Source of the DNA: Isoetes taiwanensis
Taxonomy: Eukaryota > Streptophyta > Lycopodiopsida > Isoetales > Isoetaceae
DNA length: 64,000 bases
Direction: 5' to 3'
Assembly (NCBI GenBank): GCA_021234155.1
Contig: JAJEKV010000225.1
Location: forward strand, 558,001-622,000
Shown: piece by piece, positions 1-64,000 of the stretch
Layout of the letters: every line of letters begins with the position of its first letter
Numbering within the stretch: the first letter of the stretch is position 1
Notes under the pieces: generated by a model
Databases searched by the model: none
What the model saw: only the letters and a program-made list of their open reading frames with translations
What the model was told of the DNA's origin: nothing
Position numbers and translations under genes: made by a program

Positions 1-628
1 CCATTCCAATATGCATATTGATTGGCCACGGCTTTTATTCTATCGCCTTCTTCAAGAAGTAGACCGTGATCCGGCTACTCCCTCCTCTCAGTCTCAAATT
101 TCGTGGGAGGCCATCTACAGGCCCTAATTGATCATTATCTTCCTGTTCTTGAGAGCCTTCCACTTCCCATACCTCCACTCAGCCTCGGGCATTCCCAAAC
201 ATCAAACTCAACCAGCTATACCATCACGCCGGGCCTCCCTCATCCCTGCTTCAACCTCGGGCCGTGCATGTTACTGGTATCCTCTTCCTCCTTCCGAGGC
301 CACGCTTTGTCAATTCCTCGCCATGCCTCTAAACAATCTCGTGACACAAAGAGCAAGGGGCCCCAGACCTACCCATCCTCGACAGCTCCCCAGACAACTT
401 CCCAAAGAAGATGTTCAAGCCGCCCCGCAGCTACAAAGCATCCCAGAGGCTCTCATGGCTGGTGTTCAAAGGCCCCCGAAGCTTCGATGCCGTTCAAAGA
501 GACCTTCAAGCCGCCACTGCCTGATCGGACTTTGAGGCCAACCTTCAAGACAAGCACGGCTCTATTACAGGCCCGTATTGACCTCACGGTGCTTCGGGGA
601 TCAGACTAGCCTACTGCTTTAGATCAGG

Positions 629-808
629 GCTCAGCTCCAAACCCAAATTCAAGAGTTATTGGAACAAAACAAGTCCAAAGATACTCTCCTCGGGGAAAAG
701 GAGAAACACATTGCTAAGCTCGATGCTTTGTACTCGAAGCTTTGTGACAATTACCACACTCAAGTTCAAAACCTAACGGAGCATGAAACTTCGACTCACC
801 TCCCTTGA
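629..808 (+). pseudogene. coiled-coil fragment of the retroelement polyprotein
   Basis: An open stretch of 59 codons reads as a heptad-like, Q/E/K/L-rich helix (for example LQTQIQELLEQ then LGEKEKHIAKLDALYSKL), typical of a coiled coil. It has no start codon and is closed by TGA at 806-808. A second coiled-coil-like piece (LLEQENRIRDLEHQLQQAV) lies at about 990-1074 in another frame. The DNA before it (103-609) is open but proline/serine-rich and changes frame. I infer one long coiled-coil protein broken by several frameshifts. No family was recognised. Confidence 0.45.
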
Positions 809-1108
809 AGCTCGGCACACCACGCCACCAATCGCTAACGCCCCTCGGATTCAGTGATGTTGGAGGTTCAGAACAAAAGGTCATCGATGATCTTTGAGAT
901 TGCCACATCAGCGCCTCCATACTCCTGGGCAATCCTCTTCACATGCCACGCTTCCTGGTAAAAGGGTCCATGATCAGTCCCGTCTTTTGTTAGAACAGGA
1001 GAATCGGATCCGTGACCTTGAACATCAGCTCCAGCAAGCAGTTCAATCTGCTGAGGAAGCCCAAAGCAAAATGTGATGGGGATATCTTGAAATTGCTACT
1101 AACATCCG

Positions 1109-2490
1109 GTGGACTTCTATACTCCTTCCAGCTATCTAGACTATGTGGTGGCCCGACCCGGCACCTCTTTCTTTGAAGTGGTGCAGCGCCAATGGCCAAG
1201 TTCATCAACCGCCATTCCCACGGTGTGGACTTCCTTAGGATCTGGCCGGATCTTTCTATCGAAGATAAGGGTTTATTTTGTGCACTCTTAGTCTTTGAAC
1301 AACTCACGGTTGATGACCCTGAATTAGTCATCTTTCGAGTTGTTCAGCCCATGGCATATGTTTTTCATGACTTCTACCTGGCGGATCTCAAGGATAAATT
1401 CCGGGATGAGGCACATCGTGTTTTTCGCGGCAACTCCAATGCTGCTTGGTTGTTATCAACCACCAACAAATATTTCAAGGATTCTGCTAAGTCTCAGACT
1501 TTTGAACAGGAGTACATGCCTGAACTGGCTCAGCACTTACCTCTGTGGCAGGCTGAAACGTTGGAACAGGTCAACAAAAATCTGGCCCACCCTGATGATC
1601 TGGAATTTGCACAGATTTATATGCAGCACTTGGGCGGCTACAATCAACTCAGGGGCCTTCTGGAAAGAAAAACCATCCCCACGGGTTGGGTAAATCCTCC
1701 TGTCTATCAATTACTCTCTACCTCCGAATGGGACCATTGGTGTCGTGCTCTGGATCAAAATCTTGTTCAAGCATTTCGGGACATGGCTCTGCAACCCACG
1801 CACACGAGCATGTTTCCTTCTCCATATGCTTCCTTAGGAGCCCCTCCCCGCCCACGGTTCCTTTCTTCTGACTGGCGTCTTCCCTTTTGGACGAAGGTCA
1901 TGGATGGCCACGCTGGTTCGACTCCGCCTCAGATCTCCACGGATCTCCGGTGGGATCCCCGATTTGTCAGACGTTCCAACTGGGAGGATAATGCCACTTT
2001 GGACAATACTGAAAATTGGATTTATATTGGTAATGAGCGTGGTTGGCAAAAGCATGCTGATGCGCTGCATGGCCTTGATACCTTCTTGCGAGAATCGCCG
2101 CCACCTCACGACTTTCCTAGCCCACCGTCATTTGGTTTACGTGCAGCTCTCAAATGCATCCTGGTCAGCTCTTTAAATCGGCGCCCAATCTTTCCGCAAA
2201 TCGAATGCGATCGTCGCCGCCGGTCTCCAAACCGCCTTCTCATGGAGTGCCGGTTTGTTCCTTCGACGCCCCGCCCATGCCTTTGGAAGACATGGTGCGC
2301 TCTCACTTTCTCATTGAGGCCCATCACGCCTCGGGCTCAACACCCCTGAAGCTCTTCAAACACGCCCGGGACCTCATTGCTCATTACCATAATGGCGCGG
2401 AGCCTCATTCCGTGAGGATCACTTTCCGGCTGGTTTCCCGCCCTCGGAAGCCATTCCTCCTTTTCTTCAGACTGAGTGTCGTTTGGTGGG
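1109..2490 (+). pseudogene. unrecognised retroelement ORF, frameshifted
   Basis: The longest frame starts at ATG 1192 and runs to 2349. Its first ~320 residues look like real globular protein rich in W, F, L and D, for example the stretch around LSIEDKGLFCALLVFEQL. An upstream frame (1109-1190) seems to supply earlier residues through a frameshift. From about 2154 a different frame (to ~2490) looks more protein-like than the last 65 residues of the long one, so a second frameshift is likely. The product would end at the polypurine tract, so it is the 3'-most protein of the element. It shows no zinc knuckle, DDE or YxDD motif. A gag-like capsid or an extra ORF is possible, and I do not assign a function. 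Confidence 0.45.
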
Positions 2491-2496
2491 GGGGAG

Positions 2497-3087
2497 TGTT
2501 AGTCCTGTGCCTCCTGGCTCAGGACTATTCATGCACACGACGGACCAGGTCAAGCTCAAGGATCCTGATCGACCCACGGGTCAGCCATCAAAGGCCAAAG
2601 AAGACCAAACGGCAGACCACGCGATCAAAGCCCCGGGTCTGCTATCAAGGCGCCCTTTCGGACAAGTGATGGCCTGCCACCGATGTCGGTGTCGGCGTGA
2701 TTCTAGGCACTTCAAGAGGCACCGTCAACATTCACGCAAATCAGGCCTCCTTCCAGGAGTCGGCACCGAGATCAGTCAGAGTGTCTATATTGGGCCAAAG
2801 GCCATTGTACTATATATATGATCAGAACTAGCACATGAAGGCTAGATGAGTTTTGAGTCTTGTCTCATTTCAGTTTTCTCTCTATTTGCGAGAGCTCATG
2901 TATGTTCATCATTGATATCAAGGAAGCTTATCATTTTCCTCTCATTGTTCCTTTTTGTTCTGTTTTCTTCTTCTTGTTCTCTTCTTGCAAATCCCGCGTG
3001 ACATAGTCCCCCGGACTCTCCTGTTAGATCCACGGGTCCTCACAGATGGGCTGTCTTCCAGGAGTTCCCGAACCCAGACCCCAAACA
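2497..3087 (+). repeat. LTR (3') of the first retrotransposon, 591 bp
   Basis: It begins TGTTAGTCC directly after the polypurine tract 2481-2496 and ends CCAAACA. An AT-rich TATATATATG box at about 2810 may be the promoter. The partner LTR is outside the window, so the boundaries rest on the TG..CA termini and on the abrupt return to chromovirus LTR sequence at 3088. Confidence 0.7.
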
Positions 3088-4569
3088 GACACTTTATGCC
3101 AAGTGGGCCATACCCAAGTGTGCAATTAATGTGCACATTTTCCAATGTGCACATTTATTAATGTGGGCACACCTTTCCATGTGGCACCTTTTGCCACCTA
3201 GCCATTAAAGGCAAGTGGGCCCATTCCCAATTATCCCACATGCCAAAAGGGGATAATTGGAAACCCTAACCACCCCCCTTGTCTATTTAGGAAGGGAAAC
3301 CCTAACTTGCCCATTTTCGTTTCTAGGGTTTTAGAGCTCTGTTTTGGCTGCCCCAAGGGTCAAAACCGCCTCCCAGACTCTGTCTGAGAGAATTGCACCA
3401 TTAGTTTCCCTTGATTCGAGCGTTTCAGCAGGATGGTCGAGCTCAGGTCAGGAGGAGCCACTCAAGGATCAGGTATTTGGCCAATTAACTAGTCTAAACC
3501 CTACTTCAGTCATAGAATCAGTAGGTTTAGCCTATTAAATTGCCCATAGCAACCTTCTAGATCTCTAGATGCCAGACTCTAACTAAAGAACCTAACTCTA
3601 TGATGTAGATTAGATCTAGTTCTTTAGTTCTTCTATGATGTATATGGATGATGTATCTCTATGAACTCCTTGTATTGGGAAGGGTGGGTAGAGACCTAAA
3701 GCTTGGTAGTAGATGCTCCTAGATTAGCCTCTCTAGCACACTATAGTTTCGGCCTGTGTACAAGAACCAAACCTGGTTGTGGGTGAAGGGGCGGTGACCG
3801 GGCTAAGAAGGAGATTCGGTGTCGACTCTTGAGCGATCCCTCCGGGTGTGTAAGGCCCACCTGGGGATCATTGTGACTAGGTCTAATGGCTTACCACCGA
3901 AGTGTGGGTAAGGCATGGGCTCACAACCGTGAAGTGGTGATCATGACTTTCCAAAGTGGTTTCGGTCGAATAAGGGCAAGTGGCCCTCTAGTCACCTTGA
4001 GTCAAGATGGAGATCTCCGAGGGAGTGATCCCTACCTGCCCCTGCCGAGGCGGGAGATGCAACCCGAGGAATAGCCCCTTTGGCTATGCATCCGTGTGCG
4101 GGCTGGTCGAGGTCCCAACACTTCTCAACCTATCACGCAAAGTGTGCAATGGGAGGGGCGGATGGAGTGGACAACCCAATGCCATGTTCTTATGCTAGCC
4201 CAATCCATTGTCATGATTCCATGCGCAGCGAACTCACGGAGACCCAAGCCGTCAGTCGTCCCTTTGAGTCTGAGCCCTGGGTAGGATTCCCCTATGTATT
4301 GTGCTGATCATTGTCCATGCAGATGTGATGTACCACCCTTAAAGGTGGATATATGTGTTGCTCTTATATACTGACATGTATGTTTACGCTTCCGCAGCTA
4401 GGTAGGCCATGGGGGAGACGGGGTAAAATGACCCCTTCACTCTTCCCACTGGAACCCGTCATGGTTGCAGTGTCATGTGGAGGGCCCTGTATCGGCATGG
4501 AGCTGGTATAGAGGGAGAACTCCTGTTTGTATACGGTGAGTGCACCGTATACGAGTAGGGGACGTCACA
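3088..4569 (+). repeat. 5' LTR of chromovirus, missing its first ~204 bp
   Basis: From GACACTTTATGCC (3088) to GGGGACGTCACA (4569) it matches 22158-23625. The first 204 bp of the complete 3' LTR (21954-22157) are absent here and the first element's LTR stands in their place. By eye the two LTRs are highly similar, with scattered substitutions and small indels, for example around 3780-3870 versus 22850-22940. A TATA-like CTTATATACTG lies at about 4363. Confidence 0.9.
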
Positions 4570-4570
4570 G

Positions 4571-4582
4571 TGGTATCAGAGC
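4571..4582 (+). promoter_or_regulatory. primer binding site, initiator Met-tRNA
   Basis: TGGTATCAGAGC lies one base after the 5' LTR end (4569). This is the usual plant iMet-tRNA primer site for minus-strand synthesis. The match ends after 12 bases. Confidence 0.93.
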
Positions 4583-4775
4583 AATGTTCTTGGTGACCAA
4601 GAGCAAAGCACTGACCATGCTCCCATTAGTACTAACTTGATAGGATCCTTAAGCCTCGAAAAGTGGGAATTTTTTTTTTCTCATTTTTGTAGTTTATGCT
4701 AAGCTAGTAATAGTTAGAATGAATGGAAACATAAAAAGACTAAAATTGATGAGCCAACCTTCAAAAAGTAGGGTG

Positions 4776-4842
4776 GTCTCACGCGTCGCGCCAGGACAGA
4801 TAATGAGATTCTCATTTTTGGGTTGGGCGCAACGTGTGAGAC
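4776..4842 (+). repeat. cruciform repeat H1
   Basis: This 67-bp element begins GTCTCACGCGTCGCGCCAGG and ends CGCAACGTGTGAGAC. The ends pair over about 17-19 bp with one mismatch and one bulge. Nested inside is a second perfect palindrome, AATGAGATTCTCATT. It is the first of four copies (4776, 4978, 6565, 6774). Confidence 0.85.
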
Positions 4843-4977
4843 ATTCAGCTTGAAACATTGAGAAATGTCATGAATCACAGTAAAATAACTTGACAATTCT
4901 AATTTTAAGCTAAGAATCAGTAGAATTGGCATGTTACATGTTTAAAAAGTACAAAATTTAATAGTGGGTCCCACTAT

Positions 4978-5044
4978 GTCTCACACGTCGCGCCAGGACA
5001 GGAAATGACTTTTTCATTTTCGGGCTGGGCGTAGCGTGTGAGAC
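4978..5044 (+). repeat. cruciform repeat H2
   Basis: The outer arms are GTCTCACACGTCGCGCC and GGGCGTAGCGTGTGAGAC. The inner arms are AAATGA and TCATTT, a different sequence from H1 that still pairs. It starts 202 bp after H1 and ends 77 bp before the TATA box of the histone-like unit. Confidence 0.85.
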
Positions 5045-5120
5045 CTTGCTTAATTAGGTGTTTTAGATGTTTTAGGCAACAAAAAAAAAAGTAGTTTAAA
5101 AGTGACCTAAAAATGACACT

Positions 5121-5129
5121 TATAAATAG
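5121..5129 (+). promoter_or_regulatory. TATA box of the histone-like unit
   Basis: TATAAATAG lies 109 bp before the ATG at 5230. The leader that follows (CCTCCCATTTCTG.., AAGTTTGCTC.., GGCGATCTTC..) resembles the leader of the second unit at 7030-7100, so the two promoters look duplicated. Confidence 0.65.
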
Positions 5130-5229
5130 ACCTAGACCCCTCCCATTTCTGCGTTCTTTCCTTAGAAGTTTGCTCGTGTTCGCCAAGGCGATCTTCTGGC
5201 GCTTAGCTCCGATCGACGAACCACCAAAT

Positions 5230-6420
5230 ATGGCCCGCACAAAACAGATCGCTAGGGAAGCCTTTGTCGGTTTAAGCCCTCCAAACGCCAACGACCGCCT
5301 CGATTCGGAGAGGGTACTCCAAGAACGCCTTCTTCGGCAAGGCGGATCGTCATCCAGTGAGGAAGCGGGATTTCGGACCGAGCGCGGACGGAAGTCATAG
5401 GCAGGAGCCGCCCCGGACATTATGCACCGAGATCCTCGAAGAGATCGCCGAGGAAGAAAGAACGAGCAAGGAGGTAACGGAGCGTGTAGTACCGATGAGC
5501 GCGGCCGCCAAAGCTTACCCTTGTGAAGTCAAAGAAGACCTCCAGCGCCCATCGCAAGTACGAAGATAGGGAGCGCCGCCGAGAGGAGGACAAAGAGACG
5601 GGAGGACAACCCAACCACAGCCGATGAGCCAAAGAAGAAGAAGGCAAAAGGCATCAAGGCGGGCAACAGAAAGGTTGTGAAGGTTGGTGTTTAGGAACGG
5701 GATCACCATCAACGAGCCATCAGCGACGAGATCCCGCCTTCACCGAATTTACTTCGGACGAAGACTACGCGGCCCAACACCGAGGGGCAAGTTCTTCAAA
5801 ACCCCGGCCGTGGAGGAGGAAGTTCCCGGCCAGTGGCACCGAACAGATCAGCCCCGACAACCGAAGGTTCCCACCGCTCCCCGACGTGGGATAGGGTCAA
5901 AGCCCCACGGCCACAACGGGGAGGCATATGTGATAGACCCGCCAAGGTCTATCGAAGAGGATCAAGGAGCACAACGCTTACATGGTGAAGTGGGAGGCAT
6001 ACAATGCCTATTACCAGGAGCAATGTGGTGAGAACGATTGAAGGCGGACACCCGACAAGAAGCCAGACCCTAAAGCCGCCGCCACCGAAGCCCAAGCCTC
6101 CCAGAGCACCAGGAAAGAAGCGGGCCGGCAGGAAGAAGTTGGAGAACAGAGCCCTCAAGGAAATCCGGCACTTCCAGAGAAGTTACGGACTCTTGATCCC
6201 CCGGGCACCGTTTCAACGCTTGGTCCGAGAAGTGATGCAGGAGTACAACACGGACATGCGGGTGACCAATGAAATGTTGCTGTGCCTACAGGAGGCAGCA
6301 GAGGCGAAAATAGTGCAGCACTTTGAAGATTCAACGGCCTGCACAGTTCACGCGAAGAGGGTCACGCTTATGAGGCAGGATATGCACTTAGCTAGGCACA
6401 TCAAGGGAGAGCGCCCTTGA
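5230..6420 (+). pseudogene. divergent histone H3-like protein carried by the chromovirus
   Basis: The N-terminus from ATG 5230 reads MARTKQIAREAFVG. It keeps H3 residues A1, R2, T3, K4, Q5, A7 and R8, while T6, K9 and S10 are changed to I, E and A. At 6118-6420 an intact 100-residue stretch ends the protein with a full H3 histone fold: EIRHFQRS, then PFQRLVREV, LQEAAEA, HAKRVTLM and a GERP terminus. Loop 1 has the canonical H3 length, without the insertion typical of CenH3. Between them (5400-6100) lies a long linker in changing frames with a basic PKKKKAK patch (about 5630) and a possible chromodomain-like strand at 5921-6038. Frame changes suggest a pseudogene or sequence errors. It lies between primer site and gag with its own promoter. 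A nucleosome-incorporating or chromatin-tethering role is inference. Confidence 0.85.
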
Positions 6421-6564
6421 ACTCTTTGTAGATAATGAACATTTTTGTTAATATAAGGAATTTTTGTGTAAATAATGTGTCTAATCTTGTTTAAATAGGT
6501 TAAGAAACTGAATTCTAGCTTTTGTTTTGATCAAATTGGAGTTTTTGAGCAAAATTGAGACGAT
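6421..6564. other. spacer after the histone-like unit
   Basis: AT-rich sequence directly after the stop codon, with AATATAAGGAATTTTTGTGTAAATAATG as a plausible poly(A) region. No ORF is visible. Confidence 0.4.
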
Positions 6565-6631
6565 GTCTCACACGTCGCGCCAGGACAGAAAATGAGAATC
6601 TTATTTTTGGGCTGGGCGCAACGTGTGAGAC
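6565..6631 (+). repeat. cruciform repeat H3
   Basis: The outer arms are GTCTCACACGTCGCGCC and GGGCGCAACGTGTGAGAC, the cleanest of the four copies, with 11 perfect terminal pairs. The inner core AATGAGAATCTTATT pairs imperfectly. It opens the second promoter unit. Confidence 0.85.
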
Positions 6632-6773
6632 CATGCCCAAATTGGCCCAAAACCGCTCCAAATTCAAATAAGGGGTCAATTGCGCCTAACTTCGACGAAG
6701 TTAAGTAGAATTACACCCTCGTGATCACCCAAACCGATCAAGTTTAGCCCATTTAGACCCCATGTCTCACGTC

Positions 6774-6839
6774 GGCGCCAGGCAGTAAAATGAACTTTCC
6801 ATTATCTGGCCCGAGCTAACGTGTGAGACCTTGCATCAA
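6774..6839 (+). repeat. cruciform repeat H4
   Basis: This 66-bp copy is more diverged: GTCTCACGTCGGCGCC and GCTAACGTGTGAGAC, with inner arms AATG and CATT. It starts 209 bp after H3, almost the same pair spacing as H1-H2 (202 bp). It ends 179 bp before the TATA box of unit 2. Confidence 0.8.
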
Positions 6840-7018
6840 TTTCTTGCCACGCCATACCTAGATGATCTCCGGCCATTGCAATAGGTCTTTCGGTTGTTCT
6901 TAGCATGCCTAAACCCTAAAAGTAGTCTTCAAACTTGCAATTGCACCTCTTTATAGTGTAGAATCACCCAATTCCAAAGAAAATTTAGGTCGCCCAAAAA
7001 TTAGGGTTTTCCCTTTTC

Positions 7019-7027
7019 TATAAATAG
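7019..7027 (+). promoter_or_regulatory. TATA box of the second cargo unit
   Basis: TATAAATAG, identical to the box at 5121, lies 122 bp before ATG 7141. The leader shares CCTCCATTTCT, AAGTTTGCTC and GGCGATCTTCC blocks with the leader of the histone-like unit. Confidence 0.65.
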
Positions 7028-7140
7028 GTCCTCCATTTCTCATTAAGCACACCGCAAGTTTGCTCTCCACTGCTTAGGGCGATCTTCCAGCCTCCGAGGC
7101 GCTCGCAGATCCGTTCGATACTCTCTTCTTCGCTAGATCA

Positions 7141-8661
7141 ATGGCCATCGGGCCGACTTTGGGCGATGGGTGCGGCCAAAGGCTCCATGTCCGCCGAGGG
7201 CGGATGTCAATGACATCTTCCAAGTCTTTGGGAAAGAAATTGATATCCAAGCTACGCTAAATGCAACCCCAAAGATATAGGCAAGTGTTAGCAGAGTTTC
7301 AAGCTAGGGTAGGACCCTCCCTTGTTCAGTTCCCCTTGCATAGGATATTTCGTTCCTCGCCATCCCTTCAAGCGAGCCTTTGGGTGATGTCCCCAACATC
7401 GCCAAGTACTTAACTAACAAGGCGCAGAGGTCGCCAGACTACATGGTCCTGGACCGCCAACAGACCAAGTATTTCTCCTACACCGCCTCTAGCTATGTTC
7501 TTATCCCACCACGCGAAAACCCAATGGGGCAACCTCTATCCCTCCAGATGGAGGTGGACCCCATAGCAAAGTCTAGCGTAAGAGCGATGCTTTTGTAGTA
7601 TCGACAAAAGCATGTGAAGGAGAAGAGGAAGAAGAAGAGGAGTCGACGACGATAAGTACACTCCGGGAGCTCCGAATCGGAGGAGGAACGGCAACAAGCG
7701 TAATAGGAGCCGATCAACTTTGAGCAGAGCCGGCGTGAGAACATCGAGTTGCTCCCCACTTGGGCTAGGCATCACAAGCCTAGCCCCTATCATCATCAAC
7801 TGAGAGGAGTATCTACTCCTCACGATATCCGAGAACCTTCCCAATGCGAGGGAGAGGGAGCTCGATTGGATGAACCGCTCCACCAATCCGCGCAGACCGA
7901 CATGGACGACTTCATCGTCCCGGGAGCCTCTGACTTTCCGGCTCAAGTGAGGGAAGCCGACACCATACGCTGTGGGAGTCGACTTCCGACATCCGTGCCT
8001 ACGCAAAGATCGTGCAAATGATGGAGGAGCAAGAGCCGCCAACCGGAGGAGGAGTTCCTCGCCTCCAGAACAGATGGGGGATTCGTGGAAGACCACGAAG
8101 CATTTTAATGCCGAGGTTTTCACACCACCTCCATCAAGAGGAGCAGGTGAATCGACTCTAGACGCAGTCGACTCCACGATTGAAGACTACCGAGCTCACC
8201 GAGATAGAGGTTGATCATCACGTACGGGCGGCATAGAGCGTGAGGCCAAACAAGTGGAGAATCATCCGCGACGCACAAACCCACGCATCCCCTCGAGGTA
8301 CTACCGCCAGCCGCCGCTAGATACACCGCAAGTTCAGCCCCCAGAGGTGAAGAAGGAGTGTTCATGCCGGCCGATTGCACTCTCGTGCTCTACAGCATGC
8401 CTCGAATAGCTGCAAATGTCGACTATGATGTCCTAGTCAAGAGAGCAATGGCACTTGACCTCTTCTCGACCGGGCCATACCCCATCGACGGCGCAGCGAG
8501 ATTGGCGTGAAGGCGGCCCTGTTCTAATCGCTAGGTGGAAGAGCCTCGGCGAGAGGGCGCTGGCCGCCAAGCTGTTATCAGGAACTTGGGTCATTCGGTA
8601 GGAACGACCCAAGTTAAGAAGTTCCTTGAGGACAACCCGTCCTACCAGCGATTTCAAGACT
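7141..8661 (+). pseudogene. second cargo protein, unrecognised, frameshifted
   Basis: The ATG at 7141 is placed as in the histone-like unit, but its frame closes after 39 codons. Better coding stretches occur in shifting frames: 7380-7598 (GDVPNIAKYLTNKAQRSPDY onward), an acidic/basic linker near 7620-7720 (KEKRKKKR, SESEEE), 7749-8021, and a C-terminal part around 8360-8520 (PADCTLVLYSMPRIAANVDY onward). The end is near 8661. I recognise no domain. The shared promoter architecture and cruciform pair say it was built like, or duplicated with, the histone-like unit. It might be an accessory chromatin factor, but that is a guess. Confidence 0.5.
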
Positions 8662-9228
8662 AGTTAGACTCTTGATCCCGTAGACTTTTTATACCAAAAT
8701 ATCTATATATATATAATAATAATGGCGTTTTATGATAGTCTGTGCGCATTTTTGGCCCTTGATTTTGTTGCATTTTAAAACTTCCATTTTTGAGCGTCAG
8801 ATTTAAAAACAGTTGGAAAGCTTTGTATCTGGGTAAATCTGCGCATCCTTCCTTGACAGTTCAAGAATGACGGAATGGCATGGATATTTTTTAGTCGAGT
8901 TCCTGAATGATGGAATGGCATGGAATTTTAGAGTTTTACAAACACAAGAAAAGGAAAAAAGGGACGATGTTGTGGGTGAAAAATGGTCCGGCAAAAAGCT
9001 TTGCCTTGCCATCGACTGCATTTGATTGCATTTTATCCATTCCCATTGCTTATTAATTCTTCCTTTGCTTCCTTTGCCGGTTAGTTTTTTCGAACGGGCA
9101 CCCTCTGTTCAAGAATAAGCTTGTTGCATTCGACCTCTTCAAGCATAGATCACGATTATTAGGTTATTACATACGAAGAGAAGTTTCCCATTGTTTTTTC
9201 TCGGAATAAAATGTTGCTTCTGATTCGT

Positions 9229-9881
9229 GATAAGTTTACGCATATTTCTCGAGGATTTGCTTTTGTGCACTTCAACTCAGTACTCTAATTCTCAATTTAA
9301 TTCTCCCGCTTGCTGAAAGAAGCTTCTCCCAAACTTTGTTTGGTGATTTAATTAGGTCGAAGATGCAACTAGAGCACCGGCCAAAAGCAATAGAACAGCG
9401 TTGGAAAAGAATGGTCAAGTATTGAAAGTGGCTTTTGCAAAGAGTGCCTTTTTTCTGGAGGTCTTTCTTCTCAAAGCTGTAGCTTAGCTGCTGCCGCAAT
9501 TGAGGCAGCGACATTTGCACAACAGGTAATACATGGCCATGATTGCATGACCAATGGTTACTTTATTTCATTGCACCCTGGAATCCTATATAATGTCTGT
9601 TCTTAGGACATCTATAATCATTGTAGCAGACATGGCTCTTTATTGTTTTAGAAGATGTTCCCCATGGTAGCCAGTGTTCCTTAGATTACCTTTTCTGATA
9701 GTTTTTCTTTACTTTCAGTATGACTCTGGGGGTTATGCTTCAAAAGACAGCACTTTTGACAAATCAAAGCCTACTGAAAAGCCTAATCATAATGCAGTTT
9801 CTCAGTCAGGCTTTGTTTGGGATGAGGCTTCTGGATATTATTATAGTGGCGCAGCAGGATTCTACTATGATGGCCATTGTG
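9229..9881 (+). pseudogene. captured RRM-OCRE splicing-factor fragment (SUA/RBM5-like)
   Basis: At 9229-9282 the sequence reads an RRM RNP1 motif (RGFAFVHF). Around 9355-9450 is the end of the RRM (LEKNGQVLKVAFAKS). At 9480-9525 is the alanine-rich AAAAIEAATFAQQ, ending at a GT donor (9526). After a 193-bp intron with a TTTCAG acceptor, exon 9719-9881 encodes an OCRE repeat (FVWDEASGYYYSGAAGFYYD) and ends at another GT donor. This order matches the plant SUA/RBM5/RBM10 family of pre-mRNA splicing regulators. Small indels break the frame before the intron. Kept introns mean the fragment was captured as DNA, not from mRNA. Confidence 0.75.
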
Positions 9882-12400
9882 GTATGTTGTGGACATTCAT
9901 TTCTTTCTCTTCTGTTTGTGCTGATACGTTGGCATCTGTAAAATGCTTCGGAATGTGTTTATGTATTCTAAATCCTTTGAGATTTCATAAAATGCTCTGG
10001 AATGTCTTCACGTTTCAGATTCATTATTGAGAATGGAGTTCTTGATGCTGCTGAAAGCACAAAAATCAAAAGCTTGAGGTTAGTACTTGCAACTAAATTG
10101 TATTTGTACCACTTTCAGTTACGTTAAATCTATTGTGAAAGAAAACCTGAGTTTTAATTAGTTCGAAGCAATGCAATCTATATTCTCATCCCATTTTATT
10201 TATGCAAGGTGATTCAATCTTCCAATGCGACCAGAAAGCGAGTGAACTTTTCAATGTGATTTAGCTATTGTCAAAAGCAAGTGAGCTCTCTGCGAATAAA
10301 GATGCCGTGAAACTAGCATTCATCAAATATCTATTCCGTGTTGAAACAGGTAGAGTCATAGTTTTCTTCATTTTTATTGTTGGCATGTAATAAGGTTTCG
10401 TAGGGATCAGTAATCAGCCTGAGAGGTTCAAATGTGAGGAGACGAGGAGAAATAGATCATTTATGCATTGGGAAGCTCATAGATCTGAAGTTTTATTCAT
10501 GGATCCTGCCTTCAATCTGACAGTGCACAGACATAAGATTATATCTTGGCCTCCCAAACATTGGTCTGCGGAAGGTTCCCTTTTCACTATTTTATTTTCT
10601 TAGCCAGCCTCTTGCAGGTTGAATAAATGAGAATATATTCTTCGTTTTAGAAATCTAATTTTCATGTTGTAAAGATCAGGATCTTGGTTATCCACAATTA
10701 GCAGGTTGAATCTAAATTATACCGGCACCTTGGGACTGCAGAATGACATACAAATTGGATAACATTGAGCTTTTAGATCTTTGCAAGATTTAATCTTTTT
10801 CTTTATTAATCTTCTTTTGTGTTTGGCGACGATGTTTGTAAGGATCATGATATGTGTTCCTTTCTCATTGCGGGTGACTGTAGAAAATAAAATGTTTCTG
10901 TCTCTTTGTAAAGATTGTGGCTAACAGAATCTCTATAGAAAATGATCAACCTAGGCAAAATCTCATATATTGGCAGATTGCTCCACATAGCCTGCAATCA
11001 TTGGATTCAAATCTATTTGCTTTTTAATGCAATAATCTACTATTGCTCAGATTCAATTACATGTTTAGATCTTGCTGAAATTTTAGATACATTTCATGTA
11101 ATGTACATTAAAGCCTTGATTCTTTTGAATGCTTTCTAAGAAATAGAGGTTGCAGCCATGACATGTTTTTAAGATACTCCTGCGATGTTACATAAAGTGT
11201 CATACCATTTGCTACGGAATCCAATACCAGAGTATTAAATGTCTCTCTTATCCATGATCGTTAATTTATGCCAGAATAACCATATGTAATAATTCAGTCC
11301 TGCATAACTGGCCTGCAATAATTATCTCCAGAGGAACTCTGATAGTAGCACAAGGATGTAGAATTTGGCGCCTATTTGCCTTAACTGTTGTGACTTACAA
11401 AATTTTGGGCCAGAACGTAAGAAGTTAAGAACATGCAAAATGCCAAAGATAGATCGTGCTGGTGTTCCTGATATTTAATGCCAGTCCGGTGCCCTTGATA
11501 GTTAGATGCAGCGATGAGAGGTCAGCTGTTTCCTTAATAGACAGACCTGAATATCCATATTACAAGTTTGCATTTTCGTTTTGACCTCACACTTAGGCTA
11601 CCATGGTAGAGAAAAGGGTTATATAGAGAAGTGGAGGAGGACATGGTTTTAGTTTCATTGCAATTCTAATCTCCATTTTTCTGCAATTCTTGACCAGGTT
11701 GCTTTCCCCTGTCGGCTCTATTCTGCACCATTCTATTTAAGCGCTTATCTCAGCTTTATTCAAGGGCTTCTTTCACCTCAGGTACAGATATGGACAATAT
11801 GCATTCCCTTTTGCCATATGTTAAGGTTTCATGCTTTCTTCTGTGTAGCCTAATATTATACACCTGAATACATTAGTTGTTCCCTTAATAAATAGACCTG
11901 AATACGTACTGTCATTTCTGAAAACGCTGCATCTCATGGAAAATCTTTGCAGCAGCAACCATATGTCCTTGGTTTTCTTTTCGTGTATGCAATGTAGACA
12001 ATAACTCCTGATCCTGCATCCATCAATTGTGTATCATGAAGCTGGAAAAAGAAATGGACCTTCCCAACGTATTTATTTCACGCTTGTGTTTTCTATACAG
12101 AAGCTTTCATATGCCTCATTTGTGATATGACGCTTCGGATTACAATCTTCCAAGATAGTAGATGGATGTTAGTGTATGATGGGTTCACAGATAGTTATGT
12201 TTTATGATGTCGTCTGGCCTACCAAACTGTTCTTACATCCAAAAGCTAAATTAAATTTTCTTTCCCAGCATAAAGTTTAAAGGTTCAGTATTGTGGCTGG
12301 CTTTCAACATCAAAACAATATTGCTGCATAGGACAGAAAAAATGGCCATACCAGACATCGCCTACCATATGCATCCGAATTGTAGTTCTCATAGAACAAC
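9882..12400. other. AT-rich Helitron interior without a recognisable gene
   Basis: No convincing coding sequence is present. The part just after 9881 is probably intron sequence of the captured OCRE gene. The first copy of a ~300-bp direct repeat lies at 10553-10853. The rest shows only short chance ORFs, such as 10942-11139. Confidence 0.5.
10553..10853 (+). repeat. direct repeat copy 1 inside the Helitron
   Basis: From CCCAAACATTGG to AAGGATCATGATAT, this matches 13884-14190 over ~300 bp in the same orientation with about one difference per ten bases. The GUN1-like fragment lies between the two copies. Confidence 0.85.
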
Positions 12401-12429
12401 ATCTGGCAGTCTCATTGCATCTTCATGAA

Positions 12430-13261
12430 ATCCTTTTGGCTTCTTTGCACTTTCCCTGTTTACCATAAGAATCAAGTAAAGCATTATAAGTTACAACATA
12501 ATATCCATCTATCACTGTACTATATGTTACTACATTTGGGATGATCGAGTTTAATCTCATGATGGGAACCATGGAAGCAGCGAGTTGCACCTAGCCACCT
12601 TTGCAGAAAGAATCAACAAGAGTGTTGTATGTAAATATATCCTGCGCAATGCCTCTTTGCTGCATTTCTAAGAAGAGCCGCTGTGCCTGTTGCCAAATAT
12701 TCCCCCCTCCACAAACAGCAATCAAGGAATTAAAGGTGATGTGGTCTGGCTGCACTCCTCCTCGCTGCATCTCTTCAAATATCTCTAATGCCTTGGACAA
12801 ATTACCACCACCTTTTCCACATGCATCATTGATTGTATTATAAGTTATAAGATTCGGCTTGCATCCTGACGTTATCATGCATTCAAAACTTCCAGAGCTT
12901 TAAACATTTACCACAACGGCATAAGCATTAATCAATGCAGAATAAACATACACATTGTTCCCAAACCCAGCTGATTTAACTTTGTAGAACACTTTTTCTG
13001 CAATCTCAACTTTTCCTAACTTTCCAAGTTATAAGATTGCTCTTGCTCCATTGCCCACTTAAACCCTTTCTGCATAACCATCCATTCAAAACTCTTAAGA
13101 GCTTTTTCCCATTCTCCTTTATTGCCAAGCTCTCTAAGAATGTAAGGCAAATGTTGAGCCAAGAAGCTTTTGGAAGCTTTTTCAAGGGAGCCCCATGTAT
13201 AGAAACATAGATCGTCTTTGGCATTTAAATGTAATCTTAGATGGGTGTTGATAAGAATCAA
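12430..13261 (-). pseudogene. GUN1: GUN1-like pentatricopeptide repeat protein, broken fragment
   Basis: Read on the minus strand, the order is RELGNKGEWEKALKSFEW (about 13150), GKVEIAEKVFYKVKSAGFGN (about 13020), CKPNLITYNTINDACGKGGG (about 12870), GVQPDHITFNSLIAVCGGG, then IAQDIFTYNTLVDSFCKGG (12591), and finally IIPNVVTYSTVIDGY joined to VVTYNALLDSYGKQGK (about 12560-12450). These are consecutive 35-residue PPR motifs, and their wording and order fit GUN1, the chloroplast PPR-SMR protein of retrograde signalling. Stops and frameshifts interrupt it, and the join near 12510 skips at least one repeat, so it is an internally deleted fragment. The SMR domain is absent. A minus-strand ORF at 13362-13598 could be an upstream exon but has no PPR signature. 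Confidence 0.82.
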
Positions 13262-13883
13262 TCGGATAGGAAAGAAACCATAGAGGAATCAAGCACAAAC
13301 GATTTGTCTAGGATAGTTTGAAAAAGAACTTCGACTGTGGAATTTCGATAATACCGCTTTTTCAAATCTGTGGATCCTTGCTTTGTAGCATGTTATCTCT
13401 TCTTCTTGGTTCGGGTGCAAATGATGCTAACAACTCTCTTCGTTGATCTCCGGAAAGCGGTGAAAGCACCGTACATTTGTATGAATTTTCACCTTTAAAT
13501 AAGCTGTCCAAGACTCGTGCTTTATTCTCACAATAAAGAGTTGGTCTATTTCTTTGATCTTCTATGTTATTTTTTTCATTTGCATCTATGCCATACAAGT
13601 GTACAGTTTAGGTTTTGTCAAATTGAAATATCGGTCAAAGTTTTCCTTATTTTATGCTTTCTTTGAGAGGAAGAAGCAGGATGAATGCACCGAAGCTCCA
13701 CAAAGATGGCGTAAGCATGGCCACTAATTTTGAGCCATTGCATGCCTTTGGATTCTTCAAATATCGCCCGCACATTGCATGCACAAGGTTTTAAAAACAA
13801 AGATAAAGGCGCAAAGACATTTGTAAAATTATATACCCACAAAGAAGAAGGCTTAGAAGACGTGCAATATGACTATTTAAGTT

Positions 13884-14190
13884 CCCAAGCATTGGTTTGC
13901 GGAAGGTTCCCTTTTCAATATTGTATTTTCTTAGCTTGACCTCTTGCGAGTTGAATAAATGAGAATATATTCTTTGTTTTAGAAATTTAATTTTCATGTT
14001 GTAAAGATGGGATCTTGGTTATCCACAATTAGCGTGTTGAATCTAAATTATACTTGGTACCTTGGGACCTGCAAGAGAATGACATACAAATTGGATAACA
14101 TTGCGAGCTTTCGTCTTTGCAAGATTTAATCTTTTTCTTTATCAGTCTTCTTTTGTGTTTGGTGACGGTGGTTTCTAAGGATCATGATAT
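13884..14190 (+). repeat. direct repeat copy 2 inside the Helitron
   Basis: Second copy of the 10553-10853 repeat, 3,331 bp downstream. A partial echo of its middle (GTTATCCACAA..AAGTTGAATC..GCAGCACCTT) follows at 14190-14245. Confidence 0.85.
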
Positions 14191-16086
14191 TAGTTATCCA
14201 CAAACTTGCAAGTTGAATCAACAGAATTATAGCAGCACCTTTGAAGCGCTATATCAAAGTTATTGTTATCTGCTTCACACTGAGGCGGTAGAAGAACAAT
14301 AAGCTTTTTATTTATCTCATTTCACCAAGCAAATTTCTGCTTCAGGTTTGAAATTTTAGGCATGCAGAAACTCAAAACCTTATCCATGTAGCGTGAACAC
14401 AGGGTTTCACAATAGGTGGTTATGAATAAGATTTTTTTTGCTTTATCTATCTATTTATTCATTTCTCTAAGCTATTGATGTTTAACTACAGCTGTTTAGA
14501 CTGTCAATCATAGATATTTCGTTTATTATTTGCAAATTTGAATAGTTTCATTTACTGGGAAGGTCTATTAGTTCCAGTCAAGATGGGAAGTAAGGACAAA
14601 GCAATATAGGTGCTTTAGTGCATAAGTCGTCGGTGATGATGGATAGGTTTGATGTACATGAATATTGAAGTTTGATTCCTCTGGTTCATGCATCTTGTAG
14701 TTGGTACTGAAATTTATTAAGTTAAGTTTTGCAGGACAACCACACTGCTGTGATTGTTCTCCAATATGAATGCATTAATAGTTCCCACATGGTAAAACGA
14801 AATTGTACAGTTAAGTACATGTGCGTCAATTCTACTTAGAAGAATGCATGCACATAATATGGCACGGTGGTGACTTGCATTTTGATGTTGGCCTACATTT
14901 TGTACTTTACTGAAGCATTTCCTTTATCATTTGAAATACAATAATTCGTTCTTTAAAACAACTTTCTTTGAAATACAATAATTCGTTCTTCAAAATAACT
15001 TATATCGTAAAATGCCTTAAAACTATTGTAATTGGTATTTTAGAAGCAAGAAACCTCGTGCACTCTTCTTTTTCCGCCAGTTGACTGTCGACATTTATGG
15101 CGAATAAATTAGGAAAAATTGTGAAGATGCTCTTGTATTTTATGAAAATTATGAAAATGCCCTTGTATTTTCTTAAATTATTGAATGCCCCTATGTTTTC
15201 CTATGCAAGCAAGAATGGGCCATCGCTTAAAACAATCAAATAATAAAGTAAGTTTGTTTGATTACATTTCTCTGAACCTCTTCTTCCTTGGAAGATAACG
15301 AAAATTGTTTTTATTTATAAAACAAATAACGTTATAGTAAATATATAAATCTGCACTATTGTCAATCTGTACCAGAGTTTTATCTTATTGAGCAATATGT
15401 CTGCCTATATGGCATCTTTAATAGTATTTCATTATACTTGTGCAGAGGTGACATCCTGTTCTAGACATGAGCGGATGCCTACCATTAATAGGCTAGCCAA
15501 CACATGATGGATGTGCGCTTTTGTGTCAAGTTTGGGCCAAATCAAACTAGCATCTTTAGCATGGGCACCGATGGGAAAGTATGAAATGGGTCTAGCTATG
15601 TTAGCTTGGATTTGAGATATTTTTGTGGATCCAGTTTGCATTTCAGATTTGCTGTGAATTTCTATTGAAATAAATAGAATTGCCTAGACTTCTCGATTCA
15701 ATAGGACTATAAGAAGCTCCAAATAAGAACTGAATTGAATGGGTTTTTATTGAAGGTATGGAATTTTTAAAATCCACTACTCTTATTAGTTTTTTAATCA
15801 TATGCCCATGCATTCTGGAAGAGAAGAGGGCAGGATCAGCAATATTGGTAGATCATTTTCTCTCTCTATCAGCGCCTTCAAATTCTAAAAGAAGTTAACC
15901 AATAAATGCACTAACTATACTATCTATTGCTTTAGGATGTCTCCTTTGCACACTTGAGTTATAACACACAAAATATTTGCAAGATTACACATTTATTAAT
16001 ATTCGTTCGACATTTAGGATTAGATTAAATCCCTTCTCAAGTGGATTCTATCATTTTGTATTTTTCTAAATTATATCCGACGAAAA
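14191..16086. other. AT-rich Helitron 3' region without genes
   Basis: No coding signal is visible. It holds a 37-bp tandem duplication (14931-14967 and 14968-15004, TTGAAATACAATAATTCG) and a looser repetition of a TTGTATTTT-containing phrase at about 15115-15180. Confidence 0.5.
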
Positions 16087-16114
16087 GCCCAGCAACGCTG
16101 GGCACTTTTTCTAG
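16087..16114 (+). repeat. Helitron 3' terminal hairpin and CTAG end
   Basis: The stem is GCCCAGC (16087-16093) with GCTGGGC (16097-16103) around loop AAC. ACTTTTT and CTAG follow, then the host T at 16115. It serves as the rolling-circle terminator of the element. Confidence 0.92.
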
Positions 16115-16246
16115 TTATATAATATAAATATAATTTCTTTTGCACCTTAAATGTTTTGTTGATATATTTCGTTCCACAACTATGCCAACAAACCACATAT
16201 AATGCAAAAGAACAAGTAAAACTAACCGTATAGCAATGAATTACTT
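16115..16246. other. chromovirus sequence resumed before gag
   Basis: AT-rich leader (TTATATAATATAAATATAAT..) between the Helitron end and the first gag-like frame. No ORF is visible. Confidence 0.5.
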
Positions 16247-17178
16247 GTGTATGCAGTTAGAGGCCTAGGCTCAGGGGAACGACAACGCCAAGACCTTAGA
16301 GAAGAACAGAGTCCGCCCAGGCCACCTCCGGCAAGGAACCTGTTTGAGGAATTTGGACCCATGACCCCAGAAGAGGAAATATCCAGGATGAGGGCGGACC
16401 TTGAGCAAGATAAAGGCCTTGGCGGCCGCTGCTGCTGGAGCAGGTCCGGTGGGCAACGCCGATGCCAAGCATCAGCTTTCGGAGAGCAGGAAGGGACAAG
16501 AAGAGGAGCAAGAGAAGGAGATCCTCCAGCCCGGAATCTTCCGACTCAAGCTCAGATTCAGACTCCGACTCCAAGGAAGAAGAAGAGCAGGCCCAAGACC
16601 GAACAGATGGAAGGCAAGGGAACGCTGCAGATAGAAGGCAGAGAGACACCCCAGAGGGACGACAAAGAGACACAAGAGCCTCTGACTACCAGAAGAAGGT
16701 GGACTCTGCATTAGGAAATGTCTGGAAAGCCAGGAAGCTCGAGCAGTTCTCGGGCGAGAACAGGTCAGGAATGGAGGCGGAGGCTTGGCTCGAGGAGATG
16801 AGCGAATATGGCAACGCTTATGGTATGAAGGATAAGGATAAAGGCAGGGTGGCAACAGCCAACCTGAAAGGAGCAACACGCATTTGGTGGAAGGGTTATG
16901 CCAAGGCACACGGATTAAGCAGGGATGCTTGCAGATTCAAGAAGTTTGCTAAAGCCTTCAAAGCGCCACTCACGTCCTTAAGAGAGCACAAGTCCAAAGA
17001 TGATGCCAGTTCTTGTGTTGCGGCAAGGCAACAAGTCACCCGTAAATATCTGAGAGGAATTCATGAGGCTAAGGCTTTATGTGCCAAAGTTGAAGCATCG
17101 CGAGAAAGCTATATTGAGGGGCTGAATGAGGAGATCCGCGAGCTTGTGAGGGCAATAAACCCTAAGACAAGATCGTAA
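16247..17178 (+). pseudogene. gag polyprotein of the chromovirus
   Basis: The coding sense runs through three frames: 16247-16400 (EEFGPMTPEEEISRMRADLE), about 16401-16480 (IKALAAAAAGAGPVG), then 16462-17178. The last part has an SR/acid-rich segment (KRRRSSSPESSDSSSDSD) followed by the Ty3 capsid signature (LEQFSGENRSGMEAEAWLEEM, then ATANLKGATRIWWKGY). Two frameshifts prevent one continuous product. No CCHC zinc knuckle is clearly readable downstream (17180-17600), where the frames are scrambled. Role: virus-like particle assembly in the cytoplasm. Confidence 0.85.
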
Positions 17179-17602
17179 GCGGCGAGTCCAAGGCTATAAG
17201 CTTGCAAGGGGCCGGGACCTCGAGAATAGCAGGGCGAGGCAGCAATATTTCCGGGATAAAGGCAAGGCGACGAGGAAGCTATAGCCCTAGGGCAGCCGGT
17301 CCAGTCCATCTAGAGCCCCATATGGTGGCAACCGTGGGAAGCGGCGAGAGAAGAAGCGGTGTCCTTCAAGGACAAAGGGGAGGGGTCAAACTATTCCAAA
17401 GCGATGCGATCCTTTTTGCGAGCTATGCCCAAGGAGAAGAGGCGGAGGTATGTAAAAGCGGCTTTGCTTCAAAGTGCTTCGCCCAGGCCATAGGGAATGG
17501 CGCCCCTACGTCATGAGTGCAAAACACTAGCAGAGTTGGGAGATTGGGACATCTGTCGACGGCAACGGCAGCGAGGAAGCCCGCGACTACATTCGGGGTG
17601 AG

Positions 17603-18556
17603 TGTCATATCTTTGCCGCAATAGATACTGAGCAAAGCGAGAGTCAGTATAAGGTAATTTCTACAGTAGGGAAGGCCAAGGCCAAGTCCTTCATAGTCCT
17701 GATAGACTCAGGAAGTAGCCATAACTTTGCATCCCCCAGAATGGTTCACATGTTGAAGTTGAAGCCACTAAAGTCGAAGCCAAGGCCCGTTGTCTTAGCA
17801 AGTGGAGCAGTAAGACAGACGGCAGGCAAGAGAATTAACTTCGACATCGACTTGCCAGGGATTAATATCCAGATGGGGGCAGAAGTAATGGGCATTGGCA
17901 AGTATGACTTGATCATAGGAATGGAGTATCTTGGACCAGCAGAAGCCATCATTGATTGTGGAAAGCGGAAAGTGACCTTCCCAACACCCGACGGCAACAT
18001 CATTGAGATCACAGGTAAAGAAGTTGTTCCCATCATGCAGTGTATGTCTTCTAAACGGCTGTTCAAGTGCATCAAGAGTGAGCAAGTAGCATACATTTTC
18101 AAGCTTGAGATTGAAGAGCCGGACTCCGAAGAAAGTAAAGAAGACAGGGTGCTCAGCAAGTTGCCGAGGCAAATAGCTCAGCTGATCACGGAATTCCACG
18201 ATCTCTTTCCTGATGAGATCGAGCACCTCCCTCCTTACAGGCGAGTCGAGTGTGAAATAGCACTCGAACCGGGAACAAAGCCGACAAGTAAGGCTCCATA
18301 CAGAATGACGACGCAGGAGCTAACAGAGCTGAAGAAGCAATTACAGGAGTTGCTCGACCTAGGCTTCATTAGACCTAGCGTCTCGCCATTTGGAGCACCC
18401 ATTCTCTTCGTAAAGAAGAAGGATGGCAGTTTAAGGATGTGCATAGACTATAGGCAGTTGAACAAGCACACCATTAAGAACAAGTATGCGCTCCCCAGAT
18501 CAGATGGCTTGATGGATCAACTCCAAGGTGCAAAGGTCTTCTCCAAAATCGACTGA
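17603..18556 (+). pseudogene. pol part 1: aspartic protease and N-terminal RT
   Basis: One open frame. The retropepsin active site reads [13 protein letters not shown] at about 17680-17720, with a [10 protein letters not shown] flap region downstream. RT begins near 18200 ([17 protein letters not shown]), followed by [20 protein letters not shown] and [17 protein letters not shown]. The frame closes at TGA 18554-18556 in the RT sequence FSKID*RSGYHQI, where Ty3 elements normally have leucine. The same frame continues open after it, so this is a single nonsense change rather than a frameshift. Confidence 0.93.
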
Positions 18557-20299
18557 AGGTCAGGTTATCATCAGATCAGGATAAAGGAAGAGGATATCCA
18601 TAAGACCGCCTTCAGAACGTGGTATGGACATTATGAGTTCATGGTAATGCCTTTCGGCTTATCGAATGCCCCCGCGACGTTCATGAGGCTCATGAACGAC
18701 ATCTTCAGGGAGTTTTTAGACACCTTTGTGATTGTATTCTTTGATGACATTTTGGTGTATAGCAGATCCCTCGAGGAGCACGTACAAAACTTGAGGAGAG
18801 TGCTGGAAAAGTTGAAGAGGCACCAGTTGTACGCCAAGTTATCGAAGTGTCACTTCGCAACGGAGAAGGTGGAATACCTAGGTCATGTGATCTCAGCAGA
18901 AGGAATCTCGACGGACCCTTCCAAGATTGTAGCCGGCATTCAGTGGCCGGCACTGAAGAATGTGCATGAGGTCAGAAGCTTTCTCGGCCTAGCAGGGTAC
19001 TACAGGAAGTTCGTGAAGAACTTTGCTAAGATAGCGGCCCCGCTAACAGACTTGACGAGGGCGGAGAAGGTGAAAGATTGGGTAGAGCATTGGCACAAGA
19101 AAGCCCAAAAGGGATTCAAATTGTTGATGGAAGCTCTAACAACCGCCCCCGTCTTAACTCTGCCGGATCCGGAGAAAGATAAGCTTGTGGCGACAGATGC
19201 GAGTAAGATAGCTACAGGTGCGGTGCTTATGCAAGAAGAGCGTGTGGTAGCGTATGACTCCAGGAAGATGAACGACGCCGAAACGCGCTACCCCACGCAT
19301 GATCAGGAATTGCTTGCGGTTGTCAGGGCGTTAAGAATCTGGAGGCACTATCTCTTGGGAAGGAAGTTCCAATTGGATACCGACCATCAGAGCCTCCAGT
19401 ATGTATTCACGCAACCACACCTTAATCTAAGGCAGCGGAGGTGGATGGAGTTCCTCGAGGAATATGACTTTGATATAGTCTACAAGCCAGGGAAGCTGAA
19501 TGTGGTAGCGGATGCGCTTTCAAGACATCCCCTGACAACGAGAGTGCATTGCAATGCAATTTCGACGCTTTCCAGCGACTTCGGGAAGAAGATTGAAGAG
19601 TCCTTGCCAACGGATGTGGATTTCAGGGAAGTATGGGCAAGCCTCTCTAGGGAGGCTAGAACAGATAAAGAGCGGGAAGCCTTCAAAAATTTTAAGAAGG
19701 AAGGTAACCTCTTATATCATAAGAACAAGATGTGTGTGTCCGAATCATCAGGCATAAGGAAATTGATCCTCCATGACACGCACAACAGTCCAATAGCTGG
19801 CCATGCAGGATTCATGAAAACATATTTCAAAGTGCGCAGCAGCTATTATTGGCCAGGAATGAAGAAGCAAGTAGCTCGCTACATCAAGGAATGTCACTAT
19901 GTCGGCCGTGACGGCGCGAAACGACTTCAATTCGGGGCATTAGAGCCATTAGCGGTGCCAAACGCCAAGTGGGAAGTGATTAGCATGGATTTTATAACAG
20001 GGCTTCCAAGGACAGTAAGAGGGAAGGATGCCTTGATGGTAGTGGTCGACAAGTTGTCAAAGATGGCACACTTTGTGCCTTGCAGGACCACAGACACCGC
20101 TATGGATACATCAAAGCTCTTCACCAAAGAGATCTTTAGGCTTCATGGCATGCCAAGGGAGATCATCTTCGACAGGGATCCGAAATTCATGAGCGCCTTT
20201 TGGCAAGACCTCTTTTCTGACGATTCAGACCAAGCTATCCATGAGCACAGTATCATCCTCAGACGGATGGCAAAGCGGAGGCGGACCACAGGATTTTAG
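18557..20299 (+). pseudogene. pol part 2: RT catalytic core, RNase H, integrase N-half
   Basis: This continues in the frame of part 1 after the TGA. RT core: [12 protein letters not shown], then the catalytic FFDDILVYS (about 18740), YLGHVIS and the connection [11 protein letters not shown]. RNase [40 protein letters not shown]. Integrase: HH-part [14 protein letters not shown], where the second half of the zinc motif is degraded (ECHYVGRDG instead of a CxxC), first Asp in SMDFITGLP and second Asp in IIFDRDPKF. Near 20215 a frameshift leads to an early stop at 20299. Confidence 0.93.
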
Positions 20300-20757
20300 A
20301 GAACATGCTACGAAACTATGTCTGGAATAAGCAAGGTATGTGGGAAGAATTTATTCACTTGGTGGAGTTTGCATACAATAGCACCAAGCAGGAATCATCC
20401 CAAATGTCGCCGTTTATGATCAATTACGGCTATCAGTGCCTAACTCCAGACACCTAGCACAATCCCGTGTCAAAAGTGGAAGTTTCGCAGCAGATGTTGG
20501 CCGATATGCAGCAGCTCGTGGAAGAAGTTCGAGGGTATCTACTAGGAGCAAGAAGTCGACAAAAGAGCATCGCCGACAAGCATCGAACAGTTAGAGAGTT
20601 CCAAGTTGGCGACCATGTTTGGTTGAAGATCAAGGTAAAGCAGGCGAAGCTCAGGATCGGGAATTGTAAGAAGCTTGCTCCAAGGTGGGCTGGACCCTTC
20701 AGAATAGAAAAGAGAGTAGGTAATCAATCCTACAAGCTAGAATTGTCAGTCACCTAA
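20243..20757 (+). pseudogene. pol part 3: integrase C-terminal half
   Basis: After the frameshift the frame reads [20 protein letters not shown], containing the third catalytic residue (Glu), then FAYNSTKQESSQMSPFMINY. It is broken by TAG at 20455-20457. It continues as an integrase linker (RQKSIADKHR, then FQVGDHVWLKIK, APRWAGPFRI), the GPY/F-like module that precedes chromodomains in chromoviruses. Confidence 0.9.
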
Positions 20758-21080
20758 AGATTCATAAGGTCTTCCACGTGAGTTTGTTAAAGAAGCATAC
20801 TCCAAATCCAGACGAAGTCTTGGACACTCCAACGTTGTTGGAAATGACGGAGGAGCAGCTGGAAATAGTTCCAGAATTGATTCTTGATAAAGCTTTCAAG
20901 AAAACAAGGAGGTCGGAATTCCTCCAATACTTGGTCAAGTGGAAACACTTGCCAGTGGAAGACGCGACATGGGTACTTAAGAAAGATCTAATAAAGCAGT
21001 ACCCACAGTTTATGGAGCAATGGGACGGCAAGGTCATCTCCGAAGAAATCGGCTCAGGCATGTCGATTTGTGTAGATTAA
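20758..21080 (+). pseudogene. pol part 4: chromodomain
   Basis: Frame-shifted from the integrase, it opens with the Ty3 phrase KVFHVSLLKKH and ends with a chromodomain: PELILDKAFKKTRRSEFLQY, then LVKWKHLPVEDATWV and DLIKQYPQF. The aromatic Y/W positions of the cage are present. In chromoviruses this domain reads histone marks to steer integration. The ORF ends at TAG 21078-21080. Confidence 0.92.
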
Positions 21081-21939
21081 TCCTTGTATAGTTAGATTAA
21101 TCTACGCATGCAACCTATGCTAGGTATGGATTGCATGCGTTTTTACCGATGATGAGACCACTTCGGTGATCTCTAGGGCGTGGCGTAATGTCAATGTAGG
21201 CATGACCGCATTTCCGCTTGGGTGAGTGGAAGGTAGATTAGAAAGTCTACTTCTGTCCCATGGAAGTAGACGACCTCGAGAGAAAGGAGGTCATTAAGAA
21301 ATGCATTGATAGGAAAGGCACCTTTAGCCCCATATATGCTTTGATAGGAGGAATCTATCCTTCACGCCCCCCACGCGGGAAGGATATCCTCCACGCTGGG
21401 CAACTAGAGGTGTAGGCATGAGCGGCATATAGGCATGATAGGACGTTGTCTCCACGGCCATTATGGAAGATTCATCCTCTTCCTACGCCGGGAGATTAGC
21501 CATGCATTCATGTAGATAGATGGGGTGGTCACCATATAACCAAAACTTTATTAATAATTTAATGGTACTAACGTAGTGTCGACCTGCAGGCCAATAGAGC
21601 GCTCCGGAGGGCAAGGAGGTCGAGCTACGAAGACTTGCAACACAAATTTTGTTGGAATGTGTTGCAAGGAATGAGAAGTACCTCGGACGTTAATTTTTAA
21701 TTTTGATAAACTTAATTGTCGTGATAAGTGAATTATTGAGTAACTTGTTTTAATGATGCTATGAATTGATAAGTTATTCCATAATATAATGGCGTAATAA
21801 TGCTCTAAAAATATTACCTTAAGGTAATCTTAATAAATGTGTAAGTGTTATAGTAGTATAAATCGTATGTATCAGGTTGATTGCAGGTTAGGAAGATCCC
21901 AAGGTGGGGAGACCCACGATGCTGCGGACAGCATCATTT
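21081..21939. other. chromovirus 3' untranslated region
   Basis: This is 860 bp between the end of pol and the polypurine tract, without credible ORFs. It has a short near-inverted pair (AATCTACGCATGCAACCTATGC and GGTATGGATTGCATGCG) at 21101-21140 and AT-rich sequence at 21690-21850. Confidence 0.6.
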
Positions 21940-21953
21940 CAAGGTGGGGAGAA
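21940..21953 (+). promoter_or_regulatory. polypurine tract
   Basis: CAAGGTGGGGAGAA directly precedes the 3' LTR start TGTGACG. This is the plus-strand primer position. A similar AAGGTGGGGAGA lies 40 bp upstream (21901). Confidence 0.85.
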
Positions 21954-23625
21954 TGTGACGTTCGAAGCGATTCACGGTCCCGGGGCGATATCGCATCGCC
22001 CTAAACGCAGCATTACCGCGCCCCCGACGGACGGTAATGCCGACGACGTATTATAGCGCGCAGTAGCCCCTAGGGGGCAACTTGCAGGGAATGTGCATTT
22101 ACTAATGTGTGCATTTAACCATGTGCACATTAATCTAGGTGCACATTTTCCAATGTGGACACTTTATGCCAAGTGGGCCATACCCAAGTGTGCAATTAAT
22201 GTGCACATTTTCCAATGTGCACATTTATTAATGTGGGCACACCTTTCCATGTGGCATCTTTTGCCACCTAGCCATTAAAGGCAAGTGGGCCCATTCCCAA
22301 TTATACCACATGCCAAAAGGGGATAATTGAAAACCCTAACCACCCCCCTTGTCTATTTAGGAAGGGAAACCCTAACTTGCCCATTTTCGTTTCTAGGGTT
22401 TTAGAGCTCTGTTTTGGCTGCCCCAAGGGTCAAAACCGCCTCCCAGACTCTGTCTGAGAGAATTGCACCATTAGTTTCCCTTGATTGGCGAAGCAAGGAT
22501 GGTTAGATGGCTCGAGGTCAGGAGGAGCCACTCAAGGATCATGTATTTGGCCAATTAACTAGTCTAAACCCTACTTCAGTCATAGAATCAGTAGGTTTAG
22601 CCTATTAAATTGCCCATAGTAGCCTTCTAGATCTCTAGATGCCAGACTCTAACTAAAGAACCTAACTCTATGATGTAGATTAGATCTAGTTCTTTAGTTC
22701 TTCTATGATGTATATGGATGATGTATCTCTATGAACTCCTTGTATTGGGAAGGGTGGGTAGAGACCTAAAGCTTGGTAGTAGATGCTCCTAGATTAGCCT
22801 CTCTAGCACACTATAGTTTCGGCCTGTGTACAAGAACCAAACCAGTTTGTGGGTGAATGGGCCGGTGGCTAAGAAGGAGATTAGTGTCACGACTCTTGAA
22901 CGATCCCTCTGGTGTGTAAGGCCTACCGGGGATCATTGTGACAAGGTCTAATGGCTTACCACTGAGTGTGGGTAAGGCATGGGCTCGACACCCGTGAAGT
23001 GGTGATCATGACTTTCCAGTGGGTTGTCGAATAAGGGCAGTGGCCCTCTAGTCACCTTGAGTCAGCATGGAGATCTCTGGAGGGAGTGATCCCTACACCC
23101 TTGGAGGCGGGAGATGCAACCCGAGGGAATAGCCCTTTGGCTATGCATCCGGCGGACTTCTGATCAGGTCCCAACACTTCTCAACCTACTCTGCAAAGTG
23201 TGCACAGGAGGGGCGGATAAAGTGGACAACCCAATGCCATGTTCTTATGCCAGCCCAATCCATTGTCATGATTCTGTCTGCAACGAACTCTGGAGACCCA
23301 AGCCGTGAGTCGTCCCTTTGAGTATGAGCCCTGGGTAGGATTCCCCTATGTATTGTGCTGATCATTGTCCATGCAGATGTGATGTACCACCCTTAGGGGT
23401 GGATATATGTGTTGCTCTTATATACTGACATGTATGTTTACGCCCATGACTAGGTAGGCCACGAGGGAGGCGGGGTAAAATGACCCTTCACTCTTCCCCT
23501 TTGGAACCCAGAATCCACGGTTGCGGTGTCATGTGGAGGGCCCTGTATCGGCATGGAGCTGGTATAGGGGGAGAACTCCTGTTTGTATACGGTGAGTGCA
23601 CCGTATACGAGTAGGGGACGTCACA
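21954..23625 (+). repeat. 3' LTR of chromovirus, complete, 1,672 bp
   Basis: It begins TGTGACGTTCG and ends GGGGACGTCACA, so the ends form a 7-bp inverted repeat (TGTGACG/CGTCACA). The first 204 bp include several GTGCACATT variants (22093-22160) and are not represented in the clipped 5' LTR. It is followed by AGATT and then HARBI1-like coding sequence. Confidence 0.93.
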
Positions 23626-24084
23626 AGATTCTCTATGAGCAAGGAAATAAACAACCATAGCTATAGCCCTTATTGGCTCTATGGGAGCCCTCACTTTGTT
23701 GCTTGATTTTATAAAATATGGGGCCAGAAGCTTTTCAAATGAGGATCTTGACATCCTGTAACATTGTCTCCACATATCATCTTCATAAGAGGGCAAGCAA
23801 TTCCAGGCATGGTTGTCAATGCTATCCCACTGTGTTGTTTGTCTCGGTGCAACCCAAAATCTTCTTGAAGGCCTCTTTAATCTGGCGGTCCCCAACAGAA
23901 TCAAGGTAAATTGACAGCAAGTCATGAGTCGGCTACTTTCTATGGATTCGATCTCCATAGCTAAGTCGAAGAGCTCAGAATCGTGATCTGAAGACATGAG
24001 GTGTAGGCAAAACTGCTGCAATGCAATGCCGAGCATAATAATGCGCAAGATCATGGCAATCATCCCCAAAATCACTGGATCCAT
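23626..24084 (-). pseudogene. HARBI1/ALP1-like gene, interrupted by the chromovirus
   Basis: On the minus strand, ATG 24084 opens a frame with a hydrophobic start. It reaches the family signature of PIF/Harbinger transposases and their domesticated ALP1/HARBI1 relatives: CYRMSRSSFEKLLAPYFIKS then IEPIRAIAMVVYFLAHRES. The reading ends at the LTR boundary (23625), so the DDE nuclease part is cut off. Apparent residues beyond it are LTR sequence. The missing 3' part should resume at the far side of the chromovirus, outside the window. Whether the target was a transposon or a domesticated gene is not decidable here. Confidence 0.75.
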
Positions 24085-24100
24085 ACTAAAATCTTCTTAA

Positions 24101-24204
24101 GGCCGGACTGTAGCAGAGATTTGGGAAAAATGAAAGAAAGAAAACCAATTGAGGTCGGACTGTAGCAGAGATTTGGGGAAAATGAAAGAAACAAAGCCAA
24201 TTGA
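24101..24204 (+). repeat. 52-bp tandem duplication
   Basis: 24101-24152 and 24153-24204 both read GGYCGGACTGTAGCAGAGAT and end CCAATTGA, with a few differences. The duplication lies just upstream of the HARBI1-like start codon, in its probable 5' leader. Confidence 0.9.
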
Positions 24205-24385
24205 TGATTCAAAGATTGCTTCGCGCCAACAGACATTGAATTCCCAGCAGGTAGATTTTTGCTTTCGGGGGTTACTTCAAAGAAACGGCCGCTGTTAAGG
24301 TCCGAGTTAGCTCCCTCCCCGAGCCTCCGAGAGGAGCTATACGTATTAAACTATATCTCCGCCAGAGGCGATAAATGTGGGAAAC

Positions 24386-27435
<3,050 letters not shown>

Positions 27436-27477
27436 GAAATGAAATTTATTATTTCGCCTTCTATGTCTATGAGACGT

Positions 27478-30400
27478 TTACATATTGCCTTCAAAATCAT
27501 AAAACAGATCATCCAGTGCATCCTCTGAGAATAATACACTGGGCTCCTCTACCTCTATCTCCTCTACTGCATGTTGTTTCAATAGGTCCTCTCTGCGTCT
27601 CAGAATATCAACAATGCACCCCCCAATACATGATCCTGGATATGAGAAGAAATCACCAAGCGAAGTAGCCAAAATCCCATGCTTGAGTCTGATGCTCGAA
27701 TATGCCTGACAGGAAATCAAGACGTGAGCCTCGTCCTCTACCACCTCTCCATCACACACCCTGCAATGCCTAATGTCATGTGCAATATTTGCCCATCTTC
27801 CAATCTCTACCCCCAGGTGATGAGAGCTCAATCGAATCCTGGCAATCGCTTGTCTATATTTTACTGATATGGGCTCCCCAAGGTAACGTGCTGCCTGCAT
27901 GGAAGGATTCATATGTAATCTGTAATACTCTTTCTTCACGGCTGGCATACTCCATGACTTATGTCGAAAGCTATCCCTGACCCATCCCTCTATATTTTCC
28001 CTATGTACTTCTAAATCATGAATACTCATCCCCCATTTTATAAGCCATCTCTCAATGTCTGCATACCAACCCTTGTTTTTTGTTTCCTCTAGAGCAAGTC
28101 GTGGTAGACTATTGATTGGCAACTCATATATAACCTTACACATATAGCGTAAGAGTCTGCAAAGTGCTTCAGCCTCAAGTGGCATCATCCCACATTCTGC
28201 CAACATCATATCGTATGGTGTTTGCATTTTGGTACCTAGCTCCGTATGAAAAAATTTCTTTTGTATCTTTTCTACTTTTTTCCAGCTGTCATTAGCAAGG
28301 CCTGGCCCCCAGACTTCACACCCATATAGCACAACAGTTTGCACCAATACCTTGTATAACATGCGCTTCATCTCAAAATTCCATACCTCCGCGTGCACGC
28401 ACTTTTTTTGCATAGCATATAGTGCCTTTAAGCCCGCATTCACTCTATGCTCAACTGCTTGGTTCCAGTTGGGGCTCTTATCTACGTTCACCCCCAGATA
28501 TTTGTAGTTATCTACCACCTCTACGTGTTTGCCCATATAATGTAGCTGAATGTGATCAGTCTTACTTGCCCCAAATACCACAACTTTGGTCTTATCCATA
28601 TTCACCTGCATACCCTGATTACTGCAGAATGTCGCCAACGCATCTAAGTGTCTTTGCATCCCTTGTATGCTCCGGGATAACAAAACGATATCATCGGCAT
28701 ACAGTAGGAGCCTGAGAACATATCCATACAAAGGTGTGCCATCTCCCCCATGTGCGCCTATCCATTCTTCCAACTGGTCTATGAATAACCCAAATAGCGT
28801 AGGTGATAAGGGGCACCCCTGCTTCACACCCATATTGCTCTCTGCTACCTCGTCACAAAATTCAACAAAAGGAGATGACAATTTCACAAGTACCTTATCA
28901 TAAAGTACCCTTACCGCATGCCTGAGCTCCTTCGGGATACCAAGATCCACCATCCTATGTCCCAAATTTTCTCTATTTACCATATCGAAAGCCTTGCTAA
29001 AGTCCACAAATATAGCGTATACGGTTTCCCTTTTCCCCACTCACTGAGTCCATCATGGCCCCGAGAGTAATCAAGTGATCGATCGTGGACTTCTCTTGGG
29101 CCTAAAACCCGCCTGTCCCCCACATACGACATTATGGTCTTCTGCCCACATACTCACCTTGCTCTCCAGAATAGATGCAAACAGTTTTGCATACAAGCTG
29201 CTCACCATGATAGTGCGGTAGTTGTTCGGATCTTTTTTATCCCCTGACTTGTGCAATGGTACAATCCTGTTAATTTGCCACGCCGCAGGGAAGCCATCTG
29301 TCAAAGCTATATTAAACATATCTGCCAACTTATTTTCAAGCTTCCCCGCCCATTTAAGTAGTTCCGCCATGAGACCACAAGCATCAGCCGCTTTGCCATT
29401 AGCAAGTCTCTTGAGCCCCCCCCGCACATCCTCTACAGTGAATGTCAGCATATCTGCTATAGTATCCGTGTCATCTGCCATCTTTTTGCCTCCGGGCACA
29501 TCATAAAGCTTGCGCACATGCGCCATAAGCATCTCTACTCGCAGTTCACTATCCGCATTTTTCAAAGGTTTGAGTCGCCTGCAATTTTTTGGGTCCACCA
29601 ACAATTCTTTTACCATCGTCTCATGTTTCCTGTATAGATACACTCTCTTTTTGTTTTTTATCAGCTTAATATACTCCTTTCTTTCCTGTGTCTTAGCTGC
29701 TCCATGTGATGATTTGAATTTTTCCCGCTGTCGCTTGCATTCCATGTCAAACCAGCCATTGCAGGGCAATCCCATCCTTTGGCGATATGAGACAAAACAA
29801 GCTGCTCGCTGATTGAAGCAAAATATTAGTCAACACATCACTTATCTCCTGTAATGAGTTCGGCCATACTAGAGCCTTAACTTTCTCCTCGCACATATCG
29901 CTGTATCTCTCCGCCTTATCATATCTCAGCTGCATCTTTCGTTTTTTTGTCGTTTCAACCCGCTGACGCCCCTGCAATTGCACCCTTATTTCAACAAATA
30001 TCGGCACATGGTCCGAATTTTTTTCATTCGTCCCCAATAGATATGCTAACAATATGTTCTCCAAAGGAAGGTTTAGCAATGACATAGTCTACCACGCTTG
30101 CATTTTTACAGGTGCATTTACCCGATCTCGGATATCTTGTTGTGCCATTGAAAATTACCATGTCAAAACCACTACACATATGCAGGACATGCCGGCCTTG
30201 CGGAGTTGGCCATTTCACCAAGTCGTCAGATGTCCTATTCCACCCAGTTTCCTCAAGCTCACCATTATCCATCATCTCCAACCACTCCTCCTTCCCATCT
30301 GGGCTTACCAATGCTGCTTGGTTGTTACCAGTGCGTCCATTAAAATCCCCCATTAGCAAAACTTCCCCTGTTCTACTCAGTGCCAGAATATCCTGCTCTA

Positions 30401-30809
30401 AGTGGAAAAATGGGTCGTCCCTATCAAGATCCCCTTTATCATACACCGGTGAATCCCTGGGCGGAAAATAACAGCAAAGCAACATATATTTTTGCCCTGT
30501 CCTACCAGCCAGCTCAATCCAAATATTCTGTGGTGATGCCTTATGCCTTAGCACCTCTATTGCATGCACAATTTCCTTCCTAGCATAGCAAGCTATACCT
30601 CCAAAACTTTTAAGCCTCCATCCCTTATTGTTCCAAACAGAATGTAACAGAGTAAAACCAAAAATATCTGGCAGACCTTTTTCCTCATGTTCACATGTTT
30701 CCAAGAAAAAAATTATATCAACATTATCTAATACTTCTGACATGGTAAATATCTTACTATTTTTTAATGTATTTATGTTCCAACAAGCTAACCTGGCAGT
30801 CGATATTTG
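27478..30809 (-). pseudogene. LINE ORF2: APE endonuclease, reverse transcriptase, zinc motif
   Basis: The reading frame is open from codon CAA 30809, right after the ORF1 stop. The APE domain follows: CWNINTLKN, FFLETCEHE, LMGDFNGRTG and SVVDYVIAKP. Frameshifts near 30050, 29760 and 29060 lead to RT: LHKSGDKKDPNNYRTIMVSS, QAGFR, FVDFSKAFDMV, GVKQGCPLSPTLFGLFIDQL, the catalytic LLLYADDIVLLS (about 28690) and NYKYLGVNV. A thumb (VLYGCEVWGPGL) and a CRVCDGEVVEDEAHVLISC knuckle follow. The stop is at 27478-27480. It nicks the target and primes reverse transcription. Only three frameshifts in ~1,100 codons suggest recent decay or sequence errors. Confidence 0.92.
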
Positions 30810-31889
30810 CTATGCCTCTTCTATCACCGCCTTACCTCCTCTCCAGTATGCACGCTTTCCAGATGCCCGGGCTTCCTTCATCTTTAAGATGTCATCTTTC
30901 CTTTGCTGAAACTGAATTTTAGTCAAGTCATCATTTACCCAAATGTATTGCCCCCTTAGCAAAGATCGCTTCTGCATAACCCTCGCCTTAGCCTCCTTGC
31001 TTGCACACTTCACCAATATGTTGCGGGTACCTTCCCCTTTCTTCCCAACGCGGTATGCATCCAATATCTCTACTTGTATTTGCATCTTTTCAGCCATAAA
31101 TTGTTGCACAGTTTCTGTAGTGTTCTCATTGTCTTTTTCGGTGGCACCCGCTATCCTGAGATTATTCGCCTTGAGTTCCCGCTCGTGCATATCGGTGAGC
31201 TGCTCCAATTTATCATTCAATGTATCTATTGCTTCTTGAAAACCCTCATTGCTCGTTTCACCGTGCAAATAGTTGAGATTGTTCGTCACATTTTCAGAGT
31301 CTTTTTGGTTCAGCGGCGCCACCGTCATGCTTGCTACTTGCTGTTTTAACTCATAGTTCTCATGTTTCAGTGATAGTAGAGACTCGTTCATACCTTGAAG
31401 AATTTTTAGCATTTGAGACTGCTGCGCTGATGCTTCTCTTCTTGCCTGCTCCGCTTCCTTTCTAGATTGTTCCATGGAGTCCAAGATTTTCATCATGACT
31501 GTAAGCAGCTGGCCCATAATCATTTCGCCTGTGAAACCTCCACCTGTGATGCCTCCAAATGCTGTTGAACAACTCGGCCCTGTACCTATTGCAGAAAATG
31601 GATATCCATTTGCCACTGAAGTTGCAGCAGAAAAACCTGGATCTCTTATTGCAGCCAGTGCCTCTGATGTTGCAGCAGAGAGGCCCGGGTTCTTTATTGC
31701 AGCACTGATGCCATTTGATGTAATTGCAGCAGGAATACCTGAAGCCTCTACCGGGCCCCCTGTTTCTGTTCCAGCACCGACCACTTCTGCTCCAACACTC
31801 AGATCTGAGTCTGACGACCCATCCTCTTTTGTATCACAGCCTTCTCTTTTCTTATTTCTTCCATCCGTTGTCCTCTTCTTCCGTGCCAT
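30810..31889 (-). CDS. LINE ORF1 protein (coiled coil plus RRM-like, L1 type)
   Basis: ATG 31889 (MARKKRTTDGRNKKR) gives an intact frame of 359 codons to TAG 30812-30810. It has a basic start, then a low-complexity Ala/Gly/Ser region with repeated SAATSxxLAAIRDPG phrases, then a heptad coiled coil (SMEQSRKEAEQARREASAQ; LSLKHENYELKQQVASM). The C-terminal domain has ANNLRIAGATEKDNENT, LDAYRVGKKGEGTRNILVKC and an AR..GKRAYWRGGKAVIEE tail, as in L1 ORF1p. The protein should bind LINE RNA as a trimer-like chaperone. The frame can be extended upstream to 31955 only from a TTG, so I prefer the ATG. Confidence 0.88.
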   Translation of the reverse strand: MARKKRTTDGRNKKREGCDTKEDGSSDSDLSVGAEVVGAGTETGGPVEASGIPAAITSNGISAAIKNPGLSAATSEALAAIRDPGFSAATSVANGYPFSAIGTGPSCSTAFGGITGGGFTGEMIMGQLLTVMMKILDSMEQSRKEAEQARREASAQQSQMLKILQGMNESLLSLKHENYELKQQVASMTVAPLNQKDSENVTNNLNYLHGETSNEGFQEAIDTLNDKLEQLTDMHERELKANNLRIAGATEKDNENTTETVQQFMAEKMQIQVEILDAYRVGKKGEGTRNILVKCASKEAKARVMQKRSLLRGQYIWVNDDLTKIQFQQRKDDILKMKEARASGKRAYWRGGKAVIEEA

Positions 31890-32001
31890 TTCCTGCTGCC
31901 CGATACCCAAAATCCCCCTGTAGCAATCTGTGACCTGTAGCTGATTGTGAAGCAACCGCCCCCTTGCAGTTAAGCACCGACCCCCTCAAGCGGCAGGCTT
32001 G

Positions 32002-32479
<478 letters not shown>

Positions 32480-32690
32480 TTATTCTTGAACATTGTGTTG
32501 ATGTCGGTTTTCATCTAGCGATTTCGTAATAATTCTGAATGTAGAAGAGAATCTTCTCTTGATTGCCAAAATAGTGTCATCCACATAAAGCTCAATCACC
32601 ACAAAATATTCTTGAGAGCGTCTTATATACACATTGGAATCTGCAAAACTTAGAAGTCCATCAGAAAAATAAGAGTTCATTTCGACATAC
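32480..32690 (-). pseudogene. Ty1/copia reverse transcriptase scrap
   Basis: The minus-strand frame reads SFADSNVYIRRSQEYFVVIE then LYVDDTILAIKR. This is the copia RT block around the catalytic YVDD with the preceding 'DxxLY' phrase. Only ~65 codons are readable, and neither LTRs nor other domains are seen nearby. It is an old fragment. Confidence 0.7.
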
Positions 32691-33450
32691 CAATCTCTAG
32701 AGGCATTAGGGCGGATTTGGGGTCTGAAAATGGCCCATATCTTGGGTTAAAGATTTCCACGTCAGATTCGCCAGGACCAATCAGGTTTGCGCCTTTTTTA
32801 CGAAAGTCAGTATTACTTGGCAGGTAGAAGGATGAGCAGGCTTACTTGGCATCCACATGGCGTATTTTCATAGGGGATGCCTGCGCTTTTATTGCAACCA
32901 TTTTAATGGCCCGTATTTTTTGGGAGTCGCTTCGCCGCCCAAAATAATGGTGACTTTGACCGCCTACTGTCAGCGTCACCAACTCCCTTGTCAAATTTTG
33001 GCGCCAAACTTCAGATCTTGTCACTCCGCCGGCCTCTATGTGCATCCTCTCTGCCTTCACTCCTCATCGCAATCCATGTCTCTGTAATTTCGTGTTCTTG
33101 CCCCATTTTACGAACTCCCAAGGTCAAGAAGTGGGAGGTTTTGTCTCAATAGGTTCGTGGGTGAGTATGCTGCCATCAACGAGGGGCGAGCATAGAGTTA
33201 AGCGACAAAGGCGATAAGACGTGCGGACACATTGGATAGGTCGGAAAGTGGAAAGTATAACAATACGACATGCATATACCCCTTCTGATATGGCCAAAGA
33301 GCTAATCTCCACCAAAAACAACTTCCCAAAATTGCCCGCAAATGGTAACCACCTCTTAATCGGATCACACGACGCGAAGCTATCTGTCAGCTACTTAACT
33401 GCGTAGAGATAGTTTCACATCATGTGATCTCCTTATCTTTTCATTTCTTT
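32691..33450 (+). other. possible promoter and first exon of an unrecognised gene
   Basis: GC-richer than its surroundings. A perfect palindrome TTTGGCGCCAAA at 32997-33008 resembles an E2F site. A pyrimidine-rich leader and ATG (33076, closing after three codons) follow. An open plus-strand stretch (33221-33406) reads DMAKELISTKNNFPKLPANG and could be a displaced coding piece. No family is recognised. Confidence 0.3.
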
Positions 33451-35385
33451 CGTTGACACGTGTTTACAAACAAATTTATTGTGCAGGTTTATGTTTATCA
33501 GACGTCGTGGATGTCATTCCGGCCGAAAGTATTAGTAGTGTACTTGTCGTGTATCACATAGACATCGGAATTGTCCTTTTCCAAGGTATGGATGTCGTGA
33601 CCTTGCGGGGTATAGGCATCTGGTTTTACGGACATGATTATAACGTTAGTAACATAACCTATTATTTTGGCATGCTTCCAATAATTGAGGATCACAAACC
33701 TTCATTCCTTCTATCCATCTCAACATAATCTATATTTCTCTTCGCATACTGCTTCCACTAGTTGTGCTAGCCTCAGAATAGAACTGATTATTATCTATAC
33801 CATCATAAATATTTCTCTTTGTTACCAACTCAATTGCATTGGTTGGAGTTAACATATACATATGGACCTTATAGCTGTACTTGACTAATAATTTAGACAA
33901 CTACTCGATGTTCTATAACCGAACTTCGGTAATAACTTAGGCAACTATACAACATTATAAGCTAGAATAATAATAATGTAAAAGCTTGCCCACAAACCAC
34001 AAGCGAGGTCCAGCCCAATCCAACCCGACAAACTAAATAAAAGCTACACTTATGGTGTAAAAGGCCAATCCAATTTTCTACATAAAAGCTACACTTGATG
34101 GTGTAAAAGGCCAGTCCAATATTTAATATCAACATAGCCATCACATAACGTGGTAACAACTATCAAACCATCCATTGCCTCTAATATTCTAAATGCACTA
34201 ATTCCTCCTATAAACATCTCCATGGCTGGGGTCTTCTAATAAATCTAGATATTTTTTATTGTTTCGAAGAAGAACTGGCACCCTTCAAGGCCCTCATACG
34301 GTGATTGCACACTTAAGCTTGATGGAATGTTCATCTACAGAAATAAATGACGAATTTACTTTGGTGTAAAAGCTTCACACCTAGGCATATTTAAGAATTT
34401 GATCATCAATTTATTTTGATTAATAATGCCAGCTAGTTTTGTTGATTAGTACCTGGAGGCTGGGATTTTAAACAGCTAGGCTTGTGATTGTCCTTAAAAT
34501 TCAATTAAGAATAATTCATACGCAATAAATAAGTCAATAAATATCCTATCCTACGTGGTCGGCAAACTGTTCTACTGCATCCCATTGTAAGGTGTTCCCT
34601 AAAGTGTCCAGCAAACTGCAGCACATAAGCTGATATTTTCAGTTGTCTTTTTTTTCTGGAGCATTTGTTTAAGAGATTCATTAACCATAAGCTCTATAAC
34701 CATAGCCAGGGTACCATAAGGACCATCAGAGATACTATAAAAAACCATAACACCAATATCCAGAAATCGTTCTTCAATATCTATATTGTCAATCAAACAC
34801 TTATGATAGAAATTATAATTCAATGAGCAAATAAAGATCTTAATGTGAAAGATCTTTTATATTAGTACTGATGGCCCTGCACATTATAAGGGGTAGATAA
34901 GTAGTAGAGTGGAACGTAGTAAGTGAGCAACATACGACATTCAACTGATGTTGAGGAACCTTGATACCTGCAAACATCTGAAGAAACATCAAAATACACC
35001 TTTATAAATGAACACAGAGCATAAGAAAGACGTTGGGAAACACAACTGAAAATATCTAGTGTCGAAAATTAATGATGCTTATCATTGTAGATAGTATGCC
35101 TGCAACTATGCTTGGAATGTCAAATTGAACAGAAGCTTACCATGAATTGGAGCTGTCCAACAGTGATGTACAATTATGAAATTCTTGTTGTGCTTCTACA
35201 CTTAAAACAGTCAGAATGCTTGCTCTTGCTTCATAGCTTTTCCCAGTGCCTCAAAACTATCAGCTGAGTTGCAGGTTGCTTAACCGATAGCTTTGCACTG
35301 TCAAAGGCCATAGCTTTTGTGTCATTGCTTTCTTATCTCTACTACAGCCATCATTTACTTGCTGAATCTTAAAAGCTCCATAACC
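33451..35385. other. AT-rich stretch without recognisable genes
   Basis: Only short chance ORFs. Near 34039-34120 a phrase AAGCTACACTT..GTGTAAAAGGCCARTCCAA occurs twice, 47 bp apart. Nothing else is supported. Confidence 0.5.
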
Positions 35386-35571
35386 AAAACCTTATCTTTG
35401 CATCACCGTTTTTCTTAACTTTATTCTAATGCATTTAGAAATCTGCTCCGTCTCTACATCTTGCGTGTCCTAATCATAAAACCTTCATGTTTGCATCACC
35501 GTTTTTCTTAACTTCATTCTAATGCATTTAGAAATCTGCTCCATCTCTAGATCTTGCGTGTCCTAATCATA
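35386..35571 (+). repeat. 93-bp tandem duplication
   Basis: Two adjacent units contain GCATCACCGTTTTTCTTAAC, GCATTTAGAAATCTGCTCC and CTTGCGTGTCCTAATCATAA. They start their common block at 35400 and 35493 and differ at only a few positions. Confidence 0.92.
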
Positions 35572-35927
35572 AAACCTTCCGGAAAATCATTTTCCTAAAT
35601 GTGCACATGCTCTAACCCTACTATTTTTTACATCAACCATTCTTTTTAACCATTATCTCCGTCCACCGTTATAGCAATCAGTTCACAGCCATAACATAGC
35701 TTACCAGCACTGGACGGAATAGATTCAATTGTGGGCAGCAAAAATAGTCCGGCAACTATATCAGAAAAACTCCAGTTTCTCGCCTGCCTTAACAATGTTA
35801 TGGCCTGCCTTTACAATGCTCCAAAACAAAACTCGTTCCCTTCATCCTTGAAATTGAAAGGATATTAGTTCAGCTCAATGCAACTCATACGATGCAAAAT
35901 GTTTCTTACAGGCTTAGATTTGTGCTT

Positions 35928-36300
35928 GGGCAGGAAAAACTTTCCCGGGTCTTGAATCGAGAAGGCTTTTCAGAGGTCTGATAATTCTCAAAATCCCATT
36001 GATTTTTCTGTTTTGCCATAGAAGCTTCAACTTTTGCAAGTATTTCACTCCGCAAATTGCTTGAGGCTTCATTGCCAAAACGTTTAGATTCGTCCATGCT
36101 CTGCTTAGGGCAATGACGTGGATCGGAATACTCTCACAAGAAAAACCTAAATCTACAGCTACTACCAGACTGAAGTAGACGGATTTACCTGGTTTCTTTG
36201 TTCGAAATCAAACTGCTCGACGATCGACGATCTGCCAGGCTCCAGTTGCAAGGCGGCAAACGATCCATCGATGGCAGCATTCCATTGGGCATTCTTGGGC
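35928..36300 (-). pseudogene. two-exon gene fragment, unrecognised
   Basis: On the minus strand, a first exon reads NAQWNAAIDGSFAALQLEPG then SSIVEQFDFEQRNQ and ends at CAG|GTAAAT (about 36190). An ~85-bp intron ends CTAAGCAG (about 36102). The second exon starts SMDESKRFGNEASSNLRSEI and continues with ILAKVEASMAKQKNQWDFEN. The conserved splice signals and charged, helix-prone sequence suggest a real gene fragment, plausibly the N-terminal end of a protein. I do not recognise the family. It may be cargo of the Helitron whose 3' end lies at 41407. Confidence 0.5.
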
Positions 36301-36589
36301 GTGTCGTCTTGCAATTTTTAGGCACTTTTTTTATCCTCTCTTAATATTTTTTCCCCCGGACAAACTTAAGAGACGTGTCAACTAGATGAGAAGGAATATA
36401 GAATAATATTCTTAAAGCATCTTGCCCATAGCAATTATATAGTTTAGATATCAACATAAATTGTATAATAATGCTAAGCTTGTATATTGCTTGTTAAATG
36501 TAATTTTTTTTTTTGTTTTCTTCAAATAAAAGAGTATCAACACTATGTATCTTCTTTATTAAAATGGGATAGCTTTGATATTTGCGCCA

Positions 36590-36635
36590 GGAACGCCGCA
36601 TGTGCAGACGCATGCGGCGTTCCATGCGGCGTTCC
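36590..36635 (+). repeat. GC-rich inverted repeat resembling CACTA subterminal motifs
   Basis: GGAACGCCGCATG (36590-36602) and CATGCGGCGTTCC (36611-36623) are perfect 13-bp inverted arms. A further ATGCGGCGTTCC copy follows at 36624-36635. The core GCATGCGGCGT is the motif that fills the subterminal regions of the CACTA element starting at 41599, so this may be an end fragment of a relative. Confidence 0.7.
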
Positions 36636-38852
36636 CTCTCCCCTTGCGGCCCCTTGCGCGACGGATTTTTTGAATGGGCGGAACGTTTGTGATCCTCCAA
36701 GCCTTGAAAGCAAGAGAGTGTCAATCCATGTAAATATCCGCCATAGCCTAGCTGCTCCACATATCGGCCATATCCATAAGGAGATCCATTCGGCCGCCGG
36801 ACAAGCCCGGTGAAAGATCTCCTCACAAAAATTAGCATTTTGAGATGGATTTTCGTGTTGAAGCACGCATACCGGCATCCGCGAGGTTCGAAAATGACCT
36901 ACAATATGGCGTGGTCGATCTGTTTTGAGCATCAACTCTGCGTGTTGTAGCAATATATCGGGTTATGGATGTGCCTTATCGTAAAGGGCATGAAGCCTCT
37001 TTAGTTTTGAGCAAGAACATATTCGAAGTCATCTCTTTTGGCAAAGCTTCACATTTTGGCAAAGCTTCACATCTCCTTCAAAGTCATTTTGCGGTTAAAC
37101 CCGGCATTTCAAAGCTTACATTTTTCGATTCTCGATTTCATTTGGCTTTTATGGACAACGGTGGCATAGAAAACTCTGAACAATCTCCTTTGTTTCTTGA
37201 TATATTTGGGCACAACAGTGCATGCGTTTGCATTTTCTTCATAAAAAGCGTGAATCTAGGTTGTGAACATGCGATGGTCATGGATCTCGATGAAGCTGCA
37301 TTGTTTGGCGGTTTGATAAATGTATTAATACAATTAGTAATCGGCGGTTAATAGTTAACAATTTGTAATCGGTCAATAGTTCTAAGGTAGGATTGTGCAG
37401 CAAGATTTGTCCATCGATCGGGGAATAAACACGAGGTAAAGACATGGCTTGATCTAAATCTGGCGGGGGTTGTGGCGATTTGCATAAGTCTCTAGACATT
37501 TGGAACGGAGTTTGTTCAAGGGTGCAGTTGTGGTGGTAAGTTATGCACTCTATGGTGGTTTCTTTTTCGTATCACTGCAATAGGGTCTTCCCTGCAAGGC
37601 AACCCATTGGCGGAACACGCTTGCTTTCATGTTCTCGATGACTAAAAGGAGCAAAGGCGATAAGTGCCGTAACACTATGTTGCATTTTCATCTTCACACT
37701 TGACCTTTTTCTTTTTTTTTTCATTTTGCATTCTACTGTTTTGCTCTGTGTAGGCTAAAAATCTTGGAAGATCATGAGCAATTGCAGGTGCCTTGCATCC
37801 CTTTCATGGCATTCGGACCAGGTATACGGTTTATACCTAGAGAAAACACATTACTATGTGCTATTTCTAAAATCTACATAAATTCTTATCCTATTAGAGT
37901 TTCTTGCCATTCTTTGGCCCTTGATAGTCTTTGAAATGGTGGATTTATTGTTGATTTGATTTGACACTTAGTTACTTACAATTTAATCCATTCAACATCA
38001 TTGATCATAGTTGTTGTCTCTACCTTTGCGGATATTTGTAGCAAGTAATAGCATATGGTCCGAAATGTCATCATTTTTGCGAGCTTGACAAAGATACTTC
38101 GGACAACGGTGAAAAGGTGCAAAATAGTGGTGATCTGATATTCCATTCCACATTTTTGTTATCAACGATGTTATATATAGGAGGATGTTACTTCCTTTCC
38201 ATGAAAGTCATCTCCACAAAGCTGGACCGAGTTAACAAAATATAAATGTGTTGTTTGTATCCTCTTATAGGAGCCATGCTAGCTTATTTCTTTGGATAGT
38301 CCGGTATGTATATCTTCTATAACCATTGAAGGTATGGAGTTTGAATGTGATTTTTTTATGTCCATTTTTAGAACTTCGATTTTGTGGAGGGAGAGCTCGA
38401 TTGATTTACCTCCTCTGTTTCTTCTCAAGTGCCAAAATGGCATGGCTATGGGGAACGGAGTTCATCTATTTGAGGTAGTTCTTTCATTAATTCTTGGATT
38501 CTCGAATTTAATTTTCATGTCCAGTAGTTCTTTTACAAGAAAGCAATAATTGGTAGTTCTTTTACAGGTAGGCAACCTTTGACTTGGAGCGATTACACAA
38601 CTATTGTATGAGAAATCACACCACCATCTATGCAACACAAATAAATTTTGTCCAATGATTCATGCTATCTTTATCTCTGGTATAACTGGAGCAGTGTAGA
38701 CAATGGGAGATACTATGAGCGACAAAGCTTCCGGTATTAACCATAGTATTCAATATTTTTGCATTATCGTAGAATCCATGAACTATAACCTCAAGAATTT
38801 TTCTAGATATTTTCTTCTTTTAACCGATGTTTTTCTTTTCTTACATTGCTAA

Positions 38853-39080
38853 GCAACAAGGAAGAACTTTTTTTTTTTTAATCCAAACGGATATGGTACT
38901 TGATTAATTCACGGTCTCTCTTGAAAAGAGGCTTTGAATTATCCATCTTCTCTGAGATTTTGATATAAAGCAACAAGGAGGACTTTTTTATACAAATTCG
39001 GATGGGGTGCTTGATTGATTCATGTTGTTGCTTGAAAATAAGCTTTGGGATAATAGGCTTTGAATCATTCATCTTCTCTA
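38853..39080 (+). repeat. ~114-bp tandem duplication
   Basis: AAGCAACAAGGAAGAACTTTT (38853) and AAGCAACAAGGAGGACTTTT (38967) each lead into a TTCGGATRKGGT..CTTGATTRATTCA and TTTGAATYATYCATCTTCTCT block. The copies are moderately diverged. Confidence 0.85.
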
Positions 39081-40315
39081 ATTGTAAGCATGCGAGAAAG
39101 CATGAAGATATCTATTTTATCAAGCATGCTAGGGAAGGGCATTTGCAAGTGAGATTTGGGGCTCTTGTCCTCAAGGGTATATCCCTCAAAAGGTACCACG
39201 ATCATTGCAGGTTTTCTTTGGATTTGTGAGTTGGTCGTTCACGCTTCATCTTTGACTGCAACTTATCTGCTCCATTTTGACCCTCAATGCCATGGCCTTG
39301 AAAAATAAAATGGCAATCTAAACCTTCATTATCTTTATTCGAAAGCAATTGTTTTGCTTATAAACTCTAATTCAGCCATTAAGCGGTGACTCTTTGGCTC
39401 ATGTCTTTGGAGGTGTAAAACAAGACATTTCTATCAAGGTAAATTTCTTTGTTTGATATTATATCTATTCTTCATTTCAAGTTACCAGTGCATTACCATA
39501 AAATCCATGAAGTGTTAAAAAATCTTTTAGATTGTTTTCGTCTTTTAACAAAGCTCCTTACAGTTTTTACATGAAGTGCTTTTCCAAAAGTAGAGTCTTG
39601 GATGTTTTGACTTTTAGGAAAGGTCGCCATTAAAATCAGAGGATATTTCATATCTTTTTTTCTTTCACTCTAAATGTTTTTTGCATAATGCAAACATGCA
39701 TATGATTTTGCTTTCTAGGTAAGCCAATCGGGTCTAATCTTGAAGATGATTGTGTAATGGAAACCCTGGTACACATGTCTAAATTGCAAAAGCTAAAGCT
39801 TGATCGCCTATGAAAAGAGAGACTCTCCTGACTATGTAAGAAGCTAGAGTGCAAGGAATAGATTATATATAGAATCACTACAAGATTTAATAGGTCACGG
39901 CATGTATTTTTGTGGTTGTTGATATGTACTACACGATATTTGTCATCTTTCTTAATGTTCTTTGCTTAAATACCAACTTTGTATGCATTTGATACTGATT
40001 TACCCTATGAGCTATACCTTGGACGTATACTCTTCTTTGAGTTGCAATATTAGAGTTTTGCATGCTAAGCTTAGCAATGCCCACATGCATGGGCAAATCA
40101 TTTAAGAAGTTTCTTTTGAAGGAATGCAAGGTTCCATAGAATTTGTTGTATAAATTTTACTTCAAACAACACTTTTAGACCAAAAGATTGTAGAGATGCA
40201 AACACTATTAATTCTTAAAGAACAAGTATATGAACATGTAGTGAATAGGTATGTGATATAAAATTAAGCGAACAAGAGATGTGGCATTCGACTTTTCATA
40301 CGTGTGATGATACTT

Positions 40316-40510
40316 CATATGTGTAATGATTGCAGTGTACAAATCTCTTCCTTTTTCTTAAGATGTATTTGAGCACGAAAATTAACATTAATGAAGAACA
40401 TAAACTCTCATATCATATGTGTAATGATTGCAGTGCACAAATCTCTCTCTCTTTCTTAAGATGTATTTGAGCACGAAAAGAAAACTTAATGGAGAACCGG
40501 TTGTTATAAA
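40316..40510 (+). repeat. 98-bp tandem duplication
   Basis: Two copies of TATGTGTAATGATTGCAGTG then TTCTTAAGATGTATTTGAGC and ACGAAAA, starting near 40316 and 40414, with small differences. Confidence 0.88.
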
Positions 40511-40965
40511 ATTGTATAGGCCCACCCACATCAATACACACAACTTTAGAAACAATTTGCATGAAAGTCTACACCCAATTCTACTTATTGCTTTCAATCC
40601 CGGGGGATTCACCTTTCATTAGCGTATAACCCATGAGAGTTCAACGGAGGGGTGTTTTTTGGACCATTTGCGTACGTATACTTAGGGGTTAGGGGTGTTT
40701 TTAGGCACTAATCTGGGGCAATATCGATACACATAGGGGTCAAATTGCCTTTTAAAAATGTGTATACAAGGGGGATTTTTTGCCACCCTCCGAACGCAGA
40801 TGCCATACCCCCTTTATGTATAAGTGCATCCCCCGGGCTTTCAATGAGACATCTATGGTCGACAAGCATGTTTTTGAGGATGTGGACATGGACTGAATAT
40901 ATATCTGCTAATGCTCAACGTTGACAAGCACCATTTTTCTGTGGACGATTAATAGATATTGGTTT

Positions 40966-41100
40966 AGAGGTAGGGTTTTAGGGTTTAGGGCTTATAGGAT
41001 TATCGTGTCATCAATCAATGGAAGAGTTGCCGCTAGGGTTTAGGACTTTGAGTTTAGGGTTCATGGGGCTATGCTTTTAGGATTTAGGGCTTATAGGTTA
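40966..41100 (+). repeat. degenerate interstitial telomere-like repeats
   Basis: Contains GGTAGGGTTTTAGGGTTTAG, CTAGGGTTTAGGA, AGTTTAGGGTTC and GGATTTAGGGC, variants of the plant TTTAGGG telomere unit. No long perfect array exists. A three-unit block recurs at 46301-46328. Confidence 0.7.
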
Positions 41101-41378
41101 TGTTTTTATGAATGTTGGAAAAGTGAGAGGTGTAGCATTCAGCTCATGAATGGAGCATGCAACAATATAGGTGAGCAATGTCATCACATCGCAGATATTT
41201 CATTGACATAGGTGGCATGAATATGTGCCAAGTAAATTTATAGCTTTCACAGAAGGAGACAATTGAGTAGCCAAGTTCTATATTTATTAAGTACAATTTC
41301 TTTAAGGATGGATAATAGTAGGAAACTTCCACCTATAAACTACATTACACATGTATATTCCACACATCCAAGACTAAT

Positions 41379-41407
41379 GCCCGGCATCGCCGGGCACACG
41401 TTTCTAG
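41379..41407 (+). mobile_element. 3' end of a second Helitron
   Basis: The stem GCCCGGC (41379-41385) and GCCGGGC (41389-41395) around loop ATC is followed by ACACGTTT and CTAG (41404-41407), then T. The layout is the same as the Helitron ending at 16114 and the stem is GC-perfect. I could not fix the 5' TC end upstream; several A|TC positions in 33-39 kb are possible. Part of the unassigned 33-41 kb region is probably its body. Confidence 0.85.
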
Positions 41408-41598
41408 TACATCAATACAAACGTATGAGGTTTTGTTTTGGTAGGTTTGTGTGGGACTCTACAACCCATACGATTGTAGAATAATCTAATATCACTTCAA
41501 ATCTTAGGGAAACTTTCTCTCGATATATGATTTATTCCACACATCTTTGTGGAGTTGTGTCCTATAACACAAGACTCCCCACCTTTGTGGGGATCATT
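41408..41598 (+). repeat. flank repeat R, left copy
   Basis: TACATCAATACAAACG.. to GTGGGGATCATT is similar along its length to 62659-62850, including CCATACGATTGTAGAATAA and TGTGGAGTTGT. It lies exactly between the Helitron end and the CACTA start. Confidence 0.85.
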
Positions 41599-41627
41599 CA
41601 CAACAAGAGAATGGACTTTTAGCGACG
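41599..41627 (+). repeat. CACTA left terminal inverted repeat
   Basis: CACAACAAGAGAATGGACTT then TTAGCGACG. It resembles the plant CACTA consensus CACTACAAGAAAA with CACAA in place of CACTA, preceded by ATT. Confidence 0.92.
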
Positions 41628-42052
41628 TGGGCTTGCGACGTCTGTGCGACGTGACGTCGCAAAAAATAACGCCACCGCCGTCTGCGGCGTCAATGCGGCG
41701 TCCGTCGCGGAACCGTCGCTGCGACGTATGGTCGCGACGTCGACCGCACGTATGGTGCGACGTCGACATCGTGGCGTCGCCGGCGGACGTAACCGACGGT
41801 GTCACGCCCGGCGGGCAGTGTCACGCCATGTCGTCGCCGCATGCGGCGTCGGTGCGGCGTGGACGCCGCATGCGACGTCGTATATATGACGTATGTGACG
41901 TATGTATGACACGTCAGTACGTATATGTGACGTATGTGACACGTCCATACGTATATGTGGCGTATATGACACGCCGGTATGTATATGTGACGTATATGAC
42001 CGCGTCGATCGCATTATATGTGGCGTAGGTGGTCGCATGTGACGATATATTT
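41628..42052 (+). repeat. CACTA left subterminal region
   Basis: Packed with CG-rich and palindromic motifs: GTGCGACGTGACGTCGC, GCGGCGTC, GCCGCATGCGGCGTCGG, GCCGCATGCGACGTCGT. At 41888-42010 a 30-bp unit (ACGTATATGTGACGTATGTG then ACACGTCCAT) recurs about three times from 41919, 41949 and 41979. Such regions bind the TNPA-type protein in known CACTA elements. Confidence 0.8.
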
Positions 42053-43735
42053 TATACGAAGGTTTGATTTTTAGGATTACAAATTCAATACATGCGATTG
42101 ATACAATGCGAAAAAGACTCGACGACCAACCTGCGGCTTCATTTAAAGCGTGTTGCCGCGCGCATGCATCATCACGATAGACTTGGTTCGGGAAGTTCCC
42201 CGGAACCCTTGTAACCTGCTGGACAAAATCCAGATTTAGCTGGATAGATTTGAAATGGTAGGAAGAGATCCGGCTGAAAATTAGAGGTTTTCTTGGTATT
42301 TCCGGATGAACTGAGGCCTCTGTGTTGGAGCTTGCCGGGATAGGTATGGGACTGCCGGAATGATGCTGATTAGGCCTAAAAAATTTCCCGAACCAAGACA
42401 GTAGATGTGCTACCGCATGAATTACCTCCTTCATCTAGACTTTGAGAAAAATGGTTTTTTTTTGGGGCTTTGAGAGCTTGCAAGAGCTGGAAAAATATTG
42501 TCTCGAACTATATAAAGAAACCAAAGAAGCACATATGGATACGCCAATACTGTGGGGAAGAAGGTTATGATCTAAAATCTCATCTTTGGGTATACAAGTA
42601 ATTCTAATGGCACTATGGAAGTTGAAAGATCAACATCAAGGTTGGAATCGGCAGACAATGCTTGAACTTGTAACTTTACCCCGCCAAACGGGATGATTTT
42701 GTGATATATGATGGTGGAGGAATTTATGCGTTTCAATTGCACAAGTTCCATATGAAGCCTTAACCCCATTGATGAGGATTTTGAAAAGCCGAGATACTAT
42801 GTGGCTACACCTGTTGATGGCCTTGTTTCGGAGATCCATACATGGAAAGTGGAATTGGAACATAGATCTGGCTTCTAGAACTTTCTACAACATTCTGGAA
42901 TTTTCTAGAAGGATTCCTTAGGCTCACCCAAGATTCTCTTATATTTTAAAACTTTTTAAAACTTTCTAGAACATTCTAGAACTTTCGTATATGTGACATA
43001 TGTGACATATGTGTCGTAGAAGGTCGCATGTTCCAGAAAGGCACCATCTTCATTGTGCCCTTAAGCCCCAGCAAGCACGTGAACTTTTAGTGTGAGCTTT
43101 TCTAATGGATTGAGCTTCATCCGAATAATTCTAAACCACCTAATGTTGACATTGTGCCCTTTAGCTTTAGGGGGGTCGCTTTTTCATCCTCTTTGGATGG
43201 CTTACGTAATTCGGAACAAATGGTTCCATATGTAGTAAGCACAATGTCGTACTTACAACACAATTTATTCTTCTCTCGATCTTCATGGTATATGTACGAG
43301 ATAGCTTGGACGGATGGTGCTACTTTTTCTTCAATTCATGTTCCCATTGTTTTAAAAGCGATTTAGGGCAAACAATCAAGGTGCTCTCTGCATTCTTCTA
43401 CATTGTATCTTTGACGTTTTGGCGATCTAGCCTTCAAAATCAAAGCAATTGCGAGAGATTGTCTTTCCAAATCCCGATAATTTGATAATTATAAACATAT
43501 GAGTTCCCTGGACAACCGCCTACGAAGTTCAGATTTCTCCATCCAAGCAAAGGGCAATACGCTATATTACATCCCAACCATGTCAATTGCGGCTATAAAA
43601 TATGAAATAATAATATATCTAGTCATACACGGTGCTTTTAAGTTCTATTGTTATCAGGTCATTGTCTAGATTTGCTTCTTCATCTCCTGCCATTGTATTC
43701 TAATATTCTAACCAATTTATCAGGTCTGGTTGCGA
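42053..43735. other. CACTA interior, unassigned
   Basis: A minus-strand open stretch at about 42060-42434 (FGKFFRPNQHHSGSPIPIPA then SRISSYHFKSIQLNLDFVQQ) may be a captured coding piece, but its ORF runs on into subterminal repeats, so only part can be real. At 42870-42990 there is a cluster of TTCTAGAA/TTCTGGAA motifs. No family is recognised. Confidence 0.35.
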
Positions 43736-44497
43736 ATGGCTAATATGGGACTGTGCACAAATGAGTCTCAGCTTGTAGCTGCGGCGAATGCATTCTTATC
43801 AAGTTCTGACCCGCAAATAATCTCCATTAATGACGAAGATATTCGTAGTTTTCCTGATGGGGGTTGGCAAGGAGTATAGAAAATGATGCGCGTCATCTTT
43901 TTAGAGAGCTTGGATTCACGTTTGATACTGAGCCATGCGTGCCACAAAAGTTCAACCTAGAGGATATTATGCTAGACACTCCACCAGATATTTCTGTGGT
44001 GGATCTAGTTGGCTCTCAAGATAGTGTGGATTGGTTAGATAAGAAAGTCCTTGAGACTGGCATTTCATTTCGTGCTTGTGCAACCAAGTGGGCGGCTTGA
44101 TTTGATAACTGATTCTGCGTTGGATTTTTTGTTTCATCTCGTCATTCCAAAAATCAACGCAGAAGCACATTTGCCTTGCGATGGAATTGTGGAGAAAAAA
44201 AAAGGTAAGATGCTTCTGTTTATAGATGAAAATCAATGCATGTGGAAATTTAGATACTGTTATTGGGATAGTTCGCAAAGTTATGTCTTCGCAAAAGGCT
44301 GGAGCAGGTTTGTCAAGGCAAAGAATTTGCAGGTGAATGATGTGGTTTCGTTTGAGAGAGATATCCAAGGTAAAAAATTTTACATCAGCTGGCGAAGGGA
44401 TCCTTCTGCTGGTGCTGGAAATTACAGTGTTGATGCAGGATGCAACAGCCCTTTGCAGAAAGTTTTCAGGCTGTTTGGAGTCGATATTTGGTATTGA
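43736..44497 (+). pseudogene. captured RAV-type B3 DNA-binding domain gene fragment
   Basis: The B3 domain lies at about 44130-44497: LFHLVIPKINAEAHLP, then FRYCYWDSSQSYVFAKGWSR, VKAKNLQVNDVVSFERD, FYISWRRD, and the RAV-family tail KVFRLFGVDI. This matches the RAV/TEM/NGA class of plant transcription factors. The AP2 domain is not seen. Upstream, ATG 43736 (MANMGLCTNESQLVAAANAF) and a second frame (43864-44100, LFRELGFTFDTEPCVPQKFN) look like real protein of unknown family, joined by frameshifts. Either an unusual B3 protein or a fusion of two captured fragments is possible. An A-run (44198-44207) interrupts the domain between its first and second strand. Confidence 0.82.
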
Positions 44498-45389
44498 AGC
44501 AACTTAAATTCTATCTTTTGATATAACTATAATATGGTAGTTTTGAGCTCAGATTAGCTCCTGGTTGATCCAGAATTTTTTGAGCTCAGAATTTAGCTTA
44601 TGGTTGATCCAGAATTTTTGAGGCACTGCCTTATGTATATAAGCATGATGTAGAATACAAAAAACTGGATATATGATATGATATAGATTTCTGAAATCAG
44701 TTTTTCAAAATGGAATTTGAAGATAAAAATATGAAGAAGATGAATATGATCAGGATGGATATCAAGAAGATGAATGCCACGATGAATAACGATATGACAA
44801 TAATATTGCTTGTTTTAATTTGTATAGGCCTATTTGTGCTATGGGTATTTTGAAGCAGATGAATTTAGTGATGGACATGGAGTTGGAGATGGTTGATCCA
44901 AAAAATTTTTGAGCTCATAATTTAGCTTCCGGTTGATCCAGAAAAAGAAAAAAGAAGGAATTAGAAATGACATATGGATTTACCCTAGAATTTCTACAAC
45001 GAGAATATTGGGTAGTCAAAAAAGTGGGACTCCCATATCCTCAGTCCAACATCTTTAGAGAAGCAACAAAATGCAACCGAATGAGGAACTTGGTGTCCAA
45101 AGATAGTGGGAGAACTGCTTCCGCGACTCCTTGCAAATCCAAGGCATTAATGTCCCATGTGTCAAAGCTGCCCGATCAAAATTTGCCTAAAAACGCCATC
45201 GCCTTTAACCGGGCTAGCATCGTCACGACAAATGTCACAAGAAATGTCCGACCTATCACATAATTTGCTCTGTGGATGCAAAACTAATCAAGCTTATGTT
45301 CAAGTGTTTTGAGGTATGCGATTTTAGGTTGTTACACAAAACTTGCTCGGATTTTTAGGTTGCTCGTAACAAAGATAGGTATACATAAA
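44498..45389. other. CACTA interior without recognised gene
   Basis: The phrase GGTTGATCCAGAATTTTTT then GAGCTCAGAATTTAGCT recurs at about 44565, 44602 and, diverged, 44893 and 44932. A plus-strand ORF at 44967-45263 is unassigned. Confidence 0.4.
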
Positions 45390-45930
45390 TTGCATAACCG
45401 ACAAATGTCACGACAAATGTCACGACAAATGTCGACGTCGCGATGCACGCCATGTGACATTACGAATATAAGATACGCCGCATCATTTACTTTTGCCACG
45501 GTAACGCCGTGTCGCATGTGACCGGATTTTGACCGTTGACTATACGGCCGCGACGCGACGCGGGTCTACGTAAATCCATGACACGCCCCAGACGCATTTG
45601 CCAGTGTACCGCCAAGTCGTAGGTGACTGGCATGTGACCGTTGACACTACGCCGCCGGCGACGCCACGCCGCATGCGACGCTAAAGATTTCTATATAAAC
45701 AACTTTTTTCTCGGCCTTCATTGTTATTTTCTTTCGGCTCCTCTTCCAACCCTAGCACCTTTGGTGTTCTTCTTTTTAACCATATCTTATACTTGTTGTC
45801 GCCTCTACATGGATCGCCATGGTCATCGGCAGATGATCGACGCTGGAGATGGCCGGAGAGACGATTGATGTCGCCTTACCACCGGGGGAGGTCGGATATG
45901 CGGAACCGGCCACATGTAAGTTAATCGATT
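45390..45930 (+). promoter_or_regulatory. probable CACTA internal promoter region
   Basis: Three ACAAATGTCACG repeats (45400-45430) and CG-rich subterminal-like motifs (45430-45680, ending GCCGCATGCGACGCTAAAG) precede TATATAAAC (about 45692) and a pyrimidine-rich leader. ATG 45810 opens only a short frame. The same CG motifs fill the element ends, so the transposase promoter may carry binding sites for the element's own protein. Confidence 0.45.
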
Positions 45931-46030
45931 CTTGTATTTAGTAGCCTAGACATATATAAACTAGGAGAGGACGGCATCCGCGAGTAGTAAAAAAAAAACG
46001 CAGTGTTTTTGGTCAAGGACACGGTCGCCT

Positions 46031-46274
46031 CCACCTTGAGTGGAGAGGACCTGTGTGCCGTGCCCAAACTCACCTTCATACCTTACTAAGTACAATGTAG
46101 ATTACAAAATTGAGGTGTCGTGATAGTCAAGGTCATATGTCGACTTCACCTTGAGTGGAGGGGACTCTATGTATCGGGCTAGGCGTCTCCAAAAAGATCT
46201 TTATTGAAATTGAAACTTATATAAGGGTCGTACTCGAAAGGGCATGGCCTGGCTTCACCTTGAGTGGAGAGGAC
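46031..46274 (+). repeat. three spaced copies of a 20-bp motif
   Basis: TCACCTTGAGTGGAGAGGAC or a near variant occurs at 46031, 46146 and 46255 within a diverged ~110-bp repeat. Confidence 0.85.
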
Positions 46275-46699
46275 TACGTGTCCCGCCCAATTTTGTCCAT
46301 TTAGGATTTAGGGTTTAGGGTTTAGGGTTTATACTACCATATATTGTATCTATCATGACCGCTCAAACTATTGTGCGATATAGTACTTACTTTTTGTAAT
46401 TGGCAGAGGGACAAAATAGTTTGCGCATTGTAAAAAGATGTATGGGGCTGAAGTGACGACTTAGAACGGTTGTTGAAGACCATCCGATAAGATTTGGTAC
46501 ATTTGAACAACCAACCAGATCGATGCTCGTCATGGATATCGAGTTGGTATACAATTATTATTTTTTTTTTTTTTTAAGAGTATCTCTCCCGGTTCAAGTA
46601 TATATTCAAGATGTTTATGATATCTAAATATGTAGGTAGATGATGCTGATGTCTCCTCCAAACTAGATGTGGATTTTGGTTTAATGTTGTCCATAGAGG

Positions 46700-48450
46700 G
46701 CATATGAAACCGAATCAAGAACCCGATTCATCAATAATGTGGATGGGTGCCGCTCAACGCCGAAAGTGTTCCCCCGTGAAAGAACACGTAAGGGCTACAA
46801 TCATAAGAACATTGCATGTGTCGACATTTCCCAAGAACGCTTTGGCCTCACTGCCCGAAATGAAATTCTCAAGAATTGCAAAGATTAGTCCGACCCTTTG
46901 TTAGGCACCGCAAGACATTTGGCTTGTGGCCGAGACTTACCTATCCCTATGGATCAAGAATTTGCTTATTGGGGAAGAAGATACATCATTATGCGAGCCG
47001 CATTTGTCCGAAAATCGGATTCGGCCTTATCTCCCAAGACGCCGTGATAGAAGTGGAGCGAGATACCCACATTCCATTAATGCCATATGCAGGTCCCGAA
47101 AGTAACGATTGGAAAACTTGGCAAACTTTGACTAAATATGCTTGGCGATGAGGATTTATGGAATGAATTCCAAATGCCGTCGATAAGCTGTGGGGGCATG
47201 TGATGAGGAGTTGAAGTTTATTGATGGTCGCCCAGGGTTCATGGCAATATTGCGGGGTTCATCAACAGTTCTATTGATAAACCGTGGAGCTTATGCAATT
47301 GTGAATTTTTAGAGTGTCAAGGAGGGGAGGAAGATTTTTTACAAGATCCAGAAAAACAGATATATCATGGTGTGTGCTATTAAAAGCATAAACATTGAGA
47401 TGAGTTATTCATCAACTATCGCTATGATAGACCTCTCCCATTTGAGATGGAACAATAGTATTGTTGTACTAAAAAAAGGAATAAAGAGGTTTTTTTTTTT
47501 TTAAATATGTTTTTGTCATTCGTGAGTCTATACAAATGGTTGTATGTATTTTATACTTATTACATTATTTGACATGATGGTTAATATCGCTACTCTGTTT
47601 AATGAACTCATTCAGAGCGGTCTCCATCCCAATCCATTAGTTCTAAGTTACGGGGCAAAGGGAAACCTATCGTCGTGGAATTTCAAGCCGAGGCGCACCA
47701 ATATGAAGATATTGCATACCATCAATATGAAGAGGATGAAACTATTGGCTAACCCGAGAACGAAGTCTTTCGGACGAAGTCGATGCTTGATATGTTGCAC
47801 GCCTTCAAGAATTACCCGATATTGATTTAGATGATGTCGAGGATGGTGGTGGAGAGGATATGGTAGAAGATGTGGGATACCCTTCGAGGATTGGTCGTCG
47901 ACGATGACCCTATTGTTATCGAAGCGTAAACGCAGCTTATTTCCTGCGCCTCGAACCTCTCGCTTGTCTACAAGGCCTCGCTAATTCTCAATCTCCAAAC
48001 CAAGTTCAAGTGGAGCAATGCAAGTGTCTCTCGCTCTATTGAGGTGACATACTTATCAAGTCTTTCTATCTTACCACCATCTCCATCTTTTATCTTACCA
48101 CTCTTAGATGCGCGTGTTATTGCACGAGAAGATCCTTCCCAGAGAAGAACAATATGCCTACCGACATGATCTCAAGTTAAGAAAATGATTCAAGCTTAAC
48201 CGGCCTTGGTTATAAAGTCATACATGCATGTCCAAATGATTGTATGATCTTCTATCCCCCGCCGAAAGCATGAGAAGTCCACTCATTGTCTCGTATGTAA
48301 TGAACCGAGATACGTGGAATGACCTAAAGGGAAAACGGTACCTCTAAGGTTATTCGACACTTTCCAATAATCCCAAGGTATATGCATCACCACTTCTTAC
48401 AAATAGTTGTAAATTCACTTATTTTCGGTACTTATATGTTGCCTATAATT
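46700..48450 (+). pseudogene. unrecognised protein-like remnants upstream of the transposase
   Basis: Open stretches at 46704-46904 (ALASLPEMKFSRIAKISP), 46876-47151 and 47544-47825 change frame often. Other pieces read GKPIVVEFQAEAHQYEDIAY (about 47655) and an acidic stretch near 47830. They lie between the promoter-like region and the first sure TNP2 motif, so they are probably the N-terminal transposase and its introns, but I see no diagnostic motif. Confidence 0.35.
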
Positions 48451-48559
48451 TATTCTATAGGTTAAAGTTGATGTTCCGTTGCAAGACATTGGCTAGCCTA
48501 ATGGACTTCACGGCTACACATGCATCTAGTGATGATGTGATGTGAGTCCCGAGTCGGCA

Positions 48560-50450
48560 AGCAGAAGCTTTGAAGCATGTCGATGCGACATGGCCTCGAC
48601 TTTGAAAAGAACCACGTAACGCGGCGTTTGGGCACCGCCACCGATGGCGAAACCCATATGGTACACAATCGACCGCATGGTCTACATGGCCAGTGATGAT
48701 AGTGAACTACAACATACCCCCATGGTTGTTGATGAAGAGTGGGCACATTATGATGACTTTATTGATACCTGGGAAGAAAAAACCAAGTAATTTAGATGTG
48801 TACCTAAGAATAATTGTGGATGAGTTACTCCTTTGTGGAACACGTATTCGTGTCCACGATGCCCATAAAATGACGTTTTTAATCTTAGAGGTATACTATT
48901 GTGGACTATGCATGACTTTCCCGGGTTTGCCGAAAGTGTTCGGGTTTAAGACATCGGGGCACTTCCCTTGCATGATATGCGCGGGAAACATTGCAGCACC
49001 GCCACTCTAAGCATCCGAAGAAAGTAGTATCTGAGGGTTTAGGGGAAGTATTTGTCGCTCCACGCACCCTTCGTAAAGAAAAGCGTGCACAATTCGGTGG
49101 CGGCAATCAGACTATACGTAACCACCAAGCGTAATTACCATACGAGAATGGGGTGAGCGTTGGGATAAGAAGGAAGAGGGGAAAACCCAAGGGGAAATCC
49201 AGAGGGGGCACTCAGAATGAGGAGGTCGTAGCCGACCTAGACAGGAGGATGAGGAATTATACAGTGGTGGCGAGGAAGCCGCGGAGGAGGAAGTCTTTAC
49301 TGCCAATATGAAAAGGAAGTCTGTTTTTTATAGACTACCATATTGGACCGACCTATTGATTCAACACCTTTTAGACCCGATGCATATCTTCAAGAACGTG
49401 GGAAACTCTTTATGGAAGCATGTATTTGGTCAAAAAGACACAACAAATGCCAGGATGGACCTTAAGGTAAGTAATACAAAGAAAGAGGCATGGATCGAGG
49501 TGAAGGGCAACCACTTCCTCCGCAAAATGGGTTATTGCTAGGGCTGACCATCGAGCTATTTATGATGATTTAAGGGCCCTTAGAACACCAACCGGTTACA
49601 TGCAATCATTCGCGAACCGCGATTCACAAGTAGTGGGAGCCGACTGGTTTAAAGTCCCATGACTGGCATAAGTTCTTGCATGTAAGCAATTGAAGTCCAC
49701 ATATATATGCACTACTATAAAATGTAACCCATAACTTATATTTGGTGTTTGGATCATGCAGTTCTTCATGCCCCTGACCTTTAGGGGAGTTTTAGACAAG
49801 GGACCATTGGAGGCAATAAGTGCCCTATCAAAAGTCATAAGGTTGTTACCCATGTTGATTTAGTGGTCCCCCGCCTATTTTATTTGTGGCTAAGTTTTTG
49901 TTTTGGGCCTCATAGGTGGATGTGTAAAAAACTATACCGAAAGGCTAAATTGAAGAGATGAAAGTGAAAATGGCAGAGGCATGTTGCTTGTTGGAGAAGG
50001 AGTTTCCTACTGAGCTTTTTTGGATGATCAAACCCATCTTTTGGTACATCTTATTGAGGAAGTGGAGCTCATGAACCGTGCACATGCCAGATGGATGTTT
50101 TTCTTGGAAAGGTTTATGAAGGTATTGAAGGATATGGTGCGCCAAAGAGCACGCCCCTGAAGGTAGTAGTATGGCGAGAGGGATGGCTTGCGAAAAGAGT
50201 CACTTTTCTATATGACAGAATATATTTCCGCCCAGACATCCGGATGCACCTCGCTTTTATGGAGTGATGAAGGGGACGAGAAGATTGTGGGGGTAGTGGC
50301 GTAAGGCAATGGTATGCGTAAGTCATTTCCGCACCGATATGATCATTAGGTTAATCAATTTCTTCTTTACAACCCGCACCAATGGCAAAATGGATTGCTC
50401 GTTATGAGAACGCAAAGGAAGAAATGGAAGAGAAGAGGCATGAATGGAGA
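48560..50450 (+). pseudogene. CACTA TNP2-like transposase, decayed
   Basis: Motifs appear in the TNP2 order: DFEKEPRNAAFGHRHRWRNP (about 48590-48660), WPVMIVNYNIPPWLLMKSG and HIMMTLLIPGKKKPSNLDVY (48680-48800), then CGLCMTFPGLPKVFGF and GHFPCMICAG (about 48900-48990). Next are FYRLPYWTDLLIQHLLDPMH plus IFKNVGNSLW (49323-49430) and LKSHDWHKFLH-like text (about 49650). The DUF4218-like C-terminal part reads MAEACCLLEKEFPTELF (about 49970), a VHMPDGC piece and EHAPEGSSMARGMACEKSHF (about 50140). Frameshifts and stops are spread throughout; introns may explain some. It would cut the CACTA ends. Confidence 0.85.
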
Positions 50451-52124
50451 CGGCACATAATAGACGAGCCCCGCACTCGATGGATATGAACCCTTGGCTG
50501 GGACAAGATGGAAAGAGAATGGGTACTACGTGCTTTGACCGATGCATATCACAAGGGGAGTATATTACAGCCTACGGAATGGGCATACGCACAAGGTGTC
50601 ATGAAAAAGGTAGTTGCAACAAATTATGTTGATGTCGAAATCGAAAGTATTTTCTTTTGATGTTAATGTATCTATTGACATTAATGGTGCTTTTGATAAA
50701 GATATATCTTACTCCTCGATATGGTGGCATGGGACCCACTATCGTGAGTTCTCTTGACATACACAGGAAGACTTGTGATCAAAGCGAGTCATGGCATCAT
50801 TCATTTATGGAGTTTCAATCAAGTGTTGCCGATCGTGAATCGCCGTGAAGCCACCCCGCGGATTGGGCGGGAGGTTAAAGACTATAATGGAGGTGGATGT
50901 TGGTGGCAATTTTAAGACCTTCAGATTCGATGTCGCATTGGTTTGACCTTCAATTAAGGGGGTCAGGCCTACAAAGAAAGTATGATAGAACAAGTGGCTT
51001 TTTTTTGCCAACTCTAGCAAGATGTACCCCGGTAGTGAGACGCTTTGTCCTTCCGCATAACCGCAGGAACAGTACACACATACACATATCCACTTCAAAA
51101 ATTTAGACCATCAATATCAATCTCACGCCCAAACTTCTTTGACCAGATTTTTTTTTTACCGATCGACAAGATCCAACATGGTGGTTTATCATACAAACTA
51201 CACCAGGGGACGCCCAATATTCCAAGGTGTTGTGCTAGAGGAGTCAATAACGCCTCAAGAGCCCTCCGCAGATCAAGGCATTCAAACTCACCTAAAACGA
51301 AAGCATCAAGAGGTTGGACCACCGCTCTCATGCAAAAGATCTTACACCGAGCAATTCCACTAAATAAATAGATGTACTTCGTGCATTTTAATACAAATGT
51401 TGGCAATGCTAACAATGACGACTCCTAGTTAGCACCTAGAGGGAGACGATCATTAAATTCTATATGTCAAATATTATGCACATCCTCGCAATCCTTCCGA
51501 TAGGCTATGTCTATTGGTCTTCGTGGTGCAATAAAACCCATTCAATTCAATTCTTTTTTCTCCCCCCCTCCCCCCTTTGGTATACATTATATCGAGGAAT
51601 AAAGAACGCCCCGAACATGGGCTCAAAGAAGCCACATAGGCTCAAGCATTGCCTCTAGACTAGAACATGCAAAGAGTCTTCAATGGTATCTTAGTTACTT
51701 CCGATTTTCTCTAACCTTAAACCAAAGGCCACCACCAAGTTAACCCCGATCATTGCTTAATTTGATGCTATCCACTAGCTTTCTTTGTGGATCGCTCTAC
51801 CTTTCAAAAAACAGATAATAATAATGGTATTTTGTAGGGTGAACAAGTCCAAATACATAGAGTGAAGCATGAGGAGCCTTCGACGCTGAACGGTAGGCGC
51901 TTGCATTTCCTTTAGGGTCTAACATGCTACCTAGGTTCAAACAAGCCTCTTAGGCTCAAGCATTGTCTAGGCTCAAACATGCCCCAAAGATCAAACATGT
52001 ACACAACAAAAATAAAAATAGTTTAAACGACGTCGCTATAACAAAATACGCCGCGATGCGATTTATTGACGCCGATGACGCATTACGCACCGACGCTTAA
52101 AACTCATTTCTTAGTTGGGTGAAC
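50451..52124. other. CACTA interior after the transposase
   Basis: Short plus-strand open stretches (50657-50848, 51045-51371) may be the tail of the transposase reading or another protein. No motif is decisive. 51840-52030 has repeated GGCTCAAACATGC-type phrases. Confidence 0.35.
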
Positions 52125-55100
52125 ATGAGTGGTCTTCTGGTCACGTAACTTGGTCCCTAGGGCAACGCCGCCGCTCCGAGTCCATTGGCGAGTCAAATCG
52201 CCATTCCTGAGAGGGGAGGTCGCCTGGTCCGCCCCCGTGGCCTTGGGGAGAGAAAATTCGGGGCAAGCAGCCGGGATTTTAGGGTCCGCGGCCCGCCAAC
52301 ACCCCCACTCCACGCCAAGTCACGCCGCAAGGTCCCCGCCCCCGACCGACATGAGAGGGCCTCCAAAACGTAAACCCCGCGGGCTGCCGTGTTCTAGAAC
52401 GGTTTGCGTTTTGGGGCCGGAGACTTGGTCTCGCTGCACTTGGGACCCGGCCGAGAAGCCAAAAATGGAGAATACGGAGCAAGGGGAATTGACGGGAGCA
52501 GTAGTTTGGGCCCCCGTCCTCCTCCCGCGTGGCAAGTAGAAGTCTGGGGGGCTTTGGAGTGGCAAGACATTCATAAATTGCAATTAATGCATTGTACCTA
52601 AAAATAAATTCTGATTTTTTGCCACCGAATCCTAATCCATTTCCAAAGACACAGCCCAATTTTCAAATTTTCGAGAAGGTCTAGGTCAAAGGGTTAGATT
52701 AGAACGGTCGGGCAGCCCGCTGTATAAACCGAGCCGGCACCCTTCCCCAAGTCAAACGAGGCCAGGACCTTGGTGGATCCCTCACAAGAGGGGAGAGTCC
52801 AGGACCCCAAGAGGCTGGATCCAAAGTTCCCGAGGCAGCCCTTCCTCGGCAGCGCTCCGGGGTGCACGCTAAGGACCACCCTCCCGGAGCCCCCGCCCCT
52901 ATCCGACCGTTGATCCTCCGCTCAGGGCCCTCTTCGAAGGCCCAAAGATTCCAGACGGTCCCGAGAACTTGTCAAACCGCGGGGCCCCGGAGGTCGGCCT
53001 TGTAGAAACCGGGCAGTTGTCTTGTCGCTCGGGCACCGGGAGGCCCGGAATGGCAAATCGACCGCCAAATCGGGTCCGGAATGCTGTAAATTACCCTTTG
53101 GGAGCAAGTTATAAGGTCGGTTTTGCAAAAGATAGAAACACTCACGCCCTCCACAACAAGATCCCGCATCCACATCCTAGGCCAATTGACTACGAAAGTG
53201 TGATGGAAGTGAGCTACTTTGGCTTCTTGAGGTCGGGTGGTCTTCGCCACGGAACTTGGTCCCCGTGGCAACGCCGACGCTCTCGAGTCCATTGGCAGAG
53301 TCAAGTTGCGATTCCCGAGAGGGGAGGTCGCCTGGCCCGGCCCCTCGGGCCTTGGGGATGGAAATTCGCAAGCAACCGGGATTTTAGGGTCCGCGGCTCT
53401 GGCGCCAACACCCCCACTCCACGTCAAGTCACGCAAGCAAGGTCCCACGAACTGACAAGGAGAGGGCCTCCAAAACGAAACCCGCGGGGCTGCCGTGTTC
53501 TAGAAGGGTTTGCGTTTTGGGGTGAGACTTGGTCTGTTGCACTTGCACTTGGGACGCTGGCCGGTAGTTTCGTGAATACGGAGCAAGGGGAATTGACGAG
53601 CGGAGTTTGGGCCTGTCCTCCTCCCGATGTGGCAAGTAGAAGTCGGGGCGCTTTTGCAAATGGCAAGACATTCATAAATTAATTAATGCATTGTACTAAA
53701 ATAAATTCTGATTTTTTGCCACCTGGAATCCTAATCCATTTCCAGCACACAACCCAATTTTCAAATTTTCGGAGAAGGTCTAGGTCAAAGGGTTAAGATA
53801 GAACGGTGGGGGCAGCCCGCTGGTGGCAACCGAGCCGCACCCTTCCCCAAGTCAAACGAGGCCGGGACCTGGGGATCCCTCACAAGAGGGGAGAGTCCGG
53901 ACCCAAGAGGCGGGGATCAAAAAGTTCCCGAGGCAGCCCTTCTGGCAGCCCGGGGGCTGCTGACGCTAATGACCACCCTCCGAGCCCGTTCCCTATCCCA
54001 CCGTTGGATCCTCCGCCTCAGGGGCCCTCTTTGGGGAAGGCCCAAAAGATTCCAGATCGGCCCAGGAGAACTTGTCAAACCGCTGGCTTTCGAGGCGCCC
54101 CGAGGTCGGCCTTGTAGAGACCATTGGGCAGTTGTCTTGTCGCTCGGGCACTTGGGGGAGGCGGGGATTTAGGTCGAATGGCAAATCGACTCGCCAAATC
54201 GGCCCCGAATGGCTAAAATTACCCTAGGGAGCAAGTTACAAGGTCGGTTTTGCAAAAGAGAGAAACACTCACCTTCCACGACAAAGATCCCGTATTTTAA
54301 AATAAATTCTGATCCACATCCTAGGCCAATTGACTACGAGAAGGTCTAGGTGTGATGGAAGCGGGGGAGCTACTTTGGCGCTTCTTGAGGAGGTCAAGAG
54401 GGGTGGTCTTCTCGCCACGGGAACTTGGTCCCTGTGGCAACGCCGACGCTCGAGTCCATTGGCAGAGTCAAGTCGCCGATTCTCGAGAGGGAGTCGCCTG
54501 GCCGGCCCCTGTGGCCTTGGGGAGGGAAATTGGCGCGCTTCCCGGGATTTTTAGGGTCCGGTACAAGGCCTCAAGGCCAACATCCCCCCACTCCACGCCA
54601 AGTCACTTCGCGCGAAGGTCCCGCCAAACTGCAGAGAGTCGCCAAGGAGAGGGCCTCCAAAACGAAACCCCGTGGGTTGCCGTGTTCTAGAAGGGTTTGC
54701 GTTTTGGGGCCGAGACTTGGTCTGTTGCACTTGAGACCTGGGCGAGAGCATTTCTGCAGCCGAATAATGGAGCAAGGGGAACCGACGAGCGGAGTTTGGG
54801 CCTGTCCTCCTCCCGATGTGGCAAGTAGAAGTCGGGGCTTTTGCGATGGCAAGACATTCATAAATTCCGCAATTAATGCATTGTACGAAAAATAAATTCT
54901 GATTTTGCCAGCTGGAATCCTAATCCATTTCCAAGCACACAGCCCAATTTTTGAAATTTTTAGGAGAAGGTCTAGGTCAAAGGGTTAGCATTAGAACGGT
55001 GGGGGCAGCGGATTGCAGGGCAACCGAGCTGGCACCCTTCCCAAGTCAAACGAGGCCAGGACCTTGCGGTGGGGATCCCTCACAAGAGGGAGAGTCCAGG

Positions 55101-58100
55101 ACCCCAAGAGGCGGGATCCAAAAAGTTCCCGAGGCAGCCCTTCCCGGCAGCGCCCCTGGGTTTGCACGCTTAATGACCACCCTCCCGAGCCCGGGTTCCC
55201 CTATCCGATCGCTGGATCCTCCGCTCGGGGGCCCCTCTTCGAAGGCCCAAAAGATTCCAGACGGTCCGAGAACTTGTCAAACCGCTGGGCGCCCCGAGGT
55301 CGGCCTTTGTAGAGACCGCAGTTGTCTTGTCGCTCGGGCACCGAGGCTCCTAATGGCAAATCGACTTCGCCAAATCGTCCAGGAATGGCTAAATTACCCT
55401 AGGAGCAAGTTACAAGGTCGGTTTTGCAAAAGAGAGAAACACTCACGCCCTCCACGACAAGATCCCGCATCCACATCCTAGGCCAATTGACTACGAAAGT
55501 GTGATGGAAGTGAGCTACTTTGGCTTCTATTGAGGTCGGGTGGTCTTCTGGCCACCGGAACTTACTCCCGTGGCAACGCCGACGCTCGAGTCCATTGGCA
55601 GAGTCAAGTCGCGATTCGAGAGGGAGGTCGCCCGCCCGGGCCCGGTGGCCTTGGGGAGAGGAAATTCGGGCAAAGCTTCCGGGGATTTTAGGGTCCGCGG
55701 CTCAAGGCGCCAACACCCCCCACTCCACGCCAAGTCGCGTCAAGGTCGCCGGACCGACAAGGAGAGGGCCTCCGAAACGTAAACCCTGTGGGTTGCCAGG
55801 TTCTAGAAGGGTTTGTGTTTTGGGGGCCGAGACTTGGTCTGTTGCACTTGGGACTGGCCGAAGCCGCAGCGAGAATACGGAGCAAGGGAACTGACGGAGC
55901 GAGTTTGGGCCTGTCCTCCTCCCCGATGTGACAAGTAGAAGTGATGGGGGGCACTTTTGCAATGGCAAGACATTCATAAATTCGCAATTAATGCATTGTC
56001 TAAAAAATAAATTCTGATTTTTTGCCACTGGAATCCTAATCCATTTCCAAAGACACAGCCCAATTTTCAAATTTTGGAGAAGGTCTAGGTCAAAGGGTTA
56101 GCATTAGAACGGGGGGGCAGCCCGCTGCGGCAACCGAAAGCCGCACCCTTCCCCAAGTCAAACGAGGCCAGGACCTTGCAGGGATCCCTCACAAGAGGGG
56201 AGAGTCCGACCCCAAGAGGCGGATCCAAAAGTTCCCGAGGCAGCCCTTTCCCCGGCAGCGGCCCCCTGGGCCGACGCTTAATGACCACCCTCCCGAGCCC
56301 GGTTCCCCTATCCCACCGTTGATCCTCCGCTCAGGGGCCCCTCTTCGAAGGCCCAAAAGATTCCGTGATCGGTCCGAGAACTTGTCAAACCGCTGGGCGC
56401 CCCCGAGGTCGGCCTTGTAGAGACCGCGATGTCTTGTCGCTCGGCACCGGGAGGTTCGGGAATGGCAAATCGACCGCCAAATCGTCCGGAATGGCGAAAT
56501 TACCCTAGGGAGCAAGTTACAAGGTCGGTTTTGCAAAGAGAGAAACACTCACGCCTCCATGACAAGATCCCGCATCCACATCCTAGGCCAATTGACTACG
56601 AGTGTGATGGAAGTGAGCTACTTTGGCGCTTCTTGGAGGTCGGGTGGTCTTCTGGCCACAGAACTTGGTCCCCAGGGCAATGTCGACGTTCTGAGTCCAT
56701 TGGCGAGTCAAGTCGCTGACCCCGAGAGAGGGAGGTCGGTGGCCCGGCCCCGGGGCCTTGGGGAGAGCAAATTCGGGCAAGCAGCGGCCGGGGGATTTTT
56801 AGGGTCCGTGCTCAAGCGCCAACACCCCCACTCCACGCGTCAGTCGCGCAAGGTCCCGCCCGACTCGACAGGAGAGGGCCTCCAAAACGAAAACCCCGTG
56901 GGTTGCCGTGTTCTAGAAGGGTTTGCGTTTTGGGGCCGAGACTTGGTCCGTTGCACTTGGGACCTGGCCGAGAAGCTGCAGCCGAGAATACGGAGCAAGG
57001 GGAACTGACGGAGCGGAGTTTGGGCCTGTCCTCCTCCCGATGTGGCAAGTAGAAGTCGGGGGGGCGCTGGCAAGACATTCATAAATTCGCAATTAATGCA
57101 TTGTATTTAAAAATAAATTCTGATTTTTGCCAATGGAATCCTAATCCATTTCCAGCACGACCCAATTTTTGAAATTTTCGGAGAAGGTCTAGGTCAAAGG
57201 GTTAGCATTAGAACGGGTCGGGCAGCCCGCTGGTGGCAACCGAAATGGCACCCTTCCCAAGTCAAACGAGGCCAGACCTTGCGGGGGATCCCTCACAAGA
57301 GGGGAGAGTCAGGACCCCAAGAGGCTGGGATCCAAAAGTTCCCGAGGCAGCCCTTCCTCGGCAGCTCTGGGGGCGGGTGACGCTAATGACCACCCTCCCG
57401 AGCCCGGTTCCCCTATCCGACCGTTGATCCTCCGCTCGTGGGCCCTCTTCGAAGGCCCAAAAGATTCCAGATCGGTCCGGGAGAACTTGTCAAACCGGGG
57501 GCCCCGAGGTCGGGCCTTGTAGAGACCGCCGGTTGTCTTGTCGCTCGGCACGGGGAGGCTCCGGAATGGCAAATCGACCTCGCCAAATCGTCAGGAATGG
57601 CGAAATTACCCTAGGGAGCAAGTTACAAGGTCGGTTTTGCAAAAAGAGAGAAACACTCACGCCTCCACGACAAGATCCCGCGATCCACATCCTAGGCCAA
57701 TTGACTACGAGTGTGATGGAAGTGAGCTACTTTGGCGCTTCTTGGAGGTCGGGTGGTCTTCTCGCCACGGAACTTGGTCCCTGTGGCAACGCCGACGCTC
57801 TCGAGTCCATCGGGCAGAGTCAAGTCGCGAGCCCGAGAGGGGAGGTCGCCTGGTCCGGCCCCCTCGTGGCCTTGGGGAGAGGAAATAAACCGTGGGCAAG
57901 CAGCTCCGGGATTTTAGGGTCCGCGGTTTCCAAGGGCCAACACCCCCCACTCCATCGCTGTCACGGCGCAAGGTCCCGCCCGGACCGACAAGGAGAGGGC
58001 TCCAAAACGCAGAAACCCCGTGGGCTGCCGTGTTCTAGAAGGGCCCAATTTTGCGTTTTGGGGGCCTAGACTTGGTCTGTTGCACTTGGGACGGGCTGGC

Positions 58101-58290
58101 CGAAGCTGCAGCGGAGAATTCTGGAGCAAGGGGAACCGGACGGAGCGGAGTTTTGGGCCTGCCCTCCTTCGATGTGGCAAGTAGAAGTCGGGGGCTTTTG
58201 CTGGCAAGACATTCATAAATTCGCAATTAATGCATTGTACTAAAATAAATTCTGATTTTTGCCATTTGGAATCCTAATCCATTTCCAAAG
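52125..58290 (+). repeat. tandem array of ~1.1-kb units, about 5.5 copies
   Basis: The anchor GTGGTCTTCT recurs at 52129, 53237, 54403, 55540, 56644 and 57753 (spacings 1108, 1166, 1137, 1104, 1109). Each unit has the same order of blocks: CGAGTCCATTGGCAGAGTCA, GGTTTGCGTTTTGGGGCCGA, GCAAGACATTCATAAATT, AATCCTAATCCATTTCCA, AGGTCTAGGTCAAAGGGTTA and AGCAAGTTACAAGGTCGG. Units differ by many short indels, so ORFs here are not conserved and I treat it as non-coding. The last copy stops at CCATTTCCAAAGACATAA. The array is GC-rich compared with its surroundings. Confidence 0.95.
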
Positions 58291-58980
58291 ACATAACTCC
58301 CTTTACAAATGTGTGGGTGGCTATTGGTGATTGGGACACGGCCTCCGCTTTTTTTTGCAAGGAGCTTAATGCCCAAATTGAAGAGCCGTTATACACTACA
58401 AGATGGAATCCGCGAGCGATATCCTTGGTAGGAGAAGAGAGTTTTTACATCATCATCGGATGACCAAGCATCATGGGGCATGAGATATGGACATATATTC
58501 CCCGGGCTACATTTACGAGATGCTCCTTGATTTTGTCCGGGCAATGCGGCTTATGGGGGTTGTGTGTTGAGATAAACCCAACCGAACCGATACTCTAGCA
58601 CATTGGACATCATCCAACATATGAAGGTCCAAATGATGATGGATAGAGAGCTGGTGCACATGGATCGCCCATCTATTGCTCAGTGGCGTCGTCGATGTGT
58701 TCAAAATGCCAAATAGGCTTTCTTCCGATATAGTTGTGAGAGAGAGACGACATATGAAGTGTGGTGATCCACTTGAGATGGCTAAGCTCTTGTTAAATGC
58801 TTGCAAGAAGTGATTAATATAATTTTGTCTTCCTATTTGAGGCTTGTTGCAACCAATAAATGTTTTTAGTCAAAATTACTAATGAAAAAGTAATTTATTA
58901 ATCAAAAAAAATTATTATTAATGGTAAATAAATTATTAATCATAACTTGTAGATAAAGTGTCGCTCATAGACGTCAAACC
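58291..58980 (+). other. unassigned coding-like stretch after the array
   Basis: The plus-strand reading near 58310-58420 (VWVAIGDWDTASAFF then LYTTRWNPRAISLVG) looks protein-like in shifting frames. It is followed by AT-rich DNA from 58810. It may be an exon of a CACTA gene; no family is recognised. Confidence 0.35.
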
Positions 58981-59190
58981 CTAGGTTTTGTGCTACATCA
59001 TCAAACCCTAGATTGTAAAATGCCATGTGGCACAATCTAGGGTTTGATGATGTGGCACACGCAAGCTAGGGTTTGATGACATGGCACTTACTATGATGTG
59101 GCAATAGGAAGTCGCGACGTGACACAACCTAGGGTTTGATGATGTGCCACACGCAACGTGGGGTTTCATGATGTGGCACTAAAATGCCAA
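58981..59190 (+). repeat. foldback and CTAGGGTTTGATGATGTGGCAC repeats
   Basis: 58990-59016 and 59032-59058 are 27-bp inverted arms matching at 26 positions, with a 15-bp loop. The arm sequence (CTAGGGTTTGATGATGTG) then recurs as direct copies at about 59067, 59129 and, altered, 59158. Confidence 0.9.
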
Positions 59191-59640
59191 TGGGATAATT
59201 TAGGGTTGATTGTATGACATGATACATGGCGATAATATGGCAACCTAGAGTTCGATATACACCCCATACATATATCTGAGATACTTTTCTAATATAAATA
59301 AGAAGATAAGAATATAAATTTAGGTATTTATTCAAAGACACTTGTTCAAAGCTTTTCTCTCGCTAATTCGTTATGTTCAAATTAATATATATAGTCATGG
59401 CGGAGGCTCAATTCTTAGCGGTTTTTCCTCATTGTGGCCTCTTTCGCGATGCAATATTCATGGCATTATCGTCTCCCCCCTCCTCCCGGTCAAGGCGGGT
59501 CAAGACTGATAAATAAGTCCTTAGGGGCTCATTAGTGGCACATTTCGAACCATAAAAATACTATTTTTCATCTCTATGGTTTGTAAGTATCATTCTATTA
59601 TTGCAACCAATATCATTCATGGTTATCAAATGTTTCTCTC
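59191..59640. other. no gene seen
   Basis: AT-rich sequence with a short pyrimidine-rich stretch (59470-59500). Nothing else is supported. Confidence 0.5.
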
Positions 59641-61760
59641 ACAATTTCTTTTGATCTAGGTGTGCTCTTTTTTTCGTGATGAATAGAGGTAATCGCAATC
59701 GTACGGAGAATGAGCAAGACGAAGGTAAGTATTTATATAGTTTTTATTATACGCTTTACCCTCTAATTAGGTATGTGAGTTTATGCATGGAGTTTTAATT
59801 TGTTGTGTAGAGGAAAGGGACGAGTTTAGAGAAAATAGGAGGAGGACTCCACGGCAGGTAGGGGCAATCGTCGTCGATGGTCCTCAAGGCGTAACCTCCA
59901 CCTATCACTACACCCGCCAGGTTTGGGTATTAAGATAGCTTTTTATAAAATAATAAATAAATGAATTGTTTTTGCATGATATTTTTAGTTCCTGCAGTAG
60001 CCAGCCCCTTCCTCATAAACATGTCTCCCGTAGAGAGACCAAATTGCGCATATTTTGCCTCTTTGACACCAACGCCGGTTTAGGCGACCTCAGCTCCTAT
60101 TCCCCAACGACATAGTGTTGATTATCGGCCTCCACGTTCTCGCGAGAATATTGAGAATGCTAGACGTAGTATGGACTCCCGTTCTAGGCAAGAGACGGGA
60201 ACAGATTTTTCTAATGCAAGGAACTTGGAGGAAGATTTCAACAGTAAAATATATCCACCACGCACATTACCAAACATTTCTTTGGTTGCGGCATGTTAAA
60301 GATGCTCATTCTCTCATTACTTCCCAGGTCAAGAAGTAGTGGAGCATGAGACTCACAACGTTCAAGATCGCGGCGATCATCATCACGGGGTTCGGGGATC
60401 CAGAAGAACATGGTCGCCGCTCGACTTGAGGGGGAAGGATCCCGACGACGCCCACGTGTCATCGAAGAAGAAGCGTCCATTTCGCTTTGTTTTAGACACG
60501 TAAGTGCTGGGTGATTTGGCCCCGAATATACCCGACTATCATATTAATAATAATTTTTGATGTAAGTTATGTGAACATATTATTTAAGATATCAACCTTA
60601 AATATTAGTACTTTGTCATCTAAATTTGTTGTTTTGTTCATTCTCTTCACTTAGAATACATTGTAAAGTGCTCAAAAGGTTCTTAATCGGGCCGGGGATA
60701 TGTATATTGACTGGTAGACATAAACATGCTTTTATATACCCACCATTTATGCTTCAGGGGACGCTCTTCCTAAGAAGGATGATGAGGGAAGTGTCTTTTA
60801 TACTACAATCGAGGGACGCCGGTCACAAATAATATCTCGTTTATGGCCTCCCCGCGGTGTAGGGAGTGGCCTGGCGCTTTATGACCAACGCGAAATAGAG
60901 AGCGTAAAAATAAAATGAAACAGAGTTTCCCAGAGATAGAAAAAGCAAAGGCGTTTAACTGGAAGAAGCTCACTTCGATGATGGGCGAGCTTATACGAAA
61001 AAGGAGGTACATGACCTAGTCATAGTCTTGTTTTTATTATTTTGATATGGCGTTGATCTATCGATTTATATCAAAGGCACCATGTGGTCAAGGAACCAAG
61101 CAGACTTGCGAAAAAGAAGGAGGCGATTGGTCAAAAGTCCCTAAACCACTTAATTCCACAAGGAAGATATCAAGGTATTTCTTATTTTTTTTGTCATTCG
61201 TTCACTTTAACTTGTGATAATGTTGTGTGCCTTGCAATCGATTGCATTCGAGCGTGCAAAGGATCCGTAAGGCAAACATAGAGCTCCGGACCGACAAAGC
61301 AACTAAAAGTGAGCGCCATGGCGCGTCTCATTTGGGCTCCGGCGGTCGAAAAGGGTTTTTCCATAGATTCGTAAGAGCTATATTAGTTCACATTAATTTT
61401 AATAAGAACTTTAAATGTCACTAGCTAATACTCGTTATATTGTCATAGGAACATCTATACGGGTTTGCCCCTAACAAGCAAAGGTACAAGTAGCCACTTT
61501 AACGCGGAGTCGCTTTTGTTTATCTGTAACAGATTATACGACGAGGGAACTCTCCCAATTGGCGGGGAATGCGGGGTGCGTTGTAGAAAATTATTATAAT
61601 TCTATGAACTACATTAACGCCATATTCTTTTGGTTTTATAGGAAGCGATGGGCGGATAATGAATGAAGGTCTAGAGCATGACATGGGGCTCGGGCCGGCG
61701 AGGGATCTCGCAAACGCCGATGGAGAGCCATCCAATCGCGAACCGCATCAGTAAGTCGCC
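59641..61760 (+). pseudogene. possible second CACTA gene (Transposase_24/TNPA-like), very degraded
   Basis: A candidate gene starts at ATG 59681 (MNRGNRNRTENEQDEG) and has GT-donor-like breaks (DEG|GTAAGT at 59725). Later readable pieces are FPEIEKAKAFNWKKLTSMMG (about 60930), KEPSRLAKKKEAIGQKSL (61084-61150), RASHLGSGGRKGF (about 61325) and GRIMNEGLEHDMGLGPARDL (about 61645). The order of a basic region, an 'SHxxGS' phrase and a charged tail recalls plant Ptta/En/Spm second-gene proteins, but the match is weak. A position near the 3' end fits that role. Confidence 0.4.
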
Positions 61761-62039
61761 CTCTAACTACGTGATTCTCGGATGACTACTCCACTTTGAA
61801 TCTGAGAGAGAGTAGCTCTAGGCTAAAAGGGTGGATACTCCTCTTAACGAGTCTTTTGTGATTATTTAAAAATATAAATACAATTCACTTTTGTGATTAT
61901 TTAAAAATATAAATATAAAAATAATTTTGTGACTATTTAAAAATATGAATATAAAAACACTTTTGTGATTATTTAAAAATATTTTTATATAAATATATTT
62001 TTTATTTTTTTTAATTTATTTTTATTTTTTTTTATTTTT
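61761..62039. other. AT-rich repeats inside the CACTA right end
   Basis: TTTTGTGATTATTTAAAAAT ATAAATA-type units recur four times (about 61853-61985), followed by a T-rich run. No gene is visible. Confidence 0.7.
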
Positions 62040-62501
62040 TTCCCCTTCACGTCGCATGCGACGTATATAAATATATTTTTTATTTTTTTTTAATTTATTT
62101 TTTTCCCCTTCACGTCGCATGCGACGTATCCACGTGGCTTTTTTTTTGCCACGTGGCTTTTCTACACGCGGATTTTCGAATTTTCCACGCGGTTCCGTTT
62201 TATCGGTCACGTCGCGATGCGACGATACACGCGGCTTTTTTACAAGACGCGCGGATTTTGGTGATGTTCCACGGTATATTCCACGCGGTATATTCCACGG
62301 TATATTTCACGGTCACGTGCCATGCGACGCTCAAGGACGTCGCCGTTACCACGCCTCCCGGCTGCCGCCCGCGCGCTGACGGCGCCAACGCCATCACCGA
62401 CGCCGACGTCGACGCACGACGCCGCATGCGACGTGAAACCGAATGACGTCTGCGCGACGCCCCAGCCGACGCCGCCGACGTCATACAGACGTCGCTATTG
62501 G
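62040..62501 (+). repeat. CACTA right subterminal region
   Basis: Two copies, 61 bp apart, of CCCCTTCACGTCGCATGCGA then CGTA (62042 and 62103) contain the palindrome ACGTCGCATGCGACGT. More GCATGCGACG motifs, three CACGCGG and GTATATTCCACG units (62268-62310) and a CGCCGACG-rich block follow. This mirrors the left end at 41628-42052. Confidence 0.82.
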
Positions 62502-62530
62502 CGTCGCTAAATGGCCTTTTTCTTGTTGTG
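62502..62530 (-). repeat. CACTA right terminal inverted repeat
   Basis: The reverse complement reads CACAACAAGAAAAAGGCCAT then TTAGCGACG, 25 of 29 positions matching the left end. It is followed by ATT (62531-62533). Confidence 0.92.
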
Positions 62531-62533
62531 ATT

Positions 62534-63088
62534 AGTATACGACGTTGGATTTGAGAATATGTTGTAAGGCTAATCTAGTGTGTTCCATGTTAAGTGTAAA
62601 ATTTTCTTGTCCTCTTCAAAGAAACCAGTATGAAGAATATGTATACAAAGAATATGTATACATCAATATAATCATATAATGTTTTATTTTGATAGTTTTT
62701 TTAGTGGAAATCTACAATCCATACGATTGTAGAATAACCTACTACCAGTTCAAATTTTATGAGAACTTTTTCTCGATATATGATTCATTCCACTTATCTT
62801 TGTGGAGTTGTATCCTATCGCACAAGATTCCCTACCTTTGTGGGGATCATCGGTCAAATATTTCTTTGCACATATTTGCAACATTGTCATCTAAGGCTCG
62901 TGCATAACATATCCACACATGATTGTTATGAAGTGCTTGTCAATACATGACATCTTATATTATAAAGTTTTAGCGTATGTCTTGCATCAAACCCTAATTT
63001 AGATAGTTGAGATCGTCTGATAGCATTTGAAGGCCGAGATTTATCGCACAACTTCCCACCACCATGATTGGCCATGCTCGATCTCTTA
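62534..63088. other. host-side flank with repeat R, right copy (62659-62850)
   Basis: 62659-62850 (TACATCAATATAATCA.. to GTGGGGATCAT) matches 41408-41598. Neither a Helitron end nor a CACTA is present at the corresponding positions here, so it looks like an unoccupied relative of the left flank. No gene is seen. Confidence 0.75.
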
Positions 63089-64000
63089 AGAGGAAAGGGA
63101 AATGGCAGAGAAAAAGGGCAAAGTGAGAGGCAAAAAAGGCACCCGCAAAAGGGAAAGACGAGAAGGAAAAGGAAAGGGAAAAGAGCACCTAAAAAAGGGA
63201 AAGAAAAAGAAAGGGAGAAAAAGGAAGGAAAAAAAAGACACTATGAAAAGGAAAAGGGGGAAAGGGGACAAAATAAGGGAAAAGAAAAGGGAAAGGAGGA
63301 AAAGGAAGAAAAAAGGGCAATGGGAAAAATGTGAAGACTTGAAAAAAAGGGTGGACTAAGGGAAAAAAGGGGAAGATAAGAATGGTGGAGAGAGGGAAAA
63401 AAGGGCATGGAAAAATAGAAAGGGAAGGAAAAAGGAAAAAAGAGGCGAAAAAGGGAAAAGGGCATGAGGAAAAGGGAGAGGGAAATGAGAGAGGAAGGAG
63501 AAAGTGGCACGAGAAGAGGAAAAGGGTGAGGAAAGGAAAAAAAGAAAGGGAAAAAGAGATGGAAAAAGGGAAAAGGGAAAAGGAAAAGCGAAAAGCAAAA
63601 AGAGAACAGAAAACATGGAATAGAAAAAGAGGAAAAGGGAAAAGGGGAAGAGGGTGGGAAAAGGAGGAAAAAGGGCATGTGAAAAAGGTGGAAAAAATGG
63701 AATGGAAAAAGGTGTGGGAAAATGGAAAGGAAAAGAGAGAAGGGAAAAAAAGGGTGGAAAGGAAAGAGGAAAAGGGCATGGAAAAAGAGAAAAGGATGAA
63801 AAAAAGAAGGAAAAGGAAAAAGGAAATGGGAGGCGAAAAGGGAAAGGGGAAAGAAAAAAGAACACGAGGAATAAGGAGGGAAAATGGAAAAGAGGAAGGG
63901 AAAAAGGGCACGGAAAAAACTGGAAGAGGGAAAGGGTGAGGAAAGGGTAAAAATAAAAGGAAAAAGAGCATGGGAAAAGGGAAAAGAAAAAGAAAAAAGG
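63089..64000 (+). repeat. long polypurine tract
   Basis: About 910 bp in which nearly every base of this strand is A or G, built from irregular GGAAAAG, AAAGGGC and GGAAAA phrases with rare C/T. It continues to the window edge. Long K/R/E/G-rich or F/P/S/L-rich frames on the two strands follow from the composition and are not taken as genes. Confidence 0.9.

What the first reader, a model, noticed from the sequence alone, without database searches (positions are those of the whole stretch)
5230..6420. Histone H3-like gene carried inside a chromovirus
Between the primer site and gag lies a protein with an H3 tail start (MARTKQIAREAFVG) and a complete H3 histone fold with the HAKRVTLM and GER end. 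K4, R2 and R8 are kept while K9 and S10 are replaced, so it would evade the main heterochromatin mark while keeping the K4 site. I know of no described LTR retrotransposon with its own H3 variant. Inference: it could mark or loosen chromatin at new copies, or tether the pre-integration complex.
Basis: partly seen in the sequence, partly recalled or inferred. Interest (0 to 1): 0.95.

Follow-up and report, generated by a model that had tools for sequence, protein, structure and literature searches.

The report
Retrotransposons carrying their own histone H3
Jumping DNA elements in one plant genome, probably that of the quillwort Isoetes taiwanensis, carry their own conserved version of histone H3, a core packaging protein of chromosomes, which suggests that these elements may build or imitate the chromatin that normally keeps them silent.

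Summary
Window 5230-6420 is a decayed copy of an accessory gene with an H3-like tail and a complete H3 fold (PF00125, E 4e-29), between PBS and gag of a chromovirus. The window's own genome (1.66 Gb; size fits the published Isoetes taiwanensis assembly) gave 150 scored copies at 85-100% identity from 10,682 first-look candidates. Ten copies read further repeat the order H3-like gene, unit 2, each after a TATA-like box; gag follows in 9 of 10. Seven clean copies encode 398-422 aa beginning MARTKQTARKP or close to it, so K9 loss is private to this copy; S10 is proline. Copies chosen by RT, not by H3, still show fold dN/dS 0.16 (8 usable of 12). Two further families carry the same two-gene cassette. 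I think the protein acts as a nucleosomal H3 variant on element or target chromatin; that is inference, and decoy and tether are rivals. The PMC searches made here found no described LTR element with its own H3. The insert at 8702-16114 is a later Helitron-like element.

The parts
3088..4569 (+). 5' LTR, left end missing
   Evidence: 92.5% identical to the 3' LTR; K(JC) 0.0455
4571..4582 (+). primer-binding site TGGTATCAGAGC (initiator-Met tRNA type; the label is recalled)
   Evidence: read; exact string present in 7 of 10 other copies
4777..5044 (+). first pair of about 66-bp palindromic repeats (4777 and 4979)
   Evidence: the like pair before unit 2 is not more conserved between copies than its spacer
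5121..5128 (+). TATAAATA box before unit 1 (promoter function not tested)
   Evidence: TATAAATA upstream of the H3-like gene in 10 of 10 copies and 28 of 30 loci (in L026 it lies at an odd distance)
5230..6420 (+). unit 1: decayed H3-like gene (MARTKQ tail, long insert, H3 fold); four in-frame stops in this copy
   Evidence: open from tail to fold in seven clean copies
6100..6417 (+). histone H3 fold
   Evidence: PF00125 E 4.1e-29; PDB H3 E 1.2e-29
6566..6834 (+). second pair of palindromic repeats (6566 and about 6762)
   Evidence: both present in 24 of 30 loci
7019..7026 (+). TATAAATA box before unit 2 (promoter function not tested)
   Evidence: present in 10 of 10 copies
7141..8663 (+). unit 2: decayed gene for a protein of about 508 aa with no known family
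   Evidence: open in L055 and L052; no Pfam hit; homologous in families B and C
8702..16114 (.). later insert, Helitron-like (TC start, hairpin then CTAG end, A|T site), with OCRE and PPR gene fragments; not part of the element
   Evidence: flanks adjacent in 8 of 10 copies; OCRE and PPR hits
16226..17500 (+). gag region, broken here; no Pfam match of the window piece 16414-17175
   Evidence: Retrotrans_gag and Ty3_capsid hits in copy L041; tblastn of the window piece in 9 of 10 copies on the same strand
17531..20760 (+). protease, reverse transcriptase, RNase H, integrase
   Evidence: 126 genome places with RT-RH at 92-100% identity
20757..21065 (+). integrase C-terminal region with chromodomain
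   Evidence: PF00385 E 8.8e-11
21954..23625 (+). 3' LTR (TGTGAC...GTCACA)

Best explanation
Shown: in one plant genome, chromoviruses of three families carry, before gag, a two-gene cassette. Gene 1 is a histone H3 variant (in family A: tail ARTKQTARKP, an insert of about 300 residues with acidic and basic stretches, H3 fold). Gene 2 is a novel protein. In family A each gene follows a TATAAATA box. Gene 1 is multi-copy, moves with the element, and is held by purifying selection over the element's history. Inferred: the protein enters the nucleus, pairs with H4 through its conserved fold, and is placed in nucleosomes on element DNA (new insertions or cDNA) or on target chromatin. There it shows a K4/K9-bearing tail that cannot be phosphorylated at position 10. 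The effect would be element-favourable chromatin (less silencing, or self-targeting).
For: Copies: 150 scored places at 85-100% identity, most without stops. Order kept: ten of the 30 best H3 matches were read further; all 10 have H3-like then unit 2, 9 of 10 have gag after them, 9 of 10 have LTR before them. Copies chosen by RT: 21 of RT ranks 1-60 (window included) have a top-150 H3 place within 16 kb upstream, 14 of them at 5.05-5.14 kb; of 20 drawn from the other 39, 12 have the fold in a 591-bp slot at the expected distance. Selection: fold dN/dS 0.16 in 8 RT-chosen copies; seven clean ORFs give 0.16 overall, 0.19-0.28 in columns 1-250 and 0.02-0.09 from column 251 on; transversions only, 0-fold to 4-fold ratio 0.05 in the best H3 matches and 0.19 in the RT-chosen. 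Tail kept in the distant family C (MARTKQTYRK). Several nucleosome-contact positions look kept in the alignment (their roles are recalled). Host H3 is separate: 15 full-length places at 88-89% to a Capsella H3, then a sharp gap in score.
Against: No expression, protein or chromatin data. The fold is only 46-48% identical to a canonical H3, with changes at sites recalled as DNA-contacting or modified (R63 to P, K56 to R). Family B lacks the MARTKQ tail (MANTKS), so the tail is not needed everywhere. The structure model is poor (mean pLDDT 50.5). 8 of 20 RT-chosen slots lack the fold; two of these match nothing used. Constraint shows function, not which function.
Confidence: 0.5

Rival explanations
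1. Histone mimic or decoy: the protein is not built into nucleosomes; its ARTKQTARK end occupies host writers, readers or erasers of H3K4/K9 marks, or H3 chaperones, and blunts silencing.
For: Tail identical to H3 residues 1-9 in six of seven clean family A copies (one has T7) and near-identical in family C; long insert with acidic and basic stretches.
Against: The C-terminal part with the fold is the most constrained; a decoy needs little more than the tail. Family B has the fold without the tail.
Confidence: 0.2
2. Integration address or tether: the H3 variant marks target chromatin or coats the cDNA, and the integrase chromodomain (same element) recognises it, so new copies go where the protein sits.
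For: Chromodomain present; K9 kept in 18 of 21 tails. PMC2864245 (passage seen) states that chromodomains target integration to heterochromatin by recognising histone marks.
Against: No test of binding; chromoviruses in general target chromatin without an own H3 (recalled). The nesting of these elements seen in passing has not been tested against chance.
Confidence: 0.17
3. Particle protein: the H3-like protein works as a nucleocapsid-like packager of RNA or cDNA in virus-like particles.
For: Element-encoded, with basic stretches, upstream of gag.
Against: Own TATA-like box and place before gag, not fused to it; a normal gag is present; H3-specific rather than generic conservation.
Confidence: 0.08
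4. Passenger or artefact: one captured H3 pseudogene, or a misassembly.
For: The window copy itself is broken.
Against: 150 scored copies, same order in 10 copies, dN/dS far below 1 also in copies not chosen by H3, two more families with the same cassette.
Confidence: 0.02

Closest known systems
Plant chromoviruses (Ty3/gypsy with integrase chromodomain)
   Same: LTRs, PBS, gag, PR-RT-RH-INT order, chromodomain
   Different: Two extra sense-strand genes, each after a TATA-like box, between PBS and gag; element about 13 kb in copies with both LTRs
LTR elements with an extra ORF of unknown function (for example 'add. ORF' in the Tcn1-clade paper PMC2864245, passages seen; Ogre/Tat ORF1, recalled)
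   Same: Accessory ORF besides gag-pol
   Different: Here one accessory gene is a recognisable core histone; that paper has one hit for 'histone', on chromodomain targeting
Viral histones of DNA viruses (nucleocytoplasmic large DNA viruses, bracovirus H4; review PMC9145170, passages seen)
   Same: Selfish DNA with a captured core histone
   Different: Those are DNA viruses; the review text has no hit for 'retrotransposon' or 'retrovirus'. Here it is a reverse-transcribing element, H3 alone, with a long insert between tail and fold
P0246 and kin: unnamed 367-392 aa proteins in public sequence
   Same: MARTKQTARK-like tail in three, long insert, H3 fold, many member sequences (212, 60, 21 at 90% clustering; whether in one genome is not known)
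   Different: Genomic context unseen; fold of P0246 57% identical; insert not demonstrably homologous
CENH3/CENP-A
   Same: H3 fold with a long N-terminal part; some CENH3-like residues (KEIRHFQ, LLIPRAPF, RVTLM; recalled)
   Different: No loop-1 insertion against H3, GER end, H3-type tail (no CENH3 sequence was in that alignment)

Membership tests
Chromovirus | LTRs and PBS | tested here: met
Chromovirus | gag and PR-RT-RH-INT in that order | tested here: met
Chromovirus | integrase C-terminal chromodomain | tested here: met
   PF00385 E 8.8e-11 in the window, 3.4e-10 in L044
Chromovirus | named clade (CRM, Tekay, Reina, Galadriel, Tcn1) | not tested
   no reference set at hand; the best-ranked protein hit is 54% identical over 95% and unnamed
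Histone H3 | H3 histone fold | tested here: met
Histone H3 | ARTKQTARK tail | tested here: met
   clean copies of family A; MARTKQTYRK in family C; not in family B; altered in the window copy
Histone H3 | about 136 residues, tail next to fold | tested here: not met
   398-422 aa with a long insert; hence an H3-like variant
Histone H3 | assembles into nucleosomes | not testable with these tools
   needs protein work
CENH3 | longer loop 1 and non-GER C terminus (recalled) | tested here: not met
   alignment against canonical H3 rows
Helitron (insert 8702-16114) | TC start, hairpin and CTRR end, A|T insertion without duplication (recalled) | tested here: met
   Rep/helicase was not searched for

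The most novel reading that the evidence does not exclude
Retrotransposons that write their own chromatin: the element supplies an H3 variant bearing K4/K9, plus a partner protein (unit 2), to make distinctive nucleosomes on its copies or targets, which its own integrase chromodomain can read. That would be a self-contained chromatin address encoded by a mobile element.
Probability: 0.25. Interest if true: 0.97.

Novelty: new variant of a known kind. Interest (0 to 1): 0.88.

Why it matters
Core histones are normally host genes, and heterochromatin is the host's main brake on transposons. A reverse-transcribing element that keeps its own H3 under selection, in at least 150 scored copies, means either that transposons can edit nucleosome composition or that they imitate it. 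It makes open questions testable: how chromoviruses choose chromatin, how silencing marks are escaped, and where divergent H3 variants come from. It also warns that H3 counts in a seed-free plant genome can be dominated by transposons.

Tried and rejected
Rejected: one-off capture or assembly artefact. Rejected: K9 loss as the adaptive feature. Rejected: CENH3 membership. Rejected: special conservation of the palindromes; the two 66-bp repeats before unit 2 have 0.917 and 0.897 identity between copies against 0.957 and 0.878 in the spacer. Rejected: homology of the P0246 insert with unit 2 (probability 0.1). Not used as main evidence: dN/dS 0.046 in the fold, because those 30 loci were the best H3 matches; the RT-chosen set is used instead, from which 4 of 12 hits with gaps or frameshifts were dropped. 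The first N-terminal estimate (12 rows) was inflated by frameshifted rows; one search keeps 7 of them, all chosen for an open frame. In one search the first 200 columns of unit 2 also mix frames, so no value is quoted for unit 2.

Led nowhere: viral-contig scan, 10 stretches matched a pattern, none confirmed; genome-contig scan, 10 loci in prokaryote MAGs, six at 79-84% identity, read as eukaryotic contamination (inference); unit 2 in Pfam, PDB and NCBIfam (only weak hits at E 0.07 or more); unit 2 structure, mean pLDDT 32.7; ORF1 structure, mean pLDDT 50.5; no tRNA and no Rfam match in the window. The first H3 tree was weakly resolved. In the second tree A+C is supported (96/96), while A+B+C as one clade has AU p 0.053, so family B may have taken up an H3 anew. 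on the 8 misses: two hold the part of ORF1 before the fold, two hold unit 2, two hold LTR or leader, two match nothing used.

Full report
OBSERVATION. Window 5230-6420 lies between the PBS (4571-4582) and gag of an LTR element. In one frame it starts MARTKQIAREAFVG and ends in a full H3 fold, with four in-frame stops between. The fold matches Pfam Histone at E 4.1e-29 and PDB histone H3 at 1.2e-29. The LTRs are 3088-4569 (left end missing) and 21954-23625, 92.5% identical. Downstream are a gag region, protease, RT, RNase H, integrase and a chromodomain, so it is a chromovirus. Gag is too broken here for Pfam but is recognised in copy L041.

HOST. The window's own assembly has 1,658,258,908 bases in 1110 contigs. 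The Isoetes taiwanensis paper (PMC8566536, passages seen) gives 1658.30 Mb in 204 scaffolds plus 909 contigs. I infer that the host is this quillwort. [quoted passage not shown] that link is inference.

COPIES. Searching the genome with the 143-aa piece gave 10,682 first-look candidates; the best 150 were scored, all at 85-100% identity and most without a stop, with open frames up to 491 aa. The candidates also include other H3 sequences, so the number is not a copy count. Ten of the 30 best matches, all on the plus strand, were read in longer stretches. All ten have a TATAAATA box, the H3-like gene, a second TATAAATA box and unit 2, in that order. Gag follows on the same strand in 9 of 10, LTR sequence precedes in 9 of 10, the exact PBS string is present in 7 of 10, and the chromodomain is within reach in 6 of 10. 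A third TATAAATA lies before gag in 4 of 10. Second elements that lie in the stretches L042 and L052 by chance also show H3-like then unit 2. Seven clean ORFs are 398-422 aa. Of 30 loci (the window copy included), 21 have a readable MARTK start, some of them out of frame with the fold; 18 of the 21 have K9 followed by P10. The window copy is one of the three exceptions, so its E9 is private decay.

COPIES NOT CHOSEN BY H3. With the RT-RNase H part as query, 126 places at 92-100% identity were scored from 34,512 first-look candidates. Of RT ranks 1-60, 21 (the window included) have one of the top-150 H3 places within 16 kb upstream on the same strand, 14 of them 5.05-5.14 kb away. From the other 39, twenty were drawn at random and 591 bases at the expected place were read. 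Twelve of 20 hold the H3 fold, from subfamilies 51-82% identical to the window by best piece. Of the 8 misses, two hold the part of ORF1 before the fold, two hold unit 2, two hold LTR or leader and two match nothing, so at least four of the misses are shifts, not absence.

SELECTION. In 8 RT-chosen copies (4 of the 12 hits were dropped for gaps or frameshifts) the fold has dN 0.131, dS 0.798, ratio 0.16; transversions only, 0-fold to 4-fold ratio 0.19. In the 30 best H3 matches the ratio is 0.046, lowered by the way they were chosen; transversions only give 0.049, so transition bias and CpG decay do not explain it. In seven clean ORFs, chosen for an open frame, columns 1-250, which lie outside the search piece, have 0.19-0.28 in each of five 50-column blocks, and columns 251-422 have 0.02-0.09. 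LTR pairs of six copies differ by K 0.010-0.046 (partial LTRs in some); a seventh pair (L041, 0.101) is doubtful because its 3' LTR may belong to the next element. Synonymous divergence between copies (0.35-0.80) is larger, so most of it predates the insertions: I infer that the gene was kept through many rounds of transposition.

THE CASSETTE IS SHARED BY THREE FAMILIES. Family C (L058 and the adjoining stretch L062) has PBS-like TGGTATCAGAGC, a TATA-like box and MARTKQTYRK, then the fold, then unit 2, whose protein matches that of family A at E 4e-47. Family B (L048) has a 414-aa ORF1 that starts MANTKS and ends in a fold 83% identical to a Capsella H3 and 86% to a host H3, then unit 2 (profile match to A, E 4.8e-9), then gag and pol; its upstream end was not seen. 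In the tree of folds A+C is supported (96/96); B sits with host H3 (A+B+C: AU p 0.053). One cassette with later replacement of the H3 in B, or different rates, both fit. A canonical H3 query gives 8,859 first-look candidates; of the 150 scored, 15 are full-length at 88-89% and then, after a sharp gap, 135 are fold copies at 66-85% starting at H3 residue 4-38, many in long open frames. I read the 15 as host genes and the 135 as family B type, but only one of that type has been seen in context.

ELSEWHERE. With candidate lengths set by the whole 396-aa reading, 18 long H3 proteins were found among 87 candidates. P0246 (392 aa, 212 member sequences), P0247 (60) and P0256 (21) have a MARTKQTARK-like tail, a long insert and the fold. 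They share LCLQEA and ALKxIRH residues with family A, and A+C+P0246-type as one clade is not rejected (AU p 0.26). Organism and context are unknown, and a search for them in the own genome did not complete.

HOW IT MAY WORK. Shown: a mobile, multi-copy, selected H3 variant gene behind a TATA-like box. Inferred: nuclear import, pairing with H4, placement on element or target DNA. The C-terminal part with the fold is the most constrained, which speaks for a nucleosome over a bare decoy. The kept tail speaks for modification or reading of K4 and K9. P10 would bar phosphorylation at position 10 (S10 phosphorylation of H3 is recalled). Family B shows that the fold can do without the tail. Unit 2 has no known family and its model is poor.

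LITERATURE. Eight PMC searches were made. Seven looked for retrotransposons with histones or accessory ORFs; one search was for the host. I saw listings and abstract starts, and passages of PMC8566536, PMC2864245 and PMC9145170. None described an LTR element with its own H3. Most subscription papers and bioRxiv preprints are not held, so absence from print is not shown.

VERDICT. A real, selected, abundant histone H3 gene of chromoviruses in one plant genome, probably a lycophyte's: a known kind of element with a new kind of accessory gene.

Noticed in passing
window 8702-16114: Helitron-like insert carrying OCRE and PPR gene fragments, inserted at an A|T site between unit 2 and gag; contains an internal direct repeat (10552-10853 and 13883-14190, 89%).
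   Followed up: partly
window 7141-8663; L055:4089-5612; L058:5134-6387 (-); L048:4794-5981 (-): Unit 2: a protein of about 508 aa, conserved in three element families, with no convincing match in Pfam, NCBIfam or PDB.
   Followed up: partly
window 4777, 4979, 6566, 6762: Two 66-bp palindromes about 200 bp apart before each accessory gene; they occur in most copies, but those before unit 2 are not more conserved than the spacer between them.
   Followed up: yes
P0246, P0247, P0256: H3 proteins of 367-392 aa with many member sequences, an H3-like tail and a long insert, from unnamed public sequence; possibly the same kind of element in another organism.
   Followed up: partly
L057/L058, L047/L048/L061, L041/L042, L051/L052: H3-bearing elements lie next to or apparently inside one another (by eye, a family A copy in the gag region of a family C copy); not tested against chance.
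   Followed up: no
window 24306-24650 and 27196-27445: Long simple repeats (GA/CT type, 8-base spacing) near LINE-like reverse transcriptase ORFs (25663-29829; by eye).
   Followed up: no
window 44039-44494: B3 DNA-binding domain ORF (PF02362, E 3.4e-18), probably part of a host gene.
   Followed up: no
window 52129-58069: GC-rich (56-58%) region with ORFs that resemble one another, as if tandemly repeated (by eye).
   Followed up: no
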